This document shows, one piece after another, positions 1-64,000 of a DNA stretch of 64,000 bases. The DNA is from an uncultured Phycisphaerales bacterium. GTDB taxonomy: Bacteria > Planctomycetota > Phycisphaerae > Phycisphaerales > UBA1924. Where the stretch lies: contig CALMPG010000202.1 in the NCBI GenBank assembly GCA_937871915.1, forward strand, positions 1 to 64,000, written 5' to 3'. The notes under the pieces were generated by a model. That model had not been told where the DNA came from, ran no database searches, and saw only the letters and a list, made by a program, of their open reading frames with translations. Made by a program: the position numbers and the translations under genes. Each line of letters begins with the position of its first letter. Position 1 is the stretch's first letter.

Positions 1-1
1 C

Positions 2-255
2 CGGTTCCCCCTAACCCCCGGGGCGGGTCTCTTGCGGTTACCCCGCCCCTCCGTGGCGGTCCTCTTTCTGGCCCCCCGCCCCCCCGCCCCGAACGAGAAC
101 ACCCCAAACCCCATTCCCCCCCCCGCCGCTTCCTCTTCACCGGCGACCGCGAAGACATCCGCCAGCGCGCCGCCGCCGCCGCCCTCACCATGCTCCACTT
201 CCACCTCGCAGGCCACGCCCCCCTCACCCCCCGCCTCCTCTGGGAAACCACGTGA
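2..255 (+). pseudogene. C-terminal fragment of a CinA-family (NMN amidohydrolase-like) protein, apparently frameshifted
   Basis: The window opens inside a coding region that ends with TGA at 253-255. From about 124 the frame reads RRFLFTGDREDIRQRA followed by AALTMLHFHLAG, which resembles the end of CinA/PncC proteins (typically F.GDRE.VR.RA...AL.LL). Upstream, the plausible coding frame is shifted by one base (SVAVLFLAP, like the CinA strand KPVGTV.IA). The switch falls on a run of nine C at 116-124, so either the gene is frameshifted or the run was miscounted. CinA C-terminal domains hydrolyse nicotinamide mononucleotide to nicotinate mononucleotide in the cytoplasm. This is probably host DNA flanking the element. 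The match rests on one short motif, so confidence is moderate. Confidence 0.45.
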
Positions 256-332
256 CCCACGCTCCCGCTCGGCACCCCGCCGCCTTCCCTCCTTGCGTCC
301 CCCCCGCCACACTGGTACACTTCCCCATCACC

Positions 333-404
333 GCGGGCGTAGTTCAGCGGTAGAACGTCAGCTTCCCAAGCTGAATGTCGGGAGTTCGATCCTCCTCGCC
401 CGCT
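333..404 (+). tRNA. tRNA-Gly (anticodon CCC)
   Basis: A 72-nt cloverleaf can be drawn. The acceptor stem GCGGGCG (333-339) pairs with CGCCCGC (397-403), and the discriminator is T404. The anticodon arm has stem TCAGC/GCTGA around loop TTCCCAA, giving anticodon CCC (codon GGG). The T-arm contains GGGAGTTCGATCCTCC with the usual TTCGA loop. CCA is not encoded. A tyrosine integrase gene lies 2.2 kb downstream, so the 3' half of this tRNA is the natural candidate attachment site. No second copy of the 3' end was noticed in the window. Confidence 0.93.
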
Positions 405-410
405 TTGTCT

Positions 411-446
411 GCCGCCGATGTCACACGATGACACCGGCGGCTTTTC
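411..446 (+). terminator. Rho-independent terminator of tRNA-Gly
   Basis: GCCGCCGATGTCA (411-423) pairs with TGACACCGGCGGC (429-441) around a short loop, with one bulge, and is followed by TTTT. It starts seven bases after the tRNA. Confidence 0.75.
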
Positions 447-554
447 GTTGACAAAACCCGCGAAATCCGCGAGTTCTGACGAGGTGGGCGGGAGTGGCCG
501 GATCGGGGCCAACGGCCGGACGATGACAGGGAATGACCCGGGTGGACGCTCGCT

Positions 555-586
555 TGTGCAAGCGCGTGTGCAAGCGGTTGTGCAAG
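555..586 (+). repeat. Three direct TGTGCAAG repeats at 12-bp period
   Basis: Identical octamers TGTGCAAG lie at 555-562, 567-574 and 579-586, each separated by four bases. The array sits 150 bp past the tRNA end and about 2 kb from the integrase gene. That spacing and position are compatible with integrase arm-type binding sites or an operator; neither is shown. The octamers also fall in a short open frame (418-675) that has no family signature and is not called as a gene. Confidence 0.6.
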
Positions 587-671
587 GTGTGGCGGATGCC
601 TATCCCGCGAAGTTCGTCGAGAGTGTGCAGGCTAGCAGCGTGGCTGACCCGGGGGTTAGAATGCTCTCCGT

Positions 672-1664
672 ATGAAGCCCTTTGACTATGGCAGGATCCG
701 TCCTTTCGCTCGCGCGATCCTCGTGCTGGCCGTGCTCCTTGGAGTCGCGCTGGTCGCGTTCTACCTGTGGCATCGGCATCAGAGCAACGAACGGGTGCAA
801 CGAGTCAGTGCGGCTTGGAGCGCCGTGCTCGCCAAAGAGGACGCAGAGTTCCAGTCCATGCGAGCGACCGCCGTTGAACCCGTCGATGAGTACTTCGACA
901 TGGTGGCGATCCCAAACGTCAAGGAGTTCCTGTCAGACTTTACCGGGGTCTACGACTCCTCCGTCTTCGCATGGAAGTGGGTCACCGACAAAGTCGCGCT
1001 GCGCGGACGCTCTGATCGGGTCAGCGAGATGGTCAAGACCTCGCTCGACAAGCACCTGGGGTTTCCAGACAAGTACAAATCGTCAGTCACTGGTTCGATC
1101 GAACGATACCACACCCTTCTCAAACAACGCGACGCCGTTCTACGAGATCGTGCGTACGACATCCTCCAGGGAGAAGGGGTAAACATCGACAAGGAGGAGC
1201 TGGCCAAGATGCTCGCGGAAGCGAACAGAATCGCGAACGCGGCATCTTTTGAAGCCGCCGTCCAAGACTCAACCGTCAACTTTGCGGGCGCAATGGTTGG
1301 AAAGGAAGTCGGCATCTTGGCCCTTCAGTCCCTCATCATCGAGCGGGTGATGGTCGCGATCGGGACTCGAATGGGGATCATCACGGTGGGCGGCTCGGCA
1401 GCCGCCGGAACTGCCGGTGTCGGCACGGCGACCGGCGTTGGCGCTGTACCAGCCTGGGCACTGGCGGCGGGTGAAATCGCGATCACGATTGTGGTCGATC
1501 TTGCCGCTGGCTGGTGGCTTGAAGGCAAGGCGGCTGACACCATGACCACGCAACTGAACGACGCTCGCGCGGAGACAGGCAAGCAATTGGGGGCGTATAT
1601 GGGGAGCTTTGAAGTGAATCTGCGGAAGCAGCGTGAACTGCTCATCCAGAAGGCCGCGCGGTGA
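672..1664 (+). CDS. Membrane-anchored protein of unknown function
   Basis: 330 residues. A hydrophobic segment at about 13-32 (AILVLAVLLGVALVAFYLW) follows basic residues and suggests an N-terminal membrane anchor with the body outside. The middle is helical and charged. Residues about 215-285 are alternately hydrophobic and Gly/Ala-rich (GGSAAAGTAGVGTATGVG), resembling a second membrane-associated region. No family is recognised. It is followed 15 bases later by another secreted or membrane protein gene on the same strand, so the two are probably co-transcribed. There is no strong ribosome binding site before the ATG. It lies between the tRNA and the integrase and may be element cargo. Confidence 0.7.
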   Translation: MKPFDYGRIRPFARAILVLAVLLGVALVAFYLWHRHQSNERVQRVSAAWSAVLAKEDAEFQSMRATAVEPVDEYFDMVAIPNVKEFLSDFTGVYDSSVFAWKWVTDKVALRGRSDRVSEMVKTSLDKHLGFPDKYKSSVTGSIERYHTLLKQRDAVLRDRAYDILQGEGVNIDKEELAKMLAEANRIANAASFEAAVQDSTVNFAGAMVGKEVGILALQSLIIERVMVAIGTRMGIITVGGSAAAGTAGVGTATGVGAVPAWALAAGEIAITIVVDLAAGWWLEGKAADTMTTQLNDARAETGKQLGAYMGSFEVNLRKQRELLIQKAAR

Positions 1665-1679
1665 GACGAGAGGTGTCCG

Positions 1680-2555
1680 ATGAAGCGAAACGGATTGGTC
1701 CTTTTCATCATGATGCTCTTCGTAGCCATCGCTTGCCCTATTGCGCATGCAGGACCTGCCGCAGAATTGGCTGAGTGGTTACTCAAGCAGGGGTCTCGCT
1801 ATGCGGACGATGTCGCGGGCAAGGGGGCGAAGGAGCTGGCGGTCGAATTGGAGGAGCTGTCTGTCCGTGCGGGGGACGACGCGGTCGCCCTTCTCGTCAA
1901 GAACGGCGGCCCTGGTGCGTTGAAGGCGGTGCGGGGTCTAGGAGACCGTGCGCCGGATGCTGTGAGGCTCATCGCGAGGCACGGAGAGTCAGGAAAGCTT
2001 CTAGTCCAGCAGGGGCGTTCGCTCACTGTTGACGTTTTTCGCGAGTTTGGCGACGATGGCGTGCGAGTACTGACGGAACAGGGTGCTTCTACGGGCGGCA
2101 AGATGCTCTCGGTCTACGGCAAAGCTCTCGCGGAATCGCGTCTCTCGCCCGAGAGCGCGGCACATTTGCGACACTGGCTCCCTGAGATCGAGAAGGCGGA
2201 GCAGCCGCTTCGACATTCGTTCGTTGACAAGTTGCGCAGCGGCGGCGACGACTTCGTCGTTTGGGTCCACAAACGGTGGAAAGAGGTGGCCGTTGCTGGG
2301 GGCCTGAGTGTTGCCGCCATCAGCGCCTACAAAGTCGGCGACGGAATCGCCGCCGCGATACCGGACCCCGCGAAGAACCCACTGGGCTGGTTTAGTTGGT
2401 GGATGCCCTTCATCGCTGTCGTGGGCATCCTGGCCGGCGCTTGGGTGCTGCGGCACGCACTATCCGCCTGGATTGTCTCGCGTCGCGCAGCAGTCTGCAG
2501 TACAACGCCGTCTGCACCTGCAATACCGGAGCGCGAAACACGCCCAGGCGGATAA
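1680..2555 (+). CDS. Secreted protein with C-terminal membrane segment, function unknown
   Basis: 291 residues. The N-terminus is a clear Sec signal peptide (MKRNGLVLFIMMLFVAIACP) with a likely cut after AHA at about residue 24. The mature part is helical with repeated short units (VKNGGPGALKAVRGLG, ARHGESGKLLVQQG, EFGDDGVRVLTEQG) that look like degenerate helical repeats of about 15-20 residues. A membrane segment at about 239-262 (WWMPFIAVVGILAGAWVL) is followed by a basic tail, so most of the protein should face outside. GAGAGG lies seven bases before the start. It is probably a partner of the preceding gene. No function can be assigned. Confidence 0.7.
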   Translation: MKRNGLVLFIMMLFVAIACPIAHAGPAAELAEWLLKQGSRYADDVAGKGAKELAVELEELSVRAGDDAVALLVKNGGPGALKAVRGLGDRAPDAVRLIARHGESGKLLVQQGRSLTVDVFREFGDDGVRVLTEQGASTGGKMLSVYGKALAESRLSPESAAHLRHWLPEIEKAEQPLRHSFVDKLRSGGDDFVVWVHKRWKEVAVAGGLSVAAISAYKVGDGIAAAIPDPAKNPLGWFSWWMPFIAVVGILAGAWVLRHALSAWIVSRRAAVCSTTPSAPAIPERETRPGG

Positions 2556-2591
2556 CCGCATGCGCATGAAGTGGCGGGAGGTCGGTCAGTA

Positions 2592-4034
2592 TCACCGAGC
2601 AGCAATCGCAGAGCGAGCGACCTCGCCCAGCGGCAGGTCCGGCAGGCTCGCCACCGCACCGGCCACGTCGAGGAGTTTCGGGTCGGTGTAGACGTTTGCC
2701 GTCAGGCTCGGGTCGCTGTGCCGCATCGCGGCCTGCGCGGTCCGCAGCGGAACGCCCGCCTTCGAGAGGTGCGTGCCAAAGGTGTGCCGCAGGGCATGAA
2801 CGTCGATGGTGCGGCCGCGGTCGTCGGTCTTGATGACGACTTCCTTGCCGCCGCGTTTTTCGACGCGGGCCAGCCCGGCGAAGACAAGGTCGCGATCGAA
2901 GATGCGGATGAGTCCGTCCGGCACCTCGAACAGCGGCTCGTCGCTCGGCAGCGTCGCAGGGATCGGCTCACCCGCGTCGCGTGCCGCCTGCTGCTCCCGC
3001 ACGAGGCGGTCGGCCAACCACGAGCGGATGTCGGTGGCGAGGTCGGCCCGCAGCGGAATCTCCGACCCGCGACGGTTCTTCTCGTCGCGGGCGTGCAGCA
3101 GCAGGTGCGGTACGCTGCCCGCCATGTCCACCTGGCCGACGGTGATGCTGGCCAGTTCGCCCTTGCGGAGGCCCGTAAGCACGAGCGTCTTGTAGACCAG
3201 CGCCCGCTCGCGGCCGAGCCGAAGCAGTTGCTCCCGCGTCTCGGACGACAGGTTCGCCAGCGGCTTGCCCTTGTCCTCGCCGCGACGCACCGTCATCGCG
3301 TCCGTCAGCGGGCGGCGCTGGGCGGCGTCCAGCAGGCGGGTGAGTTCCTCTTCGGTAAGCGCCCGGCGCTGCCGCCGCGTGTCGGCCCGCTGGTCGGCCA
3401 CCGCGACGGCCAGGAGCGGATTGTGAGTGAGCCGCCCTGCGCGGACGCACCAGTTGACGAAGGTCACACACGCCTGCCGGTACCCGTTCCGCGTGCCCGC
3501 CGACATCCCCGCGTCCGCCTGCTCGGCCAGCCATCGCTCGACCGTTGCAGCGGTGAAGTCGCGCAGGCGCTTGACGCCACGATCACCCGCGACGCGGGCC
3601 ACCCGACGCCGCGCCTGCGTGTACCAATGCTCGGTGCTGCCCTTGAGCCGCAAGTGGTCGCGCCACGCGTCGAGGTTGGTGTCGATCGACTCGGCCCCAT
3701 GCTTGGACGCGGCATCTTCCTCAGGCGTCAGCACGCCCGCTCGCACCAACTCCGTGCGGCGCTCCAGTTGCGCCAGCACCGCCCGCGCGGCGGTCTCGTC
3801 GGAGCAGCCAGTCGGGCGCTCGATCCAGTACCCGGCCGCGTCGCGGAACTTGGCGATGTACGACTTGGTCGTTCCACGCATGCGAACGCGCCCGTCGACG
3901 GCGGTGAACACTTCGGCGGTGCGGAGCTTGCCGCTGCGGATGCGATAGCGGGCGATGCGCTTACCGCGCTGCTCGACGATCTCTGCACCGGGCGGAACGG
4001 GTGCGGTCCAGGACTTGCGGAACACGGTGCCCAT
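2592..4034 (-). CDS. Tyrosine recombinase (phage/element integrase)
   Basis: Site-specific DNA integrase/excisionase. Numbering from the longest start (4103), the catalytic set is R313 (TGLRKGEL), H437-x-x-R440 (HALRHTFGTH), H462 (MRHSD) and the nucleophile Y472 (ANVYTDP). The N-terminal part contains a core-binding domain at about 140-230. The family usually begins MGTVFRK, so the ATG at 4034 is preferred; GGAG lies about nine bases before it. ATGs at 4049 and 4103 are alternatives. The gene points towards the tRNA-Gly, is convergent with 1680-2555, and follows the coiled-coil gene by about 145 bases, so it may share that operon. Confidence 0.93.
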   Translation of the reverse strand: MGTVFRKSWTAPVPPGAEIVEQRGKRIARYRIRSGKLRTAEVFTAVDGRVRMRGTTKSYIAKFRDAAGYWIERPTGCSDETAARAVLAQLERRTELVRAGVLTPEEDAASKHGAESIDTNLDAWRDHLRLKGSTEHWYTQARRRVARVAGDRGVKRLRDFTAATVERWLAEQADAGMSAGTRNGYRQACVTFVNWCVRAGRLTHNPLLAVAVADQRADTRRQRRALTEEELTRLLDAAQRRPLTDAMTVRRGEDKGKPLANLSSETREQLLRLGRERALVYKTLVLTGLRKGELASITVGQVDMAGSVPHLLLHARDEKNRRGSEIPLRADLATDIRSWLADRLVREQQAARDAGEPIPATLPSDEPLFEVPDGLIRIFDRDLVFAGLARVEKRGGKEVVIKTDDRGRTIDVHALRHTFGTHLSKAGVPLRTAQAAMRHSDPSLTANVYTDPKLLDVAGAVASLPDLPLGEVARSAIAAR

Positions 4035-4179
4035 GGGGCGAATCTCCATCCGCCCCTGCCGCGTTTCGGAACGGTCGGCCGGGGTCACAGTGAGGGCTGG
4101 CACTTGGCACGGGTCAAGTCGCTCGTTGGCGGTTGGGCCAAGGAGCGATTCATGCGAAGATGTGGATCAGGTCGCGGGA

Positions 4180-4869
4180 CTACATCCCCTTGCGGGTCTT
4201 TGCGTGCGCCCGCTCGGCGTCGGTGAGCCGGGCCTCCGCGGCCGCGAGTGCGGCCTTGGCCCGCTCGAGCTCATCCTTCAGCCGGGCCTCCTGCTCCTGC
4301 TGATCGCGTGAGATCGGGAGGTTCCGCAGGTCACGTTCCAGCCGCTCGACATCATCGCGGATGCGGTTGCGCTGGTTGAACGCCGCGCACTTCGTCGCCT
4401 CGGCCTCGGACGCCTTGCGCTCGTGCTCGCGACGCTCCATCAGCGCCAGCACCTCCTTGGGCACGCGCGACGCGGGGAGCAGGCCTTCGTCGTACACAGC
4501 CAACACGCGCCGGGCCGCCGACTCGGCCGCGTTCAGTCCCCGCTGCGCGTTCTCGGCGTCGAACGAGGCGGCGTCGGCCTCGGACTCGAGTTTGGCGATC
4601 TGCGCCTCGGCCTGGGACCGCGTCGCGTCGGCATGAGCCTTGGTCTTCGTAGCCGTCCGGCGCAGGCGTACGACATCGCCGGCGGAGTGCATGTCTGCGC
4701 GGGCCTCGGCGATGCGGGCGATCATCGCATCCGCTGCAGCGGGCTCCATCCCGGCGTCGCTGGCCAGCGCGGCCAGGCGGTCGGGTGCTTCCTCGGCCCA
4801 TGCCGCGTCGATGAACGCGGCGCGGGCGTGCTGCTTCTTGTTCTGGGCGATCTTGGCAAGCGTTGTCAT
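4180..4869 (-). CDS. Coiled-coil protein of unknown function
   Basis: 229 residues, almost wholly helical and rich in Ala, Glu, Arg and Lys. Long heptad-like stretches cover about 50-110 and 150-225 (RDQQEQEARLKDELERAKAA). There is no signal peptide or membrane segment. Its ATG overlaps the stop of the HEAGH-motif gene (ATGA), so it is translationally coupled to the primase operon of this element. Such proteins in mobile elements can be structural or partner-binding; nothing in the sequence decides. It is the fifth consecutive gene joined by a 4-base overlap, which argues for one transcript starting near 8.3 kb. Confidence 0.7.
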   Translation of the reverse strand: MTTLAKIAQNKKQHARAAFIDAAWAEEAPDRLAALASDAGMEPAAADAMIARIAEARADMHSAGDVVRLRRTATKTKAHADATRSQAEAQIAKLESEADAASFDAENAQRGLNAAESAARRVLAVYDEGLLPASRVPKEVLALMERREHERKASEAEATKCAAFNQRNRIRDDVERLERDLRNLPISRDQQEQEARLKDELERAKAALAAAEARLTDAERAHAKTRKGM

Positions 4870-5384
4870 GAGGCGTTCCTTTCAGAGAGAGGGACAGAGA
4901 CCACGCCGCGCAGGTACAGCACCCGCGCGACTTCGACGATTTGCTGTTCGTGATCACGGATGAGCCGCGCAGCGAGCGTCTGGATCCACGCATGCCGCTG
5001 GGCCCATCGCTCGGGATGCTTCTCGAGGCCCGCGATGCACCACCGCGCGATCACGACGTGATCGGCGATGGACTTGGTGAAGACGCTCTTGAGTTCGGCA
5101 GCGGTCTCGAGTGTGGCAACCGTTTCGAGGGTCGGCAGCGCCGGCGACGGTGTGTTGCCGGGGACCTGCGGCGGGATGTCCGGTGCGGCGTATCGGTTGG
5201 CCAGGGGTTCGGCGAGCGGACCCGCTGCGGTCATGATTGCGGTGTCGGTCGGGGACAGCTCTTCGTGGGGCCACGCCGCGCCGCCGCCGTTCTCGTGCAG
5301 GGTCGCGACGACGCGCGTGCCGGTCAGGACGAAGGCAGCGACGGCGTGACCGGCCTCATGGATTGTAACGGTCCATCGGCTCAT
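4866..5384 (-). CDS. HEAGH-motif protein, putative zinc metallopeptidase
   Basis: 172 residues. H9-E10-A11-G12-H13 sits almost at the N-terminus in a helix-like context (VTIHEAGHAVAAF), the zinc-binding signature of the FtsH peptidase family (M41) and related proteins. AAGPLAEPLANR after residue 50 resembles the segment that follows the active-site helix in those peptidases. The AAA+ ATPase domain of FtsH is absent and there is no membrane segment, so it would be a stand-alone soluble peptidase-like domain. The third zinc ligand is not obvious, so activity is uncertain. It sits in an element operon with 4-base overlaps on both sides. A role in cleaving a repressor or host factor is speculation. 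Confidence 0.7.
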   Translation of the reverse strand: MSRWTVTIHEAGHAVAAFVLTGTRVVATLHENGGGAAWPHEELSPTDTAIMTAAGPLAEPLANRYAAPDIPPQVPGNTPSPALPTLETVATLETAAELKSVFTKSIADHVVIARWCIAGLEKHPERWAQRHAWIQTLAARLIRDHEQQIVEVARVLYLRGVVSVPLSERNAS

Positions 5385-5647
5385 GGCACCACCTCCCCGA
5401 GTGCCCGCTCGGTTTCGTGCCTCGCCTTCTTCGCCGTGCCGTACACGCCCACCGCTTCCCAGCCCCTACCGCGGTTGGCCATCGCCAGATAGAGCCGGCG
5501 CACGCGCCCGTTCGGGTGCGGCACGATGGGGATGGTCGCGATCTTCCGCAGCGTGACGACGCGAGCGACGCGGAGGCCGCCGCGCCAGCCATCCATGTGC
5601 GGGCCTTCGAGGAATGCCGAGATCCAGCAGCGATCCCACTTCATCAC
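5381..5647 (-). CDS. Small protein of unknown function
   Basis: 88 residues, basic, with a beta-strand-like pattern (GLRVARVVTLRKIATIPIVP) and a C-terminal helix. No family is recognised. ATGA overlaps join it to the primase gene upstream and the HEAGH-motif gene downstream, so it is expressed from the same transcript. The overlaps and uninterrupted operon are the main evidence that it is real. Confidence 0.6.
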   Translation of the reverse strand: MMKWDRCWISAFLEGPHMDGWRGGLRVARVVTLRKIATIPIVPHPNGRVRRLYLAMANRGRGWEAVGVYGTAKKARHETERALGEVVP

Positions 5648-7761
5648 GCGGCACCTCCTGCGGTGCCGCCGTTGGACATGTCTACACCGTCAACGCAAAC
5701 AGAATCCTCCCTCTTGGCACCGCCAGCGGGGTTTCTGTAGACGGGATCGCCGGATACGCCGGGCAGGACGAAGCGGCGGGCCTTGGGCGCGCCCGGGCCG
5801 CGCTGCGGCGGGGTGACCCAAGCGCCGTGGCCCGCGTCGACCAGTCGCGACAGGGCGGCCTCCGCGTCCTTCACGGCGCGGAACGCCCGTGATGACTGCA
5901 CCAACTCCCGGCCGCTGATGCTGCCGCCCTTGCGGCGGACGAGGTCGAGCAGTTGCCGGGCCTCGCGGTCGTCGTCGCCTTCGGCGAGGCGCAGGTACAC
6001 CCGCTCCCCCTCATGCCGGAACCACTTCGCCAGTGTGATACCCCGGCGCATCGATTCGCCGTCGATCGAATCGGGTCGCACGTCCTCGCCACCGGCGATC
6101 CGGCCGAGATGAACAACCAGGGCGAGCCGCGCGGCTCCACCCTCGAGCTTCGAGAGCATCGCTCGCGTCCGCTCGTCCTCACCGGCCATGTGCTGGTTGA
6201 GCTCGTTGTAGTACTCGGCCCAGTGCTGGCCTGCTTCCTCGTCGAGCGGGAGCGAGCGGGGCATCGGCGTGCCGTGCTCGTCTTCGGGCATGTCCAGGTC
6301 GTAGAGCTTCGCCATCAACGTGTTGAACGCACCCTCGACGATCGGCGACAGGCCGCCGGGTCGCCAACGGCGCGTCGGAGTCGGGGGCATCGAGAGCAGC
6401 AGACGGGCCACGAGGCCAGAGTCGAAGTCTGTGCCCGTCAGCGCGGCGGCGAGCACGCCTGGCTGGATGAGCCCGGCGATGTTCAGAGCGGCCTTCTCGA
6501 TCCTGAGCGGGGGTGATGTTTTGCGGTCGACCTTCAGCGATCCGGCGCGGTGCATCGGTAGCCAGCGAGACGCCTCGCTCGACGGGCGGCCGCTATTCCC
6601 GGCATAGCGAGTGAACCCGCCGAGCCAGGAGGCCAACTCGTCGCAGGCCAAGAGCAGCCCGCGCGGGCTCGCGGCGAGCATCGAGGCCAAGCCTTCGAAT
6701 GTTGCGTCATTGGTGACGATCCGCTCGCACAGCGGCGGCTCGGGGGCCGCTGGCGGCGTGTCGGCTAGGTTGCCCTTCGCGGCTCCCCGCTCCCACGCCT
6801 TCATGGCCCGTTCGTGCAGGAACATCGCAGCGGCGTGTTCCTTGGTGGCTTCCCTGTGGTCGCGGAGAGCCTCGCTGTCTCGCCGCTCGGCGGGGCGGGT
6901 GACGAGCTCGAGCGCGGGCGACTTGCCCGAGCCCGAAGGCGCGACGACGACGGCCCACAGGACGGCAGGCTCGCGCCACGACGCGAAGAGTTCGATGACG
7001 CGGGCGTTGCCGATCGCAGCACTCATTGCGGCCAGCGCGAGCGGCGCAATCATCCCTTCGTCTACCTGCATCGCCTCCGCGCCGGACCGGACGAGGGCGG
7101 CCGCAGCCCGCGGGATCGTGTCTGTCGGGAACGGTGTGAACTCCGGAGCTTGCGGCTTGTGGGCCGACTCGGGCTGTGCGGGAGCGAACGGCTCGGCCTC
7201 GTCGATGAGCTTCGAGAGGTCGGAGTCTCCGGCACAGCCATCGGCAACCCATGAGCGCACGTCCTTGTGCCCGTCGGGTGGGTACGCGAACCGCACAGAC
7301 GCGCAAACCTCGATGAGCGCTGCGCACAGCGTCTCGACGCTGCGCCGGCCTGCGTCGTCACTGTCGCCGAGGACGACGACGTGCCGGTCCTTCACCAGTT
7401 CGGCGAGGTCATCCGCACCGCGCCCGGCCATCGGTACACCGATCGCCGTGAAGCCAAACGAAATGAGGCAGACGGCATCGCTCGCGCCCTCGGCAATGAG
7501 AACCGGATCGTGCCCGCTCGTGCCCGCATAGGCAGGCAGGCCGTCGGCAGAGAAGATCAGGCCTCGCTTCGAACCCCTCGCCGCGGTGTAGCGAGCCCCC
7601 GACGCCGGTGCGTCCCAGCGCGTGATCGTGCCGACGCGTTCACCCTGGGCGTTGCGCTCAGGGTAGCGCCAACCGCCAGCGACACGCTCGCCGCCTATGG
7701 CGAGCCAGCCGTGCGCGGCCGTGCCCGGGGGAATGTTGTTGATGTCGGGGCTGACGCTCAT
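5644..7761 (-). CDS. TOPRIM/DUF3987 primase-helicase of the integrative element
   Basis: 705 residues. An N-terminal TOPRIM fold is seen in LIAEGASDAV (Glu at 91) and VVLGDSDDAG (Asp at 133 and 135), the metal-binding Glu and DxD of toprim primases. A DUF3987 helicase-like domain follows, with Walker A APSGSGKS at 274-281 and the typical later block RGLLLACDELASWLGG. The family is common in phages, satellites and integrative plasmids and is thought to prime and unwind element DNA. No zinc-binding primase domain is visible. The gene overlaps its neighbours by 4 bases on both sides. It is the first of three DUF3987 genes in the window. Confidence 0.88.
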   Translation of the reverse strand: MSVSPDINNIPPGTAAHGWLAIGGERVAGGWRYPERNAQGERVGTITRWDAPASGARYTAARGSKRGLIFSADGLPAYAGTSGHDPVLIAEGASDAVCLISFGFTAIGVPMAGRGADDLAELVKDRHVVVLGDSDDAGRRSVETLCAALIEVCASVRFAYPPDGHKDVRSWVADGCAGDSDLSKLIDEAEPFAPAQPESAHKPQAPEFTPFPTDTIPRAAAALVRSGAEAMQVDEGMIAPLALAAMSAAIGNARVIELFASWREPAVLWAVVVAPSGSGKSPALELVTRPAERRDSEALRDHREATKEHAAAMFLHERAMKAWERGAAKGNLADTPPAAPEPPLCERIVTNDATFEGLASMLAASPRGLLLACDELASWLGGFTRYAGNSGRPSSEASRWLPMHRAGSLKVDRKTSPPLRIEKAALNIAGLIQPGVLAAALTGTDFDSGLVARLLLSMPPTPTRRWRPGGLSPIVEGAFNTLMAKLYDLDMPEDEHGTPMPRSLPLDEEAGQHWAEYYNELNQHMAGEDERTRAMLSKLEGGAARLALVVHLGRIAGGEDVRPDSIDGESMRRGITLAKWFRHEGERVYLRLAEGDDDREARQLLDLVRRKGGSISGRELVQSSRAFRAVKDAEAALSRLVDAGHGAWVTPPQRGPGAPKARRFVLPGVSGDPVYRNPAGGAKREDSVCVDGVDMSNGGTAGGAA

Positions 7762-7988
7762 CGGCCCACCCCCTTCGCGCCTGCGGCCATTTCCTCGAGG
7801 CGATCGCGGAGGTCAGTCAGCCGCCAACGGATGACCCGCTCGCTCAGCCGGATCGGCGCGGGGATGTCGCCCGTCTGAGCCAAGCGCCAGACGCTGCGGG
7901 GATGCACGCCGAGCAGGTTTGCAACCTGCCGGACGCTCAGGAGAGTCACCTCGGCCATCGATCCATCTCGGTGAGAAGTGCTGCTCAA
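7758..7988 (-). CDS. Excisionase-like MerR/HTH_17 protein
   Basis: 76 residues. LLSVRQVANLLGVHPRSVWRLAQTG is a winged helix-turn-helix of the HTH_17 (AlpA/Xis-like) type, followed by PIRLSERVIRWRLTDLRDRLEE, the wing and C-terminal helix. Such proteins assist integrase excision or regulate element operons. It overlaps the primase gene (ATGA) and the preceding HTH gene. The start could lie at the internal ATG ten codons in. Confidence 0.82.
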   Translation of the reverse strand: MSSTSHRDGSMAEVTLLSVRQVANLLGVHPRSVWRLAQTGDIPAPIRLSERVIRWRLTDLRDRLEEMAAGAKGVGR

Positions 7989-8233
7989 GCCGCACCCCCT
8001 TCAGTGGCGTGGCCATCGCGGATGGCGGCGAGGACGGCGTCGCGATCGAACCGCAGTGTCTTCTGGCCCACCCGCAGGCACGGAATGCGGCCGGTGCGAG
8101 CCCAATGGCAGACGGTGTGCGTGGAGACGCCGAGGACGACGGCGAGTTCACCCGCTGTGATGAGTGGCGATGGTTCGGATGTTGCTCGTCCTGTCGCCGG
8201 GGGACAAGGCCGGTTGAATCGCGTGTTTCCCAT
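7985..8233 (-). CDS. Excisionase-family helix-turn-helix protein
   Basis: 82 residues. LITAGELAVVLGVSTHTVCHWARTGRIP then LRVGQKTLRFDRDAVLAAI is the classic excisionase-family fold (HTH plus wing). It is the first gene of the leftward operon running to 4180 and would be the best candidate for Xis or for an autoregulator. The second, related HTH gene follows directly with a 4-base overlap, so the element carries two tandem MerR-like regulators. GGGG precedes the ATG as a weak ribosome binding site. Confidence 0.82.
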   Translation of the reverse strand: MGNTRFNRPCPPATGRATSEPSPLITAGELAVVLGVSTHTVCHWARTGRIPCLRVGQKTLRFDRDAVLAAIRDGHATEGGAA

Positions 8234-8384
8234 ACCCCGAGATGAACGGATGTTTGGATTCCGGCGCGGATGGGGCTGGTGCAGCGTGGATGAGCGCGGA
8301 TATCCGCGCAGAATCCGACGGAGGCTTTTCGTGGCGGGACGAGCGCGATGAACGCAGATGGCCCAACCGGCGATCCGTTGCCGA

Positions 8385-8440
8385 TGTCTACAGAATCACA
8401 GCCGATGATGCCACAATCGGCATTCCCGTAGACGTAGACA
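8385..8440. promoter_or_regulatory. Nested inverted repeats upstream of the excisionase operon
   Basis: An outer pair TGTCTAC (8385-8391) / GTAGACA (8434-8440) encloses an inner pair GCCGAT (8401-8406) / ATCGGC (8416-8421). The inner GTAGACG directly abuts the outer arm. The structure lies in the 239-bp gap between the excisionase operon and gene 8473-9189, where the operon promoter should be, so an operator or Xis site is likely. No clear -35/-10 pair could be picked out. Confidence 0.4.
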
Positions 8441-8472
8441 GTGAGGTCGTTCCTACACCATCCCCAAGGTGA

Positions 8473-9189
8473 TCAGTTTTCGTCATCGCGGTCTGCACGC
8501 CGCCGATCAGCGATGTCCTCGGGCCGAACCACGCTCCGGGTCGGCCCGCCTCGGCGGGGCTCGTTTCGACGACCGTCCGTCAACCGAAGGTACTCGCGGA
8601 CGTACCGCGTCCACGTGTCCCAGGAGGGAACGGTCGATCGCCGATCATCTTCCAGCGGGTACGCCGGTCCGCCGTTCTCTCGGATGTAGTCGTACTGGTC
8701 CTTGTTGTATCGCTCCCCGCTGGCGGCATCAGGAGCCAAGTCCGGTTGCTCCTTCCGCACCCATTCGAGCGACGCACCCGCCTTACGGACGGCGTCAGAC
8801 ATGCTCCCGGTTCCGGCGTCGCGTCTGTCGGTAGATGGTGATGCGGACGGCTGCGCATCAGGATCGAGCCGTACGAGCATCGGGTACATCTCGTCCAGAA
8901 TCTTCCCAATGTGATCAGCATCAGCCTTCGGGAGTGCCTGGCCGGCGCTGACTCGGCCCATGCAGAGCACATCAAGCCATCGATCCGGGACACTGATTCC
9001 CACGCGCAGCACATCGCGCTTGCAGTCCTCGACGTACGAGAAGAGTGCCCCCGTGGTCACGAGTTCGGTGAACTGCTCGCGGGCCTCCGATTCAAGGTCG
9101 TCGTATTCTGGGCGGCCCCACGCCCGCATATGCAGATAGACCTGCCAGAGGCGGTATAGCGCGCTGTAGCGGGCTTCGGCTTCCGTCAT
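8473..9189 (-). CDS. Uncharacterised protein downstream of the HsdS gene
   Basis: 238 residues from the ATG at 9189 (MTEAEARYSALYRLW); the frame is open further upstream but that part looks non-coding. The N-terminal half is helical and acidic. The C-terminal part is rich in aromatic and charged residues (YNKDQYDYIRENGG, PSWDTWTRYVREYLRLTDG) and ends in an Arg/Asp-rich tail, which could contact nucleic acid. No family is recognised. It follows the HsdS-type gene by 112 bases on the same strand and is probably part of the same defence-type operon. Confidence 0.65.
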   Translation of the reverse strand: MTEAEARYSALYRLWQVYLHMRAWGRPEYDDLESEAREQFTELVTTGALFSYVEDCKRDVLRVGISVPDRWLDVLCMGRVSAGQALPKADADHIGKILDEMYPMLVRLDPDAQPSASPSTDRRDAGTGSMSDAVRKAGASLEWVRKEQPDLAPDAASGERYNKDQYDYIRENGGPAYPLEDDRRSTVPSWDTWTRYVREYLRLTDGRRNEPRRGGPTRSVVRPEDIADRRRADRDDEN

Positions 9190-9301
9190 ATCCCGCGCCC
9201 CTCCCGCGATTGACGCGACAAGAACGCCGATGCGAAAACGTTGCCCTGGCCTTGATCGAGGATCGCACGATCCAGATGGTCGAAATGGGTAGGCCATGAG
9301 G

Positions 9302-10687
9302 TCATGCAGGCGACGTCCCCGAAGCTGCGTGCGCGGGCTTCGAACCCATGATCAACGACTCAGCCTCGTCGTGGGCTTCCTGCTCTGCCGAGACAGCATC
9401 GATTCTAAGCCCCTCCGCTTTCCCTCTCGCACTCTCGACGCGAGCCATGAGTTGTTCCTGGACCTTTCTTGGCGGCAGCGGAATCCTGATGCTTCGCAGT
9501 TCGTCGCTGTTGATGTTGTTCTGCATGATCTGTCGGCTCAGCGTGTCCACCTGGAGTCGGCCAAGCGCGCCGTTGATGAAGTAGGCGGCGTACCGAGGAT
9601 CGAGGATCGCGGTGGCGAATCGCATCCGGATCAGATACGAAGCGAAAACGAACTCCTCATTGAGTTCGAAGACTGCGCACGTGCCAACGAGATCGCGGCT
9701 GCCGCTCGTTCTGATCACTACCACGTCACCATTCGCCAAGCGGAGCGATGCTGCGGCCTTTGCCGGAAGTGGGACGTGCTTCAAGTCGCTCGTGTCGATC
9801 CGACCAGCTTTGATGTTGTTGATCCGCAGCACGGCGACGCCCTTTCCAAGAGCGTTTGCCTTCTCGCTGGTGCCATACTGCAGCAAGACAAGGTGTTCCC
9901 CCAGAGTCGCCAGCGGATACCTGGAATGATCGAGGTTTGCGCCCAAGCCCGCACGCTGTCCGAATGACACGGACCAGCGGGCCAGCTGACGCCAATGAAG
10001 CGCAAACGACTTCGGCGGCGTGACATCCGCGGGTGGAGTCAGACCGAGGGCCTTCAGGAAGTCCGCTTCCGCCACGGCGTCGAGTTCGTCGGCCTTGATC
10101 CGCAGCGCCGCCGCCTTCGCCTTGGACTTCTCGAACGCAGTGACAATTGCTCGTTGCTGCGGTTCGGCGAGATCGGGAACAGGGATCTCCAGCAGATTCG
10201 AGACAAAGAGTCGTTCTTTAACAGCGCCCACGCGGTGGCAGTCGATCAGTTCGAGGAAGTATCGAGTCCGGATCAGGATCTCAACGAACGCCGGGATGAG
10301 CTGGCCCGTCAAGCGCCAGACTTGGTATTCCGGACTCGTGATCGCATCATCCGGCACAGTGGGGACGCGGCCGAGTGACCCGACGTTGGCTCGCGTCGGA
10401 TTGTGGAAGAACCAGTCCTTCTCGATTCGCTTGTAGGCCGAGTTGAAATCGGCTCCGCGCTGACGGTGGCTCAAGAACACGCCGGTGGAGTTGTTCACCC
10501 CGTAGACCGGCCACTCATGGTCGGGCTTCGCCGCGGGGTTGACCGTGACCGTCGCTTCCTCAGCGAAGTGAGCCAGAGGCCGGAAATGGGGATGCGCCAA
10601 GCGAAACTGCGTGGCCCGGGCCGCTTTGATATCCCAGCGATTGGCGTCTCGCCATCGCACCGCGTAAGCCTGAGTCGCAACGTTCAC
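9302..10687 (-). CDS. hsdS: Type I restriction-modification specificity subunit (HsdS-like)
   Basis: 461 residues with the two-fold layout of HsdS. The first target-recognition domain spans about 20-165, a first conserved helix about 170-215 (EPQQRAIVTAFEKSKAKAAALR), the second recognition domain about 225-390, and a second helix about 395-440 (PPRKVQEQLMARVESARGKAEGLR). The helices set the spacing between half-sites and contact two methylase subunits. Typical block ends are seen (IPVPDL, IPLPP). The start overlaps the end of the methylase gene (ATGA), so the two are coupled. It defines the DNA target of the neighbouring nuclease-methylase fusion. Confidence 0.9.
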   Translation of the reverse strand: MNVATQAYAVRWRDANRWDIKAARATQFRLAHPHFRPLAHFAEEATVTVNPAAKPDHEWPVYGVNNSTGVFLSHRQRGADFNSAYKRIEKDWFFHNPTRANVGSLGRVPTVPDDAITSPEYQVWRLTGQLIPAFVEILIRTRYFLELIDCHRVGAVKERLFVSNLLEIPVPDLAEPQQRAIVTAFEKSKAKAAALRIKADELDAVAEADFLKALGLTPPADVTPPKSFALHWRQLARWSVSFGQRAGLGANLDHSRYPLATLGEHLVLLQYGTSEKANALGKGVAVLRINNIKAGRIDTSDLKHVPLPAKAAASLRLANGDVVVIRTSGSRDLVGTCAVFELNEEFVFASYLIRMRFATAILDPRYAAYFINGALGRLQVDTLSRQIMQNNINSDELRSIRIPLPPRKVQEQLMARVESARGKAEGLRIDAVSAEQEAHDEAESLIMGSKPAHAASGTSPA

Positions 10688-13080
10688 CGGGACACCTCCC
10701 GCTTCGAGGTCGCGGCGATAAAAGCATCCGGGTCGCGGCGGAACAGGCGGTACTGCATGAGCGCCGTTGTCTGCTCCTGCATCCCTTCGGGTAGGCCAAG
10801 AACGGGATCGAGATGCAACTCACAGGTATCCGGCTCGCCGGTCGCGGAGATGCCGATGTGCTTCGCGTCGTACAGGAACACGGGATAGTCGAAACGCTCG
10901 CGGAGCAGCGCCCTCGCCTCGAGCCGTTTCTGCTCCGCGATGCGGGCCAGATACTGCTTGAGTTGTGACTGGGCCGCTTTGCGCCGGTCCGCGTCCTTGG
11001 CCTGCTTGGCGGCGTCGATCTCGGCTTCGAGCCGCGTCGTTTCGGCCGCGATGACCGGCGCGTGCTTCGCCTCGACCTCCTTGATCGCCGCGTCGCGCAC
11101 CTTGGCGAACTTGGCCGCTTCGGCCTCGGTGTACCTCTGCACGAAGAGCATCGACGCCTTCACCGTCGCGCCGGCTGCGAAAAAGGCCTCCTGCGGGAGG
11201 CTGACGACGGCCAGGATGCGGGCGCGGTCCTCGCAGAACTCCCGAACGTATTGGAGCGAGGGATTGTTGAAAATGCCCTCTGGCAGCACGATGCCGAGTC
11301 GTCCCCCCGGCTTGAGCAGGGACAGGCATCGCTCGATGAAGAGAATTTCCGTCTTGATCTTGCCCGGCTTGTGCCGTGCTCGCTCGGCTTCGTTGTCCTC
11401 GCCCTTGTGGGGAAGATCGAAGAGCGAGCCGATGGGCGCCTTGGCCTCCAGAGCCTTCAGTACGCGCTCCTGTGCGTCTGTGTACGCCTTTCCGTAGGCC
11501 CGCGAATAGCGCCGGCGCTGCTCGTCTGTGGTGCGCACATCACCTTCGGTGATGCGGTCGGTCGGTTCGACGTTGGCCCCGAAGGGCGGGTTGGTCAGGA
11601 TGATGTCGAACCTGCCCTCAAAGATGCCATTGACGTTGATGAAGCCGTTGTGGTGGTGCACGCCGCCGTGGCCGTCGCCGTGCATGATCATGTTCATTTT
11701 GCTGGTGCGGGCCATGCGGTCGTTGGCGTCGCACCCGTAGATGCAGCGGTTGGCCAGCTTCCAGAGACGGGAATCCTCGGAGTGCTGATCGATGGCGGCG
11801 CGGCGCTGTTCGTCCTTCTCGCGGAGCAGTTCGGCCCGCTTGGCCTCCGAAAGCTTCTTCCCTTCGAGCGACGCGACGAACTCGGCGTACTCGCGGTCAA
11901 CATCCCGGAGGACCTTCTCCCGCACGATCTCGAAGAAGCGGATGAGGAACCCGCCCGAGCCGCTGGCGGGGTCGCAGATGATTTCACCCTCCTGCGGGTC
12001 CACCATGCGGATCATGAACTCGACGATTGATCGCGGTGTGAAGAACTGGCCGATTTCGCCGCGGAAGGTGCGACCAAGGAACCGCTCGAAGGCGATGCCC
12101 TTCACGTCCTCACTGGTGTCGGAGAGGTTGTACCGCTCGAGGAGCCGAACGATCTCGCGAACGGTGTCGAACTTCAGGTTGATCTTCTCGTCGCCGTCGA
12201 AGATGTTGTCGTCGGCGTACTCGCGCTTGGTCTCTTCGAAGAGGTTCTCGACGGGATTCGAGAACCGGCGGCGGTCTTCATCAAGGCTGTCGGCCGTGAA
12301 CAGGTTGCTGCGAACACGGCCGGCGCGGAGCCGGCGCTCGATGGTGACCTTCATGAACAAGACCTTGGCGATCTCGTCGAAGGCCGCGGCGGGATCGAGA
12401 TGCTCGCGGTTGCGGATGACGTTGTGGCACGAGTGCAGCAGGTCGGCGAACTCGTCTTCCTTGAAGGTCTTGAGCCGGTTGAGCAGCTTCTCGATCTCGG
12501 CGTCGGAAGCGTCCGCGTGCGGAATGTTCTCGATCTCTTCGAGGTAGCCCGGGCGCTTGTCGGTGCGGACCCGCCAGTACTTGGTCTCGCGGCTGTTGTG
12601 GGTGACGAAGAACGCCGCGCCCTCGCGCCGGGCGTAGTTCTCGCCCTGCGAATAGTCCTCCTGGCGGATGGTCACGTTGTCGGACTTGCACTCGATGACG
12701 ATGAACGCGGGCTTGTCGTCGGTGCGGTCCTGGATGGTGCGCCAGATCAGGAAGTCGGCGCGTGCGCCAGCGGACCCGCGGCCGACGACGGATTCCTCCT
12801 CGGCAATTTGCTCAAGCCTAAATCCGTACTCGTTGACCAGAATCGGCAGGTATGTCTGCCGGATGGTCTCCTCCGGTGTCTCCACGAGCCACTTGCCGCG
12901 GACATGGGACCAAATCAGGCCCTTGGCCTCGTCGCGCTTGACGGCCAACTGCACGGGAGCTGCCGCGGCCGCGGAGGCTTTCGCAGCCGAGCCGGACGGA
13001 GACTTTGCCGGAGCGGCACGTCGCCCATTCGGTGCCGGTGGCTGTTGCTTCGACTGCGTTTTCGCCGAGTTCTTCGCCAT
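10684..13080 (-). CDS. HsdR_N nuclease-like domain fused to N6-adenine methylase (HsdM-like)
   Basis: 798 residues. After a low-complexity Ala/Pro/Lys-rich head (1-45), residues about 50-175 form an HsdR N-terminal-like PD-(D/E)xK domain: D109 (RADFLIW), then E130 and K132 (FIVIECKSDN). From about 215 it is an N6-adenine methylase, with SAM motif I DPASGSGGFL at 370-379 and catalytic motif NPPF at 497-500. A coiled coil near 640-700 may bind HsdS. No helicase/translocase motifs are present and no separate HsdR gene is nearby, so cleavage, if any, would have to come from the fused domain or other genes. It forms an operon with hsdS. Alternatively the N-domain may only bind DNA. Confidence 0.9.
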   Translation of the reverse strand: MAKNSAKTQSKQQPPAPNGRRAAPAKSPSGSAAKASAAAAAPVQLAVKRDEAKGLIWSHVRGKWLVETPEETIRQTYLPILVNEYGFRLEQIAEEESVVGRGSAGARADFLIWRTIQDRTDDKPAFIVIECKSDNVTIRQEDYSQGENYARREGAAFFVTHNSRETKYWRVRTDKRPGYLEEIENIPHADASDAEIEKLLNRLKTFKEDEFADLLHSCHNVIRNREHLDPAAAFDEIAKVLFMKVTIERRLRAGRVRSNLFTADSLDEDRRRFSNPVENLFEETKREYADDNIFDGDEKINLKFDTVREIVRLLERYNLSDTSEDVKGIAFERFLGRTFRGEIGQFFTPRSIVEFMIRMVDPQEGEIICDPASGSGGFLIRFFEIVREKVLRDVDREYAEFVASLEGKKLSEAKRAELLREKDEQRRAAIDQHSEDSRLWKLANRCIYGCDANDRMARTSKMNMIMHGDGHGGVHHHNGFINVNGIFEGRFDIILTNPPFGANVEPTDRITEGDVRTTDEQRRRYSRAYGKAYTDAQERVLKALEAKAPIGSLFDLPHKGEDNEAERARHKPGKIKTEILFIERCLSLLKPGGRLGIVLPEGIFNNPSLQYVREFCEDRARILAVVSLPQEAFFAAGATVKASMLFVQRYTEAEAAKFAKVRDAAIKEVEAKHAPVIAAETTRLEAEIDAAKQAKDADRRKAAQSQLKQYLARIAEQKRLEARALLRERFDYPVFLYDAKHIGISATGEPDTCELHLDPVLGLPEGMQEQTTALMQYRLFRRDPDAFIAATSKREVSR

Positions 13081-13371
13081 GCACGCTCCACGATGCCGGT
13101 CCGGTTGCCGCTGGCTGCCCGGGCGCGACGAGCGGCGCGGACGTGGTCATAGGGTGCGTTGCAGGCGCAGGCAGGGCTCCGGAGGAGGCCATCGTATCGG
13201 GTTTGGGTGCTGGGAGGGGCTCCGCGCTCGACGACCTAAAGCGCCCATCGCACCCGGCGGGGGCCGCCATCCCTGACCCCCGAACAACTCGGAAGTCAAC
13301 AAAATGTCCATGCCGAGATAGAAATGGGCTCGGCGGCGGATACAATACTCATAGCGAGGCTGATCGCGTTC

Positions 13372-13568
13372 CGTCTTTATGGCGGGACGAAAGCGGGCGG
13401 CACTCTGCGGTATCTGACGGGTCTTGAGCCTTCCTGCTCGACTCGATCACACCCTCGCCACATCCTGACTTCTCGTCCAAGGGTCGCTGTTGGTCCTTGG
13501 CCGTGAACGCCATTGCGGACGTTCCGCTTGGCGTCGTGTTCCAAGCCCGTCTATATGGCGGGCAGAAA
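13372..13568 (+). repeat. Short direct repeat in the divergent promoter region
   Basis: CGTCTTTATGGCGGGACGAA (13372-13391) recurs with few changes as CGTCTATATGGCGGGCAGAA (13548-13567), 176 bp apart; the second copy ends at the ribosome binding site of the MORC-like gene. The 500-bp gap 13081-13580 separates the methylase fusion from the divergently read MORC-like gene and must hold both promoters. Apart from this repeat and AT-rich TACAAT at about 13341, nothing specific is seen. Confidence 0.4.
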
Positions 13569-13580
13569 GGACCGTGGTTT

Positions 13581-15278
13581 ATGAAGACGGATTACAGCAT
13601 TGTTCGGCAGGATCGTTTCATTCGCGCCACCCGCGACAGCGGGTACAAGGGCACGGACAGCGCCCTCTCGGAGTTGATCGACAACTCCATCCAGGCGGGC
13701 GCGACCGAGGTTTCGATCGACATGATCGCAGTCGAGCAGGAGCCGGACGGCCCGGGCCGTCCCAAGCAGCCCCGCATCGTGCAGGTGGCCATCGCGGACA
13801 ACGGGCGCGGCATGGATGCCGAGACGTTGCGCCGGGCGCTCCGCTTCGGCGATAGCACCCGGTTCGACGATCGCTCGGGACTCGGGCGGTTCGGCATGGG
13901 TCTGCCCAACGCGAGCGTCAGCCAGTGCGAGCGCGTCGAGGTCTATACCTGGCGTCGCGGCAGCAAGCCGTTGATGACGTACATCGACGTGAATGAGGTT
14001 TCGGACGGCTCGATGTCCGAGGTCCCTCAGCCCCGCGAAGCGGTCATCCCCGCTCCGTACTCGTCTCTTGCGACGTCACCCTCGGGCACCATCGTGGTCT
14101 GGAAGAACTGCGATCGCCTGGACCACGACGGCAAGCAGGACACGCTGGTCCGCGCGTTGCGGCCCGCGCTGGGACGCATCTTCCGGCACTTCCTCGTCGC
14201 GGATTTCAACCTGACGATCAACGGCACGGCGGTCGGCCCCGTCGATCCTCTCTATCTCATGCCTCAGGCGCGGCTCGAAGGCGATCCGCTTGCCACCCAG
14301 CACGGGGACAGCCTCAAGTTCGACGTCCCGATCCCCGGCAAGCCCGATCAGACTTCCACGGTTGAGGTCGTGATGACACTCCTCCCCGAGGAGTGGCAGA
14401 CCTCGATGGGCAACGGCAAGTCGGCCAAGGAACACCGGGGGGGGCGGAAGGCCCACCCCCCGTCGGGGAACAGCTCCGCCCGCTCGCGGCGGGAAATTGC
14501 CCTAAAAAGGAGCCCGTCCCCCCCCCGCCACTGGACCGACGCGTGGTACCGGGTGGAGATCCGCTTCGAGCCCGAGTTGGATGAGGTTTTCGGTGTGACG
14601 CACACCAAGCAGCACGCCAAGATCTCGTCCGGCTCGTCGATCTATGAACGGCTCGGCACGGCGATCATCGCCAACGTGAACACGTTGAAGGACATGATCA
14701 TCGCGCGGGGCACGAAGGCCCACCACGCCGCAACCGCCAAGACCGCCCGCGCGGAGGAGACGGTCGGAAAGTTGGCCCCGCGGCTCAAGCCCATCGACGA
14801 GTTGGCGGACAAGCCCACATTCGAGGTTCAGCAGGAGGTCAAGGAGTTCATCGAGGATCGCCGGATCAGCACCGACGCGACGCCGGAGGTGATGACGGAA
14901 CTCGAAGAGCGCCTGACGAAGTATCCCGTCGTCATCGAGTACGAGGCCTTGCCGGGCGCACCCTTCTACCGGACCAAGATGGTCGGGCGTTCCGTGGTGG
15001 TGCTGCTCAACACCCGCCACCCGTTCTACGACCGCCTCTACCGTCGGATGGAGCAGGACTCCCCCATCGGCAAGACCTGCATCGATCTGATGCTGATGGC
15101 TCTTGCCCGCAGCGAAGCGCTCGCCTCGGACGACGCCCGCGAGTGGTACGGTGACCAGCGGCAGGAATGGAGCCAGCACATGAAGGTGTTCCTCGAGCAG
15201 ATTGAGGAAGCGCCGCAGGGAGATGACCCGAAGTCACTCGCTGGTGCAGTGGGCTCGGTGTGGATCGACAAGAAGTAA
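13581..15278 (+). CDS. MORC-like GHKL ATPase
   Basis: 565 residues from the ATG at 13581, chosen because AAAGGA lies nine bases upstream; an in-frame upstream extension looks non-coding. The GHKL ATP-binding (Bergerat) fold shows N-box ELIDNSIQAGA (E31-N35), D73NGRGM78 and glycine loop GRFGMGLPN (102-110). LDEVFGVTHTKQ in the second half is like the lysine-bearing loop of MutL/MORC ATPases. Prokaryotic MORC-type ATPases are known from restriction-modification neighbourhoods, where they are proposed to loop DNA or to dimerise upon ATP binding. Residues about 285-315 are encoded by G8, C6 and C9 runs and look unlike the family, so local sequence errors are possible. It is divergent from the methylase-fusion operon. 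Confidence 0.85.
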   Translation: MKTDYSIVRQDRFIRATRDSGYKGTDSALSELIDNSIQAGATEVSIDMIAVEQEPDGPGRPKQPRIVQVAIADNGRGMDAETLRRALRFGDSTRFDDRSGLGRFGMGLPNASVSQCERVEVYTWRRGSKPLMTYIDVNEVSDGSMSEVPQPREAVIPAPYSSLATSPSGTIVVWKNCDRLDHDGKQDTLVRALRPALGRIFRHFLVADFNLTINGTAVGPVDPLYLMPQARLEGDPLATQHGDSLKFDVPIPGKPDQTSTVEVVMTLLPEEWQTSMGNGKSAKEHRGGRKAHPPSGNSSARSRREIALKRSPSPPRHWTDAWYRVEIRFEPELDEVFGVTHTKQHAKISSGSSIYERLGTAIIANVNTLKDMIIARGTKAHHAATAKTARAEETVGKLAPRLKPIDELADKPTFEVQQEVKEFIEDRRISTDATPEVMTELEERLTKYPVVIEYEALPGAPFYRTKMVGRSVVVLLNTRHPFYDRLYRRMEQDSPIGKTCIDLMLMALARSEALASDDAREWYGDQRQEWSQHMKVFLEQIEEAPQGDDPKSLAGAVGSVWIDKK

Positions 15279-15384
15279 TCTCGTCAACAGACCATGACGC
15301 CCGGCGGGGGCCACCGGCCCCCGACCGGGCATTTGATCGCGACTGCCGCGGCTGCGTTGCCGCGCACATATTCCCCCATAATCG

Positions 15385-17085
15385 TTGAAAGGACCAGCGA
15401 TGACTGATCTCGAACTGCGTCAGCTGGCGGACGCCGCCGCTGAGGTGCTCCGCCCGCACATAGAACGATCCGAACCGCTCCGGCGGGCTGTTGCGCTGAT
15501 AGGGAAGTGGCTTTGCGAGGAGGCCGAGCGTGTCGCAGGCCCAGCGCCAGCCGCTGTCGAGCAGATAGTCACGACCGAAACGCCAATAGCACCCAGCCCA
15601 ATCGAGCCCGCCCAGCCAGAACTAGCCTCGCCATCTACTCCTCCGATCCCATCGCCCGCTCCGAGCATTGAGCCGAAGATGCAGCTGGTGACAATCCCGA
15701 AGTCACTGCCCGTTTCCTCGGCGATCGTGCCCCTCAGGCTCGGGGATGCCGTGGTGCATCTCCCGCTCACGGGGACGACCGAGGAACTCGGACGAGCCCG
15801 TGCATCGGCTTCGGAGGTATCAACAGATGCTGAGTTGGGCGGCGATAACGCCGGGGCGATGTCGGAGATCGACCTGGCTCTCGTCGAGAAGCGATGCCGC
15901 CTGAAGGCCGCGTCATGTCGGCTGTTTATTGAACGGCGCGCTGCGGCCGCCAATCCCGACGATGAGCGCGAGGTTCTCGACCGCCTCAACGACATGATCG
16001 CCAAGGCCAAGGCGATGGAGAACTGCTTCCTCTGGGTGTTCTGGCGCAACCAGGCCCAGCCCGGGGATCCGATTCTCAGACAAATCGCTGACTGCTACGA
16101 CGCCCAGGCCGACGCGGTCGCACTACTTCGGCGAGTCGACGCCGTCGCGGACGGGCGGCGTGCCGAAGATGAGGAGTCTGCGTTCCACCTGTTGGCCGAG
16201 TCCAACTCGGCCCTGCGGGTCGCGCTCGCTGACACATGGCTCAGCGATGATGATCGGGATCAAGCCGAAACGCACGTCTGGTTGCGCCGCGAGACCGCCG
16301 AGCGGCGTGTGTTCATCGAACGGCACATGACCGCCGATGACCCTGCAGACCAGGCAAACTCGGCTGATCTGAGGTCACGGATCAAGGCGCAGGGCAAGCG
16401 GCTGGATGAGCGCGAGGCTGCGACCAAAGGGGTCAAGAACGCGTTGGGACAGATCAGATACCACGCCGGGCAGCTTTCCAAGTGCCGTCCCGAGGAAGCG
16501 CCGGCCCATTGGACGAAGATCTCCGATGCCGTCAAGCGTTTGCAGGGCATGGGCGTTTCCACAACCGACCGCCGGGTCGCGGAAGCCGTCGGGTCTGCCG
16601 CTGCAGCGGCGTGGCCGGGGCCACCGGCTGGTGCTGATTTCATGGCCGACGTGATCGCTCGCGCGCTCACACTCAAAAGCGAGGTCGGGAAGACAGACCC
16701 CAAGCGTACGAACGGAGATGAACGCGAGTGGAGCCCGTCGGTGCTGGGCGTGCGGGAACTGCTGCGCGGGAAGCGCATGGTGATCATCGGTGGCGAGCGG
16801 AATGCCGAAGCGGTTCAGCGTCTGACGCAGGCATTCGAGCTGAAGGACGCGGAGTGGGTCGAGTTGACGGAGCACGGTCCTGGCACTCCGATGCGTGGGC
16901 CGATCTACCGGCCGGACACGGCCGTCGTCATTGTCATCATCAAGCTCACCGGGCATCTGCACTCCGAGGAAGCGAGGGAGTATGCCGCCGCGGCGGGCAA
17001 GCCGTGCGTCATGCTGTCCGGCGGCTACAACCCCGAGAGGGTGGCCGCCGAGATCATGGAGCAGGCCAGTGCCCGACTGAAGTGA
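15385..17085 (+). CDS. Protein with C-terminal DUF2325-like domain, MORC partner
   Basis: 566 residues. There is a short helical N-terminal domain (1-45), a Pro-rich linker (about 50-115), a long helical region with Arg/Glu-rich heptads (about 160-350), and a C-terminal Rossmann-like domain (about 460-566): RMVIIGGERNAEAVQRL, PDTAVVIVIIKLTGHLHSEE, AAGKPCVMLSGGYNPERV. The pattern (GG after strand 1, a TxxxxH-like turn, then KPCV and a glycine pair) resembles DUF2325. AAAGGA precedes the start, and the gene follows the MORC-like gene by 106 bases on the same strand, so they are probably co-expressed. It may sense a ligand or act as an effector; neither is known. Confidence 0.72.
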   Translation: MKGPAMTDLELRQLADAAAEVLRPHIERSEPLRRAVALIGKWLCEEAERVAGPAPAAVEQIVTTETPIAPSPIEPAQPELASPSTPPIPSPAPSIEPKMQLVTIPKSLPVSSAIVPLRLGDAVVHLPLTGTTEELGRARASASEVSTDAELGGDNAGAMSEIDLALVEKRCRLKAASCRLFIERRAAAANPDDEREVLDRLNDMIAKAKAMENCFLWVFWRNQAQPGDPILRQIADCYDAQADAVALLRRVDAVADGRRAEDEESAFHLLAESNSALRVALADTWLSDDDRDQAETHVWLRRETAERRVFIERHMTADDPADQANSADLRSRIKAQGKRLDEREAATKGVKNALGQIRYHAGQLSKCRPEEAPAHWTKISDAVKRLQGMGVSTTDRRVAEAVGSAAAAAWPGPPAGADFMADVIARALTLKSEVGKTDPKRTNGDEREWSPSVLGVRELLRGKRMVIIGGERNAEAVQRLTQAFELKDAEWVELTEHGPGTPMRGPIYRPDTAVVIVIIKLTGHLHSEEAREYAAAAGKPCVMLSGGYNPERVAAEIMEQASARLK

Positions 17086-17131
17086 TCGGCTTCAGCAGCG
17101 TCGGTCAACGATGGCCACTGGCCGAAGAGAA

Positions 17132-17153
17132 AGCCGCGACTTCTGTCGCGGCT
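17132..17153 (-). terminator. Hairpin terminator between convergent genes
   Basis: AGCCGCGAC (17132-17140), loop TTCT, GTCGCGGCT (17145-17153): a perfect 9-bp stem. Read on the minus strand it is followed by TTTCTCTT, so it best serves the leftward small-gene operon A, and may also stop the rightward DUF2325 transcript. Confidence 0.65.
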
Positions 17154-17176
17154 GGTAGCGGGGCATGATGCTCGCC

Positions 17177-17434
17177 TCACTCGTCGATCGTCGGGAGCGG
17201 GCCATCGGTCGCTTCGTCCCATTCAAGGGCGTAGCGCTCGGCGATGTCCTCGAGGTCGTGCTCGGTGAGGTACTCGGCGGTCTTCCGCTCCTGGCACGCG
17301 GCGACGGCCCGCGCGAGGTCCGTCCATTCCTCGATGGTGAGCATGTGGTCCTGGCGTGCACCGAGCAGGTAGAGCGCGGCCTGAAGAACTGCCTCCAGTT
17401 GCGCTTCGCGGTTGGGGACGGGCGTCGCGGTCAT
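17177..17434 (-). CDS. Small acidic protein, last gene of operon A
   Basis: 85 residues, acidic and helical (EAQLEAVLQAALYLLGARQDH, then LTIEEWTDLARAVAACQERK). No family is recognised. It starts three bases after the HARE-HTH stop codon, so it is translationally linked to it. Operon B at 57.7-59.9 kb has a different gene in this position, so this gene is specific to copy A. The terminator at 17132 follows. Confidence 0.65.
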   Translation of the reverse strand: MTATPVPNREAQLEAVLQAALYLLGARQDHMLTIEEWTDLARAVAACQERKTAEYLTEHDLEDIAERYALEWDEATDGPLPTIDE

Positions 17435-17437
17435 GGC

Positions 17438-17797
17438 TCAGGCTCCCTTCCCCGCGACAAAGACGCCGCGCTCGTGCTTCTTGAAGCGAGCGGCGGTGCC
17501 CTTGGCGGCGATCTCGCGGATGATGGCGGCGTAGAGCGTGGCCTCGGGCGTCTTCCCGCCGGGGCTCGTCCACAGGCCCTTGGCCTCCATCGCAGCGATC
17601 ATCTCTTTGGCCCGCATCGGCACCTCGCTGGCAGCGAGCACCTGCGCCGCCGCGCTGAGGGCGCTGATGCGCTTGGTCGGAGCGGGCGTCGCCTCTTTGA
17701 CGGGAGGCGCGGCCTTCGCCGCCTTTCGGGACTTCCGCGCATCGCTCATTTCGCGCTGCATCTTGCCCATGTTCTTGATCGTGCCTTTGCGTGCCAT
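17438..17797 (-). CDS. HARE-HTH domain protein (copy A)
   Basis: 119 residues. A Lys-rich N-terminal tail (1-42) precedes a HARE-HTH winged-helix domain at about 45-112: [24 protein letters not shown], then [24 protein letters not shown] and [19 protein letters not shown] domains occur in the RNA polymerase delta subunit, in ASXL-type proteins and in restriction/phage contexts, and are proposed to bind DNA or sense its modification. The copy at 58731-59204 is nearly identical across the domain but has a longer tail. GGAGTC precedes the start. It is likely a regulator or chromatin-like protein of the element. Confidence 0.85.
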
Positions 17798-17887
17798 GTC
17801 GGACTCCTTTGTTTCGGGTGCGGAACCCGCCGCACGCTGCGGCGGGGAAACGTGGCGGCCGCGGTTCCCCGCGACGCCGCGTGGCGA

Positions 17888-18151
17888 TCACTCGGCGTCG
17901 TTCAGAAACGCCTCGACGTGCTCGGGATCCATGTTGCTGAGGAACCCGACCAGATCGATGAGGTCGCTGCGGACCTTCCCGAGGCTTCCGGCGAAGCCCC
18001 AGTTGCGCGGGTCGGCCTTGGCCTGCTCGGCATGCTTGTCGAGTTCCATCTGCAGGACGTCCATCAGCCGGGCGATGTCGTCGCGGCGTGCGGCGTAGGT
18101 CTCGGCGGCGGTGGGTTCGGGCTTGGTGGTCTTGGGGGTGCGCTTCGTCAT
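17888..18151 (-). CDS. Small conserved protein (copy A; homologue at 58095)
   Basis: 87 residues: a basic N-tail (TKRTPKTTKPEPTAAE) then a helical bundle-like body, YAARRDDIARLMDVLQMELDK, NWGFAGSLGKVRSDLIDLVGFL, ending NMDPEHVEAFL. It is clearly homologous to the 86-residue product of 58095-58355: the N-tail, the SLGKVR-like block and the C-terminus are almost identical. No family is recognised. Its conservation in two operons with the same neighbours indicates a real element function. GGAG lies upstream of the ATG. Confidence 0.75.
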   Translation of the reverse strand: MTKRTPKTTKPEPTAAETYAARRDDIARLMDVLQMELDKHAEQAKADPRNWGFAGSLGKVRSDLIDLVGFLSNMDPEHVEAFLNDAE

Positions 18152-18190
18152 GGTCGTGCTCCTTTGGGTTGGTGGTCTCTGGTAAACAGC

Positions 18191-18213
18191 GAAGCCCGCA
18201 TTACGCGGGCTTC
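18191..18213 (-). terminator. Conserved hairpin spanning the stop codon of the first operon gene (copy A)
   Basis: GAAGCCCGC (18191-18199), loop ATTAC, GCGGGCTTC (18205-18213): a perfect 9-bp stem that includes the stop codon of the first operon gene. The same arms recur at 58036-58058 with a different loop. It is followed in the reading direction by GCTGTTTACC. It may be an attenuator or processing/stability element between the first and second genes. Confidence 0.6.
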
Positions 18214-18562
18214 AGGTCGTCGGGTGGTTGTCGTTCTTGCGGTCCCAACTCGTCGTGTCTTTCGGCTGGCCAACCGCCCGGAGGTAGTCGACCAACTCGT
18301 CGGCGTTCCAGGTGTCGCCGTCGATCGCGTCGTGCTCGTTGGGGGCGTCGGTATCGCGGTCGATCTCGAAGAGGCGGAAGCCGCCCAGCGCTCCGGGGCG
18401 CGGTCCCCAGTGCCCGTCGAGGTGGCGGCCGCGTCCGGCGGGGACCGTCGCGATGTTCCAGGTGCGTCCGTCGGGCGTGTGGATCTCGATCGCGGGGATA
18501 TGGAACCCGCTCTTGGCGAGGGTCTTGGCGAGGTCGATCGTGGTCTTCGTGGTCGCGTTCAT
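18212..18562 (-). CDS. Small conserved protein, first gene of operon A
   Basis: 116 residues from the ATG at 18562 (GGAG nine bases upstream). The N-terminal helix (TTIDLAKTLAKSGFHIPAIEI) leads into beta strands, GFRLFEIDRD, and a C-terminal block DELVDYLRAVGQPKDTTSWD ending in RKNDNHPTT. The 100-residue product of 57735-58037 shares almost the whole C-terminal half; copy A has an extra Gly/Pro/Arg-rich insert at about 42-60. The family is unknown. It heads a four-gene leftward operon behind paired operator-like repeats at 18680-18709. Confidence 0.75.
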   Translation of the reverse strand: MNATTKTTIDLAKTLAKSGFHIPAIEIHTPDGRTWNIATVPAGRGRHLDGHWGPRPGALGGFRLFEIDRDTDAPNEHDAIDGDTWNADELVDYLRAVGQPKDTTSWDRKNDNHPTT

Positions 18563-18679
18563 GGTCGTGGTCTCCGTCGCGTGCGGGGGGTGCGTTGTTC
18601 CCGCTCGCGTATGACACACATTGGCCGGCTGATGGCGAACAGGCAAGGCGATCGGCCTGCATTTCTCGATGATTCCGTG

Positions 18680-18709
18680 ACATGTGGGCAACTCGGCCAA
18701 ACATGTGGG
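18680..18709 (-). promoter_or_regulatory. Paired CCCACATGT sites, 21-bp spacing (operon A)
   Basis: Read on the minus strand, CCCACATGT occurs at 18709-18701 and again at 18688-18680, exactly 21 bp apart (two helical turns). The same arrangement (CCCACATGT then CCCACAAAG, also 21 bp) precedes operon B at 57594-57623. Conservation and position about 120-150 bp before the first start codon suggest a regulator-binding or promoter element. Confidence 0.6.
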
Positions 18710-18758
18710 CGGCGCGGGAAAGCGGGCCGCACAGCGCGGCTTCCCTACCCGCCCGCTG

Positions 18759-18888
18759 GCCACGGGTTGGCCCACGATCGCCCACGTCGCGTCCTCACGG
18801 CGGGGCGTACCAATCCCCGCCACGCGACCGTCGGCTCTCGGACGCGCAAACAAACTCTGTCTCCAAGCGCGGCTGTTCCCGCGGGCGT
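18759..18888. repeat. Conserved non-coding block, copy A
   Basis: About 130 bp closely match 61440-61571 on the same strand. The best-conserved part is AAACAAACTCTGT, one to two varying bases, then CCAAGCGCGGCTGTTCCCGC. Upstream parts GCCACGGGT and GCCCACGTCGCGT also match, with small differences in between. No single long open frame with consistent codon conservation explains it: reading-frame similarity exists in more than one frame. It lies upstream of operon A, inside the 1.1-kb gene-free stretch 18563-19650. It may be a regulatory region, origin component or small RNA gene. Confidence 0.6.
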
Positions 18889-19126
18889 CGATTCGCCCGC
18901 ATGGCGGGGAAGTACCTATTGCCCCCCCTCCCCTCGGCCGTTCGGACTCCGGCTGTAAGGTTCGCGGTAGGCGCGGCCTGGCACGCGACCTGCATGGGCG
19001 TGGTGGCGGCGGCGGGGTTGGCCCTGGCGCTCGGCGCAGCGCGTCCCGGCGTTCCTCGACGGACGCCGCCCGCGCCAACGTCGTGGCCCACAGGCGGGAG
19101 CCCGGGGCCGGGGATCACTGGAGCGC

Positions 19127-19236
19127 ACTGTCGCGCACTGACGCGACAGTTCCAATTGTTACCTATGCACGCGGGCGCGCCGGGGCGCGCACGCACGCGG
19201 AACGATTCCCGCCGCAATGTCAACTGTCGTGACAGT
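19127..19236. promoter_or_regulatory. Two related ACTGTC..GACAGT inverted repeats
   Basis: ACTGTCGCG (19127-19135) pairs with CGCGACAGT (19142-19150), and ACTGTC (19223-19228) pairs with GACAGT (19231-19236). The shared half-site ACTGTC and the dyad symmetry point to sites for one dimeric DNA-binding protein. A further half-site-like CAGTGCG follows at about 19242. They lie in the gene-free stretch between the Prim-Pol gene and operon A. Confidence 0.5.
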
Positions 19237-19350
19237 CCGCGGCAGTGCGCAGCAGGGGAATGCTGCAAGGCATGGGGGAGGCGAGGCCTGGCACATATCC
19301 CGCGTGTCCGAACGGGTGCGTCGATGGCCTGCGGTCGGCACGCCGCCGAC

Positions 19351-19516
19351 CCATTGCGCCAACCTGTTGCGCGCCCCCCAAGGGTGCTCGGGCGCGCGGG
19401 GGGGTGGGCGCAATAGGTAGAAAGAGAGGGGGGTGTTGTTGACTTGTACCTGTTTTCTCGATGTTTCTGCGCCGAACCTCTTGCGCGCAACAGGCTGCAA
19501 TAGGCGCAACAGGTTG
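19351..19516. repeat. Iteron-like GCGCAAYAG repeats, possible replication origin
   Basis: The unit GCGCAACAGG occurs at 19485-19494 and 19504-19513, with a degenerate unit (CTGCAATAGG) between them at about 9-10-bp period, giving three tandem units. GCGCAATAGG occurs at 19408-19417. On the other strand the unit occurs at 19372-19363, next to GCGCAAT at 19359-19353. Clustered iterons a few hundred bases from a primase-helicase gene are typical of origins. The stretch also holds GGGGGCCGCCCCC at about 19516. Confidence 0.5.
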
Positions 19517-19650
19517 GGGGCCGCCCCCACTGGCGACCTGGAATCGCGGGTGGCAGATTGAGAGCGCGCTGCGCCGAAGGCCCTCCGAGGGCCTCGCGGC
19601 GGGTCAAATGCCCCGCGGCGCTCGGTTTTGAGTGTGCTTTGGGCATGATT

Positions 19651-21993
19651 TCATGCGCCGGCAACGTCATTGGCGAGCCGGTACAGCCTTTGGGGCGTGC
19701 CCCGCGTGGTCCGCTCGGTGTATTCGATGCGGCGCTGATTGAGCAGCGCGGTCCGCACGTCGTCGTGCTCCTTGGGCGACCACGCCAGGCGCCGGCTCAG
19801 TTGCCAGAAAGGCATCCACGCATCGGCGGGGTGCTTGGCCGACCATTCCCGCAGCACGCGGAGCACGGCCTTGCACTGGCTCTCGAAGTCGCCGGCGCTG
19901 ACATGCTGGCTGGCCTTGAAGAGCATCCGCCGAGTCTGGTGGTCCACCAGCGACCACGCCCAGTCAACGGCATCAAGCGTGATCTGGGGCTCGCGGTGGC
20001 ATGCGCTGCACGCGTACACCAGCGCCAGGCGGCGGGCTTTTTCGTTGGCGCGGGCCCAGAGCGCCATGCCCGCTTGGTCCGACCGTGTCTCGGCGTCCGA
20101 GTAGGCGGCGTCGGCCAGCGCCCGGATCTCGCTCAGACGCACGCGAGCGTCGGGAGTTGCATCGACCAATCGTGGGACCGGGTGCTCGGCGTTCAGGTTG
20201 CCTTTGCCCGGCTTGAAGTCCGCCCACCACTTGGCCCACTTGGTGATCGACCGGGGCAGATCGCGCACGTCCGCGTCCTGCCCGCTCCCGCGCCGGCCCG
20301 CCTCGAGGATGAGCATGCGCGCGAAGAAGCCGTTGGAGAGCATCTTCGGGGACAGCGCCTCGTAGAAGATGTCCGGGATCGCGGTGCCAAACAGGCACAG
20401 GCAGGGCTGGTCGATCGTCCGTGGCTCCGTGTCGCTGGCCTTCACCCGCAGGGGATAGGTGGCGCTGGCCGACGTGTACAGCTTCAGCATCACCTGCATG
20501 ATGCCCTCGTAGCGCGGGTCGCGCTTGGCTCCGTACCCACTGATCGCCTGCATCAGCGTGTCGATCTCGTCGGTCTGGAAGAGCATGACCGGCATGAGGT
20601 GCATGCGGTCCTCGAGGCCCTCGCCGCTGGCAAAGCCGTCGGCGAACGCGCCGGGCATCCCGGCCTCGGCCAGGATCCGCTGGTTCACCTTGCGGGGGAA
20701 GTCTTTTCCCGTGCCTGTGTTGGCCAGGCCGAGCAGGTACACCGCGGGTCGGTTGTCTTGTGGGTCGCGGACCTTGCGGCCCGCGAGCGTGGCCTGGAGC
20801 GCCACCGCGCCGCAGAATGCCAGCACCGGCTCGGGGTAGGGCGCGTTCTGGAGCGAGTAGTCGATGACCTCGTTGATGAACCCGGGCACGCGGAGCAGAC
20901 TCGCCGGCACAGGCCCGGGATCGATCGGCCCGGGGACAACGGACTCGGCGGCAATGTCGCGTTCTCCTGCCGTGACGCGGAAGGCGGACAGATCGACATC
21001 CGGCCCGGGAACGCACGAGCCAAAGCCCCGCGCCCGCAGCGCCCCCGCGGCCGTGGCGAAGTCACCGCCGTGCTCGAGCAAGGAATAGACGGCGAACGGC
21101 GAGTAGCCGCGCAGATCCTCGAACGGCGGCGCATTGGTCGAGAACACGTAGAACACGCCGTCCTTGAGCGTGGCGCTGCAGCCCGCGGACTTGCCGGGCC
21201 GCGACCAGTGCTCGTTCTCGCCGTCTCGGACCTGCGTCCAGCCGTGGCGAACCAGCAGCTCCCGGATGTCGCCCCGGCGGTTGAAGTCGTCGCCAGGTTT
21301 GAGTTCATCGTTCGGATGGGAGGGCGATGATTTCACGCGCGGCCCATCCTCGACCGGCGGCGGAACTTCGTTCAGCTCCCAGGAGCACGCAAGCAGGACC
21401 TCTCGTTCCTCGGGCGTGATCACAGGCAGGGCCGCGAAGTTGCCGGATATGAGCGCATAGCCGTTCGACGGGGCGCACAGGAACATCCCGCCCTCGCCGC
21501 GGGTCTCGATCAACGTGCCGACGGCGAACCACCGCCCGTCCGACCCCTTTCGCGGCTTGAATCGCTTCCCGCAGACTTCGATTTCCTCCGAACCGGGAGC
21601 TTCAAAGCGCCGCTGCGCGAGCTTGAGGTTGCCGCAGACCGGTGCTCGACACCGGTACACCACATGCCGACCGCCAGATGGCGTGGTCTCAATGACGAGC
21701 CGATCGACCAGGCCTGGGCTGACGACGTCAACCCGCGCCCGCCACGGCGCGAACGCAGCGCCGGCCAGGTCGAAGTCGATCATCTCCACATGGCCCGACA
21801 CCGCGCCGGCGACGATACACAGATCACGATCGACACCACCACCGAACCACTTGGCGAGCTCTTCAGTCGTGGGAAGCCGCGACTGGTACGCTTTCCACGC
21901 GCGCAGCGCGACCTTCTTGTGGTCGCCCTCGCGGATTGCGGGAAGCACGCACAACCCCGAATCGAGGTACTTCTGGGCCGTGGACAGGCTCAT
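19651..21993 (-). CDS. Prim-Pol (archaeo-eukaryotic primase) / DUF3987 replication protein
   Basis: 780 residues from the ATG at 21993. The N-terminal half (about 1-190) is a bifunctional primase-polymerase domain: catalytic DFD at 73-75 (MIDFDLAG) and the nucleotide-binding SGGRHVVYR at 106-114. The C-terminal half (about 360-780) is DUF3987 helicase-like, with Walker A GLANTGTGKD (K430) and ILFQTDEIDTL-like Walker B (MLFQTDEIDTL). It would initiate and drive replication of the element. The start overlaps the stop of the upstream gene by one base (TGATG). It is homologous in its C-terminal half to the truncated gene at the right end of the window. Confidence 0.9.
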   Translation of the reverse strand: MSLSTAQKYLDSGLCVLPAIREGDHKKVALRAWKAYQSRLPTTEELAKWFGGGVDRDLCIVAGAVSGHVEMIDFDLAGAAFAPWRARVDVVSPGLVDRLVIETTPSGGRHVVYRCRAPVCGNLKLAQRRFEAPGSEEIEVCGKRFKPRKGSDGRWFAVGTLIETRGEGGMFLCAPSNGYALISGNFAALPVITPEEREVLLACSWELNEVPPPVEDGPRVKSSPSHPNDELKPGDDFNRRGDIRELLVRHGWTQVRDGENEHWSRPGKSAGCSATLKDGVFYVFSTNAPPFEDLRGYSPFAVYSLLEHGGDFATAAGALRARGFGSCVPGPDVDLSAFRVTAGERDIAAESVVPGPIDPGPVPASLLRVPGFINEVIDYSLQNAPYPEPVLAFCGAVALQATLAGRKVRDPQDNRPAVYLLGLANTGTGKDFPRKVNQRILAEAGMPGAFADGFASGEGLEDRMHLMPVMLFQTDEIDTLMQAISGYGAKRDPRYEGIMQVMLKLYTSASATYPLRVKASDTEPRTIDQPCLCLFGTAIPDIFYEALSPKMLSNGFFARMLILEAGRRGSGQDADVRDLPRSITKWAKWWADFKPGKGNLNAEHPVPRLVDATPDARVRLSEIRALADAAYSDAETRSDQAGMALWARANEKARRLALVYACSACHREPQITLDAVDWAWSLVDHQTRRMLFKASQHVSAGDFESQCKAVLRVLREWSAKHPADAWMPFWQLSRRLAWSPKEHDDVRTALLNQRRIEYTERTTRGTPQRLYRLANDVAGA

Positions 21994-22574
21994 CAGAGCA
22001 GCGCCTTCCACGCAAGGGCGTGCCGCAGGCCATCGGTAGCTGACTCGTGCTCCGCGGCGAGCGTCCGTGGGCAATGGCAGATGAACCACATGTCTCGTTG
22101 GAGTTCGCAGTTCTTGAACGCGAGGTAGACGGGCTTGCCCAGCATGTGCGCCCAGCCGATCTCGGTGAGCGTGGCGTGACAGGTCGGGTCCTCGATCCAG
22201 CCGAAGATCATGTCCGACCGGCGGATCCACTCCATGCACAGGGCCGGGACCAGCCAGCGCGGCCGAGCGCCCTCGGGGCAGACGCCCTCAAACCGCTGCT
22301 CCACGCCGATGTGCCAGCCCATCCATTCGTGCCGCCGGCCGTTGAAGGGGACGAAGTGCGGGCCGGTGAAGATGAACCGGCCGCAATCGATGGGACAGCC
22401 GAAGGGCTCCCTGCCAAGGCCGGGCACGAGGGGCTCGCGCCAGTTCCCTGCGGCGTGCATCTTGCCGGCGAGGTAGACCAGCGGCTTGGGCTCCCAAGGC
22501 CGGCGCGGATGGCCCAACGATGGCGGTACGGCGCTGGCTTGGGTTCCGGGACGGGGCGCGGGCGTGGTCGTCAT
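21993..22574 (-). CDS. Nucleoside 2-deoxyribosyltransferase-like protein
   Basis: 193 residues from the ATG at 22574, which overlaps the sigma-like gene stop. A Pro-rich leader (1-30) precedes VYLAGKMHAAGNWRE and, later, RRSDMIFGWIEDPTCHATLTEIGWAHMLGKPVYLAF. The SDM-x6-D, then T-LTEIG-AH-LGKPV pattern is the active-site region of nucleoside 2-deoxyribosyltransferases, in which the Glu is the nucleophile. A CPID-C pair near 85-90 could bind metal. In phages such enzymes salvage or alter nucleotides. It is coupled to the Prim-Pol gene by a TGATG overlap, which fits a DNA-precursor role. Confidence 0.75.
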   Translation of the reverse strand: MTTTPAPRPGTQASAVPPSLGHPRRPWEPKPLVYLAGKMHAAGNWREPLVPGLGREPFGCPIDCGRFIFTGPHFVPFNGRRHEWMGWHIGVEQRFEGVCPEGARPRWLVPALCMEWIRRSDMIFGWIEDPTCHATLTEIGWAHMLGKPVYLAFKNCELQRDMWFICHCPRTLAAEHESATDGLRHALAWKALL

Positions 22575-23116
22575 GACACGTACTCCTTGAGGCCGCGGGA
22601 TTCGAAGTGCTCGCGCAGCGCTAACGCGGCGGATCCGAGCGAAGGACGACGGCGGCCATCCGTGGCCGCGTCGAGGAACCCACGACAGGTTGCGGCGAGG
22701 TCTGCCGGGAGGCACTCGACGGCCTCGGCGACGTCAAGCTCGAGGTCTGCCCGCGCGACCTCGTCGCGCCGCCGCCCGCTCAGTGGTCTGCAGACCTGCT
22801 CGCGTGGGAACTCGCCGACGGAGACCGTGGTTGTTTCACCGCCGCGCTTGGCCGCGTTCTGTGACCGCAGGATCGACATGCCGGCGTTGGACATGGCGAT
22901 GGCGATGAACGCCAACGGCCGACCGCGTTCGGGCTCGAACCGCGGCCAGCGCTCCAGCGCAGCGAGAACGAGCTCTGATCGCAAGTCGAGCCCATCTTCG
23001 TCCAGCCGCCGCCGCCCGGTCAGGCGGCAGGCCTGACCGTGCGCGATGGCCCGCACGCGGTCCAGGTCCAGGCCGGTGTAGTCGGGCGTTTTCTCGCCTG
23101 GTGCGAACTCAACCAT
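22571..23116 (-). CDS. Sigma-70-like factor (region 2 type)
   Basis: 181 residues from the ATG at 23116. Residues about 20-95 have the sigma region 2 layout: LDLDRVRAIAHGQACRL, DLRSELVLAALERWPRFEPERG, then PLAFIAIAMSNAGMSILRSQ, like the core-binding and -10 helices of phage and ECF-type sigma factors. The C-terminal part (about 130-175) has a possible region 4 helix pair (DLELDVAEAVECLPADLA) but its match is weak. It would redirect host RNA polymerase to element promoters. The start overlaps the end of the next upstream gene by eight bases, and the downstream gene by four. Confidence 0.6.
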   Translation of the reverse strand: MVEFAPGEKTPDYTGLDLDRVRAIAHGQACRLTGRRRLDEDGLDLRSELVLAALERWPRFEPERGRPLAFIAIAMSNAGMSILRSQNAAKRGGETTTVSVGEFPREQVCRPLSGRRRDEVARADLELDVAEAVECLPADLAATCRGFLDAATDGRRRPSLGSAALALREHFESRGLKEYVS

Positions 23117-23450
23117 TCGCCACCTCCTGCACGAGCAGGCGGTGGGGAAGTCCATGTCGAACCTCGATCGACACCGCCGCGCCGTCGCCGATTGCTCTTA
23201 GCTCGGCGAGCAGATCAACGACAGCCTTTTTGAGTGCGAAGTCCGCCGATCGCGCGACCGGATCACCCGCGTGCTCAGGCCCGAGCCTCACCTCGCGCAC
23301 GACCCGGGGCATCGGCGTGAAGGTCGGTTCGCCGCCCGATACACGCAGCTGTTCGATCCGGCCGAAGCCGATCCGCTGCATCAACTCGACCAGCCGACGA
23401 GCGCCGCTGCCCAAGGCCTGCTTGGACGGATGGTTGGTGGTCGCGTTCAA
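23109..23450 (-). CDS. Conserved small protein of module A
   Basis: 113 residues. ARRLVELMQRIGFGRIEQLRV and GGEPTFTPMPRVVREVRLG form helix then strands; the C-terminal half is helical, ending ELRAIGDGAAVSIEVRHGLPHRLLV. The pattern looks like a small nucleic-acid- or protein-binding fold but no family is recognised. It is joined to both neighbours by overlaps (ATGA with 23447-23734, eight bases with the sigma-like gene), so it belongs to the Prim-Pol operon. Confidence 0.65.
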   Translation of the reverse strand: MNATTNHPSKQALGSGARRLVELMQRIGFGRIEQLRVSGGEPTFTPMPRVVREVRLGPEHAGDPVARSADFALKKAVVDLLAELRAIGDGAAVSIEVRHGLPHRLLVQEVANG

Positions 23451-23734
23451 GCGGCACCGCCTTCCGAACCAGCATCGCCACGCCGGCGGTCGATGCTCGC
23501 GAGTTCGAGCCGGACCTGCTCAATCGCGCGACGGTCGTACAGACGCACGCGGCCCGCTAGCGCCGCCGGGCGAATCGCCGGCCGCGTTGCCAGGACGTGC
23601 AGCACTCGGTGCATAGGCTGCGCGAGTTCACTGGCGATGACGCCGGGGGTGATCAGGGTGGGCGGCGAGGTCGAATCCGGGCGATTCGGTAGGGGCGCGG
23701 TTCCCATTGCGGCGGCTCCGTTCCCGGGCGACAT
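23447..23734 (-). CDS. MerR-like HTH small protein, first gene of the Prim-Pol operon
   Basis: 95 residues. After a low-complexity leader (1-27), LITPGVIASELAQPMHRVLHVLATR then AALAGRVRLYDRRAIEQVRLEL is a MerR/excisionase-type winged helix. Such proteins act as operon regulators or directionality factors. It heads the leftward operon 23734-19651 (HTH, small protein, sigma-like factor, deoxyribosyltransferase-like protein, Prim-Pol), all joined by overlaps. Tandem GGTCGCGACC palindromes lie about 70-90 bases upstream and are a plausible operator. An internal ATG at codon 10 is an alternative start. Confidence 0.72.
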   Translation of the reverse strand: MSPGNGAAAMGTAPLPNRPDSTSPPTLITPGVIASELAQPMHRVLHVLATRPAIRPAALAGRVRLYDRRAIEQVRLELASIDRRRGDAGSEGGAA

Positions 23735-23803
23735 GCCCGGTCACAAGGCCGCGAACGGTCGCGTGACTACCTCGAATGTCTCTGGATTCGCGGGCCGGAA
23801 ACT

Positions 23804-23823
23804 GGTCGCGACCGGTCGCGACC
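23804..23823. promoter_or_regulatory. Tandem GGTCGCGACC palindromes
   Basis: Two identical perfect palindromes GGTCGCGACC abut at 23804-23813 and 23814-23823, with a related ACGGTCGCGTGAC about 50 bp away. They lie in the 113-bp gap before the Prim-Pol operon, where its promoter must be. A dimeric repressor or the operon's own MerR-like protein could bind. Confidence 0.45.
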
Positions 23824-23847
23824 ACCCGTCCCTGACCGTGGAGTTCT

Positions 23848-24996
23848 CTACCGCTCCGGGCGCTTCTTTGCCGCCTTGCGCTGGCGTTCTTCCCGCATGC
23901 GGTCCGAGTGCTGATCCGCGATCAACTTTGCGAGCGCGTCCTCACCATCGTGGGGAGCGTCGTCGCCTCCCGCGTGATAGGCGTCAACAGGTTGGCTTGG
24001 TTCGGCGACTTCGGCACGCTGGTCGGCAGCGTCCGGCTCACCCTTGGTCTCGACGACCCGCTTGTCCAGATTGCCGGACGGCTGGACTTCCCGGATCGTG
24101 CCCGATTGAGCCGCCTCCGCGCGCCGTGCCTTCAGATACGCAGAGTTCTTGAGCACCTTGGTCATCGTGGCGGGCGAGCATCCCACGATGCTGGCCAGCT
24201 CGTTGCGACCGGGGAAGAAGCCGCCGTGCTTCCTGACATGCTCTTCGGCGAGCCGCATCGCCTCTTGCCAGGACATCGACCCGGCCTGCGGCGCCCGCCG
24301 GACATTGGGCCGATCGGCATCACGCGCGGCCCCACGCACGACTGCCTCCACCATCGGCACCATCGCCTCCCGGAACGCGGCGGCGATGTCTACGGCGTTC
24401 GTCAAGTTCACATGAGTGGTTGGAGCCGTCGACGCAGGTGCCGACTTGTCCGCGGCGACGCTGCGGAATGAGACGAGTTGCCCGGCACCAGGCACCGAAG
24501 GGCGATCCTCAAGAGCGCCGGCCTTCATCACGAAATCGATCACACGCTCCCGGCTGGCAATGACCGCGGCGTGATCGCGTGACAGCCTTGGGTCGAGCGC
24601 AACGCTCAGGTCAGCCCGCGCGAGAAGCCCGTGTTCAGTGAGCCGCCACTCGTCGCCGCCGACTTTCGTCACCCGGAACGGCTGGCTGGCCGCTCCGGCA
24701 CGCCGACGCCAGTCCGCGATCGCGCCCGACCACCTGCTCCAGGACTCAGCGAGCACCGGCTCGATCGCCTGGAGCAGGCCGGCCTCGCCCGTCACGGCGA
24801 TCGTCGCCTCGAAGGCCTCGTTCTGACCCGCCATGTCCAATCGCAGGGTGTTGCGACGTTCTACAAGTCCTGCTCCGACAAGGCGTAGCAGTGCCTGCTG
24901 CTGGGCGGCCGAGAGTTGCTCGGTGTCCACACGCTGCCACTTGTCCGGGATCCGCCGGAGGAGGGCTTCGATAACATCGGCCGGTTCGTGGTGCAT
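23848..24996 (-). CDS. Phage-type protein with C-terminal HTH region, function unknown
   Basis: 382 residues from the ATG at 24996; the frame continues upstream but over the oppositely read gene's leader. The N-terminus (EPADVIEALLRRIPDKWQRVD, LSAAQQQALLRLVGAGLVERR) looks like a winged-helix domain with a following strand. The middle is variable. At about 270-330, MSWQEAMRLAEEHVRKHGGFFPG then ELASIVGCSPATMTKVLKNS is a helix-turn-helix of the kind used to read DNA. The tail is charged and disordered. It is probably a regulator of the element. It is divergent from 25166-25495. Confidence 0.65.
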   Translation of the reverse strand: MHHEPADVIEALLRRIPDKWQRVDTEQLSAAQQQALLRLVGAGLVERRNTLRLDMAGQNEAFEATIAVTGEAGLLQAIEPVLAESWSRWSGAIADWRRRAGAASQPFRVTKVGGDEWRLTEHGLLARADLSVALDPRLSRDHAAVIASRERVIDFVMKAGALEDRPSVPGAGQLVSFRSVAADKSAPASTAPTTHVNLTNAVDIAAAFREAMVPMVEAVVRGAARDADRPNVRRAPQAGSMSWQEAMRLAEEHVRKHGGFFPGRNELASIVGCSPATMTKVLKNSAYLKARRAEAAQSGTIREVQPSGNLDKRVVETKGEPDAADQRAEVAEPSQPVDAYHAGGDDAPHDGEDALAKLIADQHSDRMREERQRKAAKKRPER

Positions 24997-25165
24997 GCAG
25001 ACGAATGGTAAACCCGTTCGCGTCGGATGGCCCGCAGGGGCGGCTCGGCCGTTTGGGGTGGAATCCGGCCCGTTTGCGTATTCAGAGGAACCGGACATCA
25101 GGCCCGGAGCGGGCAGGCTTCCGCCTGCTCGAGGAACAATGCCAACGAGCGCGAGGAGCTCCCAC

Positions 25166-25495
25166 ATGTCGACCGTTCAGACCAAGCCCGCGAAGCTGTC
25201 GCCGGCCGAGAAGATCGCCCAGTTCATCGAGCGCAACGGCGGCGAACACCGTCGCTGGTTCATCGGCGTCACCTGCAATCCGCGCGAGCAACTCATCTGC
25301 GAGCACTGCATCAACACGACCCGCGACCCCTTCTTGATCGTCGGATGCGACTCGGGTGAAGAGGCCCGCCGAGTTGAGTACTCGCTGCGGAAGCAGCACG
25401 GCGGCTGGGGAAAGCGGTTTGACTTCCTCGACCCCGCGGCGATTTTCGTCTACACGTTCCGCCTGAGCGAGACCACCGTTCCGAATCTGCGCTGA
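25166..25495 (+). CDS. Small protein, possibly a distant GIY-YIG-like fold
   Basis: 109 residues from the ATG at 25166, chosen for GAGGAG about eight bases upstream. KLSPAEKIAQFIERNGGEHRRWFIGVTCNPREQLICEH has the order seen in small GIY-YIG-related proteins (strand ending in WFIGVT.NP followed by R..L), and the rest (EEARRVEYSLRKQHGGWGKRF, then IFVYTFRLS) fits the helix and final strand. The catalytic residues are not convincing. It is a single rightward gene between leftward operons and ends at a strong terminator, so it is an independent unit. Confidence 0.65.
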   Translation: MSTVQTKPAKLSPAEKIAQFIERNGGEHRRWFIGVTCNPREQLICEHCINTTRDPFLIVGCDSGEEARRVEYSLRKQHGGWGKRFDFLDPAAIFVYTFRLSETTVPNLR

Positions 25496-25512
25496 CCAAG
25501 CCCTCGTAGCTC

Positions 25513-25552
25513 GCCCGGCGGACCGTCTCATCGCGGTCTGCCGGGCTTTGTT
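25513..25552 (+). terminator. Strong Rho-independent terminator
   Basis: GCCCGGCGGACCG (25513-25525) pairs with CGGTCTGCCGGGC (25534-25546) with one G-T pair, loop of eight, followed by TTTGTT. It ends the rightward gene 25166-25495. Confidence 0.8.
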
Positions 25553-25983
25553 CAATTCTGCGACGGGCGTTGAACCCCCAGCATCGCCCGCCAACGCCGG
25601 CGCTGCTCGCGCCAATCGGCCACGGCGCACACGACGCGGAGCTCGTGCTCGCTCACCGCGTCCCGCTCACGCTCAATAAGTGGTAGGAACAGGATCTCCT
25701 CCTGGATGTCCGGTGCCAGGCACAGCAGGTCCATGATCTGGCTGATCCGGGCACGGGTGACCTGCCCCAGCCGGGCGAGGTCGGCGTGGGATTCCACCTC
25801 GCCAAGGCGGACCAGCTCCTCGAACCGGATCGCCAGCGCCATCAGGTGGGCGACCCGGGGCACGCAGCCCCGCTCGACCGCCGGTACGACGGGCTGGACG
25901 CCGACATTGACCTCCTTCCGGCCCGCCGCCCCGCGGGTGAAATGGACCGGGAACTCGATCGTGACCTCGTCCATGCCGTTCAT
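25552..25983 (-). CDS. Small HTH protein of the serine-recombinase cassette
   Basis: 143 residues. VESHADLARLGQVTRARISQIMDLLCLAPDIQ is a helix-turn-helix like those of ParB/KorB-type DNA-binding proteins; the C-terminus is basic and aromatic (ADWREQRRRWRAML). Genes of this kind regularly follow large serine recombinases of the DUF2924 cassette, and here its start overlaps the recombinase stop (ATGA). It probably regulates the cassette or gives direction to recombination; that role is inferred. Confidence 0.78.
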   Translation of the reverse strand: MNGMDEVTIEFPVHFTRGAAGRKEVNVGVQPVVPAVERGCVPRVAHLMALAIRFEELVRLGEVESHADLARLGQVTRARISQIMDLLCLAPDIQEEILFLPLIERERDAVSEHELRVVCAVADWREQRRRWRAMLGVQRPSQN

Positions 25984-27575
25984 GCTGCCACCTCTTCTTC
26001 TTTAGCGGGTGCCTGACCGAGCGTCCGCAGGCCCGCGGGGTGGAACGTGATCGATACCGTCCTCTTTGCGCCGTCGTAGTCCACCCGCTTGACCAGGGTC
26101 GTCAGCACCGCCGCTTGCTCCCGTGGGCAGAGCACGTCCCAGGTTGCGCCGAACTCCCTGAGCGCCTCGGCGACCTCGTCGCGGGTGATTACCTCGCCTT
26201 CGACCCGCTCTGCTTCGACCCGAAGCGCCCGTGCCCGCTCGCTCACCTTGGCCAGTCGCTCGTGCAGATCGGCCAAGCGGGCGGCGGCGTTGGCGTCCGT
26301 ACCCGCCGTGGCGGCGACCTTGCGGAGATCGCTCTCGATCTTCTGGATCTCACGAACGCCGGCGGCCTGGTCCTTCTCGATCTGGGCCGTTCGCGTCCGG
26401 ACGCCGCTCTGGAGTTGGCGGAAGGTGGCCGCCACCAGCGCGGTGTCGCCGCCGATGTGCTTGATGCGCTCGACCACCAGCCGCTCGATCTGCTCGGCGG
26501 GCAGCGACCCCGACGGGCAGGCGTGCCAGCCCTGCTTCTGCGCGACGTAGCAGACGTAGTAGCGATAGGCCGCCTTCCCGTCCTTGACGCTGTAGGTGTG
26601 TCCCATCGCGTGCCCGCACGGCCCGCAGTGGATCAGCCCCTTGAGCAGCGCCCCGTGCTGATTGCGGACGTGCATGCCGCCGGTGCGGCCGTTGTGCTTG
26701 ATGGTGCTATAGACGCTCTGCCAGAGCGGTTCGTCGATGATGGCGGCGTGCTCGCCGGCGAACAGTTCCTTCTTGTGCTTGACCTTGCCGACGTAAGCCG
26801 GGTTGGTGAGCAAGTTGATCAGCAGGTGCTTGTCCCACACCCGGCCCCCGACCGATGCGCCCTTGCGGGTCGTCCAGCGCTTGCTCGTGCAACCGCGGGC
26901 GTTGAGGATCTGGGCCACCTTCGTCAGCGAGCGGTGCTCCAGATACAGGTGGTAGACCTCGCGGACGAGTTCCGCCTCCGGCGCGTTGACCACGAGCTTG
27001 CTTCCGCCCGCAGGCTGGGGCGCGAGGTCGTACCCCAGGATTGGCTTGCCGCCAAACCACTTGCCCTTGCGCTTGGAGGCGGCGATCTTGTCGCGGGTGC
27101 GCTCGGAAATGATCTCCCGCTCGAACTGCGCGAACGAGAGCAGGATGTTCAGCGTGAGCCGCCCCATCGACTGCGTGGTGTTGAACTGCTGCGTCACCGA
27201 TACGAACGAAACGCGGTGCCTCTCGAAGACCGCCATCATGCGGGCGAAGTCCAGCAGCGAGCGCGACAGGCGATCGACCTTGTAGACCACCACGCAGTCG
27301 ACCTTTCCGGCTTCGATGTCGGCCATCAGCCGCAGGCAACCGGGTCGGTCGGTGTTACCGCCGGTGAAGCCGCCGTCGTTGTACTGGTCCGGCAGCGCCA
27401 CCCACCCCTCGTGCTTCATGCTGGCGATGTAGGCCTCGCCGCTTTCGCGCTGCGCATGCAGGGAGTTGAACTCCTGCTCGAGCCCCTGCTCGCTCGACTT
27501 GCGGGTGTAGATGGCGCAGCGCACCGTCGCCACTCCGGCGTTCTTCACGGCTTTGGTTTCGATCGACGTTCTCAT
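25980..27575 (-). CDS. Large serine recombinase
   Basis: 531 residues from the ATG at 27575 (overlapping the DUF2924 stop); an in-frame extension to 27632 is less likely. Resolvase domain at about 16-165: AIYTRKSSEQGLEQEFNSLH with the nucleophile in KSS (27/28), YKVDRLSRS, and LSFAQFEREIISERTRDKIA. Recombinase domain about 180-300, zinc ribbon about 310-375 (CGPCGHAMG ... CYVAQKQGWHACPSG), then a coiled coil and C-terminal domain. Such enzymes integrate and excise elements without a tRNA target. It forms a three-gene unit with the DUF2924 gene and a small HTH gene. Confidence 0.93.
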   Translation of the reverse strand: MRTSIETKAVKNAGVATVRCAIYTRKSSEQGLEQEFNSLHAQRESGEAYIASMKHEGWVALPDQYNDGGFTGGNTDRPGCLRLMADIEAGKVDCVVVYKVDRLSRSLLDFARMMAVFERHRVSFVSVTQQFNTTQSMGRLTLNILLSFAQFEREIISERTRDKIAASKRKGKWFGGKPILGYDLAPQPAGGSKLVVNAPEAELVREVYHLYLEHRSLTKVAQILNARGCTSKRWTTRKGASVGGRVWDKHLLINLLTNPAYVGKVKHKKELFAGEHAAIIDEPLWQSVYSTIKHNGRTGGMHVRNQHGALLKGLIHCGPCGHAMGHTYSVKDGKAAYRYYVCYVAQKQGWHACPSGSLPAEQIERLVVERIKHIGGDTALVAATFRQLQSGVRTRTAQIEKDQAAGVREIQKIESDLRKVAATAGTDANAAARLADLHERLAKVSERARALRVEAERVEGEVITRDEVAEALREFGATWDVLCPREQAAVLTTLVKRVDYDGAKRTVSITFHPAGLRTLGQAPAKEEEVAA

Positions 27576-28093
27576 GCCTTGCCCTCCGTGTTGCCGGGCT
27601 CGTGGAGCCCGAAGAATCGGAATCCGTTCCAATGCGACCCGGTCACCTTCGCCGCGATGGCGCTGAGCGACCGGAAGACCTCGCCCTCGTACTCGAACCC
27701 CTTGGGCAGCACGCGGACGAACACGGCGCGGCCCTTGTACTGGCGTCGGAGCACAGACCCTGGCGCTGGCAGACGGGCGTCATCGCCTGCGGGAAGGGCA
27801 ATGCGGACCACGCTCTCGCCGTTGGCCCGCGGCGTCGGCCCACCCGACGCTGGCGCGCGTGGCGGGCTTCGCCGCAGATCGGCGTCGTTGGCCAGTTCGC
27901 GCGCCCGCTGGCGTGCCCGTTCCGAGAGGTCACCCTCCCGGAGCGCCTGCATCCGCCACAGAATCCGCTTGATGAGCAGCACCTTGTGGTGCGTCCGCGT
28001 CTCTTCGCCGTAGACCTTGGCGTACCGCTGCTTCAGTTGCGGCACCGTCATCTGTTCCAAGGCCCGCTCGGCTGCATTCACATCGATCGCCAT
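27572..28093 (-). CDS. DUF2924 protein
   Basis: 173 residues. The N-terminal helices (LEQMTVPQLKQRYAKVYGE, then KVLLIKRILWRMQAL) and C-terminal block (GSVLRRQYKGRAVFVRVLP, GFEYEGEVFRSLSAIA, TGSHWNGFRFFGL) are the hallmarks of DUF2924, a family found next to large serine recombinases in planctomycetes and proteobacteria. The C-terminal module resembles a small DNA-binding or DNA-modification-reading fold; no function is established. A Pro/Arg-rich spacer lies at about 70-95. The stop overlaps the recombinase start (ATGA). Confidence 0.88.
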   Translation of the reverse strand: MAIDVNAAERALEQMTVPQLKQRYAKVYGEETRTHHKVLLIKRILWRMQALREGDLSERARQRARELANDADLRRSPPRAPASGGPTPRANGESVVRIALPAGDDARLPAPGSVLRRQYKGRAVFVRVLPKGFEYEGEVFRSLSAIAAKVTGSHWNGFRFFGLHEPGNTEGKA

Positions 28094-28116
28094 CGGGGTC
28101 TCCGTTCTCGTGGCCG

Positions 28117-28377
28117 TTAACCACGCGACCCATCAGGGTGACCATGCTCGGACAGTTCAAGTCGAGCCGGAGAGTCTTCTTGATGCTCGATGTGCGGCCC
28201 CGAAATGGCGACATGTCGCCGCCGGCGGCGGATGCCCTCGGCGAAGATGGCGGCGATGCTGACCAGCCGCGCGGCGGGCGTGGTCGGGGCATCGGGGTCA
28301 AGCGTGGTGGTGGGAGCGGGCGCATCGTCCATGAGCGCGGTGTCGGGCACGGGCACATCCTCCGTGAAGGGGGACAT
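28117..28377 (-). CDS. Short upstream protein of the DUF2924/recombinase cassette
   Basis: 86 residues from the ATG at 28377. An acidic Pro/Thr-rich N-tail is followed by TTPAARLVSIAAIFAEGIRRRRRH, a helix with a basic end, and a polar C-terminus. Short genes with the AARL..(V)AAI.A.G..R pattern commonly precede DUF2924 genes, which supports its reality. Function unknown; a recombinase accessory is likely. It lies 23 bases before the DUF2924 start on the same strand. Confidence 0.6.
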   Translation of the reverse strand: MSPFTEDVPVPDTALMDDAPAPTTTLDPDAPTTPAARLVSIAAIFAEGIRRRRRHVAISGPHIEHQEDSPARLELSEHGHPDGSRG

Positions 28378-28933
28378 GCATCCGTGCGGGCGTGCGCTTG
28401 GCGCTCGGCTTCGCACCTGATGCTGGGATTGAGCTCGCGTCCGGTGCGGGCTCTCTGCCCACTGAATACGCGAAACGGTCAGGGAGCGCCGCAGACCCCG
28501 AAGGGCACCCCTCGTTCACCCCGGCGGCGCGTTAACCCCGACGCCCAGAGAGTTTGAGAGCGCCGAGAGACTTTCGGCCCCCAACCCCAGCGTGGCGACC
28601 GGTTCGGCAACATGATGCCTCGGATTCGAGAGCGCTCGGGAAGTCGAGGACTTTCAGAAGTCCCGTAGATCCCGAGAGATATGCGCCGCAGTCAAAGACC
28701 CGCGACCGTTAACGAGAAAAGGCCTCTCTACGAGGCCTTTCTCAGAACTCCCTGTTCGGAACCGTTTCAAACCCACTCTCTCGGCCTCGGCCACCCTCAT
28801 TCCGGCAGATCCTCGTGTTTAACAGGGTTGGCGCTATCAGGAACGCGGTTGGCGGCGGGTCACCGGCGTCCGCCGCGGGGCCTTGCACGCGGCGGACGCC
28901 GCCCGCTCCCATCCGCGTTCGGCTCCGGGCCGG
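28378..28933. other. Gene-free stretch with CGTTAAC repeats and a stable hairpin
   Basis: No credible gene is seen. CGTTAAC occurs at 28530-28536 and 28707-28713, with further copies at 28115 and 28965 outside the stretch, although this heptamer is rare in two-thirds-GC DNA. TTGAGAGCGCCG-like sequence follows two of the copies (about 28553 and 29011). A hairpin lies at 28714-28743. Confidence 0.45.
28714..28743. terminator. Hairpin resembling a bidirectional terminator
   Basis: AAAGGCCTC, loop TCTAC, GAGGCCTTT, extended by GAGA/TCTC on the outside with one bulged A. It has A-rich and T-rich flanks on the two sides, so it could act in both directions, but no gene ends here on the plus strand and the nearest minus-strand gene lies downstream of the IS. 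Confidence 0.45.
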
Positions 28934-30288
28934 TGTGCAAATACTCCGTACCGCGCTCTCGGGGCGTTAACCGCATGCACCTCGAAGAACTCCAACCTTC
29001 CGGTTAGCAGGTTGAGAGCGCCGCGCGAGCGCGGCGATCCCTCGCGGGGACCGGGGGCCGGCCGGGCGAAGATGAATGGGACGGCTGTCATCGCTGATCC
29101 AGTATACAAGGAAGGATGCCCAGCACACCCATCCACCGCATGTTCAGGGTTCTGGCCGGGTCGAGCAGGGATGACCTCCGCCGCCAGGTCCAGTTCCTCA
29201 AGGCCGAGAACGAGGTCCTCCGCGCCAGGATCAAGGGGCCGATCCGGGTCACCCCGGCGGAGCGCGCCCGCCTGGTCCGGCTGGGAAAAGCGCTGGGGAA
29301 TGCCGTCCGGTCGCTGGTCACCATCGTCAGGCCCGAGACCTTCTTGAAATGGGTGCGGGAGGCGAAGAAGCGACGGCCGAAGCGAAAACGGTCCGCGAAG
29401 AAGAAGCCGGGGCGGCCGCGCACGCCCGGTGACATTCGGAAGATCGTGCTGCGGATCGCCAGGGAGACCGGCTTCGGCTACACGCGCATCCTCGGCGAGC
29501 TCAAGAAGCTGGGGATCGGCGGCGTCTCGCGGTCCACGGTCGTCAACATCCTCAAGGAGAACGGGCTGCCGACCGGTCCTGAGCGTGGCGAGCGGACCTG
29601 GGACGAGTTCCTCAAGGCCCACGCGAAGACGCTCTGGGCCTGCGACTTCCTCACGATGCGTGTGCTGACGGCCAGGGGGATGAAGTACGCCTTCGCGCTG
29701 GTCTTCGTGCATCCCAGGACGCGAAGGGCGCATGTGTCGCTCAGCACCACTAACCCCGATGCGAACTGGTTCACCCAAGTCGTGCAACGGTTCGTCGCGT
29801 CGGTTCCGAGGGAGATGGCCAAGCCCGGGCTCCTGCTCCGTGACCGCGACGACAAGTTCCGGGTCGGAGAAGACGCCTTCGCCAGGGTACTTGCCAACGT
29901 CGGAATTGAGACCATGCAACTGCCGCACCGGTCGCCCAACCTGAACGCCTACGTCGAGCGGCTCATCCAGAGCATCGAGGTCGAGTGCCTTAACCACTTC
30001 ATCGTGCTCGGGACCCGGCACCTGGACCACCTGCTGTCGGAGTACATCGACTATCACAACCGAGAGCGGCCGCACTCGTCCTTGGAGTTCGCCGCGCCGA
30101 TGGGGCGGAAGCCGCCCGTCCGCGCCGGGCCGGTCGAGCCCCGCGAGATTCGCTGCAAACAGCGGCTCGGCGGCGTCATCAAGCACTACTACCGGAAGGC
30201 CGCGTGACACGGTTTACCCTTCGAAATCCCGGCCGGAACGCACATGGAATACTTGTACAGGACGGTGCACGGACGGAATATTTGTACA
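28934..30288 (+). mobile_element. Insertion sequence with DDE integrase-core transposase
   Basis: A single transposase gene (29116-30207) is bracketed by an imperfect inverted repeat. The left end TGTGCAAATACTCCGTAC starts at 28934 and the right end, read inwards from 30288, is TGTACAAATATTCCGTCC (15 of 18 match). A second right-hand copy (TGTACAAGTATTCC, inwards from 30258) lies 30 bp inside and could be a subterminal transposase site. Ends starting with TGT suit IS481/IS3-like elements. No target duplication was found, so the exact borders are uncertain. Confidence 0.6.
29116..30207 (+). CDS. IS481/IS3-like transposase (integrase core)
   Basis: 363 residues in one frame. The N-terminal part has a leucine-zipper-like helix (LRRQVQFLKAENEVLRARI) and a basic region KKRRPKRKRSAKKKPGRPR. 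An HTH stretch (GFGYTRILGELKKLGIGGVSRSTV) leads into the rve/RNase-H core with DDE residues at D177 (WACDFLT), D245 (LRDRDDKF) and E281 (NAYVERLIQSIE). It ends with the family motif YHNRERPHSSL. It catalyses cut-and-join transposition of the surrounding IS. The gene appears intact. Confidence 0.9.
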   Translation: MPSTPIHRMFRVLAGSSRDDLRRQVQFLKAENEVLRARIKGPIRVTPAERARLVRLGKALGNAVRSLVTIVRPETFLKWVREAKKRRPKRKRSAKKKPGRPRTPGDIRKIVLRIARETGFGYTRILGELKKLGIGGVSRSTVVNILKENGLPTGPERGERTWDEFLKAHAKTLWACDFLTMRVLTARGMKYAFALVFVHPRTRRAHVSLSTTNPDANWFTQVVQRFVASVPREMAKPGLLLRDRDDKFRVGEDAFARVLANVGIETMQLPHRSPNLNAYVERLIQSIEVECLNHFIVLGTRHLDHLLSEYIDYHNRERPHSSLEFAAPMGRKPPVRAGPVEPREIRCKQRLGGVIKHYYRKAA

Positions 30289-30297
30289 GGACGACGA

Positions 30298-31008
30298 TCA
30301 TTTCAAATCTGGGTCCGTACCGACGATCACTGGAAGGGGAAGTCGCAGGACTATTTGTGCGGCATTGTCACCGATCGCGGCAACAGGATCAAGCCTCTCC
30401 ACAATGTCCACGCTGTTCCGTGGCAACCGATACAGATCGAACTCGATAACATCGCCTTCTGAAACAGAAGGAAGCTCGTACTCGCTTACCGAAGGTTTAT
30501 CGTCTGGGCCGTTGGGCGTCACTCGCTCCCCAAGATACTTCCAGAATACCCAAGGACCACCGGATCCGGATTTCGAGCCATCAGGCTTGATAGTAGAAAC
30601 GCGACCGACGTACCAAAATGCATTGTCACCCATATCCCAGGTGAGTCGAAGTGATATCTTGTCGCCACCGCCAACAAACAGTTGTCCTTTCGCCGCTTGT
30701 TGAACAAGCTTGGCAGCTAACCAGGCTAGGTAGGAGTCCTGCATTGGCGTTCTCCCATCTTTGATGATGTTGTGGCGAGCACTCATCATGGTCTGGTATG
30801 CATTGCTCTCGACGTGTTCAGCTAGCAGCGCCCTGATGGCCGATGCCGCGAGCTTTCCCGGCGAGCTAGTTTTTCTGAGGGCAACTTGATCAGGCTGAAT
30901 CGCGGCAATAGTCATCCCAAGGACAATCGCAGCAATGACTGATCCGCACAGCAGGTGCCAGCGACGTGACAGCCAGATGCGTTGATGGCAATTGTCATTG
31001 TGCCTCAT
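30298..31008 (-). CDS. Lower-GC membrane-anchored protein adjacent to the RHS tip (candidate immunity protein)
   Basis: 236 residues. A membrane segment at about 17-38 (LLCGSVIAAIVLGMTIAAI) follows a basic His-rich head, so the body should lie outside the cytoplasm. The body has strands and charged loops (LTWDMGDNAFWYVGRVS, then GDVIEFDLYRLP) but no recognised family. Base composition is near 50% GC, well below the window and like the adjacent RHS C-terminal tip, from which it is separated by 18 bases on the same strand. Position, composition and topology fit a cognate immunity protein of a polymorphic toxin; this is inference. The IS lies just downstream. Confidence 0.7.
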   Translation of the reverse strand: MRHNDNCHQRIWLSRRWHLLCGSVIAAIVLGMTIAAIQPDQVALRKTSSPGKLAASAIRALLAEHVESNAYQTMMSARHNIIKDGRTPMQDSYLAWLAAKLVQQAAKGQLFVGGGDKISLRLTWDMGDNAFWYVGRVSTIKPDGSKSGSGGPWVFWKYLGERVTPNGPDDKPSVSEYELPSVSEGDVIEFDLYRLPRNSVDIVERLDPVAAIGDNAAQIVLRLPLPVIVGTDPDLK

Positions 31009-31026
31009 GCTGATCTCCTGTCGTTG

Positions 31027-34000
31027 CTACTGCCCAATCACGGGGATCGTACCGTTACACGCCTTGGCTTCGGTCAGATTTGCCGGGGCACACTTATTCC
31101 AAGCAGCAAGGCGATCGGCTCTGCTAACACCTTTGCAGCCGATGGTGTCCCCGTTATCGAGATACCAGTTGCGAAGTGCCTCTACGCATTCGGCCCATGA
31201 CTTTCCTTTGCGCCAAGGATTATTTGGATCACAACACGAGGCACGCGTCGTCGCTCTTGCCTCTGTGCACATTTCGTGTTTGCAGTATGGCTCTTGATTT
31301 CCGGGATCGAAAAGAGTGCATTTGTCGTCATTCTTGCAGTCGTCGGCTGCATGAATGATTTCATGCGCCAAAGAACCGCATCCTGAGCCGTCGTATCGAA
31401 CGGTGTTTTCGTTGCAAGTAAAACTATTCCTGTCAGTGCAAACGATCTTCAATGCGCCTCGCGAGCTCGATGCGCAGTCGGTGTAGTATCGCTCAAGCGC
31501 GGCTTTGACGAGTGAATTATCCTTGCAATCAGAGAGCGGATTAGATTTGCATGATTTGTCAATTACTGGATCTGGCGCTCGATGTGGCGGTTGCGTCGGA
31601 CTCGTCGGTTGACTTGCGCAGCCGCTGCCAAACAAAATGCACCCCGCCGCAATGCAGCCGATAATGATAAATATGATCGTACCACTCGGGTCTGTGTACA
31701 CAATCGGGTTGCTTCCAAGATTGAGATACAGGTTCAATCCGTCCGCGTAACCCAGCGAATCCCGCTGCAACCACACCGCCAGCAGCGGTGAGTACACGCG
31801 GTTGCGGCAGTTATAGAGACCGATGTCGGTCTCAAACGCCAGTCCTTGATGCGCGACCGTCCAATCGTATGCGGAGGCCGAGATGACGGTCCACGATGGG
31901 CTGAGGACGACGCGGTTGCCGTAGGGGTCGAACTGATAGCGTTCGAGCATGTTTCCGCTAGAATCGCAGATCGCCGTGCAGTTGAAGTTGGCGTCCTGCA
32001 TGGCGTAGATGCGCTTCCATGTGGAGTCGAATCGCCAGAGCAGTTCGTCCACGTATCGCACGCCCCAGGCGTAAGACTCCACGGTCGCCCCGCCGACAGC
32101 TTCGTCCAGCACCTGCCACTGGTCACTGAAGTAGAAGTCGCGGGTCTCGGTGAGAGTTCCACCCGTGTACGACTTCTTCACGACCCGCCGCCGCAGTCCG
32201 TCGTAGGCGTACTCGGTGACGAAGCTGGAGCCATCCTTGACGGCAACCAGCCGGTTCCATGCGTCGTAGATGCCGGTAAGGTTCGCGGTGAGGGCGCTCG
32301 GTTTCACGAACGCTTCCATGTTTCCCGCAGAGTCGTACTTGGGCGTCGCCCACACCGGCAACCCCACGGTGCCGGTCCCGATCGACGTGATCTCGTTGAC
32401 CGTGCTGGCGGTACGGGTCTGGTCAAGAACCGCTGTCCCGGAAGTATCCTCGACGAACTCACTCCAGTTCCCCACCGGGTCGAGCTTCCAATCCTGCTCC
32501 TTCACGGGCGTGCCCGGAATCACATGGCTGCCGTTGAGCGTCCCGCGCTTCATCTGCGTGAGGCGGTTCAGATTATCAACGGTGTACTGCTCATCGAACC
32601 CGGTCGTGGCGACCATGTTCTGCTTCCACAGCCGGTTCGAGTTTCGGTCGTAGCCGTACTCATAGCGATCAAAATCCGCCGGAGTTCCCCCATAAAACTT
32701 CCAGCGCTGGTCGATCACCCGGCCGAAGAGGTCGAGGCCATCGAACGTGCCGCTGGTCCCGCCCCACAGGTCGAGCATCACCTGCGGCTCGGCGAAGTCC
32801 AACCGCACGGCGCTCGCCGCGCCGATGTAGGTGTACTCGGCGGTGACGCCGGAGGTGTTGGTGTCGAAGACCGACTCGACGCGTGAGAGGCGGTCGTTGA
32901 TCCCACCCGTCGCGCCGTAGTCGTACCCGGTCGAGGCGTCGCCGACGACTTTGGTGCGGCGGACGTAGTTCGACGTCGATGTTCCGGCGTACGTGTACAG
33001 CACCGCGGGCGTGCTCCCGCTCACCGCGCCCGAGTGGCTCTGCGCATCCTTCGTGAGCAGGCCGTAGTCGTTATATTCGAGCCCGACCTGGTTGACCGGC
33101 GTGCCGGTGCCGGAGGTGTTGCTAAAGCTCGTGACCGTCTCCAGCATCCCGCGGACCTCGTACGCGCGGTCGATGCGGAGCACCGCCGCGTCCACGCCCG
33201 AGCCGGTGGTCGTCACCGTGTCGCTGACCAGCCGCCCGAGCTTGTCGTAGCCGAGCGTGTGGACGGTGCCCCGGCTGTCGGTCGTCGTCTTCTGCTGGCC
33301 CTGGCGGTTGTAGGTGAAGGCGAGCTGGTCCGAGCCGCTGACGGATCCCGGATAGTCGATCGTGGCGAGCAGCGAGTTGCTGGCGAGGTCCGACGCCGGA
33401 GACGTGGACGGGCTCACGCCGTAGGTATACGTCGTCGTCTGGTCGCCGGTGGTCGAGTTCACCGCGACCTGCGTGGCGATCTGGCTGTCGAGCGTGTAGG
33501 TGAAGTTCGTCGTGCGGTTGAGCTTGCTTGTGCCGAAATCGTCGATCCGGCTCGTCACCCGCCCGGCGGCGTCGAAGACGGTCTTGGCCACGATCGCCTT
33601 GGGATCGGTGATTTGGTAGGCGCGGCCCGCGTCGTCGTAGTCCGTGCTGGTCACCAGGATCGTGTCGGATCGGGCCGGGGGCGTGCCCGGGCGGGTGAAG
33701 CTCGCGATGGAGCCGTAGTTCGCCGAAGCGACGGCGCGGCCGATGCCGTCGAACCACGAGGCCGCGTAGGAGATCCGACCCTTGGGCTGCGTCCCGGCGG
33801 TGAGGGCCCCGGCGCTGCCGGTGCCGGAGTCCGGGGAATCGTTGAGCCGCTGGGCGCTGGCCGTGCTGATGACGCTCCCGGCGTCGTCCTGGGTGAACTC
33901 CGTCTGCTCGACCACGATGTCGCCGCTGACGGTGCCCGCTTCGCTGTAACTGGGCGAACCGGTGTAGTAGCTGCGATACGTCGCGGTCATCCAGCCCACC

Positions 34001-37000
34001 GCGTTGTAGGCGGTCTTCGTGGCGACCAGTCCGTCCCCCGCGCCGATCTGCTTCATCACACGGCCGACCGGGTCGTACCAGGTGCTCGTTGTGAGCGGGT
34101 TGCCGACCGTGCCGGTGGAGGGATCGACCGCGTAGGTGATCTGCTGATACGCCCGACCGAGGCTGTCGTAGGCGGCGGTGCTGCGTCCGATCAGGTTCCC
34201 GCCCGAGCTCGTGTCCTTGCGGTCGGTCTGGATTATGCGGTCGAGGTTGTCATAGGTCAAGACCTGGTAGACGTCGACCTCGCCGTCCATCGTGATGCGG
34301 CGGTTGCGGAAGTCGTACGTGTACGACGTGACGCGTGTATCGGAGGCGGCCGCGTACTGCGTGACCTGGGTCAGATTCCCATCGCCTCCGGCCGCGCCAC
34401 CGTCGTACTGGTTGGCGGTCACGATGACCATGTTGTTGGGCGCGCCGCTGCCGGCAGGATTGGAGTCCGTCGCGCCCGTGTCGTTCGTGCCGATCCAGAC
34501 TTCCTTCACCCGCTGCGGGGCCGTCCACACCGTCCGCGTGATCGTGCCGACCGGCGACACGACGCGGTTGCGACGTTCGAGCGCGTCATACCCATAGTCC
34601 GTCTGCGCGTAGTTCGTCCCGCTCGTGCCCGTCCCCGACGACGGGATCAGGAAGTATGAGCGCGTCGAGAGCAGCCGCCCCAGGTCGCTGTACTGCGAGC
34701 TGGACCACGACTTCCAGTCGGTCTGGGCGAACGTGTCCGACGGCGAGAGCGCCCCGCTCCCGCTGGTTCGCTTCGAGGTGATCTGGTCGATGACCCGGCC
34801 ATCCTTGTCCAGGCGGCTGATGGTGACCGGATCAACGAGCGTGTACGTGTAGCTCGGGCTGGTGCCGGTCGCGTAGCCCCGGCCGGACCAGTTCTGGTTG
34901 AGGTCCCATGTACCACTGCCCGGATTGACCGACCGAAGATAGACGAACCAGGACGCGGTGCGGACGACGGTGTCGGAACCGCCGATGACCGCGTGGTGCG
35001 ACGGGCCAAGGGACTGCGTCGGACGGCCCTCGTCGTCGTAGGTGGTGTCGGTGGTGACGTTGATGCCAGGGCCCGAGCCGCTGACCTGGTAGTTCAAGAC
35101 CGATTGCGTGGCGACCTGGAGCACCGGATCGTAGCTGTACTGGTTAACCGTCCCGGCCTGGTCGGTCGTCTCGATCAAGTTCCCGTTGGCGTCGAAGGTC
35201 TCGGAGTAGGTCGTCGCGGAGTTGGAGCCGTTCTGCGCCGTCGTCACGACGGGGAACGTCGTGGTCCGCGTGGCAATCAGGTTCGTACTGGCATGGAACG
35301 TGTAGGCGTAGGACGTCGTGTACTTGACCGCCGTGGTGGCGGCGTCGGGGTACACGCTCACCTGCGAGGGGAGGTAGACCGTGTTGCCGTCGCTGTCCGT
35401 GTTCGATGTGTAGACGTACTCGCGGAGGCGGATGTCCGAGCCGCCGGTGCCCTGGCGGACGTTCCGGTACTGCACGTAGCCCTGAGCCGCCCCGCTCCCG
35501 GTCGTCGTGTAGTAATCGGTGGTGCGCAGCAGGCCCGACGATGCGTTCAGGTACGTCGGGCTCCCGCCGTAGTTCACGAGGTCGGCGTACGCCTCGTCGT
35601 ACCCGCTGATCGCCGACGACTCGGCCTCGAGGACGACCTGGAAGTCGCTGTTGTACCGCCAGAACTTGTACCACTGGTCCGTCCCGTTCGAGTCGGTGTA
35701 GACGTGGAGGATCGGCGTGCCGCGGTAGGTGGAGTAGACCGTCAGCGTCGCGGCGTTCGGCAGCGTCTGAACCGTCTTGCACTTCCAGTTGTTCTCCCCG
35801 TCGGAGAACCCCGAGGTGCTGTACGCGAAGGTGTCCTGCGTCGTTCCGCCGCCCGGGCAGCTCACGCACACCGCCGCGACCTCTTTGGTCACCATCCGGC
35901 TGCTCGGGTCGTACTCGAAGTAATGGTCGGCATAGTCCTCGAGCGTGGCGTCGCTGTCGGTGTCGAAGTCCACGCCGTCGTTGAACGCGCGGCGGTACCC
36001 CTCGGGTCCGATCTGGATCTTGAGCCCGTGGACGAAGCCGGTGCCGCCGGCGGTATCGACATAATAACGGTAATAGCTGACCGCGATGTCTTCCCAGGAG
36101 GACGTGCCGCTTTCGTACTGCTGCTCGGTGGCGGTCTTGAGGTCGTTGAGGTTGCCGTTGCTGTCGCTGCCGTCGTGGTAGGTGTAGGTGAACTGCTTGA
36201 TGTTCACCCAGGAGCCGCCGGAGCCGGTCTTGCGCCGGTACGTAACGGAGGAGAGTTTCCCGGCGCTCACTCCGGACGTGTAGTAGGCGTAGACGAGCGA
36301 GCCGTAGTACGAGGTCGCGCCGACGGTCATCACCGATTGCAGTTCGGCGATCTCCGCCCCGCTGAGGCTGACGATGGTGGTATCCACGCCAGCGGTGTCG
36401 GTTTGGCTCACGAACTGACCAGGCCGGTTCAGGGCCGTGAAGTCGTTGAAGATCGTGGTGACCGTGGACCCACCGCGTCCCCCGCCCCCCCCAATGGTCC
36501 GCACAAAGGTGAAGATCTTCTTCGCCACATTGTGCACCAGCGTGAGGTTGATCGACCCGTCGCGCTGGGCGTACGTGCCGCCACCGGCGTCATCGAACCA
36601 GATGGGGTAGTTGGGGTCGAACACAACCGCGACCGACGTGCCGCTGGCCACGACATAGGGCATCTGCGCGATGAACCAGTTCCAGCCGTTCGGCCCGTCG
36701 TAGTCGGTCGAAGTCCTGTTGTTGTAGCTGCGGGTGTGCGTCAGCCGCGTGTAGGGCGTGACGATGTCGGCGAACGACAGCACGACCGCCCCGTTCCAGT
36801 ACCGCACCGGGCTGGCCGACGACATGACCGGGCCCGAGCCACATCCCCCCGCCCCACCGCCTGAACATCCGCCGGCGCTCGAAGCCATCGCGCCGGCAGC
36901 CGAACCGGCGGAAACCACAGCGTTGCGGTTTTCCAGGGGGCCACAGCCGTCGTCACAGTTGACCCAGCACCACACCGGCGGCCCATCATCGGGGACCGGG

Positions 37001-37035
37001 TTCAGAACGGAGCCGGAAGAACTGGAGCTCGGCAT
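31027..37035 (-). CDS. RHS-repeat protein with HExxH metallopeptidase-like C-terminal tip
   Basis: 2,002 residues from the ATG at 37035, chosen for AGGAGA eight bases upstream. A Ser/Gly/Cys-rich head lacks a Sec signal peptide. From about 100 to 1,780 there are many YD/RHS repeats (for example YDSLGRAYQQITY, YDPVGRVMKQIG-like, YDGLRRRVVKKS), ending in the conserved core DPYGNRV ... GLYNCRNRVYSPLLAVWLQRD and DPSGT, where RHS tips are cut or exchanged. The last 216 residues (31027-31677) are Cys-rich, start with a hydrophobic segment and contain AHEIIHAADD (HExxH). Their DNA is lower in GC than the core. RHS proteins encapsulate and deliver toxins; zinc peptidase tips are one known class. A lower-GC gene follows as candidate immunity. 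Confidence 0.88.
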   Translation of the reverse strand: MPSSSSSGSVLNPVPDDGPPVWCWVNCDDGCGPLENRNAVVSAGSAAGAMASSAGGCSGGGAGGCGSGPVMSSASPVRYWNGAVVLSFADIVTPYTRLTHTRSYNNRTSTDYDGPNGWNWFIAQMPYVVASGTSVAVVFDPNYPIWFDDAGGGTYAQRDGSINLTLVHNVAKKIFTFVRTIGGGGGRGGSTVTTIFNDFTALNRPGQFVSQTDTAGVDTTIVSLSGAEIAELQSVMTVGATSYYGSLVYAYYTSGVSAGKLSSVTYRRKTGSGGSWVNIKQFTYTYHDGSDSNGNLNDLKTATEQQYESGTSSWEDIAVSYYRYYVDTAGGTGFVHGLKIQIGPEGYRRAFNDGVDFDTDSDATLEDYADHYFEYDPSSRMVTKEVAAVCVSCPGGGTTQDTFAYSTSGFSDGENNWKCKTVQTLPNAATLTVYSTYRGTPILHVYTDSNGTDQWYKFWRYNSDFQVVLEAESSAISGYDEAYADLVNYGGSPTYLNASSGLLRTTDYYTTTGSGAAQGYVQYRNVRQGTGGSDIRLREYVYTSNTDSDGNTVYLPSQVSVYPDAATTAVKYTTSYAYTFHASTNLIATRTTTFPVVTTAQNGSNSATTYSETFDANGNLIETTDQAGTVNQYSYDPVLQVATQSVLNYQVSGSGPGINVTTDTTYDDEGRPTQSLGPSHHAVIGGSDTVVRTASWFVYLRSVNPGSGTWDLNQNWSGRGYATGTSPSYTYTLVDPVTISRLDKDGRVIDQITSKRTSGSGALSPSDTFAQTDWKSWSSSQYSDLGRLLSTRSYFLIPSSGTGTSGTNYAQTDYGYDALERRNRVVSPVGTITRTVWTAPQRVKEVWIGTNDTGATDSNPAGSGAPNNMVIVTANQYDGGAAGGDGNLTQVTQYAAASDTRVTSYTYDFRNRRITMDGEVDVYQVLTYDNLDRIIQTDRKDTSSGGNLIGRSTAAYDSLGRAYQQITYAVDPSTGTVGNPLTTSTWYDPVGRVMKQIGAGDGLVATKTAYNAVGWMTATYRSYYTGSPSYSEAGTVSGDIVVEQTEFTQDDAGSVISTASAQRLNDSPDSGTGSAGALTAGTQPKGRISYAASWFDGIGRAVASANYGSIASFTRPGTPPARSDTILVTSTDYDDAGRAYQITDPKAIVAKTVFDAAGRVTSRIDDFGTSKLNRTTNFTYTLDSQIATQVAVNSTTGDQTTTYTYGVSPSTSPASDLASNSLLATIDYPGSVSGSDQLAFTYNRQGQQKTTTDSRGTVHTLGYDKLGRLVSDTVTTTGSGVDAAVLRIDRAYEVRGMLETVTSFSNTSGTGTPVNQVGLEYNDYGLLTKDAQSHSGAVSGSTPAVLYTYAGTSTSNYVRRTKVVGDASTGYDYGATGGINDRLSRVESVFDTNTSGVTAEYTYIGAASAVRLDFAEPQVMLDLWGGTSGTFDGLDLFGRVIDQRWKFYGGTPADFDRYEYGYDRNSNRLWKQNMVATTGFDEQYTVDNLNRLTQMKRGTLNGSHVIPGTPVKEQDWKLDPVGNWSEFVEDTSGTAVLDQTRTASTVNEITSIGTGTVGLPVWATPKYDSAGNMEAFVKPSALTANLTGIYDAWNRLVAVKDGSSFVTEYAYDGLRRRVVKKSYTGGTLTETRDFYFSDQWQVLDEAVGGATVESYAWGVRYVDELLWRFDSTWKRIYAMQDANFNCTAICDSSGNMLERYQFDPYGNRVVLSPSWTVISASAYDWTVAHQGLAFETDIGLYNCRNRVYSPLLAVWLQRDSLGYADGLNLYLNLGSNPIVYTDPSGTIIFIIIGCIAAGCILFGSGCASQPTSPTQPPHRAPDPVIDKSCKSNPLSDCKDNSLVKAALERYYTDCASSSRGALKIVCTDRNSFTCNENTVRYDGSGCGSLAHEIIHAADDCKNDDKCTLFDPGNQEPYCKHEMCTEARATTRASCCDPNNPWRKGKSWAECVEALRNWYLDNGDTIGCKGVSRADRLAAWNKCAPANLTEAKACNGTIPVIGQ

Positions 37036-37254
37036 CGTCGGCTCTCCTTGTCGTCGGTAGACGCCAGCGCGGCACACGCTGGAACAAAGAGCAACGGCCC
37101 GGCCCGGAAGAATCGACGAAGAGACTGGCCTTGGGGCTCCGTAGCGGATGGAGAGCCGGGGAGTTCTGTCAGCGTACGGGCTCGGCATGGGCCGGTCAAG
37201 CCGCCATCGAATATGGTTTTGGGGAGATTCCGATCAGGCTTTCGGGAGCGAATC

Positions 37255-38208
37255 TTGGATCGCCGCGCCCTCATCCTCAAGTGCACGCTCTCGCCCGGCG
37301 ACTTATGTACGCTCACGGCCGCCATCGAATCACTGCACGCGCAGTACCCGGGGCGGTTCCTCACGGATGTAGGCACGACCTGCGATGAGCTGTTTTTGCA
37401 TAACCCCTGGATCACGCCGCTGCCAAGCGGCGAGCACGTGCCCATGCACTACGGCGACATCCAGCGGAGCAACGACCAGCCGCGCACGTTCATCAGCGCG
37501 TACACGCGTCATCTCGAAAAGTACCTCGGGATGCCACTGCCGGCGCTGACGAACCGGCCGCACCTCTATCTGTCGGATGATGAGAAGCGCTTGCCGGCCC
37601 GTCTTCGTGAGAACGGAGTTGAAACAGGCCGGTATTGGGTCGTCTGCGCCGGGATCAAGAGCGACTTCACGCTCAAGCAGTGGCCGCTGGAGCACTACCA
37701 GGAGGTGGTGGACCACTTCCGCGGCCGTGTCGCGTTCGTCCAGGTCGGGAGCGGTGACGACGAACACCCCGCCCTGGAGGGCGTCATCGACCTTGTCGGC
37801 CGGACGGGCCACCGCGACCTCATGCGCGTGTGCTTTCACGCCGCGGGCGGGCTCGGCCCCATCACCTACCTCCAGCACCTGTGCGCCGCCTTCGAGAAAC
37901 CCTACGTCGCCCTGCTCGGCGGGCGCGAGCCGGTGATGTGGACGCAGTATCCGCTCCAGCGGACGCTGCACACGATGGGGATGCTCTCGTGCTGCCGGAC
38001 CAAGGCCTGCTGGAAGAGCCGCGTCGTCGCCCGCGGCGACGGCGAAGCCCACGATCGGAGCCTGTGCGAGCTTCCCGTGCTCGATTTCTCGATACCGGTG
38101 GGGCGATGCATGGCGTTGATCCGGCCGGTTGAGGTCATCGCGGCGATCGAGACCTGCCTTGACGGGCAAGTTCGCACGCAGGGTGTACCGGGCGGAGCGA
38201 TCTCATGA
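37255..38208 (+). CDS. Glycosyltransferase family 9-like (heptosyltransferase-like)
   Basis: 317 residues from a TTG at 37255, preferred because GGGAG lies just upstream and the recognisable fold begins here (DRRALILKCTLSPGDLCTL). ATG 37213 and an earlier ATG at 37048 are alternatives. Two Rossmann-like halves are seen: the acceptor half (ALILKCTLSPGDL, IESLHAQYPGRF) and the donor half ending GGLGPITYLQHLCAAFEKPYVALLGGRE, which is the sugar-nucleotide-binding block of GT9 enzymes. It probably transfers a sugar to a phage or surface component. Its stop overlaps the next glycosyltransferase start (ATGA). Confidence 0.78.
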   Translation: MDRRALILKCTLSPGDLCTLTAAIESLHAQYPGRFLTDVGTTCDELFLHNPWITPLPSGEHVPMHYGDIQRSNDQPRTFISAYTRHLEKYLGMPLPALTNRPHLYLSDDEKRLPARLRENGVETGRYWVVCAGIKSDFTLKQWPLEHYQEVVDHFRGRVAFVQVGSGDDEHPALEGVIDLVGRTGHRDLMRVCFHAAGGLGPITYLQHLCAAFEKPYVALLGGREPVMWTQYPLQRTLHTMGMLSCCRTKACWKSRVVARGDGEAHDRSLCELPVLDFSIPVGRCMALIRPVEVIAAIETCLDGQVRTQGVPGGAIS

Positions 38209-39611
38209 TGGCCGGCGAGAGAGCAAGCGTGATGGGGGGAGTCGGGTCTCTAGATGAGTTCCTGCGTGTGTTCATTGGCGACCATCAGTTCCGCGTCGTG
38301 CTCGATCTTCCCTGCGGCGACTGGCGCGCGGTGCCGAGGCTCGACTGGAACGAGGTGCAGTACATCGGCCTGGACGGCGATCCGGCGATCGTCGAAGCCA
38401 ACCGCCGGAGACGCGACACGCCGGCCAACTGCTTCTTCCATCACATGGATGTCGCGGCGAGCCAACTCCCGCCCGCGGACGCCGTGCTCATCCGTGGCCG
38501 AGTCGAGGCATGTTCGCTCCCCGCGATGACGACAATCCTGGAAGGGGCCGGGCGTTCGGCGCACGTTCTGGTGATCGGCGGACCCTGCGGCTTGGACGCG
38601 TTGCCGGCGCTGACATCGAGGCACAGAGCAACCTTCGACGTGGCAGGCGTCCGAGTCTCGCATTGGTCGCCGCCGGCGGCGCCGACATCCGCGCGACCGA
38701 TCGACTGGAGCCGCGTGCAACTCACCGAAGCGAACGCGGCGGGCTACATGGATCTTGCGGCGGCGTTGTGCCCGGACGAACCAACCCAAGCGTTCGAGGG
38801 CCGGGGAGTCGTCATCCCGGCGGGCGGCCCCATATACCTTCCGTGCGCGTGGGTGTGCGTCCGGATGCTCCGGCATGTGGGGTGCACGCTGCCGGTCGAG
38901 ATGTGGCACTTGGGTCCAGAGGAGATGCCCGAGCAGGTGCGGCGGCTCCTTGAGTCGCTGGGAGTGCGCACGGTGGATGCTCTGGACGTCCTTCGGGATT
39001 ATCCGGTCCGCCGACTCGACGGATGGTCCCTAAAACCCTACGCGATCATGCACAGCCGGTTCCGCGAGGTGCTGATGCTGGACGCCGACAACGTCCCCAT
39101 CGTCGATCCGACCTTCCTCTTCGACACGCCGGAGTTCCGCAAGCGGGAAGCGATCTTCTGGCCCGACTACCAACGGCTGGCCCCGCACCGGTCGATCTGG
39201 CGGGTGACGGGCGTCCCGTACCGCGACGAGCCTGAGTTCGAGAGCGGGGAGATCGTCGTGGACAAGGTTCGGTGCTGGAAGCCGCTCGCCGTGACGATGT
39301 GGATGAACGAGTTCGGCGAGTTCTTCTACCGGCACATGCACGGCGACAAGGAGACGTTCCACATGGCCTGGCGCAAGCTCCGCCGCCCCTACGCCATGAC
39401 CCGGCACCCGCTCGTCTCGCTCAGCAAGGTCATGTGCCAGCACGATTTCGACGGCCGCCGCGTCTTCCAGCACCGCAACTTCGCCAAGTTCTCCCTCGCC
39501 GCGCCCAACCGCCGCATCGGCGGCTTCCTCCACGAGGAGCGGTGCTTCGGGTACCTGCGGGAGCTGGCGGAGCTCGACGGCGTGCCGTGGCGGACCGCCG
39601 CTTCCTCTTGA
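38205..39611 (+). CDS. SAM-methyltransferase-like domain fused to GT71/mannosyltransferase-like glycosyltransferase
   Basis: 468 residues. Residues about 28-70 (VVLDLPCGDWRAVPRLDW, YIGLDGDPAIVEANRRR) are a class I SAM-binding fold with DLPCGDW as motif I. The C-terminal part (about 205-468) looks like alpha-mannosyltransferases of the MNN1/GT71 type: DxD as D293-A-D295 in FREVLMLDADNVPIVDPTFLF, then FWPDYQRLAPHRSIW. The methyltransferase half is short and may be a remnant. It is coupled to the GT9-like gene by ATGA and convergent with the Ser/Gly-rich Hint protein gene. Substrates are unknown. Confidence 0.75.
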   Translation: MMAGERASVMGGVGSLDEFLRVFIGDHQFRVVLDLPCGDWRAVPRLDWNEVQYIGLDGDPAIVEANRRRRDTPANCFFHHMDVAASQLPPADAVLIRGRVEACSLPAMTTILEGAGRSAHVLVIGGPCGLDALPALTSRHRATFDVAGVRVSHWSPPAAPTSARPIDWSRVQLTEANAAGYMDLAAALCPDEPTQAFEGRGVVIPAGGPIYLPCAWVCVRMLRHVGCTLPVEMWHLGPEEMPEQVRRLLESLGVRTVDALDVLRDYPVRRLDGWSLKPYAIMHSRFREVLMLDADNVPIVDPTFLFDTPEFRKREAIFWPDYQRLAPHRSIWRVTGVPYRDEPEFESGEIVVDKVRCWKPLAVTMWMNEFGEFFYRHMHGDKETFHMAWRKLRRPYAMTRHPLVSLSKVMCQHDFDGRRVFQHRNFAKFSLAAPNRRIGGFLHEERCFGYLRELAELDGVPWRTAASS

Positions 39612-39758
39612 TGGCGAGTCGCAGCGTGATGAGGTCGTGAGACGGGTCGATGCCCCGCAGCAGCGAAGGTCATCGTACTTTTCGCGTCAAGTCTCATTGT
39701 CGCACCAACCGTGATCTCGCCCTTGATCCCGGGCCGTGGGAGGGCGAATCGCTGTTAG

Positions 39759-41156
39759 TTAGATCGAGAAGGTACCGGTCCCGCCGCCGGAACTCGACGT
39801 GCTCCCGCTTCCCGGCGTGCTCCCGGACAAGGAAGATGAGCCGGACATCGGCCCAGAGGTCGAGAACGACGACGACCCGCTGGACTTGCTGCCTGACGAT
39901 CCGCTGCTAGATGTGCCGCTAGTCGATCCAGACATCGATCCGCTCCCTGACTGGGACTCCGGAGCCGAACCGCTTCCCGAGCCGGAAGCGCTGGTAGCAG
40001 CAGAACTGCTATTTGCCGTCTGATTCGGCATGTCGTTGTGGACCCACACGCCTTCGGCGAGGAGCGTGTTCGTGCCAGGGATGTGGATGGCGACGGTGCG
40101 GGTTGGCGCGTCGATGCGGATGACCGACTCGACCTCCTCTTCGTTCATCTGCTCGTCGATCAGGAAGTCGCCGGGCTGGATGAACTCGGCGGATGCAAAG
40201 CCCCACTCGTCGCCGCGGCGGATCATGAATGGGTGCTCGGGCGTCGCCTTCAGGCGACGGTTGATCACCATGAAGCCGTGGTGCTCGCCGAGGCGGATGC
40301 TGGCCACGCGCGCCGCGATGGGCGTCGCGCCGTGAAGGCCGTGGTGCGAGAGCCAGTTGTACTGAGCACGGTAGGGAACATCGACCTCAAGGCCGGGCAC
40401 CTGGATGGATGCCACGCGGTCGCCGGGCTTGAGGTTCTCGATAGGCGTCAGGCGGCCGTCCTCGAGCCGCACGAGGGTGCCGAAGAGGAGGCAGTTGCTG
40501 CCCGGACCCGATCCGCCAGGGCCAGAACCACCGGGACCGGAGCCCCCCCCGCTCGATCCGCCGCCGCCAGAGGACCCGCCTCCGCTAGAGCCGCCTGACC
40601 CGCCAGACGATGCGCCGGAGCTCATACCGCTGCTAGCTCCGGACGATGCGCCGCTGGACATCCCGCTGCTCATGCCGCTGCTGCCCGACCCGGACGACCC
40701 CGAGCCGCTCGAAGAGCCAGATCCCGACCCGCTCGACGACGATCCGGACGACGATGAACCCGACGAGGACGAACCACTGGACGACATCGACCCCGAAGAC
40801 GAGCTGCCCGACGATGATGTCGGTGTGCCGCTGCTAGAGCCCGACGAGCCTGAAGACATGGAATCGCTCGAGCCGCTGCTCGACGGCGTGTGCGTCGTGC
40901 CCGACGTGTTGCTCGTGAAGGCGCCGGTGGTGTAGAACGTGAGCGTGGGCGTTCCGCCGGGACCGGTCGTGTAGATGACATCGCCGGTGGTCGAGTAGCT
41001 CGGCGGCATGCTCGGCGTGCTCGACGGCGTCGAGTAGGTGCTTTCGGGCGTTGAGCCCGACGGCGTGGAGTAGTTGCTCGACCCGCCACCCGTGGGCGGA
41101 CGGCCCGTCGCCCACACGGGGATGTATAAGTAGTAGCGGGTGGGGCCGTCGCTCAT
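39759..41156 (-). CDS. Ser/Gly-rich protein with an embedded Hint (BIL/intein-like) domain
   Basis: 465 residues from the ATG at 41156 (overlapping the upstream stop). A short head (MSDGPTRYYLYIPVWATG) leads to low-complexity Ser/Thr/Pro then Ser/Gly repeats at about 25-221. A Hint domain spans C222-N374 (nt 40035-40493): NCLLFGTLVRLEDGRL with LKPGDRV (block A), KATPEHPF (block B), and a C-terminal TLLAEGVWVHN followed by Asp375. The residues after it are again Ser/Gly-rich. The +1 Asp rather than Cys/Ser/Thr means protein splicing is unlikely; N-terminal cleavage or cyclic ester chemistry, as in bacterial intein-like (BIL) domains, is more likely. It lies among sugar-transfer genes at the distal tail end of the phage cluster. 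Confidence 0.85.
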   Translation of the reverse strand: MSDGPTRYYLYIPVWATGRPPTGGGSSNYSTPSGSTPESTYSTPSSTPSMPPSYSTTGDVIYTTGPGGTPTLTFYTTGAFTSNTSGTTHTPSSSGSSDSMSSGSSGSSSGTPTSSSGSSSSGSMSSSGSSSSGSSSSGSSSSGSGSGSSSGSGSSGSGSSGMSSGMSSGASSGASSGMSSGASSGGSGGSSGGGSSGGGGSSGGGSGPGGSGPGGSGPGSNCLLFGTLVRLEDGRLTPIENLKPGDRVASIQVPGLEVDVPYRAQYNWLSHHGLHGATPIAARVASIRLGEHHGFMVINRRLKATPEHPFMIRRGDEWGFASAEFIQPGDFLIDEQMNEEEVESVIRIDAPTRTVAIHIPGTNTLLAEGVWVHNDMPNQTANSSSAATSASGSGSGSAPESQSGSGSMSGSTSGTSSSGSSGSKSSGSSSFSTSGPMSGSSSLSGSTPGSGSTSSSGGGTGTFSI

Positions 41157-42055
41157 CGGGCGGCCTCCTGGGGGGTCGGCTTCGGATTGGGTTCGTACCA
41201 GCCCGCCGTGCTCACCGGCTTGCCGCACTCGGCGGACGCGGCCTTCACCGCCGCATCGAAGTCCATGCGGTCGAATGCCTGGAGCTCGCTGCCCGGCGAG
41301 CAGTTGTTCACGCGGAATCGGTGCTTGTCAAAGTGCGGTCGCAGGGCCTCGAAGCGGCGGGCCAGCGAGTCGTACAGGACGTTATTGTGGCGGATGGCGT
41401 TGGGTGCCCGGTGCTCATCGAAGGCGTACCTGCGGTCGGCCGCCATCTTGAAGTCACACCCAAGCAGGTACACCGTACCGAACCCGAGGTGATGCAGCAG
41501 GCGCAGGGCGACGAGCATGACGCTCCGTTTGCCGGTGATCCCGAGCGAGTCCGCGTGCTTGGCGTCGTTGCCCCACGGGACCGAGTCGCCCGTCAGGAAC
41601 CTCTCATGGTCGAAGTGGTCGGCGCGGCGGAAGAACAGGACGCTCGGCATCTGCCGCACGCGGAACGCGCTGTTGCGCATGGTGCCGTCGGGGTTCTGGA
41701 TGCGGAGCCGCTTGTCCACGCAGCACGTCGGCACGAACTTCAGGATGCCCGGGTCCTTCCAGCCGGTATCGATGAAGCGACCCGGATCGTCCACGCAGGT
41801 CCAGAGCGTCGGGCGATGCACGGACCAGGAGTTGTTCACCCCCATCGTGACGATGCCGCGCTTGTTGAGCTGTGTCAGGTCCACCTGCGTGAGCGACGGC
41901 CCCGACAGGATCAGGAACGCCGAGCGACCCCGGTAGAAGCCCGCCAGCGAAACCGAATCGAAATCGGCGGTGTAGAGGCGCAGGCCGTCCCGCGCGGGCT
42001 TCCGCGCCTTGAGCCCCGCCTGGAGTGCCGCGATGTCCGACTGGTTCTCACGCAC
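41153..42055 (-). CDS. DUF115-like (6-hydroxymethylpterin pyrophosphokinase-fold) protein
   Basis: 300 residues. LAGFYRGRSAFLILSGPSLTQVDL is the Rossmann opening (GPSL loop) typical of DUF115, followed by VTMGVNNSWSVHRPTLWTCVDD and later VYLLGCDFKMAADRRYAFDE. The family includes MptE-like pyrophosphokinases and proteins linked to surface and flagellar glycosylation. It sits between a SAM methyltransferase gene (eight-base overlap) and the Ser/Gly-rich Hint protein gene (ATGA), so a role in modifying a tail or surface protein is likely. The exact reaction is unknown. Confidence 0.75.
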   Translation of the reverse strand: MRENQSDIAALQAGLKARKPARDGLRLYTADFDSVSLAGFYRGRSAFLILSGPSLTQVDLTQLNKRGIVTMGVNNSWSVHRPTLWTCVDDPGRFIDTGWKDPGILKFVPTCCVDKRLRIQNPDGTMRNSAFRVRQMPSVLFFRRADHFDHERFLTGDSVPWGNDAKHADSLGITGKRSVMLVALRLLHHLGFGTVYLLGCDFKMAADRRYAFDEHRAPNAIRHNNVLYDSLARRFEALRPHFDKHRFRVNNCSPGSELQAFDRMDFDAAVKAASAECGKPVSTAGWYEPNPKPTPQEAAR

Positions 42056-42647
42056 AGCCGCAGCCCTCCTTGGCAGCGAATCGACCGACGATGTACCGAC
42101 CCTCGGCCTTGGGTGCCGTTACCGTGCCGACCTGTCCGATGCGATCGAGCCACCACGCCAGCGGCCGCACCGTGGGATGCAGCCCTTCGCCGGCGACGGT
42201 CGTCCGGCTCGGACGCGTGCAGATCGAGAACACGAAGTGCGCCCGCGGGCGTGCCACCCGCCGCATTTCCGCGAGCACCGCATCCACGTCCTCGGGAAGC
42301 AGGTGTTCCAGGGCATCGAAGCTTGTCACCACGTCGGCCACGCCGTCGAGCAGTCCGGTATTGTGCATCGCCCGCGGGAGGTCCGCCTCGGGGAACGCGA
42401 AGTCGATACCGAGCCCGTCAATGCCGATCCGCCGCAACGCCCCGATGAAGTCGTTTCGCCCGCACCCGAAGTCCACCACGCAGCGGGGCTTCAGCCGCTG
42501 GACCAGCAGTAAAGCCGCTGCGCCGTGGTTGGTCGCGCCGTACCCAGTTCCCGGCGCGGCGGGCCGCGCGGCCAACGCGACGTACTTCTTCCGCTCGTGC
42601 TCGCGGCGGGCATCCAGTGTGGGCTTGGTCGGAGAGGTCATAGTCAT
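42048..42647 (-). CDS. Class I SAM-dependent methyltransferase
   Basis: 199 residues. Motif I CVVDFGCGRNDFIGAL (about 66-81), IDGLGIDFAFPEADLP, and motif IV region DVVTSFDALEHLLPEDVDAVLAEMRRVARP follow the Methyltransf_11 pattern. The short N-terminal tail is charged (DARREHERKKYVALAARP). The substrate is unknown; the neighbouring DUF115-like and glycosyltransferase genes suggest methylation of a sugar or glycoconjugate rather than DNA. The ATGA overlap with the upstream tail gene puts it in the late structural operon. Confidence 0.85.
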   Translation of the reverse strand: MTMTSPTKPTLDARREHERKKYVALAARPAAPGTGYGATNHGAAALLLVQRLKPRCVVDFGCGRNDFIGALRRIGIDGLGIDFAFPEADLPRAMHNTGLLDGVADVVTSFDALEHLLPEDVDAVLAEMRRVARPRAHFVFSICTRPSRTTVAGEGLHPTVRPLAWWLDRIGQVGTVTAPKAEGRYIVGRFAAKEGCGCA

Positions 42648-43672
42648 GCGCCTCCCTCGATGTAGATGTTGAACTTGCGGTCCTCATCGGCCGGGTCGGC
42701 GATCTCGATCAGGCTCATCGCCTCGAACACCCACACGGGCCTTCCCTTGCTATTGCGCTCGCACGTGAGCTGCACGCAAACCCCCTCGGGGATCGGCACG
42801 AGCTTGGGCTTGAGCGACCGCGCGGGCGGGCACCTCGGAAGCACGCCGGGCAACTCGCACACCGGCCCCAGGCCGAGCAACCCTCCAAAGCCGGAGCCCG
42901 GGTCGAAGTCGTTCATGTGATGCGCCTCGAAGCGGTTGATGGCCAGCCGCGTCGGGTCCTCACCGCCACCGGCCAGTTGCGACGACAGCCCCTCGGGCAC
43001 GGGGACATAGCGGAGGTAGGTGTCGCTGCCGGGATCGCCGTCGATCCGGGCCTCAACCCACGGGTAGCGCCAGCGGTTGTTTTCGGTGGGAATGGGCTGG
43101 GCCGCGCCGAGGATTGCCGTGACGCGGCCGGGCGAAGGCTGACCCATCTCGATCACGGCCCACTTCTCGCCGGTGCCTTCTTCCTTCCACAGGATCGGGA
43201 TGCCGCCCATGGGCGTGCTGGCCAGCATGGTCTCCTCGGGAGCCAGCTCGCAGGTCGTGTCCGTCTCGTTGGTGATGAAGACGCGCGCGGGCGTGACACC
43301 CGTGAGCACGCAGCGCCCGAGGTCGCCCGGCTTGATCGGCTGGAGCGCCAGCACGAACGAGAGCGACGGGGATTCCTCGGTGGCGATCTCGCCCGTCAGG
43401 GGCGTGCGGCTGTGGAACGTCCGCTCCTGGTCCTCGTTGTCGGGCTGCACGAGCACGCCGGTGATGGCCAGCGCGTGGTACGGCTCGATGTCATCGTCGG
43501 AGTCGTTGCGGACCAACACGATCCCGCGCTGCGCGGGCTCCACCGAAGGACCGGCGGTGGCGTTGCGCTCTCGCCGGCGCAGATCGACCGCCGCGTCGAC
43601 AAAGGCGTTGTACGCCGCCGCGGGGATGCGGAGCGGTTGGCCCGATCGGACTTTGCGGAACACGTCGCCCAT
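42644..43672 (-). CDS. Phage structural protein, probably distal tail/fibre associated
   Basis: 342 residues. The N-terminus MGDVFRKVRSGQPLRIPAAAYNAFVDAAVDLRRRERN is a helix seen at the start of many phage baseplate or fibre-proximal proteins in this kind of cluster. The remainder is beta-rich (VLVRNDSDDDIEPYHALAITGVLVQP, GEKWAVIEMGQPSPG, MSLIEIADPADEDRKFNIYIEGG) and resembles a capsid- or tail-decoration fold. No enzyme motif. It overlaps the methyltransferase start (ATGA) and lies three bases downstream of the next structural gene, in the order tape measure - tail protein - this protein. Confidence 0.68.
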   Translation of the reverse strand: MGDVFRKVRSGQPLRIPAAAYNAFVDAAVDLRRRERNATAGPSVEPAQRGIVLVRNDSDDDIEPYHALAITGVLVQPDNEDQERTFHSRTPLTGEIATEESPSLSFVLALQPIKPGDLGRCVLTGVTPARVFITNETDTTCELAPEETMLASTPMGGIPILWKEEGTGEKWAVIEMGQPSPGRVTAILGAAQPIPTENNRWRYPWVEARIDGDPGSDTYLRYVPVPEGLSSQLAGGGEDPTRLAINRFEAHHMNDFDPGSGFGGLLGLGPVCELPGVLPRCPPARSLKPKLVPIPEGVCVQLTCERNSKGRPVWVFEAMSLIEIADPADEDRKFNIYIEGGA

Positions 43673-43675
43673 CGC

Positions 43676-44485
43676 TTAGATTCCAAGACCTGCGAAGTTG
43701 CCCTCGTCGTACACTCGCTCGACATACGCCGCGACCGGGCGCTTCACGATCGCGTGCGATCCGGTGTCTTCCTGGTCGGCGTACCGCACCCACAGGTACT
43801 CCCACCCCTTCTTGCTGATGCCGCTGATGTCGCCGACCGAGATGCCGGTCGCGTTCGGGCTGGCCGCGAACCGGAAGGTGATCTCCCAGTCGTCGTCGGG
43901 GTCAGTGCCGCGCCTCGCGCCCGATGCGCCGAGGAACAGGACCTCGCCCGCCTGGAACCCCTTGAACGCCCCGGCGTTCACCTTGCCGGTGAGCGAGAAG
44001 AGCGTGCCCTTGTACGACGGCGTCACCTGGTCGTTGGTGAAGTAGTGCGTCTCGGAGAACTGGAACACCGGCACGGTGATGTCCACGCCCTCGACGCCGT
44101 CGGCGGTGACTCCGACCGCGCCGCCGAAGTCCGGGGGCGACGAGCCCGAGGGCGCATGCGAGGAAACCGTCTCCTTGCTCTGGGTGATGTGCTGTGTGCC
44201 GCCGCCGGTGTCGAAGGAGAAGATGCTCTCGCCGGGCTCGGGGAGCGAGCCGCCCTGGGCCTTCCCGTAGCGGACCACGGCTTCCCACAGCTCATCGCCG
44301 ACGGGCTCGACCGAGGTGGATTGCCGGGGCTGGCCGTCATAGGTCGCGGGGCTGGTGGTCTCGGCGGCGTTGCGGGCCGCGAGGTCGTCGTTGGTCCCGC
44401 GCACGGTGTAGACCAGTTCCGCCGAGGGGTTGTCGCCCTTGGTGGACTTGCGGCTCTCGAACTTCTCCGTCACCGTGATCGCCAC
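43676..44485 (-). CDS. Phage tail protein, distal tail-type, function unknown
   Basis: 269 residues, beta-rich throughout: AELVYTVRGTNDDLAARNAAE, VDITVPVFQFSETHYFTNDQV, FKGFQAGEVLFLGASGARRG, WEITFRFAASPNATGISVG and GWEYLWVRYADQED. The position directly after the tape-measure gene suits a distal tail or hub component, and the FKGF..GEVLFLGA and DDWEITF.FAASPN pattern looks like a conserved viral domain. It lies twelve bases after the tape measure and three before the next tail gene. No enzymatic motif is seen. Confidence 0.7.
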   Translation of the reverse strand: MAITVTEKFESRKSTKGDNPSAELVYTVRGTNDDLAARNAAETTSPATYDGQPRQSTSVEPVGDELWEAVVRYGKAQGGSLPEPGESIFSFDTGGGTQHITQSKETVSSHAPSGSSPPDFGGAVGVTADGVEGVDITVPVFQFSETHYFTNDQVTPSYKGTLFSLTGKVNAGAFKGFQAGEVLFLGASGARRGTDPDDDWEITFRFAASPNATGISVGDISGISKKGWEYLWVRYADQEDTGSHAIVKRPVAAYVERVYDEGNFAGLGI

Positions 44486-44497
44486 GAACGTCCCTCC

Positions 44498-46492
44498 TTA
44501 CGCGAACGTCAACCCGCCGGTCTGCGCGGCGTCGGCCAGACGCTTGGTGTGCTTGGCGGTCTGCTCTGTGGCTCGGGCGGTGCGCTCGGCGACACCGCCG
44601 TCGGACTCCAGCCCCTGCGCAGCGCGGGCGTTGAACGTGCCCCGCACGCTGATCCCCTTGCCGATGACCTCCCCGAGCCCGGCGAGCCGGTCCTCGAACT
44701 CGGCCATGAGATCGCGCGGCGTCCGGCCGGGGCCGCGTTCGGCATCCGCCGCTTCTCGTTTCAGGCGGGCCTGCTCGATGGCATCGGCGAGCTTCTGCTT
44801 CGCCGCATCCAGCGCCGCTTGCGACTCCGCGAGCCCCGCCTCCGTGTTCGCCTTGAGCGCGGCCTGGGCCTCCTCAAAGTCGCGGCCAATCCCGGCGAGC
44901 GTTGCCTCGTGCAGGGCGGCGGCCTGCTCGCGCTCAGCGGAGCGATGCCCCTCGCGCTGGGCCACCTGCCGCTGGGCCGTGCTCTCCAGTTCTGCCAGGC
45001 GGGATTCGAGTTGGTCATCGACAGCCCTCTTCGCGGCGTCTACGTCGAGCCCGGAGTCGAACAACCCCTGGATCTCGAGCATCCGCTTGGCCACCCACGA
45101 CGTTGCCGACTCCCAGACCTGCTGGAAGCCGGTGGTGAAGTTGGTCCAGGTCTTGGACAGGAACGACGTGGTCTCGATCCACGCGACTTCGAGGGCGTGG
45201 AAGACGATCTCCGCGGCGGCCAGCGCCCCGTACCACATGCCGTAGGCGGTAGAGACGAAGAACTCCTTGGCCTCCAGCCAGACCTTGTTCAGCGCGGCGA
45301 CGCCCTGCTGCCAAACCACCTTGAGCGACAGCCACAGGATCTCGGCCGCCAGCGCGAGGTCGCCCGCCGCGAGGGCGTCGGAGATGCCGCCAACGACCCT
45401 GGTGACCCACTCGCGCAGACGCGTGAACTGCTCGCCGAGCCATGCGAGCGCTTCGCCACCGACTCCGGTGGTGACGAGAAGCACGCCGCCGAGTGCCACG
45501 ACTGCGGCGATCGCCAGCCCGACCGGTGACAGGATCGCAGTGATGGCCGCACCGATCATGCCGAAAGCGGCCCCGATGCCACCGATCACACCCGCGACGA
45601 TGCCGAGCGTCGCGCCAATGCCCGAGACGATGTACCCCAGCGCGACGATAGCGACCCCCGCCACGGCGACGGCCGCTGCAATCTTGAGCGCCCACACGAC
45701 CATGTCCCGGTTCGCCTTGATCCAGGTGGTGACGCTCACGACGATGCGGGTGATCCGCTCCGCGAGGTCCTTGAGCGTCGGCGCGAGCGCGCCCCCGATG
45801 GTGAACACACCCTGCTTGAGTACCTTCCAGAGGGTGCCGAGGGCATCGTTCAGGGCGGCGGCGTCGCGAGCAGTCTCGGTGCTGACGGTCAGGCCGAGGC
45901 GCCGAGCCTCCTCCTGCATCGCCTCGATGCCCGCCGCACCGTCGGCCATAAGCGGTAGAAGCTTCGTTCCGGCCTTGCCGAAGACCTCCATCGCGAGTGC
46001 AGCGCGGAGGGCGGGGTCGCGCACCTGCGAGATGCGCTCCGCGAGGACCTTGAACTGTTCGTCCGGGGAGAGGCTCGTCAGTTCGGCGGCACTGAGCCCG
46101 AGCCGGCCGAGCGCGTCGCCCGCGGATGCCGACCCCTGCGCTGCGCCCGCAAGCGTTCGCTGCATGTTGCGGAGCCCGGACTCGAGCGTCTCCAAGTCCG
46201 TGCCGGAGAGGTCGGCCGCGAATCCCAACTCAGAGAGCGCCTCCACGCTCACGCCTGTCCGCTGGCTCATCTTGTCCAGCATGTCGCCTGTGTCAGAGAA
46301 GGCCTTCGCCGTGCCGAGCAGCGCCGTGACCGCCGCCGCGCCGATCCCGGCGAGCCGCGTGCCCACCGACCTGAGGCCAGCCCCGAAGGCTTCGAGCTGC
46401 TTCTGGGCGCGGCGAAGCCCGGCCGTGAGCTTGTCGCTCACGCCGAGTTCGACGAACGCACGCCCAGCCCGGATGCCTCGGGTGTCAGCCAT
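44498..46492 (-). CDS. Phage tail tape measure protein
   Basis: 664 residues. The N-terminal region is typical of tape measures (LRRAQKQLEAFGAGLRSVGTRLAGIGAA, GDMLDKMSQRTGVSVEALSELGFA, then LTSLSPDEQFKVLAERISQVRD). A hydrophobic membrane-associated stretch covers about 265-350 (AAAVAVAGVAIVALGYIVSGI, VALGGVLLVTTGVGGEALAWL). The C-terminal part is a long coiled coil (about 490-640). The protein sets tail length and helps DNA entry; by the usual scale of about 0.15 nm per residue it suits a tail of roughly 100 nm. It is followed by distal tail genes. An opposite-strand GIY-YIG gene sits directly upstream of its start. Confidence 0.9.
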   Translation of the reverse strand: MADTRGIRAGRAFVELGVSDKLTAGLRRAQKQLEAFGAGLRSVGTRLAGIGAAAVTALLGTAKAFSDTGDMLDKMSQRTGVSVEALSELGFAADLSGTDLETLESGLRNMQRTLAGAAQGSASAGDALGRLGLSAAELTSLSPDEQFKVLAERISQVRDPALRAALAMEVFGKAGTKLLPLMADGAAGIEAMQEEARRLGLTVSTETARDAAALNDALGTLWKVLKQGVFTIGGALAPTLKDLAERITRIVVSVTTWIKANRDMVVWALKIAAAVAVAGVAIVALGYIVSGIGATLGIVAGVIGGIGAAFGMIGAAITAILSPVGLAIAAVVALGGVLLVTTGVGGEALAWLGEQFTRLREWVTRVVGGISDALAAGDLALAAEILWLSLKVVWQQGVAALNKVWLEAKEFFVSTAYGMWYGALAAAEIVFHALEVAWIETTSFLSKTWTNFTTGFQQVWESATSWVAKRMLEIQGLFDSGLDVDAAKRAVDDQLESRLAELESTAQRQVAQREGHRSAEREQAAALHEATLAGIGRDFEEAQAALKANTEAGLAESQAALDAAKQKLADAIEQARLKREAADAERGPGRTPRDLMAEFEDRLAGLGEVIGKGISVRGTFNARAAQGLESDGGVAERTARATEQTAKHTKRLADAAQTGGLTFA

Positions 46493-46525
46493 TGCTCAGG
46501 CATCCCTCCGGGTTATGCTGCTTAC

Positions 46526-46996
46526 ATGGACGATGCCCCATTCCGCGCCCATGTTGAGACACTTCCGGGCTCGCTGACCAAACTTCTGGCGATGACACCG
46601 GCGAGCTGCGCCCTGTTGCCGAAGTCGATGCCGCGCCGCGGCGTCTACCTGTTCTCCGAAGCGAGCTTGCACCTGTACGTCGGGCGTTCCAACCGCATGC
46701 CCGAGCGGGTACGCAACCACGGAAGCTCCATCGCAACACACCGGCAGGCGGCGTTCGCGTTCAAGCTCGCGAGGGAAATGTCCGGCAAGGTGAAGGCGAC
46801 CTACAAACCCGAGGGCTCGCGGAAGCAGCTGATGCTCGATCCCATGTTCGTGGGCGAGTTCCTCGCTGCGAAGCTGCGGATCAGTGGCATGCAGGTGCGG
46901 TTCGTGGAGGAAGCCGACGCAGTGCGGCAGTGCTTGCTGGAGGTGTACGTTGCGCTGGCGCTCAAGACGCCGTACAACGACTTCGACAACCATTGA
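46526..46996 (+). CDS. GIY-YIG endonuclease-like protein, antisense gene in the tail cluster
   Basis: 156 residues. GVYLFSEASLHLYVGRSNRMPERVRNH has the GIY-YIG layout: G39-V-Y41, Y51-V-G53, then Arg54, Arg57 and Arg61; a helix with Glu (LLEVYVALAL) near 137-146 may supply the metal ligand. GIY-YIG enzymes cut DNA in repair, restriction and homing. It is read rightwards between two leftward tail genes, so it is a later insertion (a moron). It leaves only nine bases to the minor-tail gene. An endonuclease that excludes competing phages, or a mobile gene, would fit; neither is shown. Confidence 0.78.
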   Translation: MDDAPFRAHVETLPGSLTKLLAMTPASCALLPKSMPRRGVYLFSEASLHLYVGRSNRMPERVRNHGSSIATHRQAAFAFKLAREMSGKVKATYKPEGSRKQLMLDPMFVGEFLAAKLRISGMQVRFVEEADAVRQCLLEVYVALALKTPYNDFDNH

Positions 46997-47004
46997 CTGT
47001 CCGG

Positions 47005-47439
47005 TCACGTTCCCCCCTTTCGTATCGAGTTCCGCCACAACAACGGCAGCTTCGGCCGCTCCTGCTCCAGCGCCGGGGCCATGTACGGCCGCGCGGCGAT
47101 CCTGACCTTCTGCGACGTGAGCTTCCCGCCCTTGCGCCGTAGCACGACTGTGTCGCCGCCGTATTCCAGCACGTTGGGCGCGACGCTCTTCTTGAATCCG
47201 ACCGGTCCGACGATCACCGAGTCGCTCGTCTGGTCGTACCCGAACAGGATCAACCGGCGCAGGCTCCCCTCGTGCGAGTGGGGAGGCTTGCCCGCGGGTG
47301 CGGAGCCCTTGCGCTTGCGGATGCTCGTGCGCGCCGCCGTGCGGATGAATGCGCCGGCCTTGCTGAGCACCTTCCGCTTGGCCCCATCGACCGCGCGGAC
47401 CACCGCCGCGCGGTCGAAGAACATGTCCTTGATCCGCAT
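47005..47439 (-). CDS. HK97 gp10-like minor tail / head-tail joining protein
   Basis: 144 residues. FFDRAAVVRAVDGAKRKVLSKAGAFIRTAARTSIRKRKG is the basic helical N-terminus typical of HK97-gp10-like proteins, followed by KPPHSHEGSLRRLILFGYD, SVIVGPVGFKKS, VLEYGGDTVVLR and a terminal ARPYMAPALEQERPKL (in this family ARPFM.PAL). The ATG at 47439 has a GTG nine bases upstream (47448) that overlaps the preceding stop; either may start translation. The position between the lipoprotein-like gene and the tape measure is unusual, since this gene type normally lies nearer the portal. Confidence 0.8.
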   Translation of the reverse strand: MRIKDMFFDRAAVVRAVDGAKRKVLSKAGAFIRTAARTSIRKRKGSAPAGKPPHSHEGSLRRLILFGYDQTSDSVIVGPVGFKKSVAPNVLEYGGDTVVLRRKGGKLTSQKVRIAARPYMAPALEQERPKLPLLWRNSIRKGGT

Positions 47440-47444
47440 GGTGA

Positions 47445-47933
47445 TCACACGCCACTCCCGCCGCTGGGAGAGCCGCCCGCGAGGCCGCTTCCCTTCTCCA
47501 GACCCTTGTTGAACGACGCTTCCTTCTCCTTGCGGAGCCGGCCCGAGCCGATGAACAAGCCGACGATGCCGGTGAGCGCCGGCAGCGCCGGGCCGAGCAC
47601 AGGCAAGCCCGCGACCGTCGGCCCGACGGTGTCGAGGGCGGACAGCGTGAGTTGGCTGAACAGGCCGCGGAGCTCGCCGGCCTTCTCGATGTTGCCCTTC
47701 CACTGCGCTCCGGTCGTCTGCGTGCCGTTGAACCAGTTCTGGTACTCGACCTCGGCCTCGTTCAGGCTGAGCGTGGATGGCAGGCCCGTGGTCTGCTGGA
47801 TGCTGTTTGGCGTTTTGACCTTGACGAGATCGCCCAGGTCGAAGCCGGCGCACGACGCCAGCACCAGCGCCATGAGCAACAGGCCGACGATGTAGACGTA
47901 GTGGCGGGTGGAAAGCGAGCTGGGGAACTTCAT
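47445..47933 (-). CDS. Lipoprotein-like membrane protein within the tail cluster
   Basis: 162 residues from the ATG at 47933. TRHYVYIVGLLLMALVLASCAGFDLG is a signal peptide with lipobox LASC (Cys at about 27). A second hydrophobic stretch (about 112-140, PVLGPALPALTGIVGLFIGSG) is followed by a charged tail RLRKEKEASF. The topology fits a host-envelope protein of the virus, such as a lysis, superinfection-exclusion or DNA-injection factor; no lysis gene is recognised elsewhere in the window. It overlaps the upstream gene (ATGA) and the downstream GTG start. Confidence 0.65.
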   Translation of the reverse strand: MKFPSSLSTRHYVYIVGLLLMALVLASCAGFDLGDLVKVKTPNSIQQTTGLPSTLSLNEAEVEYQNWFNGTQTTGAQWKGNIEKAGELRGLFSQLTLSALDTVGPTVAGLPVLGPALPALTGIVGLFIGSGRLRKEKEASFNKGLEKGSGLAGGSPSGGSGV

Positions 47934-48157
47934 CCGTGAGCCTCCTGTGGCAAGGGGGGCATCTTGCCGTCGATGAACACGTCCTTGAGGACTGACACGC
48001 CGACCCGGATGGGCCGCTGGCGCTTGGCGAAGGGGTCGAAGTCGCTGGGGTTGAGTCGGCGGGATCGCTTGGGGTCGCGGTGGATGTTGGCGACGAGCGC
48101 CATGACGGCGGAGGCGATCGACCAGTCGTGACGCTGCTTGCCGTCGAGCATCGCCAC
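47930..48157 (-). CDS. Conserved second reading frame after the tail chaperone, likely reached by -1 frameshift
   Basis: 75 residues if read from the GTG at 48157, but the coding signal starts earlier. Continuing the frame upstream gives GADCWKLVHQCAGILGIDPGPLTLRDLVAMLDGKQ..., overlapping the end of the tail-chaperone gene, with no good start codon or ribosome binding site. ALVANIHRDPKRSRRLNPSDFDPFA is typical of phage tail-chaperone extension (gpGT-like) regions. A -1 slip on GGG codon 48237-48235 (sequence GAGGGGCAG) would fuse the two. Its stop overlaps the lipoprotein-like gene start (ATGA). Confidence 0.6.
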   Translation of the reverse strand: MAMLDGKQRHDWSIASAVMALVANIHRDPKRSRRLNPSDFDPFAKRQRPIRVGVSVLKDVFIDGKMPPLPQEAHG

Positions 48158-48171
48158 CAGATCGCGGAGAG

Positions 48172-48672
48172 TCAGGGGGCCGGGGTCGATGCCAAGGATT
48201 CCGGCGCACTGGTGGACGAGCTTCCAGCAGTCTGCCCCTCGGAGAGCAGCCGGTCCGCCAGCCGATCCAGTTCCCCGCTGTCGAGCTTCTTCTCCACCAG
48301 GCCCCGCGCCCTGTCCATCACCTTCCGCGTGGCCTGGAGCACCCGCCCGAGGTTGGCCCGGTCCCTCGGGCTCGGGCAGAAACCCACGAGCTCGTCCAGC
48401 ACCGCCATCGTCGCGGCCTCGATCGCGTCGCCCGCCATCGCGCGCCCGAACTCCTCGTCGGAGACGCTGCGTGCGTCCGCTTCAGGCTTGCAGATGGCGT
48501 ACACAACATCGCAAAGCAGGACGGGATCGCGGATGAGCTTCTCGATCAGCCCCCCCGTCCCCTCGATGACCTGCATCAGGTCCGTGCCGGTGAGCCCACG
48601 CACGCGCTTGACGGCTGAGACGTTGATGTCCACCGTCCACTGCCGACCCTCGTTGTCCTTGAATGAACGCAT
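48172..48672 (-). CDS. Phage tail assembly chaperone (gpG-like)
   Basis: 166 residues. MRSFKDNEGRQWTVDINVSAVKRVRGLTGTDLM is the usual opening of this chaperone type, followed by a helical body (LLCDVVYAICKPEADA, VSDEEFGRAMAGDAIEAATMAVLDELVGFCPSPRDR) and the coiled RGLVEKKLDSGELDRLADRLLSEGQ. The protein chaperones the tape measure during tail assembly. The gene lies immediately downstream of the tail tube gene. The last 20 residues are low-complexity Ser/Ala/Pro, and the alternative -1 frame at this point is the conserved one, as expected for a short and a long frameshifted form. Confidence 0.78.
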   Translation of the reverse strand: MRSFKDNEGRQWTVDINVSAVKRVRGLTGTDLMQVIEGTGGLIEKLIRDPVLLCDVVYAICKPEADARSVSDEEFGRAMAGDAIEAATMAVLDELVGFCPSPRDRANLGRVLQATRKVMDRARGLVEKKLDSGELDRLADRLLSEGQTAGSSSTSAPESLASTPAP

Positions 48673-48700
48673 CCGTGCCTCCCTGAGTTGTGTGCGAGAA

Positions 48701-49129
48701 TCAGCCGCCGATCCATGAAGGCGCCGTCGCCGAGTACGTCACCTTCGCGGTGACCGACACGGTGATCGCCTCCTCCAGCGCCTCGCTGCGTGAGAAGTTG
48801 GTGATGGAGAAGTCCGCCTGCAACCCCTGCCCGGCGGTCTCGTCGAGGATCTGGAAGCCGATCGGGTCGTTGCCGAAGAAGGCGTTCTTGATGGCGGTGA
48901 ACCCGGCGTCCGCCGTGTCCCACACCATCTCGAACTCGACGCTGGCCTCCTTGAGCGTGGCGACCGTGGCCCGCCAGCCGCTGTTGGCGCGGGTCGTCAC
49001 ATCCGCCTCGCCCGCCTCCAGGCTGAGCGTCACGTCGCGCGCGTTGCCCAGGGCCGTCCATGCTCCACCGCCGGATTGCCCGCCGACCTTGTAGAGGAGC
49101 TTGGCCTCCATGCCGAGTTTGATCGCCAT
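48701..49129 (-). CDS. Phage tail tube protein
   Basis: 142 residues. MAIKLGMEAKLLYKVGG, WTALGNARDVTLSLEAGEADVTTR and ASVEFEMVWDTADAGFTAIKNAF follow the major tail tube fold of siphoviruses (TP901-1/lambda gpV-like), ending in ITVSVTAKVTYSATAPSW. This protein polymerises into the tail tube. The gene sits in the standard order connector - tail terminator - tube - chaperone - tape measure. GGAG lies upstream of the ATG. A sheath protein is not seen, so the tail is probably non-contractile. Confidence 0.85.
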   Translation of the reverse strand: MAIKLGMEAKLLYKVGGQSGGGAWTALGNARDVTLSLEAGEADVTTRANSGWRATVATLKEASVEFEMVWDTADAGFTAIKNAFFGNDPIGFQILDETAGQGLQADFSITNFSRSEALEEAITVSVTAKVTYSATAPSWIGG

Positions 49130-49150
49130 CGTCGTTCTCCTTGATCCGTC

Positions 49151-49408
49151 TCAGCCCGCCGTGTGCCCCACCACGAACACGACCTCACCGGCCTTGCTCT
49201 TGACCTGCAGTTCCGAAAGGTCCACCCGCTCGAACCTGAACTCCCGGCCCGCGGCCAGGTCGATCTCCGCGCCCTTGCCATCCGACACGAGCACGTCCTG
49301 CGTGTTCTTCTCGGAGGCCAGGAGCGCGAAGGTCGCCACCAGCGTGCCCTCGGAGAGCGGCTTGAAGTCCCCCGTCAGATCGACTCTCAAGAGCACGGTG
49401 TTCCGCAT
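49151..49408 (-). CDS. Small phage structural protein, function unknown
   Basis: 85 residues, beta-rich: MRNTVLLRVDLTGDFKPLSEGTLVATFALLASEKN, QDVLVSDGKGAEIDLAAGREFRFERVDLSELQVKSKAGEVVFVVGHTAG. It starts three bases downstream of the tail terminator-like gene's stop and precedes the tube gene by 21 bases. The size and position suggest a small head-tail or tube-associated protein. No family is recognised. Confidence 0.65.
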   Translation of the reverse strand: MRNTVLLRVDLTGDFKPLSEGTLVATFALLASEKNTQDVLVSDGKGAEIDLAAGREFRFERVDLSELQVKSKAGEVVFVVGHTAG

Positions 49409-49411
49409 GGG

Positions 49412-49843
49412 CTATCTCCTCACCCGGTAGGTGACGCTGAGGACGCTGGTGAAGACGCGGTGCTGCTCCAGCGACTCGCTCGACACCACAGGCTCGTGCG
49501 CGAGCCCGACCCACGCGGCGTCGGGCGCATCGGGCAGGCGCTTCAGGCGGATGTGGTCGGCCAGTTCCTCCACGAGGTCGAGCAGACCGTCGATTTCGGC
49601 GTGTTCACCCTCGGCGGGCAGTTTCTTCTGCACGCCCACATCGACCACGCACTCGAAGGCGCTGCTTTCGCGGCTGGCGGCCGAGATGCCGGTCGTCCGA
49701 GGAACCACGGACACGCGGAGTTCCTTGAGGTCTTCCAGCGTGAACGCGGGCTGGAACATCCTCGCCGCGTTCACGGGCTGGCCGAACGAGCCCGCGTTGA
49801 TGTGCGCGGTCAGGGCATCGGCGATGGCGACGATGGTGCTCAC
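49412..49843 (-). CDS. Tail terminator-like (minor tail) protein
   Basis: 143 residues from a GTG at 49843. The frame upstream has no coding signal, AGGAGA lies seven bases before the GTG, and the GTG overlaps the previous stop (GTGA). VSTIVAIADALTAHINAGSFGQPVNAARMFQPAF is the usual beginning of tail-completion proteins; ELRVSVVPRTTGISAASRESSAFECVVDVGVQKKL follows and a conserved helix (IDGLLDLVEELADHIRLKRL) leads to strand VFTSVLSVTYRVR. It probably caps the tail tube or joins it to the head connector. Confidence 0.75.
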   Translation of the reverse strand: MSTIVAIADALTAHINAGSFGQPVNAARMFQPAFTLEDLKELRVSVVPRTTGISAASRESSAFECVVDVGVQKKLPAEGEHAEIDGLLDLVEELADHIRLKRLPDAPDAAWVGLAHEPVVSSESLEQHRVFTSVLSVTYRVRR

Positions 49844-50115
49844 GGTGTCTCTCCTCTGTCGCTCTTCGACGCCGACAGCCCGGCGACCTTGCCCTCCAGG
49901 TACGAGACGCGGCGTTCCATCGCCTGATACTCGTTGCGGATGGACCGGGCCTCGCCGATGAACTCGTCCATCCGCTTCTCCAGCTGCTGGAGCTTGGTGG
50001 TGACCACGCCCCACTGGATGGTCATCGCGCCGGCGGCGAGGATGATGGTGACGAGCACGCCCGCCCAGCGCGCCCGTGTTCCGTTGGTCCCGTTCTGTCC
50101 GTTGCCGTTGCTCAC
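49840..50115 (-). CDS. Small membrane-anchored coiled-coil protein
   Basis: 91 residues. Asn/Gly/Thr-rich head, one membrane helix (AGVLVTIILAAGAMTIQWGV, about 18-37) and a heptad coiled coil to about 78 (LQQLEKRMDEFIGEARSIRNEYQAMERRVSYLEGKVAGL). It is like the small gp-type holin-accessory or spanin-like proteins of phages, but no family is certain. ATGA/GTGA overlaps tie it to the neighbouring connector and terminator genes. Confidence 0.6.
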   Translation of the reverse strand: MSNGNGQNGTNGTRARWAGVLVTIILAAGAMTIQWGVVTTKLQQLEKRMDEFIGEARSIRNEYQAMERRVSYLEGKVAGLSASKSDRGETP

Positions 50116-50504
50116 GTCGTCTCCGTGCCGATGTGCTTGGTGTGAATCCGAAGAACCCTGCGGTAGGGGTCGCTGTACCGGAACGGCGGCTGCCCGCCCG
50201 CCCCCCCGGGCACGTTGACCTCGTACACGAACACCTGCGTTCCGACCACCTCGCGCACCTGGTCGCCGGCCCGCGGGAGGATGCGGCCGGAGCCCAGGTC
50301 CATGTCCGCCGTCCGCACGAGGAAGTCCCGCGACTCGGCGCGGTGGATCAGCCCCGCGTCATCGGCCTGCTCGAACTCGGTCCTGCCGATGGTCGCCAGG
50401 ACCTCTTTGGCTTCTGCTCCGCGCTGGTACACCACGGTGCGGCTCATGTGCTTGTGCCGCTGGTCATCCAGGAACGCCGAGCCTTGCTCGAGCAGATCGC
50501 CCAT
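50112..50504 (-). CDS. Phage head-tail connector protein
   Basis: 130 residues. MGDLLEQGSAFLDDQRHKHMSRTVVYQRG leads to a beta domain, with RAESRDFLVRTADMDLGSGRI..., RAGDQVREVVGTQVFVYEVN and FRYSDPYRRVLRIHTKHIG, which has the size and pattern of the small connector/stopper proteins of siphoviruses (SPP1 gp16/lambda FII-like). It lies between the decoration protein and a coiled-coil gene, as expected. The ATGA overlap with the next gene marks one transcript. Confidence 0.7.
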   Translation of the reverse strand: MGDLLEQGSAFLDDQRHKHMSRTVVYQRGAEAKEVLATIGRTEFEQADDAGLIHRAESRDFLVRTADMDLGSGRILPRAGDQVREVVGTQVFVYEVNVPGGAGGQPPFRYSDPYRRVLRIHTKHIGTETT

Positions 50505-50516
50505 GTCTGGCTCCGA

Positions 50517-50855
50517 CTACTGCGACATTCGCACTCTGACGACGGTGTCCGCGTCGACGGTGGTCTTGACGCACTTGCCGATGAGCTTGTTGGCTCCGGC
50601 GGCCGCGTTCTTGGTGGCGACCTGGCCACCGGCGTCCCAGTATGTGGGAGTGCCGATGGGGATGCCGCTCCCCGCCCCCAGCGCCTTGGGGAACTCGAAG
50701 ACGCCCGTGACCGCCAGCGAGCCGAGCTGGCCCGCCTTGAGGTCCACACGCGTGACGCCCACCATCTCCGCCTGCACGACCACGGTTCCCGCGGGCGTGT
50801 CCGCGACGGGTGTGTAGTCGAGCGCTGCGCCATCCTGGATGAACTTCGCTGGCAT
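50517..50855 (-). CDS. DUF2190-type capsid decoration protein
   Basis: 112 residues from the ATG at 50855, chosen because AGGAGG lies seven bases upstream; an alternative ATG at 50930 overlaps the capsid stop (TGATG) and adds a Gly/Pro-rich tail. MPAKFIQDGAALDYTPVADTPAGTVVVQAEMVGVTRVDLKAGQLGSLAVTGVFEFPK is the DUF2190 pattern: two-fold beta barrel, polar loops, then GKCVKTTVDADTVVRVRMS. Such proteins cement capsid lattices from outside. The gene directly follows the capsid gene. Confidence 0.82.
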   Translation of the reverse strand: MPAKFIQDGAALDYTPVADTPAGTVVVQAEMVGVTRVDLKAGQLGSLAVTGVFEFPKALGAGSGIPIGTPTYWDAGGQVATKNAAAGANKLIGKCVKTTVDADTVVRVRMSQ

Positions 50856-50929
50856 GAATGAACCTCCTGCGGGACCATCCGGTTCGATCTCGCCGCCGGT
50901 CCCGCCACCGATCGGCACTTCGCCATCCA

Positions 50930-53074
50930 TCAGACCTCACCCTTGCTCTTGACCGCCGCGCGGGAATCCTGCATCGCCACGCCGAAGTCGAAGTAGCCGC
51001 GCCACTGCATACCCAACTGGTTGAAGTCGGCATCGCCGCTCTCGATCGTCGGGGTGCGCTTGCCGCGCAGGTACGCGATCTCGACCGCCGCCACGTCCGC
51101 CGGATTGGCGAAGAGGTACCACGCCTTGGCGCTCCCGCCGCTGAGACCCTGCGCGTTGAGGTACGGGCTGGCCACCGGCTTCCACTTGCCCGCGTGCGGA
51201 TTGACGGCGGGCTTGCCCTTGTCAACCGTGGTGGTCTCGTTGATCCGCGTCTCGGTCATCAGCACCTGGGCGGCGACCTTGAGGGACGACGGGACCAGCA
51301 GCACCGACGGCGTGAGCAGGATGGGCTTGCCGTCCGTGTCGGTCTGGTCGAGGAAGAGCTGCTCGGCCTGTGTCAGCGCGTCGATACTCAGGGCCGTCGC
51401 CGCGCCGGAGATGAAGTTCTTGTTGCCGGCGATGAAGAAGTTGCCGGGGTTCGACAGGAGCAGCTCGAACACCGCCTCTTCGCGCTTGAGCGCCGACATG
51501 CGGCCGATGATGCGCGGGATCTGGAGGAACGCCCCCAGGTCGTCGTTGATCATCATCTGCCGGTTCAGCGCGAACATCTTGCCGTAGGTCTCGACCTTGT
51601 TGGTGTACGCCTGCTCGGAAAGCCCGGCGTGCTTGAGCTCGCCGTCGGGACCGACCTTCTCGAAGATGCCGGTGCCGGTGAGCCGATAGCGGGTGATTTC
51701 CTTGAAGTCGCCCACGTCCGTCTCGGCGCTGAACATGGCGACGACGCTCTCGACGGCGGTGTACGCCGCGAGCATGGTCTTGTTGGCGACGTTGGACAGG
51801 ATGCCCGACAGCGAGATGGTCGTGAACCCGCTGGAGGCGCGGATCTCCCGCTCCTGCCGGCGCAGCACGGTGTTCGCCTCGAAGGCGGTCTGGATGAACT
51901 CGTTGTCCACATGGCGCGAACGCGACGAACCGCCCGCGGCCTCGATGGCGTAGGCCAGGACGCTGTGGAGGCCCGCGCTACGGAGCGGCCCCGATTGCGC
52001 GGCGTTCATGACCCGCTGGTCGTACCACTTGCCGACCGTCGCCTCGGGAATGCCCGCCGACAGGCAGAGCGCGGCCTCCATCGCGCGGCCGGCGTGGGCA
52101 GAATCCGCGTCACGGCGGACCCCGCCCAGCGCCAGCGCGGGGCGCTCGGCGCGGAGCACCGCGAGCTCGGTCGTGTTCACGTCCCACCCCTCGGCGATGG
52201 CTTTGGCCTCGATGTCGGCGTGCTTGCCGCCGCCGACGGCGCAGATGCGCCGGACCTTGCCGATGCGCTTGGTCTCTGCCACCATTTCGGCGCGGAGGCG
52301 GGCGATCAGCGGGGGGGCATCCGTGCCCTCGCCCGCCTCATCGCCGGGTTCGGTGCTGGGGGGTGTATCGCCCGTCCGCTCGGCGTCGAACATGGCCTGA
52401 AGGTTCGTTGTCTGCGTATCGGTGAGGGATGCGGGATCAAAGCCCTTGGCCTCAAGCCACTGCTCGAACGTCATGCTGTCCTCCTTGACTGGTTGGGGGG
52501 GCGGAACCGCGCCGGCGGCGACCGCCGCGCTGGTGTTGTCGTCCGCGCCCAGCGCCACAAAGCTCACCTCGCCCAGCGTGCTTTTGCGCGCGATGAGCAC
52601 CGGCCCCTCGAACTCGCGCCCGTTGGCCGAGGCCTTCTTGCCCTTGGGCACATACTCCATCTGCCCGGCGATCGCGCCCAGGGACGCCTGCCACGGGAAT
52701 CCGTTGCGGCTGCTGTCCACGATCTCGCGGGCGACCGGGCCTGCGCCGGAGATCACGCCCGAGACCAGGAGCTGCGAGCCCTCGACCTTGACCGCGTCGG
52801 TGTGCCCGACGATCAGCGATCGGTTGTGGTCCTTCAAGATCGGCCGGCTCTTGAGCCCACCCCCGGCGACCTGCATGCCCGCCAGGTCTACGACCACGGG
52901 GTGCGGCCACCCGGCGATGACCATCGGCCCGCCGGTGTACGCGACCATCGAGAACCGTCGGAGGCTCGCGGCGTTACTCTCACCCGTCGGGGGGGCGGCC
53001 TCGATCCAGCCCTCGACGGGCGCGCAGAGATTCAGCGTGCGCGGGGGGATGGGGGGTGGGGGGCGGTCAGGCAT
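50930..53074 (-). CDS. Prohead protease / major capsid fusion protein
   Basis: 714 residues. The N-terminal domain (about 1-200) is an S78-like prohead protease: catalytic His at 83 (KDHNRSLIVGHT) and Ser at 131 (GFPWQASLGA). After a Pro/Gly-rich linker, the remainder (about 215-714) is a Mu gpT/HK97-like capsid domain (ESVVAMFSAETDVGDFKEITRYRL, NRQMMINDDLGAFLQIPRIIGRMSALKREEAVFELLL, GNFFIAGNKNFISGAATALSIDAL). The protein would self-cleave to free the capsid from the protease. Fusions of this kind are known in some phages, so no separate scaffold is needed. It overlaps the portal stop by eight bases. Confidence 0.9.
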   Translation of the reverse strand: MPDRPPPPIPPRTLNLCAPVEGWIEAAPPTGESNAASLRRFSMVAYTGGPMVIAGWPHPVVVDLAGMQVAGGGLKSRPILKDHNRSLIVGHTDAVKVEGSQLLVSGVISGAGPVAREIVDSSRNGFPWQASLGAIAGQMEYVPKGKKASANGREFEGPVLIARKSTLGEVSFVALGADDNTSAAVAAGAVPPPQPVKEDSMTFEQWLEAKGFDPASLTDTQTTNLQAMFDAERTGDTPPSTEPGDEAGEGTDAPPLIARLRAEMVAETKRIGKVRRICAVGGGKHADIEAKAIAEGWDVNTTELAVLRAERPALALGGVRRDADSAHAGRAMEAALCLSAGIPEATVGKWYDQRVMNAAQSGPLRSAGLHSVLAYAIEAAGGSSRSRHVDNEFIQTAFEANTVLRRQEREIRASSGFTTISLSGILSNVANKTMLAAYTAVESVVAMFSAETDVGDFKEITRYRLTGTGIFEKVGPDGELKHAGLSEQAYTNKVETYGKMFALNRQMMINDDLGAFLQIPRIIGRMSALKREEAVFELLLSNPGNFFIAGNKNFISGAATALSIDALTQAEQLFLDQTDTDGKPILLTPSVLLVPSSLKVAAQVLMTETRINETTTVDKGKPAVNPHAGKWKPVASPYLNAQGLSGGSAKAWYLFANPADVAAVEIAYLRGKRTPTIESGDADFNQLGMQWRGYFDFGVAMQDSRAAVKSKGEV

Positions 53075-54524
53075 CCTCGTCCTCCTTGCCGCTGGGTGCG
53101 AGCGCTGCGGTCGGCTCCTGGGCGAGCCCGAGCTCCTGCATCAGCGAGACTTCCTTGCCCCGCTGGCGGAGCTCGTTCTCCCAGTCGCGTCCCTGCTTGG
53201 CGTACTCGGCAGCCAGCGTCGTGGTGTGCGACGCCAGGCGCGTCGCCTGCGCCGTCGCTTCCTTCGCGGGATCGACGTGCTCGTTGCCATCCCAGAACCA
53301 CTGGTGCGGCAGGCCCTGCCCGGTGGCGACGAGCGTGCGCACCGGGAGCGGGAGCAGGTCGGAGACCAGCACCGCTTCGCGCAGCCACACGTCGAGCAGG
53401 CGGTCGAGCACGACGCACGCCAGGTGCTCCTGCTCGACGCGGATGCTCTTGAAGTATGTCTGGTGGTCGAGACGGCCCGAGGCGTAGTTGTACCCCGACG
53501 AGTTGCACGCCGCGACGTTGAAGGGCATGTTCAGGCAGCGGGCGATCTCGTTGAGGATCTCGCGCTTGAACTCGGCGTAGGTCGTGCTGGGCTGCTCGGC
53601 CTGCACCTGCGCCATCTTCCAGCCGCCGGGCATGGTCAGCAGCGAGCGGGCCTCGAGCTCGATGGAGTCCATCGGCTCGACGCTCTCGGCCTCGCCGTTG
53701 GCCGGGGCGTCGGTGTAGAGGATGCCCGCGAAGTCGGCGGCCGTCTCCGCCGCGCCCAGAACCGCGAGCGTGAACCGGCGGAGCTGCGCGAACAGCGGCA
53801 GCGCGGGCGTGATGTCCGGCACGCCCCGGCTCTGTCCCGGCCGATCGGCACGGAAGTAGTGCAGGACGGACTCGGCGGGTACGCGGTCGTACTCGATCCC
53901 CAGGAACCCCGTGCGCGTGTCGCCGGGGTGACCCTTGAGGATGTGGTACTCGGCGGGGTTGCCGAACTCGTCGAAGACAATTCCGTCCACGGCGCTCGCA
54001 TCGAGAAGCGACAGATCGGGCGTGGCGACCTGGTCCGCCTCGACCAGGCGCACGTCGAGCTTCGTGGGCGTCGGCAGTCTCGGGTTGCTGCTGAGGACGG
54101 CGAACACCTCGCCGTCGGTCGCGCGGGAGGCCCGCATGGTGCGGAGCTTCTCGGGCAGGCCGATCGCTTTGGCCCACGCCGTGAACGCCTGCTCGATGCG
54201 CTGGTTGGCATCGTCATCGTCGGTGAGCAGTTGCAGGCGCGGCCCGGTGCCGACCACGTCGTTGGCGAGCGTCAGAACGATGCCCTTGGCGTAGGCGTTG
54301 TTGGCCGTCTCGTAGCGGGCGCGGTTGCGCAGCGTGCGGCGCACCTCCGGGGACGCGGCCGCATCGGCGCTCAGCCCGTCGGCGTTCACCCAGTGGCGGC
54401 GATTGGCGTCGTTGGTGACGGCCGAGTCGAACCCGGCGCGGATGAACCGGCGAATGAACCCGCCCTTCGCAGGCGTGAGGGGCTTGGGCGGCGTCGGCTT
54501 GGATCGGAACAGCCCGAGCATCAT
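53067..54524 (-). CDS. Lambda-type portal protein
   Basis: 485 residues. RRFIRAGFDSAVTNDANRRHWVNADGLSADAAASPEVRRTLRNRARYETANNAYAKGIVLTLANDVVGTGPRLQ is the opening of the lambda gpB-like portal family; LRTMRASRATDGEVFAVLSS, LNMPFNVAACNSSGYNYASGRLDHQ and VLDRLLDVWLREAVL follow at the expected positions. It forms the dodecameric ring through which DNA is packaged. The ATG overlaps the stop of the gpW-like gene (ATGA), and its own stop lies inside the protease-capsid gene start. Confidence 0.92.
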   Translation of the reverse strand: MMLGLFRSKPTPPKPLTPAKGGFIRRFIRAGFDSAVTNDANRRHWVNADGLSADAAASPEVRRTLRNRARYETANNAYAKGIVLTLANDVVGTGPRLQLLTDDDDANQRIEQAFTAWAKAIGLPEKLRTMRASRATDGEVFAVLSSNPRLPTPTKLDVRLVEADQVATPDLSLLDASAVDGIVFDEFGNPAEYHILKGHPGDTRTGFLGIEYDRVPAESVLHYFRADRPGQSRGVPDITPALPLFAQLRRFTLAVLGAAETAADFAGILYTDAPANGEAESVEPMDSIELEARSLLTMPGGWKMAQVQAEQPSTTYAEFKREILNEIARCLNMPFNVAACNSSGYNYASGRLDHQTYFKSIRVEQEHLACVVLDRLLDVWLREAVLVSDLLPLPVRTLVATGQGLPHQWFWDGNEHVDPAKEATAQATRLASHTTTLAAEYAKQGRDWENELRQRGKEVSLMQELGLAQEPTAALAPSGKEDEDA

Positions 54525-54733
54525 CCGCCCCCCGCGCCGGGCGGAATCAACCGCGTCAGTCGCAGCGCCTTCGCCGGTGACTTGGCCGCCGCTTTGGAGG
54601 CCAGGTACCGATCGGCCTCGATCTGGTGGGGGATCGGATGCTGCTCCACGCTGCCGGAATCGCCCGCCGCCTTGGCGGGACCGGCCGCGTTGTCGCGGAT
54701 CGCCTGCTCAATGTCGGGGGTGGGGTCCGGCAT
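54521..54733 (-). CDS. gpW-like head-tail joining protein
   Basis: 70 residues from the ATG at 54733 (GGAG nine bases upstream; ATG at 54754 is an alternative). VEQHPIPHQIEADRYLASKAAAKSPAKALRLTRLIPPG has the form of gpW-like proteins (HPLPDLI.ADRYLA.K.A......L.RLV.PG). It is a helical plug that joins head and tail. It is coupled to the portal by an ATGA overlap, as expected for lambda-like gene order. Confidence 0.78.
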   Translation of the reverse strand: MPDPTPDIEQAIRDNAAGPAKAAGDSGSVEQHPIPHQIEADRYLASKAAAKSPAKALRLTRLIPPGAGGG

Positions 54734-54825
54734 GATCGCTCCGAGCCGCGGCACCCGCCGCGTCTACGGGCATCTACGCGAACCGCCGTCAGAGTGGCGA
54801 ATGCGGCGGAAGTTCGGTCGATAGA

Positions 54826-55017
54826 TCAACCGCCGACCTGCGTCTCGCGGGTCAGCGTGAGCCGGCCGCAGTGGCGGCACTCGCGCCGGCGGACCACGAC
54901 CCCGCCGGGTCGGTGCTTCACATACACCACGCGGAAGTGCTGGCATCCGCAGCCACGGCAAACGAGTCCCACCTTCTGACCGCCTTGGGATGGTGCGTCT
55001 TGCTTCACACGCGGCAT
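54826..55017 (-). CDS. Small zinc-ribbon protein
   Basis: 63 residues from the ATG at 55017, which overlaps the terminase stop by one base (TGATG). VGLVCRGCGCQHFRVVYVKHRPGGVVVRRRECRHCGRLTLTRE has two CxxC knuckles (CRGC and CRHC) about 28 residues apart, like the zinc ribbons of NrdR and the late activators Ogr/Delta. It could regulate transcription or bind nucleic acid during packaging. It sits between the terminase and gpW-like genes. Confidence 0.75.
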   Translation of the reverse strand: MPRVKQDAPSQGGQKVGLVCRGCGCQHFRVVYVKHRPGGVVVRRRECRHCGRLTLTRETQVGG

Positions 55018-57302
55018 CAGTGTCGCCCTCCCTGGAGCGCCGAAAGCTTCATGCGCGGCCGCACCACCGCCCGCGTGTCCGTTCCGAACAGCACGGCACC
55101 TTGCATGGATGCCGCGACCGCCGCGCCGACCATGCAGTCGAGCCAGTGGTTGTCGAGGCCCTCCACGCGGAGCTTCCACTCGTCCACCGTGCGGCCGCGA
55201 CCCTCGGTCTTCACGCGGTACTCGCTGGTCAGGTGCTCGGACAGCAGCCGGTGCTGCTCGGCCTTCTGGCCGAACAATGACAGGCACCCCGGGTCGCCCA
55301 TCGGCACCGCGAGCCGCGCGTGGGCGAACGACTTCCAGTAGTTCGTGTCGAACACGACGTGCCGCACGGCCCGCTTGCCGGTGACCACGGGGATGCGCCA
55401 GTTGAGCCCCACGCGGTCGCCCCGCTTGCGCTTGTAGTCGGAGAAGGGAATGCTGCTCGCCCCGACGTATCGCCCGTGGCTGGGCATGAGCACGCCCGCG
55501 TGCGGGCTCTGGCGGCAGAACTGGTAGACCACGTCCGTTGACGAGCCCCAGTTCGCGTCGATCAGGCAGCGGTCGATCCGGACCATCGCGCCGTCATCAC
55601 GCCGCCACTCGCGTGCCAGGTGCGAGGCGACCAGCCGTTCCAGCCCGGCGTAGATCGCGCCCTCAACGCCGGCACGGGGAGCTGCGATGCCGAGAGTGCG
55701 CCGGACATCTCGCAGCGTGAAGTACGCCGCCTTCTGGTCCGGTTCCGTGCCGTAGTCGATGACGTAGCCGGTGAAGTCGTCCTCCCACGCGGCGACGAGG
55801 TAGAACAGGGCCTTGCCCTGCACGTCCACGAACATCGTTAGCCGCGTACATCCGATGGGCACCTCGGCACAGGCCTGCCCGTTCACCTTCGCCGCGATCT
55901 GATCGGCGGTGAGCAGATCGTCTGCCGCCTGAACCTCGGGAAGCGGCTCGTTCTGGTACTCCGCGAAGAAGGCCGCTTCGTTCTGGAGCTTCAGGTTCAT
56001 CGCGTGCTGGAGCGCCGAGAGTTCGTCATGGTTGAACCGCTCGGGCCACGCGATCACCGCACCCTCGTCCATCGCGGTGCGGTGCTGGTTGTAGAACTCG
56101 GTGGCCGCCTTGATTCCGCGATCGTTCCGCAGGCCCTCGGCCCGCACCTCCGCGTACCGCTGCCACAGGGTCTCCCGCGCGGGGAAGGCATACACCATCT
56201 TCGTCCGCTCGCCCTGCCACTGCGGGTGCTTGTCGCGGTCCAGGATGCGGTCGGCCAGATCGTCAGGGCGCACGACCGTCAGTGTCATCAGTCCCGCGAT
56301 CTTCTTCCCCGGTCCCGCCAGCCCAAGGATCGCCCCGGCGAGGATGCGCTCACGGTTGGCGCACTGCGACGGCGACCGCGCACTCTCGTCGGTTTGAGGA
56401 TCATCGATGAGCACAAGCGACGGCCGGACGCTCACACCGTCGGAACGCTTGTGCTTCATGCCGCGGATGCGCCCGGTGATGCCAGCCACACGGATGATCG
56501 CGCCCGAAGCGGCCGAGCCGGGAATGGTCGGGAGCACGATCTCCCGCGCCGTCCAGCCGATGTGCGTCTGCTTCCCCTGGTAGAGCTGTCCCGAGGCTCG
56601 CTGGTGGATGCCCTCGAGCGAGCGGATGGGGTGGCAGACCTCGGGAAAGTCGGCCCCGAGGAGTTCGCTGTTCTCCAGCTCCGTCTTGATCGATTCGAGC
56701 ATCCCGGCCGCATGCTCTTCGTCCGAGCCGATCAAGGCAACGAACTCGCGATGGCCGAACACCAGCGCCCACAGGCACGCCACCTCGCAGAGGCTGGTCT
56801 TGCCGCTGCCGCGCGGCATTGCCATCGCAAACAGCCCACCTTCCAGCACCGCCTGCTCGATCTTGGTGATGACCTTGAGGTGGTCGCCCGACCATGTGAG
56901 ATGGAACGTCTGGAGGAAGTACGTTTCACAGAAGAACCGGAAGTCCCGGGCCGCCCGTTCGCGCCGCGCCGGATCGACCACCGGCGGCAGGTCGCCGATG
57001 TCGCGCCCCGAGAGCGAGAGCATGGCGTTGCGCTGCCTCGCCCGCTCCTTCATCGCCTCGTATCCGGTCAGTCCGTCGGGTTCCCGCGCTGCTTCCGCAA
57101 GCGCTTCGTGCCGCGTCGTCACCAGCCAGGCGACGTACCGGAACATGTCGACCTTCCCCGCATCGCCATCCGCCGCGACACGAAAGCCCGCGCGCGTGCG
57201 GTGCCGGTGGAGCTGGCGCTCGCTGATCACCTCGCCCAACGGGGTGCTATTCAGCAGCCGCGCAAGTTCGCCGGGCTTGAGTTTGCGAGGGTCAATCGCC
57301 AC
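55017..57302 (-). CDS. Terminase large subunit (GpA-like)
   Basis: 761 residues. An N-terminal HTH (KLKPGELARLLNSTPLGEVISERQLHRHRTRAGF) and KVDMFRYVAWLV are of small-subunit type. The ATPase shows Walker A PRGSGKTS (163-170) and Walker B LVLIDD (296-301). The nuclease domain has acidic positions in LTMFVDVQG, RCLIDANWG and DNHWLDCMV. It cuts and pumps DNA into the prohead. The GpA family uses cohesive-end or headful packaging; which one is not evident. It overlaps the next upstream gene by eleven bases. Confidence 0.92.
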   Translation of the reverse strand: MAIDPRKLKPGELARLLNSTPLGEVISERQLHRHRTRAGFRVAADGDAGKVDMFRYVAWLVTTRHEALAEAAREPDGLTGYEAMKERARQRNAMLSLSGRDIGDLPPVVDPARRERAARDFRFFCETYFLQTFHLTWSGDHLKVITKIEQAVLEGGLFAMAMPRGSGKTSLCEVACLWALVFGHREFVALIGSDEEHAAGMLESIKTELENSELLGADFPEVCHPIRSLEGIHQRASGQLYQGKQTHIGWTAREIVLPTIPGSAASGAIIRVAGITGRIRGMKHKRSDGVSVRPSLVLIDDPQTDESARSPSQCANRERILAGAILGLAGPGKKIAGLMTLTVVRPDDLADRILDRDKHPQWQGERTKMVYAFPARETLWQRYAEVRAEGLRNDRGIKAATEFYNQHRTAMDEGAVIAWPERFNHDELSALQHAMNLKLQNEAAFFAEYQNEPLPEVQAADDLLTADQIAAKVNGQACAEVPIGCTRLTMFVDVQGKALFYLVAAWEDDFTGYVIDYGTEPDQKAAYFTLRDVRRTLGIAAPRAGVEGAIYAGLERLVASHLAREWRRDDGAMVRIDRCLIDANWGSSTDVVYQFCRQSPHAGVLMPSHGRYVGASSIPFSDYKRKRGDRVGLNWRIPVVTGKRAVRHVVFDTNYWKSFAHARLAVPMGDPGCLSLFGQKAEQHRLLSEHLTSEYRVKTEGRGRTVDEWKLRVEGLDNHWLDCMVGAAVAASMQGAVLFGTDTRAVVRPRMKLSALQGGRH

Positions 57303-57558
57303 CAGCGCCCCCCCGCATCATCTCCTTCACCAGCCACGCGGCGTAATGGACGAGGTTGAGCGTGCCGTCAGCGTTGGCCGGCGCGCCCGCATCGATGTCC
57401 GCGAGAAGCATCACCTCGGTAACTGCCTTGCCGCCCGCACCCCCGATGCGCGTAAGCACACGGGCTGCATCCCCCACGGGGAGCGCGGCGGGGTTCAGCC
57501 GCGCCATCCCCGACGCCGCCCCGCCCGGCCCGGGACTAGGCGCGTGTTCGGGAGTCAT
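57292..57558 (-). CDS. Terminase small-subunit-like protein
   Basis: 88 residues from the ATG at 57558. PAALPVGDAARVLTRIGGAGGKAVTEVMLLADIDAGAPANADGTLNLVHYAAWLVKEMMRGG repeats the pattern seen at the start of the large subunit (LARLLN ... KVDMFRYVAWLV), that is, an HTH of DNA-packaging Nu1-like type. It would bind the packaging site. It is the first gene of the leftward structural cluster, and the operon B promoter lies immediately upstream on the opposite strand. Confidence 0.65.
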   Translation of the reverse strand: MTPEHAPSPGPGGAASGMARLNPAALPVGDAARVLTRIGGAGGKAVTEVMLLADIDAGAPANADGTLNLVHYAAWLVKEMMRGGAGGD

Positions 57559-57593
57559 CGCGGACCTCCCGTCCCCGCGTGTTTCGCCACTTG

Positions 57594-57623
57594 CCCACAT
57601 GTTCCGCGTAGTTGCCCACAAAG
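57594..57623 (+). promoter_or_regulatory. Paired CCCACATGT / CCCACAAAG sites, 21-bp spacing (operon B)
   Basis: CCCACATGT at 57594-57602 and CCCACAAAG at 57615-57623 lie 21 bp apart, matching the pair at 18709-18680 before operon A. They are in the 176-bp gap between the divergent terminase cluster and operon B, about 110-140 bp before the first start codon, so one regulator could control both directions. Confidence 0.6.
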
Positions 57624-57734
57624 GCGAGATTGACGGCGAATCCTCGCACATTCGCCTTGCCGGTGCGCGGATGTCATGGCTTCATGTGTCACAACGCGGG
57701 GCGAACCACGAACCCCGCGACGGAGAACCACGCG

Positions 57735-58037
57735 ATGAAGACCAGCACGAAGAACGCCATCGGGATCGCCAACGCCTTGGGCCGCCGGGGATTCACCGTC
57801 GCCAGCGTCGAGGTCCACACCTCCGACGGCCGCGCATGGGCGATCGACACCACGAACACGGGCGGCTTCCGCCTCTTCGAGATCGACCGCGACGGACGCG
57901 ACGGGCCAAACGAGCACGACGCGGTCGAGGGCGACACCTGGGCCGCCGGGGACCTGATCGACTACCTCGCGGCGGTCGGCGAGCCAAAGGACACGACGAG
58001 TTGGGACCGCAAGAACGACAACCGCCCCACGACCTGA
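57735..58037 (+). CDS. Small conserved protein, first gene of operon B
   Basis: 100 residues from the ATG at 57735 (GGAG nine bases upstream). TKNAIGIANALGRRGFTVASVEVHTSDGRAWAID leads into GGFRLFEIDRDGRDGPNEHDAVEGDTWAAGDLIDYLAAVGEPKDTTSWD. It is homologous to 18212-18562, especially over the C-terminal half, but lacks the Gly/Arg-rich insert of that copy. The unchanged C-terminus DTTSWDRKNDN.PTT in both suggests a binding or active segment. Function unknown. It heads a six-gene rightward operon. Confidence 0.75.
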   Translation: MKTSTKNAIGIANALGRRGFTVASVEVHTSDGRAWAIDTTNTGGFRLFEIDRDGRDGPNEHDAVEGDTWAAGDLIDYLAAVGEPKDTTSWDRKNDNRPTT

Positions 58038-58058
58038 AGCCCGCGAATCGCGGGCTTC
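58036..58058 (+). terminator. Conserved hairpin spanning the stop codon (copy B)
   Basis: GAAGCCCGC (58036-58044), loop GAATC, GCGGGCTTC (58050-58058); the TGA stop of the first gene is at 58035-58037, partly inside. The arms are identical to those at 18191-18213. Conservation with a changed loop points to selection on the stem. It could attenuate transcription or tune mRNA stability between genes 1 and 2. Confidence 0.6.
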
Positions 58059-58094
58059 GCTGTTTACCAGAGCACCACGCACAGGAGCACGACC

Positions 58095-58355
58095 ATGACA
58101 ACGCGCCCCCCCAAGACCACGAAGCCGGAACCGACCGCCGCCGAGATGTACGCCGCAAGGCGGAACGACATCGCCCGCCTGCTCGACGTGCTGAGCATGC
58201 ACCTCGACATCAACGACAAGGAGCACGCCGCCGCCCCGGCCAACTGGGGGCTCGTCGGCAACCTCGGCAAGGTCCGCGAGGACCTGGTCAACCTCGTCGG
58301 GTTCATGGCCAACATGGACCCCGAGCACGTCGAGGACTTTCTCAAAGGCGAATGA
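58095..58355 (+). CDS. Small conserved protein (copy B; homologue at 17888)
   Basis: 86 residues. The basic Pro/Thr tail (TRPPKTTKPEPTAAE) and helical body (RNDIARLLDVLSMHLDI, WGLVGNLGKVREDLVNLVGFMANMDPEHVEDFL) are almost the same as in 17888-18151. It is the second gene of operon B, as in operon A. The conserved GNLGKVR.DL and NMDPEHVE blocks define a family that is not recognised here. No catalytic motif is seen. Confidence 0.75.
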   Translation: MTTRPPKTTKPEPTAAEMYAARRNDIARLLDVLSMHLDINDKEHAAAPANWGLVGNLGKVREDLVNLVGFMANMDPEHVEDFLKGE

Positions 58356-58391
58356 GCACGGCACCACGCCCCCACGACAAGGAGCACACCC

Positions 58392-58649
58392 ATGACCATC
58401 AAGACGATCGTGATCGCAGGCCAACACGGGGACATCGAGATCACCCGCAACGACAACGGCGCGTACGTGATGGAGGGCGAGGTCTGCATCGCCGCCATCG
58501 GGCGCGATGAGGACCGCGACGCCCGCTACGCCAAGGCCGTCGAGGTCGCCAAGGCGGTCTACGGGACCGACCGGCGCGGCCGCGCCGCCGCTACCAACTC
58601 GATGGTCCACGACGTGCTCAACGAGATGGAGCGCGTAGCCGGTTGCTGA
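58392..58649 (+). CDS. Small protein specific to operon B
   Basis: 85 residues. MTIKTIVIAGQHGDIEITRNDNGAYVMEGEVCIAAIGRDEDRDARYAKAVEVAKAVYG is a beta-alpha unit with an acidic surface; the C-terminal helix carries SMVHDVLNEMERVAGC. No family is recognised. It sits 36 bases after the second gene and has no counterpart in operon A. GGAG lies before the ATG. Confidence 0.65.
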   Translation: MTIKTIVIAGQHGDIEITRNDNGAYVMEGEVCIAAIGRDEDRDARYAKAVEVAKAVYGTDRRGRAAATNSMVHDVLNEMERVAGC

Positions 58650-58730
58650 CCGCGAGGCGGCGCGGGGAACCGCGCCGGCCCCGATTCCCCGCCGCGGCGT
58701 GCGGCGGAGTTCCGCACCACCGTTCTGGAG

Positions 58731-59204
58731 ATGATCATGAGTACGAAGTCCAAGAAGGCCCCGAATCCCCGCACCCCGAAGATGTCCAAGAGCGCCGCCC
58801 GCGCCGAGGGGGCGGCCAAGACCGAGCGCCTCCGCAAGGCCGCGCTCGCCGAGATCAAGGACCGCTTGGACGGAAAGCCTGCGGCCCCGGTCAAGAGCAA
58901 CGACGCGAAGGCCGCGAAGCCGTCCAAGGCGGCGAAGGCCCCGAAGCCCGCGAAGGAGACCAAGCCTAAGCGCGTCAGCGGCCTCGACGCCGCGGCGCAG
59001 GTGATCGCTGGCGCGAAGGTTCCCATGCGGGCCAAGGAGATGATCGCGGAGATGGAGGCCAAGGGCCTGTGGAAGAGCCCCGGCGGCAAGACGCCCGAGG
59101 CCACGCTCTACGCCGCGATCATCCGCGAGATCGCCGCCAAGGGTGACAAGGCCCGCTTCAAGAAGCACGACAAGGGCGTCTTCGTCGCCGGGAAGGGGGC
59201 TTGA
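58731..59204 (+). CDS. HARE-HTH domain protein (copy B)
   Basis: 157 residues. A long Lys/Ala-rich disordered head (1-80, histone-like) precedes the HARE-HTH winged helix: [72 protein letters not shown]. The domain is almost identical to that of 17438-17797. HARE-HTH proteins are proposed to bind DNA or sense modified bases, which is notable since a ParB-methyltransferase gene lies in this module. The Lys-rich head suggests nucleic-acid compaction. Confidence 0.85.
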
Positions 59205-59207
59205 CCC

Positions 59208-59516
59208 ATGCTTACCGTCAAGAAGTTGTTCGAGGCGCTCCAGGGGCTCGACCCCAACGCCCAAGTCGTCGTGGGCATCATCAACGGCCCGCGGTTCAAC
59301 GCGGCCTACGCCGAGGCGCAGGTCTGCGCGACAGCGGAGGTCGATGAGCACCACCGTCTGACGCTGCGGGACGCAGCCGCGCCAGCGCTCTACCTCTGCT
59401 GCTACGAGCAGCCGCGCCCGTGGGAAGGCTCGCAGCCCACCATCAACCCCGACGGCACCGCGACCTTGCGGTACGACCCCGAGGACGACAACCCGAGTCC
59501 GGGAAGGGGGGACTGA
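59208..59516 (+). CDS. Small acidic protein of operon B
   Basis: 102 residues. MLTVKKLFEALQGLDPNAQVVVGIINGPRFNAAYAEAQVCATAEVDEHHRLTL and YLCCYEQPRPWEGSQPTINP. The opening (LFEALQ.LDP.A.VVV) resembles small phage proteins of unknown role that follow regulators. It starts three bases after the HARE-HTH stop. No counterpart in operon A, where 17177-17434 is in this position. Confidence 0.62.
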   Translation: MLTVKKLFEALQGLDPNAQVVVGIINGPRFNAAYAEAQVCATAEVDEHHRLTLRDAAAPALYLCCYEQPRPWEGSQPTINPDGTATLRYDPEDDNPSPGRGD

Positions 59517-59519
59517 CCC

Positions 59520-59879
59520 ATGCCGCCCATCGACCTCGCCACGGTGACGTTCAGCATCGATGACGGCAGACTGGTCGTTCGAGCGACCGCGCGGGGCACG
59601 GGCAGGCCCTACCGCCACACCTGCCCGCTCGAGTCCTTCGAGACGGTGGCTCACGAGTTGGACGCGGCCGGATCGCAGGGCCTGACCCGCGTCGATCTGC
59701 ACGAGCGCACCGGCATCCCCTGGACGCGGATCAACGTCGCGGTCCTGTTCCTCTACGAGCGCTCGATCATCGATCGAACCGGCAGACGGGGCCGCCTCTA
59801 CGTCCCGGCGTCCGCGACGGTGTTCGAGGACGCCATGACCGAGTATTACGCCCTCAGGGAGGGCGACCAGGACGCCTGA
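59520..59879 (+). CDS. Small protein with winged-helix-like region, last gene of operon B
   Basis: 119 residues. The N-terminal half is a small beta sheet (IDLATVTFSIDDGRLVVRATARGTGRPYRHTCPLESFE); the C-terminal half (QGLTRVDLHERTGIPWTRINVAVLFLYERSIIDRTGRRGRLYVP) has a winged-helix pattern of the kind that binds DNA. It begins three bases after the previous stop. It is probably a regulator of the module. Convergent with the ParB-methyltransferase gene. Confidence 0.65.
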   Translation: MPPIDLATVTFSIDDGRLVVRATARGTGRPYRHTCPLESFETVAHELDAAGSQGLTRVDLHERTGIPWTRINVAVLFLYERSIIDRTGRRGRLYVPASATVFEDAMTEYYALREGDQDA

Positions 59880-59896
59880 GTCCATCGCTCCCTCCT

Positions 59897-61261
59897 TCAC
59901 GCCTCGGCCTTCGCCGGGGCGTTTTCTGCGGCCACGGCGTTCGAGCCCATCCGCTCCGCCTTGCGGCCCGTGAACTTCTCCCACCGCTGCACGATCACAT
60001 CGCAGTAGAGCGCGTCGAGCTCCATGAGGAACGCCCGCCGCCCGGTCATCTCCGCGCCGATCAGCGTGGAGCCTGAGCCGCCGAAGAGGTCGAGCACGTT
60101 CTCACCGGGACGCGAAGAGAACTCGATCGCACGCCGCGCGAGTTCCACGGGCTTCTCCGTGAGGTGGACCATGCTCTGCGGGTTCACCTTCTTGATCGAC
60201 CAGGTGTCAGGCACGTTGGCCGGGCCGAAGAAGCGATGGGCCGCGCCTTCCTTCCAGCCGTAGAAGCACCACTCGTGGTTGCCCATGAAGTCCTTCCGCG
60301 TCAGGACCGGGTGCTCCTTGATCCAGATGATCGCCTGCGTGAAGTAGAGTTCGCAGCGCTTGAGCACCGGCGGGTAGTTGCCGCAGTTGGCGTACCCGCC
60401 CCAGATGTAGAACGTGCCGCCGGGGATGAGCACGCGGGTGATGTTGCCGAACCACGCCGCGAGCATCTTGTCGAACGCCTCGTCGCTCAGGAAGTCGTTG
60501 GCCAAGGGACGATCCTTGGCGCGGAGCTTCTTGTGCGTCGCGCGGCTCTTCTCCGGGTAGCGGTTGAGGTCGGCGCTCTGCTGGTCGTGCTGGTGAGGGT
60601 CGGCCTTGCCGGGCAGCGCGAACGAACTCAGGCCAGCGACGATGGCGTTGTTCGAGCGCGGCTCGACCTTCACGTTGTACGGCGGGTCCGTATTGACCAG
60701 GTGGATCGACTGGCCATCGAGAAGACGGTCCAGATCCGCGGGCTTGCTGCTGTCCCCGCACATGAGCCGGTGGTTGCCGAGCACCCAAATATCACCGGGC
60801 ACCGTGGTTGCGGCGTCGGGCGGCGCGGGCACATCATCCGGATCGGTGAGACCGTCGTTCCCCGCCGGGGCCATGATCGCTGCGAGGTCCTCGCCGCTGA
60901 ACCCGAGCACGGCGAGGTCGAAATCCACGCCCTTCAGGTCGGCGAGCTCGATGGGGAGGAGTTCCATGTCCCACGAGGTCAGGGACGCGACCTTGTTGTC
61001 GGCGATGCGCAGCGCCTTCACCTGGTCCGGCGTCAGGTCCGTCGCGCGGATGGTCGGCACTTCCTTCAGCCCGAGCTTCCGCGCGGCGCGGAGCCGCGTG
61101 TGCCCGGCGATGATCACGCCGTCACCGTCGATGAGGATCGGGATCTTGAAGCCGAAGGTCTCGATCGACATGGCAACCGCATCGATCGCGGCGTCGTTGA
61201 TGGTGCGGGGGTTGCGGTCGTACTCCTTGACCGCGCCGATGGGAAGCATCTCGATGTTCAT
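59897..61261 (-). CDS. ParB-domain / beta-class DNA methyltransferase fusion
   Basis: 454 residues from the ATG at 61261 (GGAG seven bases upstream). The N-terminal ParB/sulfiredoxin-like domain (about 5-110) has GHTRLRAARKLG (53-64). The methyltransferase shows catalytic motif IV TDPPYNV (DPPY 192-195) before SAM motif I DLFGGSGSTL (391-400), the beta-class order of N4-cytosine/N6-adenine enzymes, with target region about 215-300. Fusions like this are common in phages and protect phage DNA or mark it for packaging. It is convergent with operon B and lies downstream of the conserved block. Confidence 0.92.
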   Translation of the reverse strand: MNIEMLPIGAVKEYDRNPRTINDAAIDAVAMSIETFGFKIPILIDGDGVIIAGHTRLRAARKLGLKEVPTIRATDLTPDQVKALRIADNKVASLTSWDMELLPIELADLKGVDFDLAVLGFSGEDLAAIMAPAGNDGLTDPDDVPAPPDAATTVPGDIWVLGNHRLMCGDSSKPADLDRLLDGQSIHLVNTDPPYNVKVEPRSNNAIVAGLSSFALPGKADPHQHDQQSADLNRYPEKSRATHKKLRAKDRPLANDFLSDEAFDKMLAAWFGNITRVLIPGGTFYIWGGYANCGNYPPVLKRCELYFTQAIIWIKEHPVLTRKDFMGNHEWCFYGWKEGAAHRFFGPANVPDTWSIKKVNPQSMVHLTEKPVELARRAIEFSSRPGENVLDLFGGSGSTLIGAEMTGRRAFLMELDALYCDVIVQRWEKFTGRKAERMGSNAVAAENAPAKAEA

Positions 61262-61439
61262 AGCGATCTCCGTCGTGGGCACCGGCGAGGGCGCGGCGCA
61301 TGGGCGTCGTGGTGGCCCGCCGCGCACGCGGCAGGTCATGGATCGCTGGTTGGCTGGTTCGCTGAATCGCTCGGGCGTCAGGCCCGTCCGGGGGCGGCAC
61401 ACCGCCCCGATTCCCGCCTACTACGGGCCGCGCCCGTTC

Positions 61440-61571
61440 GCCACGGGTCCGTCCACGTTGGCCCACGTCGCGTTCTTGGCGGGGCGGCGTACCAACCCCG
61501 CCACCGGGCGTCCCCGCGTCCGGACGCGCGAAACAAACTCTGTCGCCAAGCGCGGCTGTTCCCGCGGGCGT
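61440..61571. repeat. Conserved non-coding block, copy B
   Basis: Matches 18759-18888 over about 130 bp with the same orientation. The strongest part is GAAACAAACTCTGT, then CGCCAAGCGCGGCTGTTCCC at about 61530-61563. It lies in the 343-bp gap between the ParB-methyltransferase start (61261) and the HNH gene (61605), in both copies between a DUF3987 gene and the next leftward genes. No gene explains it; a shared regulatory region or small RNA is possible. Confidence 0.6.
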
Positions 61572-61604
61572 ATCGGGACCGGTCCCCCCGTCCGGAGGAA
61601 CCGC

Positions 61605-61904
61605 TCACCCCTCGGCGGACTCGGAGGCCGTAAGGCTCCCCCGTAGGGCGTGCTGGTGCCGCGCGACGTCGCAACACATCGTGACGAACTCCTCGACCGT
61701 GAGCGTCCCCTTGGCGGTGTTGATCTGATGATCGACGGCCCAGACGTTCCCGAGTTCATGCTTGCCTCCCCGCGCCAGCGGCGTGATGTGGTCCAGGGAC
61801 GCCGTCTCCGGCGTCAGCTCCCTGCCGCTGATCGCGCAGCGGAACTGCTGGCGTTCGACCATCGACATGACCTGCTTGGCCGAGATTTTGCCGACAACGC
61901 TCAT
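61605..61904 (-). CDS. HNH endonuclease
   Basis: 99 residues from the ATG at 61904. FRCAISGRELTPETASLDHITPLARGGKHELGNVWAVDHQINTAKGTLTVEEF has the HNH fold: D38-H39, N53 and H59/N62. CxxSG at its N-terminus stands where a Zn knuckle is common. Phage HNH proteins often cooperate with terminase; this one lies with replication genes instead. It overlaps the preceding gene in another frame by about 150 bases, so one of the two borders may be wrong. Confidence 0.82.
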   Translation of the reverse strand: MSVVGKISAKQVMSMVERQQFRCAISGRELTPETASLDHITPLARGGKHELGNVWAVDHQINTAKGTLTVEEFVTMCCDVARHQHALRGSLTASESAEG

Positions 61905-62388
61905 AGGCTGCCGCTCGCTTGGCTTGGTTGTTGCTGACCGAGTACGACCATCGCTGCCACCCCGATCTTGTCCGCACACGATGCCGGTTCGTGATCTGCT
62001 CCATCAACCGGTGGGCGGCGCCGGCCCAATCCCGGGTCTTGTACCTCTCGAAGCGGGCACGTCCGCCCAACGGGTCGCGGTCGTACCACCGTCTGTTGAA
62101 TGACGACGCGAGCGAGTCCGTCCGCTTCGCCCAGGCATCACGCTTCTGCTTGGCGTAGCGTGCCATCTGGTTCGCTATGCGGGCCGTCGCCTGCCGCCAA
62201 CGCAGGCGTGCCTCCGCGGCGGCGTCGAGCGGCCCGAGCCTGTCGGCGTTGAAGGCAGCAATGCGGCAGCCGGTCCGGTCGAGCAGCACGATCGTGTTCC
62301 CGCGGGCGTAGGCCGCGACCACAAGGCCGCCTGCGGGAACGGCGGAGCCGGGATCGGAAGTACATGATGAAAGAGAGAGATCTTTCAA
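61756..62388 (-). CDS. Hypothetical protein of module B, TTG start
   Basis: 210 residues from a TTG at 62388, chosen because AAAGGAGG lies ten bases upstream; there is no ATG in a suitable place. The first part has a small hydrophobic/beta domain (GGLVVAAYARGNTIVLLDRTGCRIAAF). The middle is Arg/Tyr-rich and helical (RQATARIANQMARYAKQKRDAWAKRTDSL, then FERYKTRDWAGAAHRLMEQITNRH) and may bind nucleic acid. The last 50 residues overlap the HNH gene and look like its shadow, so the true end may be earlier or a frameshift may join the two. The start region is AT-rich with a hairpin (GAAAG...CTTTC). Confidence 0.5.
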   Translation of the reverse strand: MKDLSLSSCTSDPGSAVPAGGLVVAAYARGNTIVLLDRTGCRIAAFNADRLGPLDAAAEARLRWRQATARIANQMARYAKQKRDAWAKRTDSLASSFNRRWYDRDPLGGRARFERYKTRDWAGAAHRLMEQITNRHRVRTRSGWQRWSYSVSNNQAKRAAAYERCRQNLGQAGHVDGRTPAVPLRDQRQGADAGDGVPGPHHAAGAGRQA

Positions 62389-62470
62389 TCTTTCATTACC
62401 TCCTTTACGCCCATGCACCTGCGCCCCGCGTGCGCGCGCGGTGAATGGATGAATGATTGAACTATTCGGC

Positions 62471-64000
62471 TCATGCCAGCACATACCAGACCCTCGGCCG
62501 CGTCGCGGAGGATTCCTCCTCTTGCCGCAACTGCTGGGTTTCCAGCAGGTTGTCGATGACTTCCTGACGCTCCCGCTGCGTCAACCACTGCGTCTTGCGG
62601 CAGAGTTCACTGCGGGAGATCTTTCCACCCGCCTTGCGCACCACCCGGACCACGCGCTTCTGCCGGGCGTCGAACACGCCGTCGGCGACCCATTCGTGGG
62701 CGATGTAGAGCATCCGCCGCGTCAGGTACGACGACAGGTCGCACGCCCAGCGGGCGGCGTCCTCGTCGATCACCGGCTTTGGGGCGTTGGCTGAGCAGGC
62801 GTAGATGAGGGCCAGGCGGCAGGCCTTCTCCTCGGCGCGGGCCCACAGCGACCGCCCCGCCTCGTCCGGCTTGCCGAGCTCGGCGTCCACCATCGCCGCG
62901 AGCGCGTCGAACACCGCGCCCGCCTCCGGCGTGGCCTCGACCACGATCGGCTGGGGGTGCTCGGGGGCGAGGTTGCCGCCGGGCTTGAACGATCCCCACC
63001 ACTCGGCGGCCTGCTTCAGGGGTTCGGGGACGCCCGTCGCTTTGGCGCGCTGCCGCGCCGGCGTGTCGGCCGACTCGAACACGAGCAGGCGGGCGATGAA
63101 CCCGTCGCTCAGGCTGTCGGCGGTGAGCGACTCGAAGAAGTGCTCGGGCACGGTCGTGCCGTAGACGCTCACGCACGGCTGATCGACCACCTTGTTCCGC
63201 TTCTTGTCCGCGTAGGCCTTGCCCCGGAAGACCGTGTCTGCGCTGCTGTAGAGCTTCATGAGCGCCGTCAGCACGTTGAACAGGTGAGGTGCCTTCTTGG
63301 GGTCGCCGATGGTGCGGAGGAAGCGGCCGAACTCGTCGATCTGGAACAGGATCGCCGGCTCGACCTCCACGGCGGTGATGAGCCCGGCGTCCGACGCTAG
63401 GTCCTCGTTCCCCTCGTGCTCGACCATGTCGGCGGCGAAGAGGATGTTCTTGTTGACTTTGCGAGCGTTGTCCTTGCCCGCACCCGAGGGGGCGACGCCG
63501 ACGCAGTAGACGTTCGTGCGGTTGCCGCGCTCGTCGCGCACCTTGCGGGCCGCGAGCACGGCTTGGAGACAGATTCCGGCCGCGAGCGCCAGGACCGGCT
63601 GCGGCCGCGTGGCCGTCGCCAGGTTGTGCGCCACGACCTGCTCGATGAAGCCCGGCACGCGGAGCAGGTGATCGGGGAACGACCCCGGGTCGGGTGGACG
63701 CTCCGAGCGGGGCCGCTCGCCAGCGGCGCGCCGGCGCTCGGGATCGAACCCGGAGAGGTCCACACCGCCCATGTCCTCGGGCTTCTCTGCATCGCGCAGC
63801 CATCCGTGCGGGCGATCGTGCGGCTTGCTCGCGGCGTCGCGGACCTTGTGACGCAGCTCCTTCTCCGACCACGGCGGTTGGCATCGCGGGTTGTAACGAT
63901 CGAGCAGCAGCCCGAACGCCGTCTCCGGGTCCAGCCCGAACCCATGCACCATCGCCGTCGCGGCGGCATACGTCTGGCCGTGCCCGCCCGAGCCGGAGAT
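62471..64000 (-). CDS. DUF3987 primase-helicase, 5' end outside the window
   Basis: 510 residues are visible; the frame stays open to the right edge. The first visible residues (SGSGGHGQTYAAATAMVHGFGLDPETA, then YNPRCQPPWSEKELRHKV) are the end of a Prim-Pol-type N-terminal region. The DUF3987 domain shows Walker A GVAPSGAGKDN and AILFQIDEFGRFL (Walker B-like), then FRGKAYADKKRNKVVDQPCVSVYGTTVPEHF. It is homologous to the C-terminal half of 19651-21993 and more distantly to 5644-7761. It would replicate the element of module B. The C-terminal helix-turn-helix-like part (KISRSELCRKTQWLTQRERQEVID) is like that in many phage primases. Confidence 0.88.
   Translation of the reverse strand: MSGSGGHGQTYAAATAMVHGFGLDPETAFGLLLDRYNPRCQPPWSEKELRHKVRDAASKPHDRPHGWLRDAEKPEDMGGVDLSGFDPERRRAAGERPRSERPPDPGSFPDHLLRVPGFIEQVVAHNLATATRPQPVLALAAGICLQAVLAARKVRDERGNRTNVYCVGVAPSGAGKDNARKVNKNILFAADMVEHEGNEDLASDAGLITAVEVEPAILFQIDEFGRFLRTIGDPKKAPHLFNVLTALMKLYSSADTVFRGKAYADKKRNKVVDQPCVSVYGTTVPEHFFESLTADSLSDGFIARLLVFESADTPARQRAKATGVPEPLKQAAEWWGSFKPGGNLAPEHPQPIVVEATPEAGAVFDALAAMVDAELGKPDEAGRSLWARAEEKACRLALIYACSANAPKPVIDEDAARWACDLSSYLTRRMLYIAHEWVADGVFDARQKRVVRVVRKAGGKISRSELCRKTQWLTQRERQEVIDNLLETQQLRQEEESSATRPRVWYVLA

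Follow-up and report, generated by a model that had tools for sequence, protein, structure and literature searches.

The last genes of a phage tail operon in the window, the whole stretch of 64,000 nucleotides that was analysed, probably serve to make an appendage protein that trims itself and is decorated with sugar, in a family of phages infecting Phycisphaerales. The operon closes with genes for a methyltransferase, for a protein with the fold of the flagellin glycosyltransferase Maf and for a Ser/Gly/Thr-rich protein whose Hint domain is intact, and the three are inherited together. Glycosylation of the Ser/Gly-rich protein, excision of the Hint domain and location at the tail end are predicted from genetic coupling, fold and catalytic residues. 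No description of the operon, of Maf in phage tails or of planctomycete intein-like phage tail proteins was found among the open-access papers that were searched.

The window carries the late region of a tailed phage, with terminase, portal, head protease, major tail protein and tape measure, and the tail cluster was backed by PHROGs profiles for each of these. The operon runs on the minus strand in the order tape measure, X269, Y342, methyltransferase, Maf/DUF115-like glycosyltransferase and, as the last gene, the Ser-rich Hint protein (Table 1). The Hint gene, originally called at 39759-41228 on the minus strand, almost certainly starts at ATG 41156 (MSDGPTRYYLYIPVWA), where the start overlaps the stop of the DUF115-like gene as ATGA and AGGAGG lies upstream. 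Given this start, all of the last four genes overlap, by 4 bp between Y342 and the methyltransferase, by 8 bp between the methyltransferase and the DUF115-like gene, and by the ATGA at the final junction. Most related loci also have the tape measure gene ahead of the module, on its upstream side, and the position of X269 between tape measure and Y342 was kept in 135 loci; X269 had no family match in Pfam or PHROGs. Since the structure model of Y342 was poor (pLDDT 58), gene order and gene fusions are the basis for the placement at the tail end.

Table 1. Features of the tail-end operon and of the neighbouring cargo genes (positions in the window)
Feature	Position	Strand	Evidence or remark
GT9 (heptosyltransferase-like), window-specific cargo	37255..38208	+	Pfam GT9 8.6e-7, 29 bits vs cut-off 22
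Fused methyltransferase-GT71, window-specific cargo	38205..39611	+	Mannosyl_trans3 4.9e-33, 115 bits vs cut-off 22; PHROG methyltransferase 1.1e-7
Ser/Gly/Thr-rich protein with internal Hint domain, 465 aa	39759..41156	-	Start refined from GTG 41228
C-flank (C-extein), Ser/Gly-rich, 91 aa	39762..40034	-	
Hint domain, A-type BIL-like	40035..40493	-	Cys1, TxEH, C-terminal His-Asn, then Asp
N-flank (N-extein), 221 aa	40494..41156	-	Conserved RYYLYIPVWA head and Ser/Gly/Thr-rich stretch
Maf/DUF115-like glycosyltransferase (predicted protein O-glycosyltransferase)	41153..42055	-	PHROG sialyltransferase 1.6e-10; AF2 model
Class I SAM methyltransferase, operonic	42048..42647	-	Pfam Methyltransf_23 1.9e-10
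Y342, conserved beta-rich tail-region protein	42644..43672	-	Overlaps the methyltransferase gene
X269, conserved tail-region protein, no assigned function	43676..44485	-	Between tape measure and Y342
Tail tape measure protein	44498..46492	-	PHROG tape measure 1.1e-51; opens the distal tail gene run

Several other genes were observed in the window. A large serine recombinase lies at 25980-27632, and an integrase-core (rve_3) transposase (29116-30207, plus strand) is close to the recombinase end of the prophage. A ParB-like nuclease fused to a DNA methyltransferase is encoded at 59897-61402 on the minus strand (PHROGs 2.8e-124 and 1.3e-49). Within the prophage there is also an RHS/YD-repeat protein of 2053 aa (31027-37188, minus strand), a candidate polymorphic-toxin tip whose C-terminal HExxH segment has a weak likeness to Peptidase M76 (0.0087, below the cut-off).

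An alignment search with the DUF115-like protein returned 80 viral contigs and 79 loci in genomes, the majority of these loci lying in MAGs of Phycisphaerales or other planctomycetes; a phage collection searched with the same protein gave no match. Among 150 close loci, 133 were informative, with 250 nt or more of sequence beyond the DUF115-like gene. A Ser-rich protein was encoded downstream of the Maf-like gene in all 133 (five of them after a small insertion), the RYYLYIPVWA-type head was present in 133/133, and the exact 4 bp overlap between the DUF115-like stop and the Ser-rich start was found in 118 of 130, all these counts including sequences of shared ancestry which are not independent events. 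Because the loci had been picked by the DUF115-like gene, the reverse test was run from the Hint side, and the DUF115-like gene was present in 43 of the 49 viral-contig Hint loci. The other six, without an intact DUF115-like gene, were four Y342-Hint fusions, one contig edge and one locus with the 3' end of a DUF115-like gene. Selection was purifying on both the Maf-like and the methyltransferase genes, and also on Hint domains of the same type, with dN/dS between them of about 0.05-0.35. Recurrence in 133/133 loci together with these dN/dS values is more than would be expected by chance.

Homologues were detected in 20 of the 61 genomes searched, the window's own genome counted, with about six in a single genome (G004). 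The window's own genome holds three further copies, making four Hint copies in all (contigs C18 and C95). Several related prophage tail clusters could occur in one genome; CP054186.1 has four DUF115-like loci.

The Ser-rich protein was also associated with other sugar-modifying enzymes. One clade carries a GT32-like gene that shares 4 bp with the Ser-Hint gene (32/32 loci) and generally has a second GT32 behind it, both matching PF04488 above the cut-off. GT32 was present in all 30 loci with a type-B Hint and in none of the 57 type-A loci with room to show it (counts that include kin). Across Hint types the DUF115-like protein remains about 80-89% identical to that of the window, while Hint identity is about 53%, so that the GT32 genes have apparently been swapped in one block with the C-terminal half. 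A Maf-less sub-lineage was also found (L244, L245, L269, L272 and L058), in which the Ser/Gly-Hint region is joined to the N-terminal part of Y342; the DUF115-like gene was not found in genome G008 of this sub-lineage, in a search run without a positive control. This fusion suggests that the two proteins belong to one structure. The gene that follows in L272, with a 4-bp overlap, codes for GT25 and sulfotransferase domains, both above the cut-off, and a protein of the same type is, by sequence, encoded nearby downstream in the other four loci. That sugar-modifying enzymes of unrelated kinds recur beside the Ser-rich protein is the chief reason to regard it as their probable substrate. L058 (minus strand, about 11.4-13.7 kb) has Y342 split in two genes, each with its own terminal Ser/Gly-Hint region.

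All the genes that an earlier note had named in this region (GT9, GT71, Ser/Gly Hint, DUF115-like and SAM methyltransferase) were present at the distal end of the PHROGs-confirmed tail cluster. The note had taken them as one set and proposed a glycosylated, self-processed appendage. The arrangement of methyltransferase, Maf-like gene and Ser-rich gene recurs in related loci, whereas GT9 and GT71 are specific to the window. These two genes lie outside the operon, on the opposite strand and beyond the Ser-Hint gene. They were absent from all 28 loci of a first panel, and a 159-locus panel had them in L144 alone, a viral contig whose sequence in this part is 100% identical to that of the window. 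GT9 and GT71 as general partners of the Ser-Hint protein were therefore ruled out; they are a separate glycosyltransferase pair, fused in G060, that came as hotspot cargo. On the genomic evidence, it is the Maf/DUF115-like protein and the methyltransferase of the operon that count. What stands of the proposal is a tail-end, Ser-rich and probably self-processed protein, coupled in more than 130 loci to several unrelated sets of enzymes of the protein-glycosylating type.

The Hint-distal side of the operon is a cargo hotspot, in which RND efflux pumps were found (ACR_tran, E below 1e-290; for example L054:10069-13683 and L010:10252-13833), as well as, by sequence, apparent P-type ATPases, type I restriction-modification systems, serine recombinases and RHS giants. 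In G060 (L274 and L278), which belongs to another family within the same taxonomic order, GT9 and GT71 domains are fused in one protein.

It is unlikely that the Maf-like enzyme, the methyltransferase and the accessory glycosyltransferases alter the host surface, for lysogenic conversion or superinfection exclusion, with the Ser/Gly protein a mere neighbour. Such a role would agree with the fact that surface glycans are also built by the GT9, GT71, GT32 and GT25 families, and with the hotspot cargo that adjoins the Hint gene (RND efflux and, by sequence, restriction-modification and RHS), but it does not fit genes that lie in a late tail operon, are strictly inherited with the Ser-rich gene and are coupled to it by 4 bp. 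Moreover, GT32 tracks a single type of C-terminal half in the Ser-rich protein, and the substrates of Maf enzymes are proteins. Decoration of the Ser-rich protein itself is thus preferred.

The composition of this protein is extreme. Ser and Thr make up 158 of the 312 residues outside the Hint domain, 109 in the N-flank, which has 2 Arg and zero Lys, and 49 in the C-flank, which has one Lys located in a recurrent KSSGSS motif. Gly-rich linkers precede Cys1, and a Ser/Gly tail closes the protein, which ends in ...GGGTGTFSI without an LPXTG wall anchor.

For the Hint domain, Pfam gave Hint_2 (0.0011) and PT-HINT (0.0014), both under the curated cut-offs, and the closest solved structure to the family profile was the bacterial intein-like (BIL) domain 2lwy (E 6.5e-7). 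Among 100 parsed homologues, Cys1, the T-x-E-H block and the penultimate His were each present in 100 and the Asn in 99. Residue +1 is Asp in the window and in 95/100 homologues, the exceptions being Thr (4) and Ser (1). The catalytic residues of A-type BIL domains are retained, and processing activity is predicted. One clade (L102, L183, L184, L188, L189 and L191) has no Hint, and a different short segment occupies its position; since the N- and C-terminal ends of the Ser-rich protein are unchanged in this clade, Hint would not be required in every version, as expected for a self-removing element.

Instead of simple excision, the Hint domain might pass the N-flank to another nucleophile in a Hedgehog-like manner, such as a glycan, a lipid or a Lys (for example that of KSSGSS). 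A-type BILs form a thioester without a +1 nucleophile (PMC4031507), and a conserved single Lys motif and a Gly-rich linker are found at the junction. This transfer is nevertheless improbable, since the C-terminal His-Asn, dispensable for Hedgehog-type transfer, is kept in 99-100% of the homologues, and the Hint-less clade manages without the domain. Excision of Hint is the reading retained below.

The AF2 model of the DUF115-like protein, built from 23 sequences, reached a pLDDT of 87.3. Foldseek by itself gave no E below 0.001 for this model, and VIA-align was used as a second comparison. Among solved structures, Maf, which O-glycosylates Ser/Thr of flagellin, matched best (5mu5; 200 residues at Z 14.1 and rmsd 3.7); the alignment pairs residues 29-278 of the 300-aa protein with the middle of Maf, which has 632 residues. 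Flagellar Maf has further domains on the N- and C-terminal sides of its central domain, and these are absent from the phage protein. PF01973 scored 15.2 bits for the window protein and 19.5 for that of L214, under the 34.6 required. A Pfam match to CST-I (GT42) also fell below the cut-off, and a profile search against solved structures gave weak matches to CstII-type sialyltransferases (E 0.004-0.009); the Maf central domain itself resembles CstII (PMC11339370). By the model, the DUF115-like protein has the Maf_flag10 fold, and sugar transfer to Ser/Thr is predicted. In L214 and L139 the methyltransferase and the Maf-like domain are within one reading frame, which links the two enzymes. Distant DUF115-like relatives adjoin other enzymes, for example GT25 in L222 and a methyltransferase-domain protein in L141, with L220 likewise among such loci.

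There is very little probability that the DUF115-like protein is an MptE-like pterin pyrophosphokinase rather than a glycosyltransferase: M. jannaschii HPPK (8sd5, Z 10.9) followed Maf among the structural matches and weak MptE-like Pfam matches were seen, but Maf scored clearly higher, sialyltransferases (about 10; CstII 10.3) dominate the remaining structural rows and the sequence profile, PHROGs assigned a sialyltransferase, and a relative adjoins a GT25 gene. Least probable of all, a polymorphic-toxin-like protein with a C-terminal effector released by Hint was rejected because, in spite of the weak PT-HINT match and of RHS proteins nearby in some loci, the C-flank is a short Ser/Gly-rich tail, similar across lineages, without any Pfam domain match or toxin domain.

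Under the preferred reading, the Maf-like enzyme would attach a sugar directly to Ser/Thr of both flanks in the cytoplasm, where Maf glycosylation takes place (PMC4065374). No sequon is known for Ser/Thr O-glycosylation by Maf enzymes, and the reported sites lie in low-complexity or hydrophobic surroundings (PMC11339370). The sugar would perhaps be a nonulosonic acid, as with Maf enzymes. A NeuB-family gene was found in the host genome, an observation that agrees with this but is unspecific, since the gene was also found in 36/37 relatives and 9/14 controls. The methyltransferase would then cap the sugar (or the protein). Hint would remove itself through Cys1 and Asn cyclisation, and the flanks would be cleaved and partly ligated, as in A-type BILs, to leave a mature flexible glycoprotein located at the tail end near Y342. 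The decoration may be supplemented or replaced by GT32 enzymes or the GT25-sulfotransferase in other lineages. The purpose would probably be protection or adsorption. The genomic arrangement suggests that these phages display the processed, sugar-decorated protein on their particles.

Parts of this system resemble known ones. In serine-rich repeat glycoproteins of Gram-positive bacteria, a long Ser-rich low-complexity acceptor is encoded with adjacent glycosyltransferases. This combination is shared here, whereas the phage protein is without the LPXTG anchor, the glycosyltransferases are of other families and the genes are in a phage operon. By model comparison, the phage enzyme is alike in fold to the central Maf_flag10/DUF115 domain (5mu5) of Maf flagellin O-glycosyltransferases, which need no sequon, and its gene likewise adjoins that of a Ser/Thr-rich presumptive acceptor (PMC11339370). 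The phage enzyme differs in being a single domain of about 300 aa, in its place in a phage tail operon with coupling or fusion to a methyltransferase, and in its likely acceptor, which is the Ser/Gly-rich protein instead of flagellin. With A-type BIL domains (2lwy; PMC4031507), the phage Hint has in common Cys1, the TxxH block, the C-terminal His-Asn, a mostly non-nucleophilic +1 residue and a variable protein around the domain; it differs in the conserved Asp at +1, the Gly-rich and Ser/Gly-rich low-complexity flanks, the phage operon and the sugar-modifying enzymes. For mycobacteriophages (Che8 and relatives, as cited in PMC11256854), phage-encoded glycosyltransferases have been linked to glycans of virion proteins, with the major capsid protein modified. 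The glycosyltransferases are phage-encoded in both cases, and the present system, known from its genes, has instead a Ser/Gly-rich tail-end protein with a predicted self-processing domain, and a Maf-fold enzyme.

In phages and prophages, a presumptive acceptor and its enzymes are brought together in one small operon that is repeated at more than 130 loci. To our knowledge, few natural roles have been described for BIL domains, and phage-borne glycosyltransferases have seldom been matched to their targets. With this pairing and with natural Hint-less, Maf-less and enzyme-swapped alleles, both the role of a BIL domain and phage protein O-glycosylation would be directly testable in a minimal system. 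It is possible, though still tentative, that the operon represents a new phage glycan-display system, in which a mucin-like, intein-processed tail-end protein would carry a decoration (methyl-capped, GT32-extended or sulfated) that is swapped as a cassette with part of its acceptor, giving the phages a variable sugar coat for adsorption or shielding.
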